From Acidobacteriota bacterium (GTDB lineage: Bacteria > Acidobacteriota > Polarisedimenticolia > Gp22-AA2 > AA152), in contig QHVQ01000008.1 of assembly GCA_003222305.1 (NCBI GenBank), positions 8,971-45,193 of the forward strand: a DNA stretch of 36,223 bases, read 5' to 3'. The notes under the pieces are model-generated. The model saw only the letters and a program-made list of their open reading frames with translations. It was not told the DNA's origin and did not search any database. Shown piece by piece: positions 1 to 36,223 of this stretch (positions are counted from its first letter, which is position 1; every line of letters starts with the position of its first letter). Made by a program: the position numbers and the translations under genes.

Positions 1-315
1 ATCGAAGACCACGAAGTCGCTGCGCATCGCCAGGAAGTCCTGAACCGTCGCGGCACCCGAGGCCTCGATCATCTCGCGCGTATACACGCTCACGTGCGCC
101 GGAATCCGGGAAGCCTCTTCGGGCAGACTCGACAGGCGCACCCCCGAGACCCTCACCCGTTCCACCAAACCTTGGGTCGAAGTCCCGCCGCCGGTATCGG
201 GAGGGGAGGACTCGGAGGGTTGATCGGTCACCTGGTCTTCGGGGAGGACCGGCGAAAAGGCTCCGGAGATAGGGATGAGAAGCGACAGGGCCACCACGAT
301 CCAGCGCCGCGTCAC
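1..315 (-). CDS. TonB-dependent receptor, N-terminal fragment (BtuB-like by context), runs off the left edge
   Basis: Own translation from GTG at 315: VTRRWIVVALSLLIPISGAFSP...IPAHVSVYTREMIEASGAATVQDFLAMRSDFVVFD; signal peptide then plug-domain-like motif; SD AGGAGG 6 nt upstream; GTGA overlap with the stop of the upstream ABC ATPase. Confidence 0.8.
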   Translation of the reverse strand, partial: MTRRWIVVALSLLIPISGAFSPVLPEDQVTDQPSESSPPDTGGGTSTQGLVERVRVSGVRLSSLPEEASRIPAHVSVYTREMIEASGAATVQDFLAMRSDFVVFD

Positions 316-1115
316 GATGCACCTCCTGCTTCCTGGAAGGGATAGGGAATGATGAAAGGGGTACCAAAGCGGGGGTCTCGCGCGACCTCCACGTCGGCTC
401 CATAGGCGAGCCGAATCAGCTCAGGGGTCAGGACCTCTTCGGGCGCGCCTCGGGCCAGCAGACGGCCGTCCTGGAGGAGCCAGAGCTGCCGGCAGTACCG
501 CGCCGCCAGGTTCAGATCATGGGAGATGGTTAGGATCGACAACCTTCTCTCCCGATTCAGCTTCGAAAGAATCTCGTAGATGCGGAGCTGGTGCTTCAGA
601 TCCAGAAAAGTGGTGGGTTCGTCCAAGAGCAGAATGCGCGGCTCCTGGGCCAGTGCGCGAGCGATGAGCACGCGCTGGCGCTCTCCGCTGCTCAGGGTAT
701 TCAGAGCCCTGCCGGCGGCCTGATCCATCCCCACCTCCGCGAGACATTCCAGAGCCCGCCGCTCGTCTCCGGACCTTTCCATTCCTAGAATCCCCAGGTG
801 GGGAAAGCGCCCCATGAGCACCACCTCCAAGACCGAGAAGGGAAAGAGGACGTGGGACTCCTGCGGAACCACTGCCAGGAGCCGGGCACGCTCCCGGGCT
901 GGTAAGTCCCTCAGAGCCCGGCCTCCGGCCAGGACGGCTCCGCTCTGCGGTCGCTCGGTTCCGGAAAGAAGCTTCAGAAGTGTGGTCTTTCCGGCACCGT
1001 TCGGACCCAGGACGCCCACGAACTCTCCGCCGGGAAGTACGAGCGAGAGATCGCAAAATAGCGGCCTGGAGGGGTAGCCGAAGCGGACGAGTTCCATCGA
1101 AAGGGATTCATTCAA
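312..1115 (-). CDS. btuD: ABC transporter ATP-binding protein, cobalamin/Fe-siderophore type (BtuD/FecE family)
   Basis: Walker A GPNGAGKTT, signature LSSGERQR, Walker B ILLLDEPT. Track ORF starts at 1130; TTG at 1115 follows a GGAGGT SD and overlaps the end of btuC. Confidence 0.9.
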   Translation of the reverse strand: MNESLSMELVRFGYPSRPLFCDLSLVLPGGEFVGVLGPNGAGKTTLLKLLSGTERPQSGAVLAGGRALRDLPARERARLLAVVPQESHVLFPFSVLEVVLMGRFPHLGILGMERSGDERRALECLAEVGMDQAAGRALNTLSSGERQRVLIARALAQEPRILLLDEPTTFLDLKHQLRIYEILSKLNRERRLSILTISHDLNLAARYCRQLWLLQDGRLLARGAPEEVLTPELIRLAYGADVEVARDPRFGTPFIIPYPFQEAGGAS

Positions 1116-2139
1116 GGGACACCTCCGCACGGTGCCGCCGGTAAAGCAGCACGAAGGCGGGACCGCCGATCAACACCGTCAAGACGCCCACCGGAATCTC
1201 CGTGGGCGCCAGAAGGGTGCGGGAAAGGGTATCCGCCACGACGAGTCCCGCCGCGCCCAGGAGGGCCGAGGCTGGAAGCAGCAGGCGATGGTCCGGGCCG
1301 AACAGATAGCGGGCCGAATGGGGTACGATCAGTCCCACGAATCCGATGAGGCCGCAGAAAGAAACGACGGCGGCGGTGATAAGCGAAGCTGCGAGAATGC
1401 CCACCAGGCGGGTCCGTTGCACGTCGCAACCCAGGTGCCGGGCCGTCTCCTCGCCCGCGCAGATCAGGTCGAGTTCACGCGCGAACAGCCACAACACTCC
1501 CGCGCCGGAGGCCACGGCCACGCCGATCCCCGCCAGCACCGCGTAGGATTCCGGAGCCAGAGTTCCCACCAGCCAGAAGATGGCTCCGCGCACCTTTGCG
1601 AAATCCACCGCGGTCTCCAGGAACAGGATCATGGCCAGGAAGAAGGAGTTGAAGACCCAGCCGATGAGCAGCATGGAGGTTGAAGCAACGACTCCGCGCC
1701 ACCGGGAGAGGGCCAGGATGGCCAGCACGGTGAGCCCCGCTCCGGCGAAAGCGCACAGGGGACGGGCAAGCCATCCCATCCCCCCGCGGTCCACTCCGGA
1801 GAGCGAGCTCGAGATGGCCCCCAGGGCGGCGCCGCCGGAGATCCCGAGGATATAGGGATCCGCGAGGGGATTCCGAAGCACGGCCTGGAACGCGGTGCCG
1901 GCGCAGGACAGCGCGGCGCCCGCCAGCGCCGCGAGCAGGGCGCGAGGAAGTCGCACCTGCCAGAGAATCGTTGAGGTTTCCTCGGGCTCGCCCTGGCCGA
2001 ACACCGCGGCCAGCATGGCGGAGGGGGAAAGCCGAGCGGATCCCACGGCCAGGGCGAGGAGCAGGCTCGCCGCGAGGCAGGCCAGAAGCAGCAGCAGGGT
2101 GGCGAAGAATCGCTTCGGGGTCAGACGGCGAGATCTCAA
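1108..2139 (-). CDS. btuC: FecCD/BtuC-family ABC transporter permease
   Basis: Polytopic membrane protein with family motifs (LPRALLAALAGAALSCAGTAFQAVLRNPLADPYILGISGGAALGA; GLIGFVGLIVPHSAR); TTG start preceded by AAGGAG. Confidence 0.92.
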   Translation of the reverse strand: MRSRRLTPKRFFATLLLLLACLAASLLLALAVGSARLSPSAMLAAVFGQGEPEETSTILWQVRLPRALLAALAGAALSCAGTAFQAVLRNPLADPYILGISGGAALGAISSSLSGVDRGGMGWLARPLCAFAGAGLTVLAILALSRWRGVVASTSMLLIGWVFNSFFLAMILFLETAVDFAKVRGAIFWLVGTLAPESYAVLAGIGVAVASGAGVLWLFARELDLICAGEETARHLGCDVQRTRLVGILAASLITAAVVSFCGLIGFVGLIVPHSARYLFGPDHRLLLPASALLGAAGLVVADTLSRTLLAPTEIPVGVLTVLIGGPAFVLLYRRHRAEVSLE

Positions 2140-2261
2140 GCGGGCCTTCTCCTTCGGCGCCGGGCGCCCGGGGAGGAAGGCTCATTCGGCGTGGATCAGA
2201 AGGTCCGGTTGGAAGAGAGGGGGTCGGTGGGAACCCGCGCCCTTCCCGTCGAAGGGGGATT

Positions 2262-2440
2262 CCATCGTCCCATAGGCAGGTCTCCTGGCTCGCGAATCAT
2301 CCTCGGCCCGTCCCCTTCCCGGGTTTCCCCAGTGGGCTTCCGACGGGCCTCGTCCTCGCTTACAGTGGCGGGGCCGCAGCGGATTTTCACCGCTTTCCCT
2401 AGATTCCTGCTCTTCCTTTCGCCTATGAGCGTTCCAAGTT
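2262..2440 (-). ncRNA. Cobalamin (AdoCbl-type) riboswitch
   Basis: Minus strand carries the B12 box GAGCCAGGAGACCTGCC (2275-2290 region) plus conserved core GGTGAAAATCCGCTGCGGCCCCGCCACTGTAAGC; sits just upstream of btuC-btuD-receptor. Boundaries approximate. Confidence 0.97.
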
Positions 2441-2531
2441 CGCCCGCCAATCTAGCACATCCGCCGAAGGGTGTGTCAAGCCGCCCGATGCCGGGTGATT
2501 ATTTCTTACCACTACCCGCGAGGGAGGAAGG

Positions 2532-4544
2532 TCAGGGGAGCAGCGGCGGCCAGGCGTCGGTGAAGGCGATCTGCAATCCCGCCGTAGCGGCGGCCCTGGA
2601 GCCACGCATGTCCGGAAGGGTTGAGACCGCAGTGTAGAGGGCCGTCGCTTCGGAGCGTTTTCCCTGAAGGTCGTAGATCCGCGCCGTCCAGAGCTGGGAC
2701 CAGATCCGAGCGGGGTCCTCGGAGGAGGTGGAGAGAGAAGTGACCTTGCTCCAGAGTGAGAGCGCCGCCGCCCAATCTCCCCGTTCCTTGAGGATACGGC
2801 CCTTCATGAAAAGGGCGCGAGGATTCTGGGGATCGTCGCTGAGCGCTTGGTCGATCTGCTCATCGGCGCGTAGGAGCTTCCCCTCCGCCATGAGCGAGTC
2901 TGCGAGGTCGAGGCGCCCGCTCACTCCTACCCGAGCCAGGAGGGGAAGGCGCTGGAGCGGATCCAGGGCGATGGAAGCCAAAGAGGCCTTGAGCGGAATG
3001 GCCATCTCCCCGGAGGCCCGATCGGCCGGGAAGAGAGCGCGCACTCTTCCGCCGCCGAGGTCTTCGGCGACGATCTCCACCGGCATGGAGGCGGTACCCG
3101 TCTTCCAAACGTCGGCGTGGACTTCGTAACCGTTGTCGGTCTTGTTGACCCGCACGTGGCTCAGGTAATAATCCAGATAATCCTTGGTGCGCAGCCACTG
3201 ATCGAAGAAGCCGTCCAGTTTTGCCGTGGTTGCTGCCTGGGCCCGCTTCTGGAAGTCCCGATCGGTGAGGATGAGCTGCTTGCTGGTCTTGAGAATTCCT
3301 CGGACCACCTCCTGCAGCTTGTCCTCCCCCAGAATGCCCCCCAGCATATGCATCACGGCCGCCGACTTGGCCTGGGCCACAATTCGTTCGAAATCCCAGT
3401 CCAGCTTGGCTCGATCGCTCCGGCTGCGCATGAGAGTGGTGTCGTAGCCGCGCAGCACTCCCACGAGGTAGCTGTCGTTGATCCCAGCCCTGAGGTACTG
3501 GCTGTGCAGGTCCAGACCATACTTCTTCGCCAGATAGTTTTGCTGGCACCAGAGGGCGAGGCCGTTGGCCACGAAGGGAGTGCTGTCGGAGGGGTCGCCT
3601 AGGCTCCAGCCCCAGACGAGCCTCGCCGCTTGCAGCGAGATGGCCTCGCGCAACGCCGTCTCACTGGTGGTCGGAGGAGCGTAAATGACCTGCGAGGAGG
3701 AGGCCCCGCGCGATTCCGCCGGGGCGGCGGGGAGAACGATGACCTGCGCGGGAGGATAGGCGCCGAGAAAGGCAAGGTAATAGGTGACGGCCTCGGAAGT
3801 CTCGGTCAGGACTTGCTTCGCCCAGGCATCCTGTCCCTCCGGTGAGTAGACCAGGATCGGAATGGTCCCCGCAGCGCCCCGGACCAATTGGAACTTCTCA
3901 CCGAGAGCGAGCGCGCAGTTGCGCACCCCTCTGGCCGAAAAGGTCGTCCTTCCACCGGAGGACGCCCCTTTCGCGGTTCCCGGGACGCCTGAAGAGATCA
4001 CCGTCCAGCCTGCGGGAGGCACGAGGGTACCCGTGATGTCCTTGAAATCATCGGAACCGAAAGTGCCGGCGCGATAAGCGCGAAATTTCAGATACCAGGT
4101 GGAGGCGTCGCGGTCGGGAATGCTCAGGTAGCCGGGCACCAAGTCAGCGGGGGAAAGCGCGCGCTCGTACTCGAGGGTGAAGGTGGTCTTGAACCCCGCC
4201 CCCAAGGGCGGGGAGAGCGGGACGCCGTAGGCCTCTTCCGCCGGCTTCCAGCCCAGGGTCGGGTTTTTCCCCTTGGCATCCACCAGAGCGGAAATCCGCC
4301 ACCGCTCATTGCCGGGGACGGCCGGATTGCCGGGCAGTCCAGGCGCCTCCAGAAAAAGAGTGTCCAGGGGCGCTTCGGTATCATTCTTGTATACGACCTT
4401 CTCCGTGCCGTGGATTGTGCCTCGAGCCGGGTCCACGTCGAGCTCAATCTGGTACTCGTTCGCTGCAAACAGGGAGGAAGTGGCCAGCAAGAAGAGGACC
4501 CTCACGGGGATCCGATGGAAGATGGTCGGCAATGTTCTGGTCAC
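2532..4544 (-). CDS. Secreted M1-aminopeptidase-like protein lacking catalytic residues, C-terminal TPR-like region
   Basis: N-terminal beta domain like M1 peptidases (YQIELDVDPARGTIHGTEKVVYKNDT), degenerate catalytic region, C-terminal TPR-like helices (ADEQIDQALSDDPQNPRALFMKGRILKERGDWAAAL). Track ORF begins 4628; GTG at 4544 has SD AGGAGG and precedes a signal peptide. Confidence 0.75.
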   Translation of the reverse strand: MTRTLPTIFHRIPVRVLFLLATSSLFAANEYQIELDVDPARGTIHGTEKVVYKNDTEAPLDTLFLEAPGLPGNPAVPGNERWRISALVDAKGKNPTLGWKPAEEAYGVPLSPPLGAGFKTTFTLEYERALSPADLVPGYLSIPDRDASTWYLKFRAYRAGTFGSDDFKDITGTLVPPAGWTVISSGVPGTAKGASSGGRTTFSARGVRNCALALGEKFQLVRGAAGTIPILVYSPEGQDAWAKQVLTETSEAVTYYLAFLGAYPPAQVIVLPAAPAESRGASSSQVIYAPPTTSETALREAISLQAARLVWGWSLGDPSDSTPFVANGLALWCQQNYLAKKYGLDLHSQYLRAGINDSYLVGVLRGYDTTLMRSRSDRAKLDWDFERIVAQAKSAAVMHMLGGILGEDKLQEVVRGILKTSKQLILTDRDFQKRAQAATTAKLDGFFDQWLRTKDYLDYYLSHVRVNKTDNGYEVHADVWKTGTASMPVEIVAEDLGGGRVRALFPADRASGEMAIPLKASLASIALDPLQRLPLLARVGVSGRLDLADSLMAEGKLLRADEQIDQALSDDPQNPRALFMKGRILKERGDWAAALSLWSKVTSLSTSSEDPARIWSQLWTARIYDLQGKRSEATALYTAVSTLPDMRGSRAAATAGLQIAFTDAWPPLLP

Positions 4545-4642
4545 GGGGGCCCCTCCTGTGGTGCAGAGCGCTTCGGATGAGCGCCTGCAAGACGAACCGA
4601 TGGTATCAGAGGGGGCTGGGGGGGACAACGGCGAGACGGCTG

Positions 4643-4671
4643 TTGACGGAGCAGGGGACGTTCCCTAGAAT
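4643..4671 (+). promoter_or_regulatory. Putative sigma70-type promoter for tldD (TTGACG-N17-TAGAAT)
   Basis: -35 TTGACG 4643-4648, 17-nt spacer, -10 TAGAAT 4666-4671, read directly. Confidence 0.7.
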
Positions 4672-4682
4672 CGCCTCACCTC

Positions 4683-6035
4683 ATGGCCTCTCTTGCTTCG
4701 AGATTCGACGATTCCTTCCTGGAAAGAGCGGTGGCGGCGGTGCAGCTGTCGCGCGGCGCGTGGGCCGATCTCTTCCTGGAGCGAGCCTCCACCTTGAGAG
4801 CGGAATGGGACACCCGGAAGGGCCTCCGCATGACGCCGGGTCTGCGAGAGGGGTTCGCGCTGCGGCGCTTGGAGTTGGGACACCAACGGCTCATTTCGGA
4901 GGAAGGACTGTGGCCCGAGAGAATCCTCCAGGTATGTGGAAGCGGAGTCGATGCAGGGCACTCCCCAGCTACATTCGCGAAGAACTCGGAGGGCTTCTCC
5001 GATTCGACCGAGGCGCTGCGGGGAAGGCTGATGGAAGAGCTTGGCTCAGCGCTCACCTCGAGGCTCCCTCCGGAGTCCTCCTGTTCCCTCACTCTCGAGT
5101 GGCGTGAGAGAGAGACCTCCATCGCCGTTCGAGGCTGGCCAATCCGACGGAATCGAGGCACGCGGGTTGTGGTGACCTGCCGCCTGGCAGGTCCCTCAGG
5201 AGCCCTAAAAGCCGGCCTGGGAATGGGTAGCCTGGAGGCGCTGGCGTCCCTGAGACCTGTCGAGACGCTCCACCGGAAGCTGGAGGAGCGGCTTCGGGAC
5301 GAGCGGGAGGCCCGGGATGCTCCCCAGGGAGAATTCACCGTGATCTTGGCTCCCGGAACCGGGGGTGTTTTCTTTCATGAAGCCTGCGGGCATGCCCTGG
5401 AGGGAGACCTGGTCCTCCGTGGTTCGTCCCCTTTCAGGAATCTATTGGGGGAGCGCGTGGCGCCGCAGTTCGTGGGAGCGATGGATGACTCCAGCCAACC
5501 GGATTTGGAGGGGAGTTATGCCTTCGATGACGAGGGAGTACCGTGCCGGGGGACGGTGCTCATCGCCCAAGGAGTACTGAAAGCGTTTCTCACCGACCGG
5601 ATCGCGGGGGAAAGGCTGGGCCGAGGGAGCACTGCCAATGGCCGGCGCGAATCTTTTCGGGACTTCCCACTCCCGCGCATGTCCAATGCGTTCCTGATGG
5701 CGGGCGACGAGGACCCGGAGGAAATCCTCCGAGACACGCCCATGGGAATCTACGTGGGCCACATGGAAGGAGGACGAGTGGATCCTGCTACGGGAGAATT
5801 CCACTTCCGGGCCACTCAAGGCAGCCTGATCGAGCGGGGAAGGCTCACGGCGCCATTGCGCCCCTTCACCGTCTCGGGCAATGGGCCCGCGGCGCTGCGG
5901 GGCATTCAGCGGCTGGGAAACGATCTCTCGTGGGGGGACGGCGCCGGTTCCTGCGGCAAGGACGGGCAGCAGGTGCCTGTGGCTGCCGGAATTCCCACCC
6001 TTCGCGTTGCATCGCTCACCGTGGGTCCCGGCTGA
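4683..6035 (+). CDS. tldD: TldD-family metalloprotease
   Basis: HExxxH motif in GGVFFHEACGHALEGDL; C-terminal GSCGKDGQQVPVAAGIPTLRVASLTVG typical of TldD. Confidence 0.93.
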   Translation: MASLASRFDDSFLERAVAAVQLSRGAWADLFLERASTLRAEWDTRKGLRMTPGLREGFALRRLELGHQRLISEEGLWPERILQVCGSGVDAGHSPATFAKNSEGFSDSTEALRGRLMEELGSALTSRLPPESSCSLTLEWRERETSIAVRGWPIRRNRGTRVVVTCRLAGPSGALKAGLGMGSLEALASLRPVETLHRKLEERLRDEREARDAPQGEFTVILAPGTGGVFFHEACGHALEGDLVLRGSSPFRNLLGERVAPQFVGAMDDSSQPDLEGSYAFDDEGVPCRGTVLIAQGVLKAFLTDRIAGERLGRGSTANGRRESFRDFPLPRMSNAFLMAGDEDPEEILRDTPMGIYVGHMEGGRVDPATGEFHFRATQGSLIERGRLTAPLRPFTVSGNGPAALRGIQRLGNDLSWGDGAGSCGKDGQQVPVAAGIPTLRVASLTVGPG

Positions 6036-6042
6036 CTCAAGG

Positions 6043-7737
6043 CTACGGTACCGAGAAATCGCGTCTCCACTCCTCCAGGCTGTCGGAGACCTCCCGTGCG
6101 CATCGTTCTTCCGTCCAGCCCAGCCAGGAACCCATGATTCGAGAGGCCTCCTCGGCAACGGCCTTTCCCTGAGGCGAGGCCATTCTCGCTTCCATCATCA
6201 AGGGATGGAGCCTGCGGAAGAGAAGGTCCGCCAGGCGCACCACTCCCTCCCGCTCCACGGCATGGATGATCTCCGCCGGAGTGACGGGGCAGCCGGCTAC
6301 GAGCGGGGTTCCGAGCGAGGGAGTTTGGGCGATGCGGCGGAAGATCCCCGCGGCGCGAGAACCGTACGTCCCACTCAGATGCCTCGCCACCGCGGTGTCG
6401 AGGCTGGCGGGGATTGCCGGATCGCCGTCCGGCACGGGTCCCTCGGCACCCGGAAAGAGCTTCCAGCCGGTGATACAGGCGTCGGCCCGGCGGCCGAATC
6501 GTCTGGAAAGGATGCCGGCGGCCACGTCCAGTGTGACCTCCGCCATGCGGCGGCATGAGGTGAACTTCCCCCCTAACACCGTCACCACGCCCGGCGCCCC
6601 TTGAAAGATTCTGAAATCTCGTGAAAGCTGCCCGGTGGGTTGATGAGGGCGCTCTACCAGAGGCCGAATCCCTGCCCAGGTGCACAGCACCTGCTCTCGG
6701 GCCAGAAGAGGAGAGTCAAAGACCTCTCCGGCCACCCGGAGGATGTAGTTCACCTCGCCGGACTCCGCTCGGACGACATTGAGAGGCCCCGTGTGATCCA
6801 CCTCGGTCGTGCCAAGGTAGGTGAAATCCCCCGCAGGCACCGCGAACAGAAGCCTTCCGTCCGAGCGCGAGGGCATGACCACCACGCGTGAAATGGGCAG
6901 GATCTCCCGGGGAAAGGCCAGGTGGGATCCTCTGCTGGGACGCAATCGGCTCGAGGCGGCGCCGGTCTTCGAAGGCGTCACCGTATCCTGCAGGAGCGTC
7001 CCGGCCCAGGCACCACAGGCGTTGATCACCACTGCTGCCCGGGCACCGAGCGAGGCTCCGCTGAGCCTATCCTTGAGCATGACCACCGCCGGACCGCTTT
7101 CGGATGGGACGAGCCGTTCGGCCTCAACGTGGACGGCGATGACGGCCCCGGCCTCCACCGCCGATACCGCCGTCTCCACCACAAACCGCGCGTCGTCAAC
7201 CGCGCCGTCCCGGTAAACCACCGAGCCGCCCAGACCCTCGGCGCGCAGACCAGGCTCCAGCGTAAGCGTGGCGGTGGTGCTTAGGGAGCGGGTGCCGGGC
7301 AGACGATTGCGGCCAGCCAACAAATCGTACAGGCCGATCCCGAAGCGGAGTTTCCACCGAGAAGTCCCGGCACCCGGGCGGGCAGGGAAGAGAAACTCCA
7401 CGGGACGCACCAAGTGGGGCGCCACCGTCATGAGCGTGGCGCGCTCCTGCAGCCCTTCCCGGACAAATCCGAACTCGAAGGTCTTTAGGTAGCGAAGGCC
7501 CCCATGGATGAAGCGGGTGGAACGAGAGGATGTGCCGGAGGCCAGGTCACCGCGATCCACGAGACAAACGTCGAGCCCGCGTAGCACGGCGTCTCGCGCG
7601 ACGGAGCATCCCGTGGCACCCCCACCCACCACTAGCAGGTCAAAAACTCGCTCCCCCAGGGCCTGAAGGTGGTGTTCGCGGTCCCACGCGAGCAACGCTC
7701 TCCGCGGTTCGGGCGCGGCCTTCTTCAGTGCGGTCAT
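6043..7737 (-). CDS. glpD: Glycerol-3-phosphate dehydrogenase, FAD-dependent
   Basis: FDLLVVGGGATGCSVARDAVLRGLDVCLVDRGDLASGTSSRSTRFIHGGLRYL. Track ORF extends to 8061, but ATG at 7737 (MTALKK) precedes the FAD domain. Confidence 0.93.
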   Translation of the reverse strand: MTALKKAAPEPRRALLAWDREHHLQALGERVFDLLVVGGGATGCSVARDAVLRGLDVCLVDRGDLASGTSSRSTRFIHGGLRYLKTFEFGFVREGLQERATLMTVAPHLVRPVEFLFPARPGAGTSRWKLRFGIGLYDLLAGRNRLPGTRSLSTTATLTLEPGLRAEGLGGSVVYRDGAVDDARFVVETAVSAVEAGAVIAVHVEAERLVPSESGPAVVMLKDRLSGASLGARAAVVINACGAWAGTLLQDTVTPSKTGAASSRLRPSRGSHLAFPREILPISRVVVMPSRSDGRLLFAVPAGDFTYLGTTEVDHTGPLNVVRAESGEVNYILRVAGEVFDSPLLAREQVLCTWAGIRPLVERPHQPTGQLSRDFRIFQGAPGVVTVLGGKFTSCRRMAEVTLDVAAGILSRRFGRRADACITGWKLFPGAEGPVPDGDPAIPASLDTAVARHLSGTYGSRAAGIFRRIAQTPSLGTPLVAGCPVTPAEIIHAVEREGVVRLADLLFRRLHPLMMEARMASPQGKAVAEEASRIMGSWLGWTEERCAREVSDSLEEWRRDFSVP

Positions 7738-7808
7738 GGTGGGGCGCACTCTAGCGCAGCGCCGTCGCGAACTCCAGCCCGGCTGTCTGCATCCGCTCGA
7801 CACGGTAC

Positions 7809-9206
7809 ATGATATCCTCCCCGACGGAGGCGCGCAGGATGTTCGAGAAGCTTTCGGAGGACGCTCCGCCCGAAGGGAGGCTGCAGAGCTTTTTGTCCGC
7901 ATCGGGGCGGGACCTGAGCCTGGCGGAGCGCATGGTAGAAGAGGCCCTTCTGGCCGGGGCAGAGGAGGCCGAAATCTACTTGAAGACCAGCGCAACCACG
8001 GGGATCTATCTGCAAGGCGGATTCGCAACCCTGGCGGGCGGCCACGAGCGCGGGTTGGCACTGCGCGTCTTCGATGGACGCGGAAATTTCTCGCATGCGT
8101 TCTCCTCCTGGACCCAACCAGAGGTCGGCGCCCGGATGATCCGGAGTGCCATGGCGGCGCTACGCTCGGTCACTGGAGACCCGGTGACGCCGGCGTTTCC
8201 CGCGCCATGCCCCGCGGCCCCGTTTCCTGAGATCGAAGGGGTGCTCGATGGGGCCGTGGTGGAAACCGATCCGGCAGCGAAGCGTGCCTTGCTGGAGCGT
8301 GCCCTGGCAGCGGCGTCTCGGCAGGCGGTTGCCAAGATCTTGGTTTCCTATCGCGATGGCGCCTCTCGCGTGGTACTGGCAAACAGCCGGGGACTGAAAG
8401 CCGTCTTCACCAGAACCTTGACACTGCTCACGCTTACGCGTTCGGAGGAAGGTGGACCCACCCTGCATGGGGAGGTGGCGAGCTGTCACCTGCATCCGGA
8501 CGAAATCACCGAGAGCACGGACAGGCTGCTCCGTCTAGATCGATCTGGACCCGAGGAAGTGATCCCTACCTCCTGCCTTCTTCTGGAGTCCGCCGCTGCC
8601 ACGGACATTGTGCGCTGGATCGAGCATGAGCTGGTCACGAGCCGGGCATCTCCCCCGGAAGTGGAAGGATTTCGCCGGATCGCGTCCGAGGCAGTGGAAG
8701 TGGTGGATGATCCTCTGCTGCCCGGAGGCGTGGCCAGCTCCCCCTTCGATGGCGAGGGATTTGCGTCGGTTCCTTTGCGACTCGTGAAATCGGGCATTCG
8801 ACTCGCGCGTTTCGACCAGGTTCCAGAGAATGGACCGGCGGGAACCAGGCATTCGGTCCGCTCCTCCTATCGAGACCTTCCGGCCCCAGGGGGAACCAAT
8901 TTGATCATTCTTCCCGGCCGCAGGCATCGGGATGAAATGCTTCAAAGCCTGGATAGGGGATTTCTCTTGGCAGCGCTGGAATGTGACGCCCGCGGGGGGC
9001 AGCGAGACGAGGCAACGCTGTGGCGGGGGATCGGCTGGGAGGTTCGGGACGGCCTCTTGACGAGACGATGCCGCCGAGTCCTGTTTCGGGCCGCGCCTCG
9101 GCAGCTTCTGGAGGGGATCCTGGAAGTCTCCCGGGATGTCCGTTGCTCCCTGCGAAGGGCCACCGCCCTGGGTTGTCCCGATCTGCTCATCCGCCCTCAG
9201 GACTAA
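7809..9206 (+). CDS. pmbA: TldE/PmbA-family protein (TldD partner)
   Basis: LAERMVEEALLAGAEEAEIYLKTSATTGIYLQGGFATLAGGHERGLALRVFDGRG matches the TldE/PmbA N-terminus; lacks HExxxH. Start could be ATG 7839. Confidence 0.82.
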   Translation: MISSPTEARRMFEKLSEDAPPEGRLQSFLSASGRDLSLAERMVEEALLAGAEEAEIYLKTSATTGIYLQGGFATLAGGHERGLALRVFDGRGNFSHAFSSWTQPEVGARMIRSAMAALRSVTGDPVTPAFPAPCPAAPFPEIEGVLDGAVVETDPAAKRALLERALAAASRQAVAKILVSYRDGASRVVLANSRGLKAVFTRTLTLLTLTRSEEGGPTLHGEVASCHLHPDEITESTDRLLRLDRSGPEEVIPTSCLLLESAAATDIVRWIEHELVTSRASPPEVEGFRRIASEAVEVVDDPLLPGGVASSPFDGEGFASVPLRLVKSGIRLARFDQVPENGPAGTRHSVRSSYRDLPAPGGTNLIILPGRRHRDEMLQSLDRGFLLAALECDARGGQRDEATLWRGIGWEVRDGLLTRRCRRVLFRAAPRQLLEGILEVSRDVRCSLRRATALGCPDLLIRPQD

Positions 9207-10182
9207 AGACATATTTTTCGAAGAGTGAAAAGATCGTGTGATAGCGCTGGTCCGTGAGCATGGCGCTACGGGCCATGCGGACCGTCCTCGGAATGTATCC
9301 TCGGTATTCCGCATTCCCCAAATGGGCGACCTGATACCCAAACGTTCCCAAGTCCTTGATGTTTCGTTGGAGCGCCATCCGAGCGAATTCCGCCTTAAAC
9401 TCCTCGGGGGAGAGGTCCCGCCGCCGGGCAAGAAAATATCGGATTCCCTCTTCCCTCAAATCCTGATCCAGATCGAGGGATGAATCCCTCAGCAGCGACG
9501 CCAGATCGTAGGAAGCCGGTCCCAGGCGGGCGTCCTGGTAATCGATGACCCGCAGACCCCCTGGGGTGATCATGAGGTTACGGGACTGAAAGTCGCGGTG
9601 ACATAGGACCCGCTTCGCGGAATCAAGGGAGGCAGCCAACCACTGGAAAAAGCTCTTGAATCCTGCCTCTTCCGAGGGGGCGGGGCGGACTCCCTGATAT
9701 CCCAGAACGAAGTGCTTGTAGAAGTGGTCCAGCTCCCAGAGGAGCTTTGCTTCATCCAGTGCCACCCGGCGAGCCGCGGCATGAGGGGGAAGTTCCCGCG
9801 TCCCGCTTTCCTGAAGAAGGATGATGATGTCGATGGCCTCCCGATAGAGGGCAGGTCGATCGATGGAGGGATCGCACAGCAATGCCAGCTGGAGTGTGGT
9901 GTCTCCGAGGTCCTCCAGCAAGATTGCCCCATATTCGGGGAAGACTCGTTCGATCTTTGGTACCGGGACCCCTACATGCTCCAGATGCTCGTGATTCCCC
10001 TTCAGTGGGAATCCCTCCCAGTCAAAGACGTGAGGGTAGAGCATGAGAACGCTCGAGGGGTCTCCGGGTGCAGTGAGTCTAAAAAACCTCCGGGTGGAAG
10101 CGTCTCCTTTCAGGGGGACAGCCACCGTCCCGGGCGGAAAATGCTCGTTAAGCAGGGAATTGAGGGCCGGGGGAGTGGACAT
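9187..10182 (-). CDS. Aminoglycoside-phosphotransferase-fold sugar kinase (AmgK-like)
   Basis: LCHRDFQSRNLM ... VIDYQDARLGPASYDLASLLRD; MALQRNIKDLGTFGYQ. ATG at 10182 overlaps the stop of the upstream nucleotidyltransferase (TAATG). Confidence 0.85.
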   Translation of the reverse strand: MSTPPALNSLLNEHFPPGTVAVPLKGDASTRRFFRLTAPGDPSSVLMLYPHVFDWEGFPLKGNHEHLEHVGVPVPKIERVFPEYGAILLEDLGDTTLQLALLCDPSIDRPALYREAIDIIILLQESGTRELPPHAAARRVALDEAKLLWELDHFYKHFVLGYQGVRPAPSEEAGFKSFFQWLAASLDSAKRVLCHRDFQSRNLMITPGGLRVIDYQDARLGPASYDLASLLRDSSLDLDQDLREEGIRYFLARRRDLSPEEFKAEFARMALQRNIKDLGTFGYQVAHLGNAEYRGYIPRTVRMARSAMLTDQRYHTIFSLFEKYVFSPEGG

Positions 10183-11267
10183 TAAAAGGATGCCAGGAGC
10201 AGCCCGTCCATCCGCTCTAATCCGTTCAGGTCTCCGCCATAAGCTCGTTCGTCCATGATAATTTTTCGGCGAAGACGGGCTCTTGAGGGAATGTGTGCGC
10301 CAAATCCCACGATGCATTCGTTCAGGGAAGCTTCCGCTCCGACCTGGACATCGTCCCAGAGGATGCTGCGAATGAGGCTCGCCCTGTGACGGAGGATCAC
10401 CCGGTCCCCAAGGACTGCGCCGGCGGCGAAGCTGCCGCCCTCCATTCTGATGTTTTCGCCCGCGAGAAAAGTTGGTTCTACTGTTCCCTCCAGGGCCTTA
10501 GCAGGGGTGGCGCTGTACACGCCTTCGCGCATACGGATTCTCTGGAGGTATCCGCTGTCACCGCAGGCCAGCAGCTCCAAAGAGCCATCCAGGTATCGCT
10601 GTGGTGTTCCGAGCTCTTTCCAGAACCCAAGGTGCAGATAACCTGAAATCCTGCCCTCTGCTTCGATCAGCCTTGGATAGACCTCACGGTTGATCTCGCT
10701 CTTCACGACAGGAGGGATCTCCCGAAAAATGGTCGGTTCAAGAATGTGTATCCCGGTGAAGTGATACTTGGGCACTCCAGAATCTTTTCCGGGCCGCCCG
10801 GCGATCCGGACAATTCTGCCAGTATGCTCCATCTCCACGGCTCCATACTCGGTGCCCTCCTGGTAGGGAGTTAGGACGAGTGTCGCCAAAGCGCGGGTCT
10901 GCCGATGGTGCTCTAGAGCCAACAGAAGGGCGCAGTCGGTGACGAAATCGGAATTGACCATAATCAATGTCCCGTCCACTAGAAGCCGTTCAGCGTTCTT
11001 GAGTCCCCCACCCGTACCGAGGATGACCGGCTCTTCCAGGAAGTTCACGAGAAGGCCCAGCGCGCGGATTTGTGGCTCGATACAACGGAGGGTATCGGGG
11101 CGGTAATGAAGGTTGATGGCCACCTCGGTGACGCCGTTTCGGGCCAGATGTTCGAGCAGGTGGAGGATTGTGGCACGATTGAGGAGTGGGAGGGCTGGCT
11201 TGGCGCGGTCCCAGGTGAGAGGTTTCATCCTCTCCCCGTATCCGGCGGCTAGTACCATCGCTTTCAT
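10182..11267 (-). CDS. Sugar-phosphate nucleotidyltransferase (MurU-like) with C-terminal region resembling a left-handed beta-helix
   Basis: MKAMVLAAGYGERMKPLTWDRAKPALPLLNRATILHLLEHL nucleotidyltransferase signature; C-terminal FLAGENIRMEGGSFAAGAVLGDRVILRHRASLIRSILWDDVQVG; SD GGAGGAGAT. Confidence 0.87.
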   Translation of the reverse strand: MKAMVLAAGYGERMKPLTWDRAKPALPLLNRATILHLLEHLARNGVTEVAINLHYRPDTLRCIEPQIRALGLLVNFLEEPVILGTGGGLKNAERLLVDGTLIMVNSDFVTDCALLLALEHHRQTRALATLVLTPYQEGTEYGAVEMEHTGRIVRIAGRPGKDSGVPKYHFTGIHILEPTIFREIPPVVKSEINREVYPRLIEAEGRISGYLHLGFWKELGTPQRYLDGSLELLACGDSGYLQRIRMREGVYSATPAKALEGTVEPTFLAGENIRMEGGSFAAGAVLGDRVILRHRASLIRSILWDDVQVGAEASLNECIVGFGAHIPSRARLRRKIIMDERAYGGDLNGLERMDGLLLASF

Positions 11268-11390
11268 ATCTCCTCCGGAATATGCTGCTGCGCCAAAGGT
11301 CGGCGGGACGACAATACTAGGAAGCAGCGCTCCTCACGGTTTTCTCTGCGCACCCCTCTCAAAAATACCCGTGATCAACTATCCTCACCT

Positions 11391-11951
11391 CTATGCCCTT
11401 ATGCCAAATATCATATTTCTTGTGCTAATTCGATTTTCTGCTTTATATCTATTGAAAAGATCTACGTAGGTGCTGGTAATAAAGTCCTCTCTCTGGTAGC
11501 CCAGCTGCCTGGCTAGTCTTCGTACGGCTTCAGGTCTTCCCTCGATTTCGATATAGTCACCTATGGGTGTTTCGTCAAGACTGATCAATGTCGCATCCTT
11601 GTGGAAGATTGTCCGAAATTTCTCGTAACGGAATGCACACCTGAGGCCGAGGCAGGTAAGGATCTTGAGAGCCGTTTTCCCGTCAGACACCTGGGTCTCC
11701 AATTCCAGTCTCGCTTTGGTTGACTTTAGGATGCGGCTCCGTCCCTTGAACGTCAGAGTGGCCTCGCCATCCGCGAGGCGGAGTCGAAGGAGAGAGCCGG
11801 AACGCCGAATCCTTCCATCGCGGTAGTCAAAGACTATGTTGTCTTCAAAGTGCCGGCGTTTCAGGAGCGTGGCACCGGCGTCGCGCAAGCGGGTCTTGAG
11901 AAGGGACGGTCGTTTTACGCGAAGCTTTATCTCGGTTTCGCGCTGCTCCAC
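11391..11951 (-). CDS. CYTH-domain protein (class IV adenylate cyclase / triphosphate tunnel enzyme superfamily)
   Basis: EXEXK motif (ETEIK) at N-terminus, SLLRLRLADGEATLTFKG, ISLDETPIGDYIEIEG; GTG start with GGAGGA SD. Confidence 0.88.
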   Translation of the reverse strand: MEQRETEIKLRVKRPSLLKTRLRDAGATLLKRRHFEDNIVFDYRDGRIRRSGSLLRLRLADGEATLTFKGRSRILKSTKARLELETQVSDGKTALKILTCLGLRCAFRYEKFRTIFHKDATLISLDETPIGDYIEIEGRPEAVRRLARQLGYQREDFITSTYVDLFNRYKAENRISTRNMIFGIRA

Positions 11952-12041
11952 GACGCTTCCTCCGGCGGTACTTATACCACAGCTACCTGGGTGCTCTGAT
12001 TCCCCTACGTGCTAGAATCCGCCTTATTGAGAGGACTTCGC

Positions 12042-12734
12042 GTGCCCAGGACCAGCCTCAATGCGCGTGCTGCCCGTATTCTGGAGCGAATGGAAAAGGA
12101 GTATCCGGAGGTCGAGTGTGCCCTTAGCCACGACAACCCGCTCCAACTGTTGGTGGCCACCATCCTCTCCGCCCAGTGCACTGATGCACGGGTGAACATG
12201 GTCACCCCTGAGCTGTTCCGCAAGTACCCCGATGCGGCTGCATTTGCACGTGCTGACCTGCGCCAACTCGAATCGACCATCCGGAGCACCGGTTTTTTCA
12301 GGAGTAAGGCGAGGAACCTTCGGGAATCCTGTCGCGCTATTCAGAAGAGATTCGGTGGAAGGGTTCCAGGCAGGCTGGAGGACCTGGTAACACTCCCCGG
12401 GGTAGGGCGCAAGACCGCCAACGTGGTTCTGGGAAGCGCCTTCGGGATTCCTGGAATAACCGTGGACACCCACGTCGGTCGTCTCTCCCGACGCCTTGGT
12501 CTTACGAAGCAAGCGGACCCGGTGAAGGTGGAACTCGACCTCATGAAGCTGATTCCACAGAAGAAATGGTCGTCGTTCTCCTTGCAGCTCATCTGGCATG
12601 GCCGGAAGGTTTGTCACGCTCGCGCCCCCCGTTGCGGGGAATGCACTCTCATGAGTCTTTGCCCCTATCCCTCCCAAACAGGCGCAGTTGGGGGCCACAC
12701 CACCGGTAGCTCCGCCAGATTCAGGCACGCCTGA
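12042..12734 (+). CDS. nth: Endonuclease III
   Basis: HhH LPGVGRKTANVVLG, VDTHVGRLSRRLGL, [4Fe-4S] Cys motif C-x6-C-x2-C-x5-C. Track start 12009; GTG 12042 has SD GAGAGGA, with TAGAAT (12013-12018) as a possible -10. Confidence 0.95.
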   Translation: MPRTSLNARAARILERMEKEYPEVECALSHDNPLQLLVATILSAQCTDARVNMVTPELFRKYPDAAAFARADLRQLESTIRSTGFFRSKARNLRESCRAIQKRFGGRVPGRLEDLVTLPGVGRKTANVVLGSAFGIPGITVDTHVGRLSRRLGLTKQADPVKVELDLMKLIPQKKWSSFSLQLIWHGRKVCHARAPRCGECTLMSLCPYPSQTGAVGGHTTGSSARFRHA

Positions 12735-12941
12735 TCGGAATCACACCTCTTTTGATCAATGGGGAATGATGGGAGAGGACTCAGTCAGGAGAATCTCAGC
12801 CGCCACCCACGGATCTCCGAGTAGCCGTCATGCTGGCGGCCTGTCTCTGGATGGCCTTCCTGCCGCTCCCGGCTGGTAGGTCAGCCGGCTCAGCGGTTCT
12901 CTGCAGACGGATCTCCTCCGGTGGCGGAGCGGTGAACCGGT

Positions 12942-13517
12942 TCAGGGACCGCCTGACTTCGGCTTTTCCAAGGACTTCCGGATGGTCTCGATGAGCACCG
13001 GTACCGGCTTGCTGATTTCCGAGGGGTCGTTGACTCTTTCGGCCTTCCCTTGATCATTGATCCGGTATTCGCCGTAGTGGAAGGCGGCCGTGGTGTAGGC
13101 CTCCGCAAATTTCTTCGGATTCAGCAGAAAGACCACATAGAACTTGCCGGCCTGATAGTTGGTGAGATCTCCCTCCATGTCCGACTTAAAGGCAATCTTG
13201 ACTTTGGAACTCGATGCCTTTCCCTTGATGGACTCATCGATCTGTAGAACGGCGTAACTGCTTTCCCAATAAGTGTAGCGCCTCGACCGGGGCTGGTTTC
13301 TTGAAGGTCCCGGGTGCGGGATGGCGCCCACTTCCACCACGCGTCCCTTCACGATGAGATCCGCCCATCGCACCAAGTCCTTGAACTCGGGTTTCACCAC
13401 TTTGCCGGCGCCGTAGCCGATGGCGCCGCGTGGCACCTGCTCCGGGGCGGCGGCGAGCTGAGCGGAGCCCAGGATTAACAACACGAAAAGTGAGGAGAAG
13501 CGACGGCTGCTAGTCAC
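12942..13517 (-). CDS. Secreted protein of unknown function
   Basis: GTG start inside the end of the upstream GGDEF gene, signal peptide VTSSRRFSSLFVLLILGSAQLAAA; no family recognised. Confidence 0.6.
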   Translation of the reverse strand: MTSSRRFSSLFVLLILGSAQLAAAPEQVPRGAIGYGAGKVVKPEFKDLVRWADLIVKGRVVEVGAIPHPGPSRNQPRSRRYTYWESSYAVLQIDESIKGKASSSKVKIAFKSDMEGDLTNYQAGKFYVVFLLNPKKFAEAYTTAAFHYGEYRINDQGKAERVNDPSEISKPVPVLIETIRKSLEKPKSGGP

Positions 13518-14484
13518 GGGTCCTGATGGAATGCGGATCCAGCACCGACCGGTTGCGTCCCGCCTCTTTGGCTTGGTAGAGGGCCCGGTCGGCCTCTCGC
13601 ACCAGGTCCTCATGGCCGACGATGCCCGAATTCATCGGATAAGTGGCGATGCCCTGACTGGAGGTGACTCGCACGTCTTCGTCGCTGAGGCGGAACAGGT
13701 GGGATTCCATGGCGAGCCGGATCCTCTCGGCGAGCTTGAAGGCGGGGGGTCCGGCGGTGGCTGGCAGGAGGATGACGAATTCATCGCCGCCGTATCGGGC
13801 CACCAGGTCCGTCTCCCTCGTGTTCCGGGTGAGGATTCGGCCGAATTCTCGGAGGACCTCGTCGCCGCTCATGTGTCCGTGACGATCGTTGACGATCTTG
13901 TAGTGATCCAGGTCCAGCATCATAAGCGAGAGGTATTCGCGGTAGCGGCGCGCCCGGCGAAACTCCTCCTGGAGCCGCTGGTTGAATGCCCGGTAGTTGC
14001 GAAGCGCGGTCTTCTCATCGTGGACCAGGAGCTGCTGCAGGCGGGAGTTGGCCTCCTTGAGCTCCTGGTTGGCCTGCTCCAGCTGGAGATACACATCCCG
14101 CTTCTTCAGCATGGTACGGATGCGTGAGCGGACTTCGTGGATGTTGGTAGGATCGGAGATGAGATCGTCCGCTCCGTGCTCCAGCATTTCCGCGGCCCCG
14201 GGAAGCCCTCCGCCGTTGGTTAACATGATGATGGGAATCATCCCCAGGTGGCAGTCCTTCTTCAGCTCGCGGGCCACCGCCTCGCCCGAAAGAGAGGGGA
14301 GGGCGCGATCCAGCAGGATGAGATCGGGGGTTTCCCGGCGCGCCATCTCCAGCGCCTGGGGACCGTCGCAGGCGGTGCTGACTACGAAGCTATCCTCCCG
14401 AAGCCAGTCGGTCAGGCGCCGGACATTCTCCGGCTCGTGGTCCACCACGAGGATTCGGTAGAGGTTTTGCAGGGTCCGCTCCAC
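13510..14484 (-). CDS. Receiver-GGDEF diguanylate cyclase (PleD-like)
   Basis: N-terminal receiver (ILVVDHEPENV...LILLDRALP), C-terminal ARYGGDEFVILLP, RETD I-site five residues before GGDEF. Confidence 0.93.
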   Translation of the reverse strand: MERTLQNLYRILVVDHEPENVRRLTDWLREDSFVVSTACDGPQALEMARRETPDLILLDRALPSLSGEAVARELKKDCHLGMIPIIMLTNGGGLPGAAEMLEHGADDLISDPTNIHEVRSRIRTMLKKRDVYLQLEQANQELKEANSRLQQLLVHDEKTALRNYRAFNQRLQEEFRRARRYREYLSLMMLDLDHYKIVNDRHGHMSGDEVLREFGRILTRNTRETDLVARYGGDEFVILLPATAGPPAFKLAERIRLAMESHLFRLSDEDVRVTSSQGIATYPMNSGIVGHEDLVREADRALYQAKEAGRNRSVLDPHSIRTRD

Positions 14485-14613
14485 CCCAAAGCGTTGGCCT
14501 GCTCCCGCGCCCGTGCACGGCGCGGATGGGTGCCGCTCATTCTATGCGCCCGCTTTCCTCAGTGCAACACCTCGGAGGGTCCGCCGTATCCCATCGGCGC
14601 GGAAGCGCTCCCC

Positions 14614-15834
14614 TCAGTCCATCTGCTTGCGCAGGAATGTGGGGATGTCCAGCTCGTCCTGGAGCGAAGCGTAGGCGGGTACCGTCGTTGACTCCTCTGC
14701 CGGTACAAAATTCAGCGATCCCTCCCGCTGCTGTTTCCTCAGGAATGCGGGGGTGTCGGAAACCCGGTGCTCGAAGCCCCCGCGGTCCCGCATGGGGAAG
14801 GCCTCTCGTCCCCGTCCCACCGGAGTGCTGACGGAGGGGTCCTTGAACCCGGTGGCGATGACGGTCACTTTCATCTCCTCCGTCATGTTGGCGTCGATGA
14901 CCGTGCCAAAAATGATGTTGGCCTCGGGATCTGCTGTCTTCTGCACCAGGGTGGAGGCCTCGGAGACCTCGTGCAGCGTCATGTCAGGGCCTCCGGTGAT
15001 GTTGATGAGGATTCCCTTGGCGCCGTCGATGGCCGCGTCCTCCAGGAGCGGCGACGAGATGGCCTTCTGAGCCGCCTCCATGGCTCGGTTTTCGCCCCGG
15101 GCAATGCCTGTTCCCATGAGGGCCATGCCCATCCCCGCCATGATGGTCTTGACGTCGGCGAAGTCCAGGTTGATCTCCCCGGGAATGGTAATCAGGTCCG
15201 AGATCCCCTGCACCGCTTGGCGGAGTATGTCATCAGCGTATTGGAAGGCGGCGCCCAGGGCCATCTTTTTGTCCACCGTGGCCAAGAGCTTTTCGTTGGG
15301 GATGGCAATGACGGTGTCCACACACTCCTGAAGCTCTCTCAGTCCCAGCTCGGCTTGCTCCTTGCGGCGCTTCCCTTCGAAGGCGAAGGGCTTCGTCACC
15401 ACCGCTACCACGAGCGCACCCAGCTCCTGGGCCAGATTGGCGATGATGGGTGTCGCCCCGGTGCCGGTGCCGCCGCCCAGACCGGCGGTGATGAACACCA
15501 TGTCGGAGCCCGTGAGCAGCTCCAGAATCTTCTCCGAGTCTTCCAGTGCCGCATTGCGTCCCACGTCGGGGTTGGCGCCGGCTCCGAGTCCTTTGGTGAG
15601 CTTGGAGCCGATCTGCAGGCGCACGGGTGCCTTGGCGCTCCGCAGCGCCTGGCAGTCGGTGTTGGCGGCGATGAACTCCACTCCCAGGAGTCCGTTGGCG
15701 ATCATCCGGTTCACGGCATTGCCGCCGCCTCCTCCCACGCCCACCACCTTGATGTTGGCTCCCACCTCCTTGGCCTCTGCGAAGGCCAGGGTGGGCTTCT
15801 TGTCCTGGACGCCGGTCTCATCCATGCGAATCAT
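14614..15834 (-). CDS. ftsZ: Cell division protein FtsZ
   Basis: [17 protein letters not shown], tubulin signature GGGTGTGA, C-terminal DIPTFLRKQ. Track start 15930; ATG 15834 has a strong SD (GGGGGAG). Confidence 0.98.
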
Positions 15835-15926
15835 CGAATCTCCCCCTGACGGATTGGCCTCCCGGGTCTGGAAGCCCGGCAGGCGACTTTGAATTGGCCC
15901 CTTGGGAAGGCCGCTTCTCCTCTTCA

Positions 15927-17168
15927 TCAAAACAACTCCTGGATCCAGGTCCTCACCCGCACACCGACGCGGGCGAAAAAGAAAGGGTTCGTAGGCGGCT
16001 GGACTTCCACGCGCCGCGTCCGGTGGCGGTGGCCGAAGATCACCAGCCCCACCGGGGTGCTGAAGAGCGGGCTGTTCACGCCGTCCGAGAGGCCCCCGAC
16101 GTTTACCGGGGCGGCGCGGCGGACCGGCATGTCCAGCACGTCTTCGGCGATCTCAGGGATTCCCTCCATGATGGATCCGCCCCCGGTGAGAACCGCGCCG
16201 GCGTTGATGGACTTGTCAAATCCGGTGCGGACGATCTCCTCGTTGATGAGGGAGAAGATCTCCTCGGCCCTGGGCTGGATAATCTCGCAGAGAATCTGCC
16301 TGGAGAGCACTCGGGACTTGCGGCCGCCCACGCTAGGAACCTCGATGGTGTCCTCCTCGCTCACCAGGCTCGGAAGCGCGCAGCCGTACTTCTTCTTGAT
16401 CCTCTCGGCCTCCGGAACTGGTGTCCGGAGCCCCACAGCGATGTCGTTGGTGAAATGGTCCCCCCCTGTGGGGAGGATGCTAATATGGCGGATGGCGCCG
16501 CGCTCCAACAACGCCAGGTCGGTGGTACCGCCCCCGATGTCGATGAGAGCCACCCCCATGTCCTTCTCGTCCGGGGTGATGGTCGCCTCCGACGCCGCCA
16601 GCTGCTCCAGGACCGTGTCCTCCACCTCGATCCCCGCGCGGTTGACACAGTTCACGATGTTTTGGACCGCCGAGATGGAGCCAGTGACGATGTAGACATT
16701 GGCTTCCAACCGAGTGCCCGTCATCCCCACCGGATCCCCGATGCCATCTTGATCATCCACGATGAATTCCTGGGGCAATACGTGGAAAATCTCCCGATCC
16801 GGCGGGATGGACACGGCGCGAGCGGCGCTCAGGACCCGTGCCACGTCCGCCCGCGTGATCTCATGGTCCTTGGAGGCGATGGCAACCACGCCCCGGCTGT
16901 TGAACCCCCGGACGTGGCCGCCGGCGATGCCCACGAAGGCCTTCTCCAGGGCCACGCCGGCCATGAGCTCCGCCTCCTCCACCGCCGACTTGATGGAGTC
17001 CACCGTGGCGTCCAGATTGATCACCACCCCCTTGCGAAGGCCCTTGGAGGGGCAGCTGCCGAACCCGACGATGTCCAGGCCCCCGTGCTCGTTGGGCTCG
17101 GCCACGGTAATGCTTACTTTGGTGGTGCCAATGTCCAGACCCACAATGTGTTTGCTACTTCGCCCCAT
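15927..17168 (-). CDS. ftsA: Cell division protein FtsA
   Basis: [32 protein letters not shown]-terminal membrane-targeting-like helix [10 protein letters not shown]. Confidence 0.97.
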
Positions 17169-18009
17169 GCTCCGTGCTCCTCTTGGCCGCAGGCAGAATC
17201 GTGATGCGATCCTTCCATCTCAGATCCACGTACGTCACCGGGCCGTAATTCGCCGCGATGTAGTTGCGCATGGCCAGGTAATTGTCCAGGTTCAGCTCAA
17301 GCGCGTCGGGGCTGACTCGAAGCGGCGCTCCGCCGTCGTTGAGCCGCACCGCCAGTGCGTCGTCCCGGGACAGGTCCACTTCCGACACTTGGTCGGCCAG
17401 GACCGGGCGAGTGCGGTACAGGAGATTCACAAAGGCTGCCCCGAGTTGAATCTTCCGCTTCAACGTTTCCCGTCCGACCCGGTCCAGTCCGGTCAGGATG
17501 GGGAAGTCGTAATCAGCATACTGGGGTCCGAATCGGTCCAAGAGCGTCCCCTCGCCATCGGCCAGGTAGACGGTGCTTCCGATTTTCACCAGAACCTCGG
17601 GGGCGCGCTCCTCAATCTGAATGAGCAGCGCGTCTGGAATCCGCCGTTTGACGCTGGCACTCTTGATCCAGGGCAGCGATTGCAGCTTGGACTGCACTGC
17701 TTCGAGGTCCGCGGTGAAGATATTGCGACCCAGAACCGTGTCGGTCACCGTCTTGAGCTGGTTCGCCGGGGCCGCGGTGCCGCCTGAGACCAACACTTGG
17801 CGCACGGTGAACCGCTCCGAGTGGGTCAGGTAGCGGTGACCGCCCCAGGCCGCCAGCGCCACCACGCCCACTACCCCGAGGTGCAGGCCCGCCCATGTGG
17901 CCCCCTTGAGCAGGGTCTGATTGCGGCGTCGCTTGCGGACCTGCTCGTTGCGCGTCAGACGGAGGAAGCGCTCGTCAGAGGGGGGACCCACCGGTCGGCT
18001 CAGGCCCAC
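17155..18009 (-). CDS. ftsQ: Cell division protein FtsQ
   Basis: Single TM, POTRA-like FTVRQVLVSGG, SLPWIKSASVKRRIPDALLIQIEERAPEVLV; GTG 18009 overlaps murB stop. Confidence 0.9.
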   Translation of the reverse strand: MGLSRPVGPPSDERFLRLTRNEQVRKRRRNQTLLKGATWAGLHLGVVGVVALAAWGGHRYLTHSERFTVRQVLVSGGTAAPANQLKTVTDTVLGRNIFTADLEAVQSKLQSLPWIKSASVKRRIPDALLIQIEERAPEVLVKIGSTVYLADGEGTLLDRFGPQYADYDFPILTGLDRVGRETLKRKIQLGAAFVNLLYRTRPVLADQVSEVDLSRDDALAVRLNDGGAPLRVSPDALELNLDNYLAMRNYIAANYGPVTYVDLRWKDRITILPAAKRSTEHGAK

Positions 18010-18956
18010 ACCACCACCTCCTTCTCCAACGTCACGCCGAAGTCCTTGAGTACCTTTTCCCGGATGAGATCCGCGAGTCCCATGACGTCGGCGAAACTGG
18101 CGCCGCCCAGATTGACGATGAAGTTGCCGTGGACCTCGGAGATCCTGGCCGCCCCGCGGGTACTCCCCTTCAGTCCGGCCTCCTGGATTAGTCTGCCCGC
18201 GTTGCTCCCGGGCGGGTTTTTCCAGATGCATCCCGAGCTACGGACCCCTTGGGGCTGCGTGCGCTTTCGGTGATCCCGGTAGGCAACCAGAGTCTCTTCG
18301 ATCTCCTTCGACGCGCGCGGGGTCATTTGAAAAACCGCCTCCACCACCGCGCGCTCTCCCACGAAAGGCGCGCCCCGATAGATGAAATCGGTCGCCTCCA
18401 CCTTCAGCCGCTCCACGCGGCCTAGGCGATCAAGAAGAGTGACTTCCCGCACGCTGCTCTGCATGGAATCGCCGAAGGCACCGGCGTTCATCCGCACCGA
18501 GCCTCCCACGGAACCCGGCACCCCTTCGGCCCACTCCAGCCCCGAGAGAGCGAAACGAGTCAGGCGAGTGACCAGTGAAGGGAGACGGAGCCCAGCCGGG
18601 GCACGGACGCGGTGTTCCTCCACGTGCGGCTCTCCCACCAGGTCGCTGAAGCAGACCACCACCCCTCGGAATCCCGCGTCGGAGACCACCAGATTGGACC
18701 CCGCCCCCAAGAAGGCCACGGGAATGCCTTCGCCGATGAGTCCCTCCAGGGCTTGGGCTAGGGGAGGGACCGCGGCGGGTCGCAGGAGAAAGTCGGCCGG
18801 ACCACCAACCCCAAGAGTGGTCAGCCGGGCCAGGGGAAAGCTCTTCTCGTAAGGAACGCGGGAGGCGTCGAGAATTTCCCCTGCCTTCTCCACCCATCCT
18901 CCTGACACTGTTTCCTCCCATTCGCGGCGCCGTACCCCGTGGACCCGGGCCGTCAT
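18000..18956 (-). CDS. murB: UDP-N-acetylenolpyruvoylglucosamine reductase
   Basis: TLGVGGPADFLLRP, FLGAGSNLVVSDAGFRGVVV, GSVGGSVRMNAGAFG, SSGCIWKNPPGSNAGRLIQEAGLKG. Confidence 0.97.
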   Translation of the reverse strand: MTARVHGVRRREWEETVSGGWVEKAGEILDASRVPYEKSFPLARLTTLGVGGPADFLLRPAAVPPLAQALEGLIGEGIPVAFLGAGSNLVVSDAGFRGVVVCFSDLVGEPHVEEHRVRAPAGLRLPSLVTRLTRFALSGLEWAEGVPGSVGGSVRMNAGAFGDSMQSSVREVTLLDRLGRVERLKVEATDFIYRGAPFVGERAVVEAVFQMTPRASKEIEETLVAYRDHRKRTQPQGVRSSGCIWKNPPGSNAGRLIQEAGLKGSTRGAARISEVHGNFIVNLGGASFADVMGLADLIREKVLKDFGVTLEKEVVVWA

Positions 18957-20326
18957 GTGGTGTGTCCCATCCGCCTGAGGAATTCGTCCCCGACCTTCCA
19001 GACCGAACCAGCCCCCATGGTGATCACCATGTCGCCGGCCCGTGTCTTCCCGGCGAGGAACGCGGGAACTTCTTCGAGTTCCTGGACCAGGGTGACGTCC
19101 TGGTGGCCCCGCCGGCGGATCGCCTCGGCCAGGAGCTCGCCCGAGACGCCGGCGAGGGGCGGCTCCCCGGCGGGATAGATGTCCGTGACTACCAGCACGT
19201 CGGCGTTCTCGAAGGAGCGCGCGAATTCATCGTGGAGGGCCCTCACCCGGGAATAGCGATGGGGCTGGAACACCACCACGATGCGTCGATTCCATCCGCA
19301 CCTGGCCGCCAGAAGGGTGGCCTGGATCTCGGCCGGGTGGTGGCCGTAATCGTCGATGACCAGGATGTCGTTCACCTCGCCCTTGAGCTGGAAGCGCCGG
19401 TCCGCTCCCCCGAACTGGGCCAGGTGGGAGGCGATCCACTCGAAGGGCAGGTCCAGCTCGAGCCCCACTCCCACGGCCGCCAGTGCGTTGCTGATGCTGT
19501 GCAGGCCGGGCACCTTGAGGGCCATCAGGCCGAGGGGCATACCCCGAAGGGAGATCTCGAATCGGGAACTGAACTCCCGAAGCTCGATCCGACTGGCAAG
19601 CAGGTCAGGCTGTCCGGAAAGGCCATAGGTGACAATCTTCCGCCGCAGTCGAGGAAGAATCTCCCGGATGCGCGGGTCATCCAGGCAAACGATGCCGGTC
19701 CCGTAGAAAGGTACTTTGTTGAGAAAATCCACGAAGGCGTCCTGAAGCTTTTCCAGGCTCCCGTAGTGGTCCAGGTGCTCCGCGTCGATGTTGGTCACCA
19801 CGGCGATCGTAGTGGAAAGGTGAAGGAACGAACCGTCGCTTTCATCCGCCTCGGCGATCAGGAGGTCTCCCTTGCCAAGTTTGGCGTTGCTCCCCAGAAT
19901 CCCCAACCTGCCGCCGATAACAATGGTGGGATCCAGACCGGAGCCGGAGAGTACCTGGGCGACCATGCTTGTGGTGGAGGTCTTTCCATGCGAGCCCGCG
20001 ATGGCGACACCGTACTTCATGCGCATGAGCTCCGCCAGCATCTCCGCCCGCGGGATGACCGGAATCTGGCGCCGGCGCGCCTCCTCCACTTCCACGTTGT
20101 CGGCCTTCACGGCGCTGGAAATTACGACCACGTCCGCCCCTTCCACGTTCTTCGCAGAATGCCCGAGGGTGAACCGGCCTCCCAACTCCTCCAGACGGTG
20201 GGTCACTCCGCTCGCCATCAGATCCGACCCCGTCACTCCGTACCCCAGATTCAGAAGTACTTCGGCAATGCCACTCATCCCGATCCCGCCGATTCCGACG
20301 AAATGGACCTGTCGGACTTTTTTCAT
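18953..20326 (-). CDS. murC: UDP-N-acetylmuramate--L-alanine ligase
   Basis: HFVGIGGIGMSGIAEVL, AGSHGKTSTTSM, DDYGHHPAEI, QPHRYSR. Confidence 0.98.
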   Translation of the reverse strand: MKKVRQVHFVGIGGIGMSGIAEVLLNLGYGVTGSDLMASGVTHRLEELGGRFTLGHSAKNVEGADVVVISSAVKADNVEVEEARRRQIPVIPRAEMLAELMRMKYGVAIAGSHGKTSTTSMVAQVLSGSGLDPTIVIGGRLGILGSNAKLGKGDLLIAEADESDGSFLHLSTTIAVVTNIDAEHLDHYGSLEKLQDAFVDFLNKVPFYGTGIVCLDDPRIREILPRLRRKIVTYGLSGQPDLLASRIELREFSSRFEISLRGMPLGLMALKVPGLHSISNALAAVGVGLELDLPFEWIASHLAQFGGADRRFQLKGEVNDILVIDDYGHHPAEIQATLLAARCGWNRRIVVVFQPHRYSRVRALHDEFARSFENADVLVVTDIYPAGEPPLAGVSGELLAEAIRRRGHQDVTLVQELEEVPAFLAGKTRAGDMVITMGAGSVWKVGDEFLRRMGHTT

Positions 20327-21411
20327 GACATCAGCTCTTCCACCAGTTCCGCCACCCGCACCGTGGCGTCAGGACGAGCCAGAGGGGCGGCCGCCCTCTC
20401 CATGGCCGTCAGTCGATCGGGGTTCTTGAGGAGGTCCTCGATCTCACGGGCCAGCCGTTCTCCCGTCAGATCTCTTTCGGGGATGACCCGGGCGGCCCCC
20501 GCCTGCTCGAGCTTCTCAGCGTTGAGGCGTTGATGATCTCCGGCGGCGTGTGGGAAGGGGACCAAGAGAGCCGCCTTCTGACACGCGGTCAGCTCCGCCA
20601 CCGTGGTGGCCCCCGCCCGGGCGATGACCAGATCCGCCCTGGAATACTCTTCCGCCATGTTGTCCAGGTAGGCGACTACGCGAGCCTCAAGCCGCTGCGC
20701 CTCGTACGCTGCCTCGACAGGCTCGCGATCCTTCTCTCCGGTCATATGAACGAACCTGAGGGCCAGCCTTTGGGGCGCAAGGCGGGGCAGCGCTTCCATC
20801 ATCCGCTGGTTCAGAGTTCTCGCACCTTGACTCCCTCCGAAGATCAGCACGTAGAACGGGGTCCCCCGCGCCTTGGGCTTCACCGAGGCGAACTCCATTC
20901 GGATGGGATTGCCGGTCACCTCGCCTCTGCCTCCCAAGAGGTCCCTGGTCTCCTCGAAGGAGACGGCGATGCGATCCACCCAGCGCGCCAGGATCCTATT
21001 GGCCATCCCCGGTGAATAGTTCTGCTCCTGAATCATGGTCGGGATCCGCAGCAGAATGGCGGCTCCCACCACGGGGCCCGAGGAGAATCCCCCGACCCCC
21101 ACCACCGCCCGCGGCTTAAGCTCCCAGAGGACTCGCAGCGATTGCATCATGCCTATCCCCGTCCAGAAGAGCGCTCCTACTTTGGCCGAGATGCTGCGCC
21201 CCAGAAATCCCCGCGAGCTTACCTTCAGGAGCCGGAACCCGTGCCCTTCCACTACGCGCTTCTCGAACGGGGAACCGGTTCCGATGAAGACCACTTGCAG
21301 GCCGGGATGGCGCTGCTCGAGAGCCTGTGCTACCGCCACTGCAGGGTAGACATGCCCTCCCGTTCCGCCGCCGGCGAAGACCACCCGTCCCGCCAGACCT
21401 GTTTCCACCAC
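20323..21411 (-). CDS. murG: Lipid II synthase MurG
   Basis: VFAGGGTGGHVYPAVAVAQAL, IFGGSQGARTLN, ADLVIARAGATTVAEL. Confidence 0.97.
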   Translation of the reverse strand: MVETGLAGRVVFAGGGTGGHVYPAVAVAQALEQRHPGLQVVFIGTGSPFEKRVVEGHGFRLLKVSSRGFLGRSISAKVGALFWTGIGMMQSLRVLWELKPRAVVGVGGFSSGPVVGAAILLRIPTMIQEQNYSPGMANRILARWVDRIAVSFEETRDLLGGRGEVTGNPIRMEFASVKPKARGTPFYVLIFGGSQGARTLNQRMMEALPRLAPQRLALRFVHMTGEKDREPVEAAYEAQRLEARVVAYLDNMAEEYSRADLVIARAGATTVAELTACQKAALLVPFPHAAGDHQRLNAEKLEQAGAARVIPERDLTGERLAREIEDLLKNPDRLTAMERAAAPLARPDATVRVAELVEELMS

Positions 21412-21412
21412 C

Positions 21413-22501
21413 TCAGTTCGAGTGCTGGGAGATGTTCAAGAGCACTCCCACCGAAAGCAGTCCCACCATCAGCGAGGAGCCGCCATACGAGACGAACGGC
21501 AGCGGCAATCCCTTGGTGGGAAGCAGCCCGAGCACCATTCCCATGTTCAGGGCCCCCTGCACCACGAGGAACAGGGTCAGCCCCATGCCCAGCAGGTAGC
21601 CAAAGCGATCCGGGGCGCGCAAGGCGGCCCGGACACCGCGCCAGAGCAGCAGTCCGAAGACCAGCAACACCACCGACGTTCCCAGCAGCCCCAGCTCCTC
21701 CCCGATGACCGAATAGATGAAGTCGGTGTGCGGCTCCGGCAGGAAGAAGAGCTTCTGCCTTCCTTCACCCAGATTGACTCCCTGAATCCCGCCGCTGCCG
21801 AAGGAGAGCAGGGACTGCCGGATTTGGAATCCGGCTCCCAGCGGGTCATCCGACGGGTGGAGGAAGGTCATCAGGCGCTGCACACGGTAGTTGGCCTGGA
21901 AGATCATGACGATGAGACCCACGGACCCCAGCGCTCCGCCCGCCATCAGGATCTTGGGGTTCAGCCCGGCCAGATACAGAAGCAGGCCGGAGATGAGGCA
22001 GATGGCGGCGGCGGTACCCAGGTCGGGCTGCATGTAAATGAGAAAAGCAATGCTTCCCACGGCGATGCCGGCCGGGATCAGCGTCCTGCGCCAGTCATTG
22101 ATCTCCTCGGCCCGGTTGTCCAGGAATGAGGCCAGGAAGAGAATCAGGATGGGCTTCGCCAACTCCGAGGGTTGGAAAGAGAAGAAGCCCAGGGAGATCC
22201 ACCGACGCACCGGGCCGGAAGGAGTGAGAAGCGCCAGCATGAGCAGCGCAGCCACACCCATCAGCGAGCCCATAAGAATCGCGCGATTCCTTAGCCGGCG
22301 GTAGTCGAAGTTCATGGCCCAGATCATCAGAACGAATCCCGCGACCAATGCCGCCACCTGCTTGCCACGGTAGTGGTAGGGAGAGCCGAAGCGTTGCATC
22401 GAGAGCACGGCCGAGGCCGAATAAATCATGACCACCCCGAACAGCGAGAGAGCGACGGGAATGGAGAAGAGAATCCTGTCAAAGGCCAGCTTGCGTGACA
22501 T
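21413..22501 (-). CDS. ftsW: Lipid II polymerase FtsW (SEDS family)
   Basis: Polytopic; MIYSASA, FQPSELAKPILILFLA, PEPHTDFIYSVIGEELG, PFVSYGGSSL. Confidence 0.97.
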   Translation of the reverse strand: MSRKLAFDRILFSIPVALSLFGVVMIYSASAVLSMQRFGSPYHYRGKQVAALVAGFVLMIWAMNFDYRRLRNRAILMGSLMGVAALLMLALLTPSGPVRRWISLGFFSFQPSELAKPILILFLASFLDNRAEEINDWRRTLIPAGIAVGSIAFLIYMQPDLGTAAAICLISGLLLYLAGLNPKILMAGGALGSVGLIVMIFQANYRVQRLMTFLHPSDDPLGAGFQIRQSLLSFGSGGIQGVNLGEGRQKLFFLPEPHTDFIYSVIGEELGLLGTSVVLLVFGLLLWRGVRAALRAPDRFGYLLGMGLTLFLVVQGALNMGMVLGLLPTKGLPLPFVSYGGSSLMVGLLSVGVLLNISQHSN

Positions 22502-23880
22502 CAGCGCACCCGTGCGGCGTCGCCGCTCCCCGCAACCAGATCCTGTACTTTGCGCCGAAAGTCCTCACCCCGTTCTTCGAAATTGTGGTAGGCGTCGAAC
22601 GAGGTGCAGGCAGGCGCCAACAGGACTACCTGCCCGGGAGACGCCATCTCCCTCGCCGCTGCCACGGCCTGCGCCATGGTCTCCACCTTCCGCGTGGGCA
22701 CGGGCGCGCCCAGTTGGGCCGCGAGAGCCTCCCGAGCCTTTCCCATGAGGACCAAACCCGCCGCCCGCTCTCGGATCGCGGGAAGCAGCGACGCGAAATC
22801 GCCTCCCTTGTCCTTACCGCCCAGGATGAGGATCACCCCGCGCGGGAAGCTTTCCAGAGAGCGCGCCGCAGCGGCCACGTTGGTGGCCTTGGAATCGTTG
22901 TAGTAGCGGACCGAACCGACCTCTCCCACCAGCTCGATTCGGTGGGGGAGCCCCTTGAATCCCTTCAGCGTCCTGGCCATGCTCGCTGCGGGAACGCCAC
23001 AGAGGTCCGCGATCGTGATCGAGGCCAGGACATTCTCCAGGTTGTGCACCCCCACCAGGGGAATGTCTGCCACAGGCAGAATCGGCCGGCTGCTCCCGCC
23101 GCGGCGCAGCGTCACCATGCCGCTCTCCACGCAGGCACCGTCGGTCACCGTCACCTTCCGGCTGAACTGGGAGAGGCGCGCCTTCAGGCCGGGCGCAAAA
23201 GCGAAGGTCTGGGGGTCGTCTCGATTGAGCACCGCCGCGTCAGTGGCCCGCTGATTCTCGAAGATTCTTCCCTTGGCGGCACGGTAGGCTGCATGGTCCG
23301 GATAACGGTCCTGATGGTCCGGGGCCACGTTGAGCAGCACCGCCACGTCAGCCCGAAAGGTCTCAACACCCTCCAGCTGAAAAGAAGAGAGCTCCACGAC
23401 ATAGTGCTTCTTAGTCGAGTCGAGGGAGGCCATCTCGATCAATGGAGTGCCCAGGTTGCCGCAAGCCACCGCGTCCAGTCCTGCTTCGCTCAGAAGCAAA
23501 CTCGTAAGGCTCGTGGTGGTGCTCTTGCCATTGGTGCCGGTGATTCCGATGATTTTCCCCTTCAGGAAATGCGATGCGAACTCGATTTCGCCCCAAACTT
23601 TCACTCCCTTGACGCGGGCAGCCTGGATGGCGGGAAGGGTCAGCGGCACTCCCGGGCTGACCAGCACCCGGTCGGCCTCAGTGAAGTCGGCCTCATCGTG
23701 GCCCCCAAGAGCCAGGCGCGCCCCGCGCCGAGAAAGTTCCATCACCTCCGCGCCGTGGCCCTCGGTCCGGACATCGGTGAGGACCACCTGGCCTCCCAGA
23801 TCCAGCAGGAACCGGACGAGGGCGATCCCACTTCGCCCCGCTCCCACCACCAGGTATCGAAGACTCGAGACAGGCTCCAT
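22501..23880 (-). CDS. murD: UDP-N-acetylmuramoylalanine--D-glutamate ligase
   Basis: GITGTNGKSTTTSL, YYNDSKATNVAAAARSLESF, ILILGGKDKGGDF. Confidence 0.97.
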   Translation of the reverse strand: MEPVSSLRYLVVGAGRSGIALVRFLLDLGGQVVLTDVRTEGHGAEVMELSRRGARLALGGHDEADFTEADRVLVSPGVPLTLPAIQAARVKGVKVWGEIEFASHFLKGKIIGITGTNGKSTTTSLTSLLLSEAGLDAVACGNLGTPLIEMASLDSTKKHYVVELSSFQLEGVETFRADVAVLLNVAPDHQDRYPDHAAYRAAKGRIFENQRATDAAVLNRDDPQTFAFAPGLKARLSQFSRKVTVTDGACVESGMVTLRRGGSSRPILPVADIPLVGVHNLENVLASITIADLCGVPAASMARTLKGFKGLPHRIELVGEVGSVRYYNDSKATNVAAAARSLESFPRGVILILGGKDKGGDFASLLPAIRERAAGLVLMGKAREALAAQLGAPVPTRKVETMAQAVAAAREMASPGQVVLLAPACTSFDAYHNFEERGEDFRRKVQDLVAGSGDAARVR

Positions 23881-23917
23881 GGCGACCCGACAAGGCCCGG
23901 CAAGCGACGAACCGGAA

Positions 23918-25003
23918 CTACCGGAGCTTCAACGTTGAAAGGCTCACCAAGGCGAAAATGATGGCGATGATCCAGAACCGGATGATCACCTTGGGCTCCG
24001 GCCAGCCCGCCAGCTCGAAATGGTGGTGCAGTGGGGCCATTCGAAAGATCCTTCGACCTCGCATCTTGAACGAGCCGACTTGCAGAATGACCGAGACCGC
24101 CTCCATCACAAAGAGCCCGCCCACGAACACCAGGAGAATCTCCTGCTTGATGAGGACCGCCACGGTGCCGATGGCCCCGCCCAGGGCCATGGATCCGACG
24201 TCCCCCATGAAGACCTCGGCGGGATTGCAGTTGAACCAGAGAAAGCCCAGGGATGCGCCCACCAGGGCCCCGCAGAATACCGTCAGCTCACCGCTTCCCT
24301 TGACGTTCAGCACTCCCAGGTAGGTGGAGGCCACGGCGTTGCCCGCGATGTACACAAGGATGGCGAACGTAGCCGAGGCGATCAGCACCGAACCGATGGC
24401 CAGTCCGTCCAGTCCGTCGGTGAGGTTCACTGCATTCGCCGCCCCGATGATCACTACCATGATGAACGGGACGTAAAACCACCCCAGGTCAGGCGTCCAC
24501 CTCTTGAAAAACGGGAAGCTGAACTGGGTGGTGAATAGGTCCACGTGAGCCAGGTGGACCAAGTAAACGCCGATGGCGCCCGCCACCAGAATTTGGGCGG
24601 CCATCTTGCCGCGAACAGTCAGCCCGAGGGACCTCATTTTGCGCAGCTTGAGGTAGTCATCGAGGAAGCCGATGACACCGAAAGCGAGGGTGGACGCCAC
24701 GGCGATCCACACATAGCGGTTGGTGAGGTCAGCCCACAGAAGGGTGGGGAGCACCGCCGCCAGAATGATCAGCAGGCCCCCCATGGTCGGTGTGCCTTTT
24801 TTTGTGTGGTGGGTCTGAGGCCCCTCGGGTCTGATGTTTTGCCCTATCTGAAGATTCCTCAGCTTTCGGATCAGCCATGATCCCAGGCCGAAGGAGATCA
24901 GTAGTGCCGTCAGAGTGGACAACGCCGACCGGAAGGTGATGTACCGGAAGACGTTGAAGACCGAAATATATTCGTGCAGCGGGTAGAGAAGGCGGAACAG
25001 CAT
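23918..25003 (-). CDS. mraY: Phospho-N-acetylmuramoyl-pentapeptide transferase
   Basis: [54 protein letters not shown]. Confidence 0.98.
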
Positions 25004-26401
25004 CTAAGCCCCCTCCTCTTGCCCGCGGGAAGCGCGGATAGCGTCCACGACGCGTTCCATGGCCATGCCGCGAGAACCCTTGACCAGGAGCAGGTCTCCG
25101 GGCTGCAGTACTCTCGCGAGGAAGGCGGCGGCCGAGGAGGAATCCTCGAAATGTCGCACCTCCTCCATACCCGCCGCCTGCGCGCTTTCGGCGGCGTGCT
25201 TCGACAGGGGCCCCACTGCCACGAGAAGGGAGACGCCCGAGCGTGCCACCTGCTCCCCCAGGAGCCGGTGGGCCTGGTCTTCGATGGGGCCCAGCTCCAG
25301 CATGTCGCCCGACACCACTACTTTGCGAAGGGCTACCATACCGGAGAGAGTCTCCAGCGTGCGCTCCATGGCTTTGGGATTGCTGTTGTAGGTCTCGTCC
25401 AGAACCCGGATATCGCCCGGGAACCGGAGGAGTGCTCCTCGCATGGGCAAAGGCCGCGTCCGGGCCAGGCCGCGCCGGATGGCATCGCTTCCCGCACCGG
25501 CGGCGTGGGCCGCGGCAGCGGCCGCCAAGGCGTTGGCGACGTGATGCCGGCCCGGGAAGGGGATCTGTACCGGGAGCGGTTGCCCCAGGCCGCTGATCAC
25601 AAACGCAGTGCCTTCTTCTCCCTGGGGTTCCAAATCGATCGCGCGTACGCGCGCGCTCTCGCCGAAGCCGAAGCCAATTTTTTCCCCTGGGAAGGGAAGA
25701 GCGACCCGGGCAGCTTCGGGATCGTCGGCGTTGTACACCGCCACGGCTTGCTCGCGCATTCCCCGGAACAGCTCTCCCTTGGCCTCGGCGATGGCCGACA
25801 GCGAATGGAAATGCTCGAGGTGCACCGGGTGGACGTTGAGCAGAACTCCCACGTCGGGATTCGCGATCGCCGCGAGGCGGGAAAGCTCGCCGGGGTAGCT
25901 CATTCCCATCTCGAGCACCGCCGCCTGGTGTTCGGGCTGGACTCCCAGCAGGCAGAGAGGTAGCCCATAGGAATTATTGAGATTTCCGGTGGACTTCAAT
26001 GTGGGCATCGCCTCTTCCATGACTGCCGCCGACATCTCCTTGGTGGTGGTCTTGCCCGAGGATCCGGTGATCCCGAGCACCCTCAGGGGCTGCCGCTGCC
26101 GCACCCAATGGGCCAAATCCTGCAGCGCCTGGGTCGTATCAGCCACCCTCAGAATGGCCGCCTCGCCAGGGAAATCTCCCGCACGCCCCCGGGAAATCAC
26201 CACCGCCTTCGCGCCCTGGCGAATCGCCTCCGGCACGAACCGGTGGGCGTCGTGATTCGGACCCACGAGGGCAAAGAAAAGCTCCCCAACTTTGAGCGTC
26301 CGAGTGTCGATGGAGTAGGACTCCACCATCGTGTCGGGATCGCCCCGCAGCAGGACCCCGATGGTCCCCCGCGCAGCCTCCGCCAAGCTAATGCGCGCCA
26401 C
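25004..26401 (-). CDS. murF: UDP-MurNAc-tripeptide--D-Ala-D-Ala ligase
   Basis: ITGSSGKTTTKEM, NSYGLPL, LDETYNSNPKAMERTLETL; GTG 26401 overlaps murE stop by 14 nt. Confidence 0.97.
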   Translation of the reverse strand: MARISLAEAARGTIGVLLRGDPDTMVESYSIDTRTLKVGELFFALVGPNHDAHRFVPEAIRQGAKAVVISRGRAGDFPGEAAILRVADTTQALQDLAHWVRQRQPLRVLGITGSSGKTTTKEMSAAVMEEAMPTLKSTGNLNNSYGLPLCLLGVQPEHQAAVLEMGMSYPGELSRLAAIANPDVGVLLNVHPVHLEHFHSLSAIAEAKGELFRGMREQAVAVYNADDPEAARVALPFPGEKIGFGFGESARVRAIDLEPQGEEGTAFVISGLGQPLPVQIPFPGRHHVANALAAAAAAHAAGAGSDAIRRGLARTRPLPMRGALLRFPGDIRVLDETYNSNPKAMERTLETLSGMVALRKVVVSGDMLELGPIEDQAHRLLGEQVARSGVSLLVAVGPLSKHAAESAQAAGMEEVRHFEDSSSAAAFLARVLQPGDLLLVKGSRGMAMERVVDAIRASRGQEEGA

Positions 26402-27878
26402 GGCCCGAGTTCGCGGGAATCCGGGTGCGCAGGAGTTCGCGGACCACTTCCCGGTCGTCGAACGGGATGGTGCGGTTCCCCAAGATCTGGTACGTCTCAT
26501 GTCCCTTCCCGGCGATTACCACCGCATCCCCCTGGCCAGCCTCTGCTAGCGCCAGCCGAATCGCCTCCCGCCGATCCGGCTCCACCTGGTAACTTGCGGC
26601 GGGAACTGCCTCGCGAATTCCCCGCTCCACATCGGCCAGAATCGCAAGTGGGTCCTCGGTGCGCGGGTTGTCCGACGTGAGGATGGCGAAATCAGCCAGG
26701 CGGGCAGCGGCGGCCCCCATGAGGGGCCTCTTGCTCCGGTCCCGATCCCCGCCACAGCCGAACACCACAATGAGGCGCCGGGGATGAAGGTCCCGTACGG
26801 TGGTCAGGGTGTTCGCGAGGGCGTCATCGGTGTGAGCATAATCCACGTACACCGCGAAGCCTTGCCCATGGCCCACGCTCTCCAGCCGGCCCGGCACTCC
26901 CGCAAGGCTTGCCACGCCCGCTTCTACCGCAGTGGTCGGGCAGTCAAGGCTCAAGGCGGCAGCGGTGGCGGCGGCAATGTTGCTGGCGTTGGGGCGCCCA
27001 AACAGACGAGTCCTTAACTTGAGGAATCGGCCGAAGGCCCGAAGGCTTACGGTGGTGCCGTCCCGATCGGATTCGAAACTCTCTACCCGCACGTCGGAGC
27101 CTGGGGAAAAGCCGTAGGTGACGGGTCGACCTCGGGTGGCCGCCAGGAGTCGATCGCTGGCGGAGTCGTCCCGATTTACTACCGCGGGGTGCCCCTCCGG
27201 GAGCTCCGCGAACAGTACCAATTTCGCCCGGAAATAACTCTCCATGTCTTTGTGGAAGTCGAGGTGATCGCGAGTGAGATTGGTGAAGACAGCCGCGGCA
27301 AACCGGAGCCCCGCCACCCGCCGCAGGGCGAGGGAGTGGGAGGAGATCTCCGCGACCGCCCGGCGGCACCCTTCGGTGACCGCCCGGTCCAAAAGGCGAT
27401 ACAGGTCCACCGATTCCGGGGTGGTACGGTCGGCCTTGAATTCTTCCTGCCCAATTCGGTAGACGAGCGTGCCCAGCGCGCAGATCCTGCCGCCTTCGGC
27501 GCCGAAAATCGACTCCAGAAGGTGCACCACCGTGGTTTTGCCGTTGGTGCCAGTGACACCCGTCACGCCCAGCCGCAAATCAGGCCGCGAGTAATAGTTC
27601 CGTGCCGCCAGCGCCAGAGACCGGCGATCGTCCTTTACCCTGACCCACGTGGCCGGGAAGGACTCGGGCGGAGCACCAGCGGAAAGGACGGCGCAAGCCC
27701 CGTGCCGCAGAGCGTCGGAAACGTACCGGTTGCCATCTTCCCGCTCTCCTTTGAGCGCCGCGAAAAGGTAGCCCGTCTCCACCTTCCGGGAGTCGTAGGC
27801 GATGCCGAGGACCGCGGGGTCGGGCGATCCCGAAATCTCTTCCACTTCCACCTGGGTCAGAATCTGGGAGAGGTTCAC
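26388..27878 (-). CDS. murE: UDP-MurNAc-L-Ala-D-Glu--diaminopimelate ligase
   Basis: GVTGTNGKTTVVHLLESIF, DYAHTDDALANTL, DNPR motif in LTSDNPRTEDP. Confidence 0.97.
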   Translation of the reverse strand: MNLSQILTQVEVEEISGSPDPAVLGIAYDSRKVETGYLFAALKGEREDGNRYVSDALRHGACAVLSAGAPPESFPATWVRVKDDRRSLALAARNYYSRPDLRLGVTGVTGTNGKTTVVHLLESIFGAEGGRICALGTLVYRIGQEEFKADRTTPESVDLYRLLDRAVTEGCRRAVAEISSHSLALRRVAGLRFAAAVFTNLTRDHLDFHKDMESYFRAKLVLFAELPEGHPAVVNRDDSASDRLLAATRGRPVTYGFSPGSDVRVESFESDRDGTTVSLRAFGRFLKLRTRLFGRPNASNIAAATAAALSLDCPTTAVEAGVASLAGVPGRLESVGHGQGFAVYVDYAHTDDALANTLTTVRDLHPRRLIVVFGCGGDRDRSKRPLMGAAAARLADFAILTSDNPRTEDPLAILADVERGIREAVPAASYQVEPDRREAIRLALAEAGQGDAVVIAGKGHETYQILGNRTIPFDDREVVRELLRTRIPANSGRGAH

Positions 27879-29923
27879 TGCCGCTCCTCGACTAGGACCA
27901 GTTGGCAGGCACTCCCGGCGGTCACCTCGGCACCGGGGGGCGGATCCTGGTTCCCCACCACCGGACCTTGTCCGCCGATCTTGCAGATCAGTCCCATCTG
28001 GGCCATCACGAAATTCGCCTCCCTGAGACTGCGCCCCGACAGATCCGGCATCTCTGCGGTCTCCTCAGATTGCCTCGCGGATCGCTGCCTCACCTCGTTC
28101 AAGGCCAGAGGGACGAAGTGGGCCGGTTGCTCCGCGGTGCCCGGCCGTGCCGTGAAGGGCCCCCTGGGAAGGGTCCGCATGGACTCGAACCCCTTGAGGG
28201 CTGCCTGAATCTCGGTGTTTCGGTTCAACACCACCCCGCCATCTTCGGGCATGACGCCGAGGTATTGCAGGGCGGGGAGAGCGATCCGGGCAAAGGCAGG
28301 TGCCGCAATCTCCCCGCCATGGAAGCCTCCGTGGGGCTCGTCCACTACCACAATAATCGCCAGGGCAGGGTTGCGGGAGGGGACGAATCCCGCGAACGAA
28401 GCCACGTACCGACCGCGAGCGTAACGCCCGCTCTCGTCGATCTTCTGGGCGGTTCCGGTCTTGCCAGCCACCGTGTACCCTGGGATGGCCGCGGCTTTGC
28501 CGGTGCCGGCGGTCACGACTTTCTCCAAGATCGCGGTAAGGGCCGAGGCGGTTGAAGAAGACAGGATGCGGCGCCCGGGATCGGCCGAGCGGGCCGGCCT
28601 CGTGAGAGATCCGTCCTCGCCGACTAGGCCCGCGACAACCCAGGGCCGGCGCAGAATCCCATCGTGGGCCACCGCAGCCATGGCGCTGATGGACTGCAAG
28701 GGCGTGACCCCCACCTCCTGACCGATGGCCAGAGAGGCATGGGAGAGACCCGACCACTGGGCGGGGGGTCGAAGGATCCCCTTCACTTCTCCGGGCAGAT
28801 CGATGCCGGTAGTCTGCCCGAAGCCGAAATCTGTTATGTGCTTGTAGAAGACCGAGGCGGGCATCATCGTGGCCAGCTTGATCGACCCCACGTTGCTGGA
28901 CTTCTCCACGATTTCGGCCACCGAGAGGTAGTCGAAGGGGAGCCTGTCCTCCTTGATGGTGAAGCGGCCGATCTGAATAGAACCGTGCTCGCAGTAAATC
29001 ACCGTCGAGGGAGAGACTTTCTTCTCTTCCAGGGCGGCTCCGGCGGTGACGATTTTGAAGGTGGAGCCCGGCTCATAGATGGTGCCGATGGCACGGTTTT
29101 GTCGTGCTGCCTCGGGATAGTCGGCGTAGGCATTGGGATCAAAGGTGGGTCGGTTCGCGAGTGCCAGGATCTCTCCAGTGTCGGGGCGCATGACGATGGC
29201 CGTGCCGCCCCGGGCTTGGTGCTCCAATACGGTATTCTCCAGCTCCCGCTCGGTCAGGTGCTGAATCACCTCATCCACGGAGAGGACAACGGCCTTTCCG
29301 GAGGTGGGGAGACGTTCGCTCTTTCCCAAGGCGCGGTGACCGCGGCCGTCCCGCAAGGCGATCAGGTACCCCGCCTTTCCCCGAACCTCGGCTTCCTGCG
29401 AGTACTCGATGCCGTCCAACCCCTGGTTATCCACACCCGCATATCCCAGCACGTGGGACGCCAGCGCTCCCTTGGGGTAAAAGCGCTTGCTCTCGCGAAC
29501 GAAATAGACGCCCTTGATTCGCTGCTTCTCCACTGCCTTGCGCTGAGCCGGAGTGATTTTGCGTTCCACCCAAGCGAAGCGCCGGTTGCTCTTCAGCCTG
29601 CCTCGCAAGTCCTCGAATCGCACTCCCAGCACCGCGGAGAGCTTGCGCGCCGCAAGCGTGGGATCGGTGATTTCGGAGGGGTCCGCATAGACCGAATCCA
29701 CGTCCACGGAAAGCGCCAACTCTCGCCCGTTCCGATCGTAGATGGGACCCCGTTTGGGGTCGAGCGTGACTACCGTTTCCTGCTGGGAGCGGGCCGCGAC
29801 CTTCAGGCCCGGGGACCGGAGGATCTGAATCTGGACCAGACGAAGCTGGATGGCGGCAAGCGCGCAGCCTAGGGAGATGACCAGGGTGGTCACTCGAGCC
29901 GGGACGCTTCCACGCTGCCACAT
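27875..29923 (-). CDS. ftsI: Division-specific transpeptidase (PBP2b/FtsI-like) with one C-terminal PASTA domain
   Basis: SxxK EPGSTFKIVT, KSSN, KTGTAQK; PASTA-like C-terminus MPDLSGRSLREANFVMAQMGLICKIGGQGPVVGNQDPPPGAEV. Track start 29989; ATG 29923 better placed after GGGAG. Confidence 0.95.
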   Translation of the reverse strand: MWQRGSVPARVTTLVISLGCALAAIQLRLVQIQILRSPGLKVAARSQQETVVTLDPKRGPIYDRNGRELALSVDVDSVYADPSEITDPTLAARKLSAVLGVRFEDLRGRLKSNRRFAWVERKITPAQRKAVEKQRIKGVYFVRESKRFYPKGALASHVLGYAGVDNQGLDGIEYSQEAEVRGKAGYLIALRDGRGHRALGKSERLPTSGKAVVLSVDEVIQHLTERELENTVLEHQARGGTAIVMRPDTGEILALANRPTFDPNAYADYPEAARQNRAIGTIYEPGSTFKIVTAGAALEEKKVSPSTVIYCEHGSIQIGRFTIKEDRLPFDYLSVAEIVEKSSNVGSIKLATMMPASVFYKHITDFGFGQTTGIDLPGEVKGILRPPAQWSGLSHASLAIGQEVGVTPLQSISAMAAVAHDGILRRPWVVAGLVGEDGSLTRPARSADPGRRILSSSTASALTAILEKVVTAGTGKAAAIPGYTVAGKTGTAQKIDESGRYARGRYVASFAGFVPSRNPALAIIVVVDEPHGGFHGGEIAAPAFARIALPALQYLGVMPEDGGVVLNRNTEIQAALKGFESMRTLPRGPFTARPGTAEQPAHFVPLALNEVRQRSARQSEETAEMPDLSGRSLREANFVMAQMGLICKIGGQGPVVGNQDPPPGAEVTAGSACQLVLVEERQ

Positions 29924-29936
29924 GAGTGAAACTCCC

Positions 29937-30347
29937 TTAGCGCTCCGCCGCAAAAAGGCCGACCGATGGAGAGGGCCCTCGGGCGACACTCCGAGAAGCG
30001 GACCCTTCCCCGGTGAGCCGAATCTTGACGGTGTTATGGGGATCGGGCGGGACCAGTCCCAGCTGGGTCCGACCGAGCGCCTCGATGCGCCTCAGGTTCA
30101 GGAGGGTGGCCCGCTCCAGCTTCATTTGCCGGTTCCACTCCATCAGGCGGTTCTTCTCGGAGCGCAGCTGCTCGATCTGGTATCCGGTCCGGATGTACTC
30201 CACCTGCTGCCAAACATAGAAGAGAACCGGCATCAGCAGCGCGCCGCAGATCCAGACCACCCGCCTGAGCTCCCTGGCACGGGCCTCGTCCCGGTCTTTG
30301 ACCAGACGCTGGTTGAGGACCACGCGGCGCGACACCGCAGGATTCAC
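29937..30347 (-). CDS. ftsL: FtsL/DivIC-like cell division protein
   Basis: Short single-TM protein with coiled coil (YQIEQLRSEKNRLMEWNRQMKLERATLLNLRRIEALGRTQLGLVPP) between rsmH and ftsI; GTGA overlap with rsmH. Confidence 0.85.
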   Translation of the reverse strand: MNPAVSRRVVLNQRLVKDRDEARARELRRVVWICGALLMPVLFYVWQQVEYIRTGYQIEQLRSEKNRLMEWNRQMKLERATLLNLRRIEALGRTQLGLVPPDPHNTVKIRLTGEGSASRSVARGPSPSVGLFAAER

Positions 30348-31333
30348 GCCTCTTCCTCCAGACGTAAGGCGACCCGGAGCCGGGCGCTGCGGGATCGTGG
30401 ATTGGCCAGCATTTCCTCACTACCCGGCCGGACGGCTTTGCGATTCACGCGCTCCACGATGCCCTTCCGGCCACAGACGCAGTACGGAAGGGCCGGCGGG
30501 CAGACACAGTGGGGCGTCAGATTCTCGAGGGTCTTCTTCACCGCCCGATCTTCCAGCGAATGGAAGGCGATGAATGCCGCCCGGGAGCCGGGGACCAGAA
30601 CCCGGCACGCCTGCTCCACGAATTTCTCCAATCCCTCCAGCTCACGGTTCACGGCAATCCGCAGCGCCTGAAACGTCCGGGTCGCGGGATGGATGCGAGC
30701 ATTGCGCCGCGCCCCCACGGCGGACTCCACGATGGACGCCAGCCGGAGGGTGGTGGAGATGGGCGACTTCCGGCGCTCCCGAGCCAGAGCCCGTGCGATC
30801 CGACGTGCGGCGGGCTCCTCTCCGTATCTGCGAATGAGGCGTTCCACCTCCTCCTCGTCCAGAGTGGACAAGAGGTCTGAGGCCGTCGGCCCAGCGGACC
30901 GGTCGAGGCGCATGTCCAGCGGGCCATCCGTGGAGAAGGAGAAACCGCGCTCGGGTGTGTCCATCTGGAAGGAGGAAACGCCGAGGTCGGCCAGCAGCCC
31001 CCGAATCGGGCCGACGCCTTTCTCCTCGAGAACCTGCAGCAGGTCGCGGTAATCGGCATGCACAGGAAGGAAGCGGTCGCCGAATTCCCTGAGGTTGTTC
31101 CGGGCTCGCGCCAGCGACTCCGCGTCCCGGTCGAGCCCGACGACGAGACCCGTGGGGCCGACCGCCTCAAGCATTGCCCGAGTGTGCCCACCCAGTCCCA
31201 CGGTGCAATCGATGGCCGTCCCACCACACGGCAGGCCCAGCAGATCGAGGCATTCCCGTAGGAGCACGGGGCGGTGCCGCGGCGGACCGAGTTGCCGGCG
31301 GGACGGGCTCACGATGGTAGCCTCAGCGAGCAT
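30344..31333 (-). CDS. rsmH: 16S rRNA (cytosine(1402)-N(4))-methyltransferase
   Basis: HRPVLLRECLDLL, IDCTVGLGGHTRAMLE, GLLADLGVSSFQMDTPERGFSF, FHSLEDRAVKKTL. Confidence 0.97.
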   Translation of the reverse strand: MLAEATIVSPSRRQLGPPRHRPVLLRECLDLLGLPCGGTAIDCTVGLGGHTRAMLEAVGPTGLVVGLDRDAESLARARNNLREFGDRFLPVHADYRDLLQVLEEKGVGPIRGLLADLGVSSFQMDTPERGFSFSTDGPLDMRLDRSAGPTASDLLSTLDEEEVERLIRRYGEEPAARRIARALARERRKSPISTTLRLASIVESAVGARRNARIHPATRTFQALRIAVNRELEGLEKFVEQACRVLVPGSRAAFIAFHSLEDRAVKKTLENLTPHCVCPPALPYCVCGRKGIVERVNRKAVRPGSEEMLANPRSRSARLRVALRLEEEA

Positions 31334-31344
31334 GCGCGGGTCTC

Positions 31345-31785
31345 TTAGATTCCCAGTCCGGCCAAAACGCGCTGGTCTTCCTCGGTGACAGGCTCGGCGC
31401 CCATCTTGGCTTCGAACTTCTCACGGTTCCAGACATCCAGATAGCGCTGGTTTCCCAGTACGGCCACCTCTCCCGTGACCTCGGCGGCCTTGCGAAGCAG
31501 GGGTTGAATCACCACCCGCCCCTGGGCATCGAGGCTTCCCACCGAACCGTAATAGTTCACCCGGTTCAGGAATCGCATGATGGTGGGATTCATGGAGGAG
31601 ACGGCGGCCACTTTCTTTTCGATTTCAAGCCATACTGCCATGGGGTAGATCCGCACGAATTCCCCGGAGATGCTGGTGATGAACACGTCGCTTCCGTATT
31701 GCTGCTCGATATAGTTGCGAAAGGTGGTGGGGATCTTCAGGCGACCCTTCTCGTCGATCCTGGCAGGGGAATTTCCCCTAAGCAT
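31345..31785 (-). CDS. mraZ: Transcriptional regulator MraZ
   Basis: MLRGNSPARIDEKGRLKIPTTFR...SLDAQGRVVIQPLLRKAAEV, two SpoVT-AbrB-like repeats. Track start 31815 (TTG); ATG 31785 has GGAAGG SD. Confidence 0.96.
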   Translation of the reverse strand: MLRGNSPARIDEKGRLKIPTTFRNYIEQQYGSDVFITSISGEFVRIYPMAVWLEIEKKVAAVSSMNPTIMRFLNRVNYYGSVGSLDAQGRVVIQPLLRKAAEVTGEVAVLGNQRYLDVWNREKFEAKMGAEPVTEEDQRVLAGLGI

Positions 31786-31917
31786 GCGACCTTCCCCGGA
31801 GGAAAAAAGGATCAAAAACCCTATGCAGGGCGCCTTTCGTCCCTGAAGAGTTGCGGCTCGTAAATCTGTCCTTAATTTCTGAATGCGGCTTGGAAGCTAA
31901 GGAACCGTGACCGTCCG

Positions 31918-31946
31918 TTCCACTTCAGTCCACTTTACTCCACGGG
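31918..31946 (-). promoter_or_regulatory. Putative MraZ operator: three GTGGA boxes at 10-bp period
   Basis: Minus strand GTGGAGTAAA-GTGGACTGAA-GTGGAACGGA. Confidence 0.8.
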
Positions 31947-31951
31947 CGCGC

Positions 31952-31980
31952 ATCATATTGAACGGTGCGGGGAGTGTCAA
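31952..31980 (-). promoter_or_regulatory. Sigma70-type promoter of the dcw operon (TTGACA-N17-TATGAT)
   Basis: Minus strand TTGACA (31980-31975), 17-nt spacer, TATGAT (31957-31952). Confidence 0.88.
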
Positions 31981-32182
31981 GGGAAAAAGCGACCTCCTCC
32001 GCGATGGAAGTTGAGCGGCTGGAAGGAGAAAGGCAAGACAGCTCGCGATAGCGAAAGACCGAAAGGGTGGGGTCGCGAGTGAGCACCTGCCACAATATCG
32101 TGTGGCCTCGGTATGCTAAACTCCTCTTGTTTGCCTGTGTGCCAGCGAGAAGTTCTTCCGCTGCCTTAAACCTGGAGCCTCG

Positions 32183-34813
32183 GTGAGTCCCTCCATCCCT
32201 CCATCGCTTACCGCAGATGTGATCCGCACAAAACTCTCCAACGGACTCACCATCTTGATCAAGGAGATGCGTGACCTTCCTGTGGTAGCTATCGATACTT
32301 GGGTGAGGACGGGATACTTCAATGAGGAAGATGATGAAGTGGGGATCTCGCACGTCATCGAGCATATGTTCTTCAAGGGGACGCACCGACGTCCCCGACC
32401 GGACCAGATCGCCGCGGAGGTAAAGGCCCTGGGAGGCGAGCTGAACGCGGGCACCTTTTACGATTTCACCCACTACTACTTCGCACTTCCCGCCGATTCC
32501 TTCTCCCAGGGACTGGAGATTCAAGCCGATGCCTTGACGAGTCCGCTGCTGGATCCCGTCGAGCTCTCGCGAGAGCTGGAGGCGATCATCCAGGAGGCAA
32601 GTCGCAAGCGCGATAACCCGGCCGCGTACGCGGCAGAGAAGCTGTACGAATTGGCGTACACCGTCCATCGGATACGCCGATGGCGCATCGGGGAAGAAGC
32701 CTCGCTACGGACCTTCACAAGGGAAAAACTCTTGCGGTACTACCACCGGCGCTATACCCCGGAGAACATCATCCTGACGGTTGTGGGTGACGTCTCAGCC
32801 GGGAGGGCAGTAGAGGAAATCGATAGACTCCTGGGAGATCTCCCTGCCGGAACAAGTCCGACCTCCGCCTCCCCCACGGAGCCACCGCAGGAGGATTCGC
32901 GCTTTCGCCTGCTGCGCGGGGACGTGAAACGGGCGCACCTTCTCATGGGGTTCCGCTCGGTGCCCTTGTTTCATCCCGAGGACCTGCCGGTCAGGGTGCT
33001 GGCTACGGTGCTGGGCAGGGGAAGGAGCAGCCGGCTCTTCCAGGAGGTGAAGGAGAAGCGGGGATGTGTGGAATCCATCTCCGCGGGGGTTGAGGTCTTT
33101 GCGGACCTGGGGACGTTCAGAATCACCGCGGAGATGGAATCCGGGCAGCTGGCGGACGCTGGCGAAGCCATCGTCGGCGTCTTGCGAGGAATTTGCTCGA
33201 AAGGCCCAGTCCCAGAGGAGATCCGGCGCGCCCGCAGCGCGGTGGAGAGCTCGTACTACTTCTCACAGACGGACGTCCTGGGGGTCGCCACGAACCTGGC
33301 TTACTACGAGGCGCTCGGCGACTACCGACTGGCTGACGAGTTTGTGCGCCGGCTGCAGGAGATTACTGCGGAGGCCGTCGAGGACGCGGCACAGAAGGTT
33401 CTGAGGGTGGAGAGCGCCTCGATGCTCGCGTATGTGCCGGAGCAGAGCCACCCAGCGCTGGCGGACGAAGCGGTCGCTCGAGCGATACTGGGACCAAGCG
33501 GTGCTGTCTTGGTCCCTGCGTTTCCGGTGATTCCGGAGGAGTCGCGCCGGGCCCCCGCTGCGCAGGGCGCTTCGCAATACCCTGCGCCCCCGCGGCGACT
33601 GCCGCTCCCCGGCGGGGGCACACTCCTGGTGGAAGAGATTCCCAGGCTTCCCGTAACCAGTGTGGTAATTCTCTTTCGAGGAGGACGCGTTCATGAGACC
33701 GTGGAGAACAGCGGGATCTCGCGGCTAGCGTTGTCCACCATGGCCAAAGGGACACGGCAGCGCGACGCGCTGCGGCTCGCCGCCGAGATGGAGTCCTTCG
33801 GCTGCTCGCTGGAGCGAATCTTCGACGATGACTACCTTGGCCTCGCGATCGGGATCCTTTCGCGCTACCTCCCCGGCGGTCTTGACCTGTTGCTGGACGT
33901 GGTGCGTGGTCCCGTCTTTCCGGCGGAAGAGATGGAGCGGGAGCGCCGCGTGCAGCGGGCCGCCATGGAGAGCTTGAACGATCAGGCGATGGGGTATGCG
34001 ATGAGCCTCTTCAGGGAGGCGGCGTTTCCGGGACATGCGTATGCGTTGCCTCCGTACGGGGTTCCTGCCGCGGTGGAACGTCTCGATCCCGGACAGCTTG
34101 AACGCTGGCACGCAGGAATTTTCCGCCCCGACAGAATGGTGGTGGCCGTGGCGGGCGATCTCCGGGCCGAGGCCGTACAGGAGATGCTCGCCGAGCGAAT
34201 GGTGGGGTGGGAAGCCTTTGGTCCCGCCCCGCCGGATCCTCCCCTTGCGTCGTCGGTGACAGGAATCACCACGAGGGCCGAAACGCGAAAGAAGGCCCAG
34301 AGCTTCCAGGTCCTGGGATTTCCCACTCTCGATCTCCACGCGGACGCCAAGTATCCTCTGGATCTCCTTCAAAGCACGGTTTCGGGCCTTGGCGGGATCT
34401 TTTTCGAGGCGATCCGTGGCAGGCGTGGATTGGCTTATGTGGTGGGGGCTTCCAACCTGATGAAACTTCTGGGGGGCTATTTCGTGGTTTACCTCGGCAC
34501 CTCTCCGGACAAGGAGGAAGAGGCACGAAGGATTCTCTTGGAGGAGGTGGAACGGATCAGGAGTTCGGGAATTCCCGAAGAGGAGATCCACCGAGCCCGA
34601 GCCTATGTTCTCGGCACCTATCCTCTCGTGCTGCAGACTAACGCGGCGCGGGCGCTTTCCTACTCGGCGGCGGAAATCCAGGAGCAGGGCATGGAAGAGG
34701 TGCTTGCCTATCCGGCCCGAATCCGGTCGGTCACTCCCGAAGCGGTCGTAGAGATGGCGCGCCGGTATCTCACGCCAGGGCGCTTTGCCCTGGGGGTGCT
34801 GAGGGGATCCTGA
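32183..34813 (+). CDS. M16-family zinc peptidase, tandem two-unit protein (PqqL/insulinase-like)
   Basis: HxxEH motif HVIEHMFFKGT in the first half with downstream LEAIIQEASRKRDNP; second M16 unit lacks HxxEH. Confidence 0.93.
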   Translation: MSPSIPPSLTADVIRTKLSNGLTILIKEMRDLPVVAIDTWVRTGYFNEEDDEVGISHVIEHMFFKGTHRRPRPDQIAAEVKALGGELNAGTFYDFTHYYFALPADSFSQGLEIQADALTSPLLDPVELSRELEAIIQEASRKRDNPAAYAAEKLYELAYTVHRIRRWRIGEEASLRTFTREKLLRYYHRRYTPENIILTVVGDVSAGRAVEEIDRLLGDLPAGTSPTSASPTEPPQEDSRFRLLRGDVKRAHLLMGFRSVPLFHPEDLPVRVLATVLGRGRSSRLFQEVKEKRGCVESISAGVEVFADLGTFRITAEMESGQLADAGEAIVGVLRGICSKGPVPEEIRRARSAVESSYYFSQTDVLGVATNLAYYEALGDYRLADEFVRRLQEITAEAVEDAAQKVLRVESASMLAYVPEQSHPALADEAVARAILGPSGAVLVPAFPVIPEESRRAPAAQGASQYPAPPRRLPLPGGGTLLVEEIPRLPVTSVVILFRGGRVHETVENSGISRLALSTMAKGTRQRDALRLAAEMESFGCSLERIFDDDYLGLAIGILSRYLPGGLDLLLDVVRGPVFPAEEMERERRVQRAAMESLNDQAMGYAMSLFREAAFPGHAYALPPYGVPAAVERLDPGQLERWHAGIFRPDRMVVAVAGDLRAEAVQEMLAERMVGWEAFGPAPPDPPLASSVTGITTRAETRKKAQSFQVLGFPTLDLHADAKYPLDLLQSTVSGLGGIFFEAIRGRRGLAYVVGASNLMKLLGGYFVVYLGTSPDKEEEARRILLEEVERIRSSGIPEEEIHRARAYVLGTYPLVLQTNAARALSYSAAEIQEQGMEEVLAYPARIRSVTPEAVVEMARRYLTPGRFALGVLRGS

Positions 34814-35232
34814 TGGGTCCAGCTGACACGCGGGAAATCCTCGAGAAGTTCCACACCTTCGCCGTGGTAGGGCTTTCTCCCAAGCCCCACCGGGATTCCC
34901 ACAGGGTGGCGCGCTTTTTGAAGGAGCACGGCTATCAAGTGGTTCCCGTCTATCCAGGGGAGGAGTTCATTCTGGGAGAGAAATGTTATTCATCGCTGCG
35001 GGACATTCGTGGGAAGGTGGAGGTAGTGGACGTTTTCCGTCGGAGCGAAGCGGTGCCGCCATTCGTGGATGACGCCATCGCCATCAGAGCCAACGTGATC
35101 TGGATGCAGCTGGGCGTGGTCCATGAGGCGGCGGCGGAAAAGGCGCGCCGCGCAGGACTCCTCGTGGTCATGGACCGTTGCCCGGTCATCGAGTACCGCC
35201 GACACTTCGGCTCCTCCCCCCGTCCCCTCTGA
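34813..35232 (+). CDS. CoA-binding domain protein (YccU-like)
   Basis: FAVVGLSPKPHRDSHRVARFLKEHGYQVVPVYPG...VEVVDVFRRSEAVPPFVDDAI...VIWMQLGVVHEAAAEKARRAGLLVVMDRCPVIEYRR; TGATG overlap with upstream gene. Confidence 0.9.
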   Translation: MGPADTREILEKFHTFAVVGLSPKPHRDSHRVARFLKEHGYQVVPVYPGEEFILGEKCYSSLRDIRGKVEVVDVFRRSEAVPPFVDDAIAIRANVIWMQLGVVHEAAAEKARRAGLLVVMDRCPVIEYRRHFGSSPRPL

Positions 35233-35244
35233 GAATCATCCACA

Positions 35245-35270
35245 GGGCCGTCCGTTGAACGGAGCGGCCT
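35245..35270 (+). terminator. Strong hairpin downstream of the CoA-binding gene, no clear U-tract
   Basis: GGCCG-TCCGT-TGA-ACGGA-G-CGGCC: 10-bp stem with one bulge and a 3-nt loop, 13 nt after the stop. Confidence 0.4.
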
Positions 35271-35442
35271 GGCTCGTGAGAGCCCGAGCACCTTCAGGCT
35301 TCCCTGCTCGTGACGAGGACCCACCCCCTCATACGGGCCCCCGGCCCCGCTTCCAAGGCCAGATACGAAGCAGCTCCGTCACGAAGATCATGCGACGGGG
35401 CGGTTCCCCGTGGAGAATTCAGCCCGTGCCGCTGAGCTTCAA

Positions 35443-35475
35443 CAAAAAGAAAACAGCCGGCAACGCGCCGGCCGT
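35443..35475 (-). terminator. Rho-independent terminator for the OmpA-family gene
   Basis: Minus strand ACG-GCCGGC-GCGTT-GCCGGC-TGT followed by TTTCTTTTTG. Confidence 0.85.
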
Positions 35476-35500
35476 GGGAATCTGCCGAGAGCGACCCCGA

Positions 35501-36223
35501 TCAGGGTTTGTCGGAAGGAGCAGGCGTTGATTTCTCCTTGGGGGGTTCGGGTGCGGACTGAGGCGCCGCGGCCGAAGGAGGAGGTGTGTAGGACGACAGC
35601 GGAGGATGGATTTTTTCGTCACCGCCGATCTTTTTGAGCTCCACGCGCCGGTTCTGGGCCTGACCTTCGGGTGTATTGTTGTCGGCCACCGGATTCTCTG
35701 AACCGTAGCCCTTCACTTCCAACCGGCCCGCGTTGATCCCCTTGGAAACGAAGAAAGCCTTGACCGACTTGGCGCGATCCAGCGAGAGGGCCTTGTTGGT
35801 CGCGGCCGCACCCCGATTGTCGGTGTAGCCGCCGACCTCCACCTTGAGGTCGGACCAATAGATCAGGGCCTGTGCCGCCTCTTCCAAGGACTTTGTGGAG
35901 GCGGACTCCAGCACCGCGCTTCCCGACTTGAAGTTGACTCTCTCCAGGATCACCAGAGAGAGGTGGTCCAGCCTCGGTGTTGGGCACCCCTTGTTGTCCA
36001 GCGTCCACCATTTGGGCGTATCCGGGCACTCATCCAGGCCGTCGTACACACCGTCCCCGTCGCTGTCGGACGGGCAACCCTTGGAGTCCACCGTGGCGCC
36101 GACGGGAGTCTTGTCGCACTGGTCGATGCCATCGGGCACACCGTCCTTATCCGAGTCGATCGGGCAGCCCTTCGCGTCCACCTTGGCGCCGAAGGGGGTG
36201 TTCTCGCACTCATCCAGGCCGTC
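35501..36223 (-). CDS. OmpA-family protein with thrombospondin type-3 repeats (N-terminus beyond window)
   Basis: TSP3 repeats DSDxDGVxDGxDxCxxTPxGAxVDxKGCP, OmpA C-terminal domain (VNFKSGSAVLE...VGGYTDNRG...LSLDRAKSVKAFF...GYGSENPVADN...NRRVEL), Pro/Ala-rich tail. Frame stays open to 36223. Confidence 0.9.
   Translation of the reverse strand, partial: DGLDECENTPFGAKVDAKGCPIDSDKDGVPDGIDQCDKTPVGATVDSKGCPSDSDGDGVYDGLDECPDTPKWWTLDNKGCPTPRLDHLSLVILERVNFKSGSAVLESASTKSLEEAAQALIYWSDLKVEVGGYTDNRGAAATNKALSLDRAKSVKAFFVSKGINAGRLEVKGYGSENPVADNNTPEGQAQNRRVELKKIGGDEKIHPPLSSYTPPPSAAAPQSAPEPPKEKSTPAPSDKP
35984..36223 (-). repeat. Tandem 90-nt (30-aa) TSP3 repeat units, at least two full plus one partial
   Basis: DGLDECENTPFGAKVDAKGCPIDSDKDGVP / DGIDQCDKTPVGATVDSKGCPSDSDGDGVY / DGLDECPDTPKWWTLDNKGC. 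Confidence 0.85.

Follow-up and report, generated by a model that had tools for sequence, protein, structure and literature searches.

Pseudopeptidases have been studied chiefly in animals and yeast, and M1 pseudopeptidases as such are already known. TAF2, a subunit of TFIID, is devoid of the zinc ligands, and there the M1 fold serves without catalysis. For Tma108, the yeast M1 homologue associated with nascent chains, it has been proposed that the M1 substrate pocket binds nascent polypeptide without needing catalysis (PMC11266112). Tma108 is the protein named for the M1 family in this 2024 review of inactive metallopeptidases, and the part of the review used here holds no bacterial M1 case (PMC11266112). 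Here we describe a protein encoded in a window of 36,223 nucleotides (the whole stretch of DNA that was analysed) from an Acidobacteriota genome. Judged from its sequence, it is a pseudopeptidase or non-peptidase homologue of M1, that is, a homologous protein whose catalytic residues are lost and whose gene is under purifying selection. The reading that we prefer, with a probability of roughly 0.6, is that it is exported, has no catalytic activity and puts the M1 fold to a new use in binding.

The gene and the parts of its product are as follows.

2532..4544, minus strand: gene of the zinc-less M1-fold TPR protein, 670 aa, GTG start, uninterrupted ORF
4552..4557, minus strand: Shine-Dalgarno sequence AGGAGG, 7 bases 5' of the GTG start, read directly
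4464..4544, minus strand: putative signal peptide, aa 1-27, hydrophobic, VLFLLATSSLFAA/N, from the sequence and orthologue comparison
3888..4460, minus strand: M1 N-terminal beta domain, aa 29-219, almost all strands in the AF2 secondary structure
2565..2924, minus strand: C-terminal TPR tail, aa 541-660, Pfam TPR_19 and TPR_14 above cut-off, seven helices in the AF2 model

The hydrophobic N-terminal stretch and the AA/N junction are common to this protein and those orthologues that have a complete N-terminus. The TPR tail claimed in the original prediction was borne out by Pfam matches to TPR_19 (28 bits, cut-off 25) and TPR_14 (25.1 bits, cut-off 23.5). The Pfam Peptidase_M1 match is weak; it covers aa 374-450 with E=7e-4 and its 19.7 bits lie below the gathering score of 27.7. 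Taken with the structural match given next, it nevertheless shows that the resemblance to M1 is not accidental.

From an alignment of 11 sequences an AlphaFold model of the protein was made (mean pLDDT 80, pTM 0.74), which was compared with the PDB using Foldseek. The best match was IRAP (E=1.1e-24), and ERAP1/2, PSA, PepN and the TAF2 chain of TFIID were among the further matches, with E values of 1e-20 or lower for IRAP/ERAP/PSA and TAF2. Because the model matches M1 crystal structures at this level, the protein, as modelled, keeps the M1 fold, in line with what had been predicted from the sequence.

Orthologues were found at 76, 68 and 66% identity in G001-G003, all three of the further genomes available from this family, the nearest named one being that of Acidobacteria bacterium PMV_2.74; together with the window genome they form a sample of four genomes in two genera, referred to below as the window family. 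The former zinc and catalytic site consists of the following elements.

3621..3635, minus strand: LQAAR, aa 304-308, at the HExxH position, invariant in the window family
3564..3566, minus strand: N327 where M1 peptidases have their third zinc ligand, Glu; one orthologue has Asp
3684..3710, minus strand: degenerate GxMEN motif R-G280-A-S-S-S-Q-V-I, from alignment columns
3372..3374, minus strand: Q391 at the catalytic Tyr position, two residues before K393, from the alignment

The original prediction had LQAAR-x18-N replacing HExxH-x18-E in exact register, the GxMEN segment reading RGASSSQVI and the catalytic Tyr replaced by Gln, and the coordinates and alignment columns agree with all of this. 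Exactly 18 residues lie between R308 and N327, which is the M1 register, and in multiple alignments L304, Q305, R308, N327 and Q391 share columns with the H, E, H, E and Tyr of canonical M1 rows. The assignment of these columns is right, since the canonical rows show there H, E, H, E and mostly Tyr (11 of 12 rows). Thus all four zinc and general-base residues as well as the Tyr are replaced, and SSS (in GASSS) stands for MEN. The pattern reads LQ-R-N/D in all four window-family proteins, none of which has HExxH-x18-E, and the Tyr position is occupied by Q391 or, in one orthologue, by R. A zinc site elsewhere in the protein found no support either: a search for a second HExxH detected none, and only two of the six His (347 and 399) are inside the peptidase part.

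For gene decay or a faulty assembly as the source of these replacements nothing speaks beyond the loss of the catalytic residues itself, and we consider this explanation barely credible. The ORFs are intact, free of frameshifts, and LQAAR is invariant in all four genomes. Pairwise dN/dS (NG86) was 0.13-0.35 for all pairs; with dS close to 1 or higher for most pairs the ratios are approximate, yet they are still far below 1. By these ratios the gene is under purifying selection, and sequencing error or recent decay is ruled out by orthologues carrying the identical motif. The earlier statement that the loss does not look like simple decay therefore stands, and close homologues were indeed without HExxH, their substitutions being fixed as clades. 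Ordinary M1 genes are present as well in G001 and G003 (E about 1e-45); none was found in G000 (87% complete).

Invariant columns in the window family amount to 12/21 (57%) and 20/30 (67%) in the two former active-site helix segments, 81/192 (42%) in the N-terminal domain and 5/5 in LQAAR. Conservation in the two helix segments equals or exceeds that elsewhere in the protein. These values bear on a second explanation, in which the M1 domain serves, as in TAF2, only as a rigid structural scaffold offering its surface for contacts, with the groove unused and the TPR tail doing the work. Such a role would fit the TPR tail, whose 56% invariant columns put it on a par with the M1 part, and the presence among the PDB matches of 7edx_B (E=3.5e-21), which we take to be the TAF2 chain of TFIID. 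It does not fit well with the conservation of the motif helices, nor with replacement residues that are fixed within lineages (LQ-R, RE-Y-Q, NT-H-N, RR-D; see below), observations which suggest that the pocket itself is under selection. We regard the scaffold role as unlikely, though as the most serious of the alternatives. Against reuse of the protein for binding, it has to be counted that N327 is not strictly fixed in the window family.

To see the protein among its relatives, 396 Acidobacteriota genomes were searched with a profile, and full-length M1-TPR homologues were found in well over 100 of them. Ninety sequences were extracted, 99 rows including canonical M1 proteins were aligned, and a tree was built on the M1 part after deletion of the motif columns. 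One large clade (clade A; bootstrap/SH-aLRT support 100/98 in the careful tree described below) comprises 74 sampled members from 23 families and 56 genera, all with the M1 + TPR layout. HExxH-x18-E is found in 0/74, and no member retains more than one of the four. The replacements are stable per lineage, with RE..Y/Q, N[TA]..H/[ND] and RR..x/[DE] in one branch each. The TPR tail common to both had first suggested that the window protein belongs to clade A, but forcing the window family into that clade cost 47 log units (AU p=1.4e-8). A single ancestral loss in all zinc-less rows was likewise rejected, as forcing all HExxH-less rows together cost 86 log units (AU p=9e-6). Because both constrained groupings are rejected, the zinc site was, by these tree tests, lost more than once, that is, at least twice in the phylum Acidobacteriota. 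Two Ca. Aminicenantes contigs, L035 and L055, which had been candidates for HExxH-less rows, were discarded, the motif stretch being missing or unreadable in both.

In 11 of the 23 clade A families, spread over two deep branches, lpxB lies directly upstream of the M1-TPR gene, its absence in the other families possibly reflecting in part short flanks; in f36, f50 and f58 the chain is mnmA-lpxB-M1-TPR.

L155-L157, L163-L165, plus 2.5-5 kb loci L058-L136: lpxB-linked clade A loci

From this gene order the zinc-less M1-TPR gene of clade A is a candidate new lipid A/envelope gene. The linkage cannot be transferred to the window gene, where it is absent: lpxB was directly upstream in 0/7 loci (with repeats) of the window family (f1), it lies on other contigs than the zinc-less M1 gene in G001-G003, and no lpxB was near any clade B gene examined.

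The window family belongs to a small M1 clade, clade B (support 100/99), which was enlarged by a second profile search before the careful tree was built, and within it groups with L180 (support 98/84; both bootstrap/SH-aLRT). Fifteen rows of this clade keep HExxH.

L166-L177, L179, L180, L185: clade B rows with HExxH kept, third ligand Ile/Leu

All 15 have Ile or Leu for the third-ligand Glu, and at the Tyr position His (14 rows) or Glu (1 row). Such relatives possibly possess a re-arranged gluzincin metal site. According to the tree topology, two lineages of clade B, one of them the window's, lost HExxH too; in the HExxH-less rows the Tyr position is occupied by Q or R in the window family, by K in f28 and by R in f17. 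None of the aligned clade B members has MEN in the exopeptidase loop. The joint loss of HExxH and of the His at the Tyr position is suggestive but not significant, because there are only two independent transitions. Since the HExxH-keeping relatives have altered ligand and Tyr positions, the site seems to have been re-modelled before it was lost, and since clade B relatives show stepwise loss, the window protein is the end of an altered-M1 lineage and not a fresh pseudogene. In f17 and f28 two VWA-domain genes lie 3' of the clade B gene (L149:11234-14759 and L151:11146-13938).

The altered site of all 15 HExxH-keeping rows could also be taken to mean that the old pocket houses a rewired enzyme, with a different metal site or metal-free catalysis, and H347, H399, C333 and acids are invariant in the window family. 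However, the peptidase part has only two His, no conserved HExxH-like or His-Cys-rich motif is present, and the HExxH-less rows have Q/R/K instead of the His at the Tyr position. We hold a rewired enzyme to be improbable, more so than the scaffold.

The gene neighbourhood was inspected for hints at a ligand.

2257..2441, minus strand: cobalamin riboswitch (Rfam RF00174, 102 bits), ahead of the btuC, btuD and TonB receptor genes
4683..6035, plus strand: tldD-like gene with HEACGH intact, upstream of and divergent from the zinc-less M1 gene

The zinc-less M1 gene is followed downstream by btuC, btuD and a TonB receptor gene. Because the riboswitch stands before them, these genes form a separate B12 unit, and a role of the M1 gene in B12 uptake is weakened accordingly. 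The divergent arrangement with the tldD-like gene is kept in G002 and G003. With the B12 genes under their own riboswitch and lpxB linkage absent, the gene context points to no ligand. Other genes in the window include a PmbA-like partner without the HEACGH motif (7809-9206, plus strand), a glycerol-3-phosphate dehydrogenase gene that lies between the tldD-like and PmbA-like genes on the opposite strand, amgK/murU-like genes (9187-11267), a division and cell-wall cluster with ftsZ, ftsA, murC, ftsW, murF and PBP/ftsI (14614-29989, minus strand) and a gene for an M16 protein that has a single HVIEH and resembles YfmF in its second half (32183-34813, plus strand).

Given that the loss took place two or more times within the phylum and was preserved by selection, a new use of the old enzyme fold in binding is probable. 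Also counted for the binding role are the parallel loss in clade A, the same M1-TPR layout and the lineage-fixed replacement residues. For the window protein we infer export, inactivity, groove binding and TPR docking. The M1 domain would retain its fold and the former active-site helices but would have neither zinc, general base and oxyanion Tyr, nor the GxMEN anchor for a free N-terminus; the old substrate groove would bind a polypeptide or another envelope ligand non-covalently, and the C-terminal TPR tail would dock a partner. A wider and more tentative proposal, to which we give less than even odds, is that in Acidobacteriota envelope binding proteins arose from M1 peptidases on two or more occasions, once as the phylum-wide, lpxB-tied M1-TPR family and once, in the window's lineage, through an intermediate with a rewired metal site, in which HExxH was kept, the Glu ligand was gone and His stood at the former Tyr position, before the metal was lost completely.

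Many genera of one bacterial phylum carry zinc-less M1 proteins; the loss has occurred repeatedly, and intermediates survive. If the proposal is true, living relatives form a natural series from enzyme through altered metal site to metal-free receptor, and repeated loss with living intermediates makes the order of enzyme-site loss and binding-role retention directly testable. Automatic annotation is expected either to overlook such proteins, where they fall below the Pfam cut-off, or to label them aminopeptidases. Our literature searches returned nothing on bacterial M1 pseudoenzymes or on a link between lpxB and aminopeptidases, and in the literature searched we found no bacterial, phylum-wide, repeatedly evolved set of TPR-tailed M1 pseudopeptidases of which intermediates are still living.

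In comparison with known systems, the window protein resembles the M1 aminopeptidases (IRAP, ERAP1/2, PSA, PepN) in domain order, in predicted fold (E 1e-24 to 1e-20) and in the 5+18+1 helix spacing, but differs from them in lacking the zinc ligands, the general base, the Tyr and GxMEN and in carrying a TPR tail in place of their long C-terminal helical domain. The clade A proteins share its M1 + TPR layout and lack of a zinc site, whereas their loss was independent, their fixed replacements are other ones and they are linked to lpxB in 11 families. TAF2, itself among the structural matches, is like the presumably non-catalytic window protein in its use of an M1 fold, but is a eukaryotic nuclear scaffold that has no TPR tail and is not exported. 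Tma108 retains HExxH-x18-E, its sole change being in one substrate-binding residue, and, unlike the presumably exported window protein, it is cytosolic and ribosome-bound. By analogy, Tma108 and TAF2 would be the closest precedents, Tma108 for use of the groove and TAF2 for pure scaffolding.
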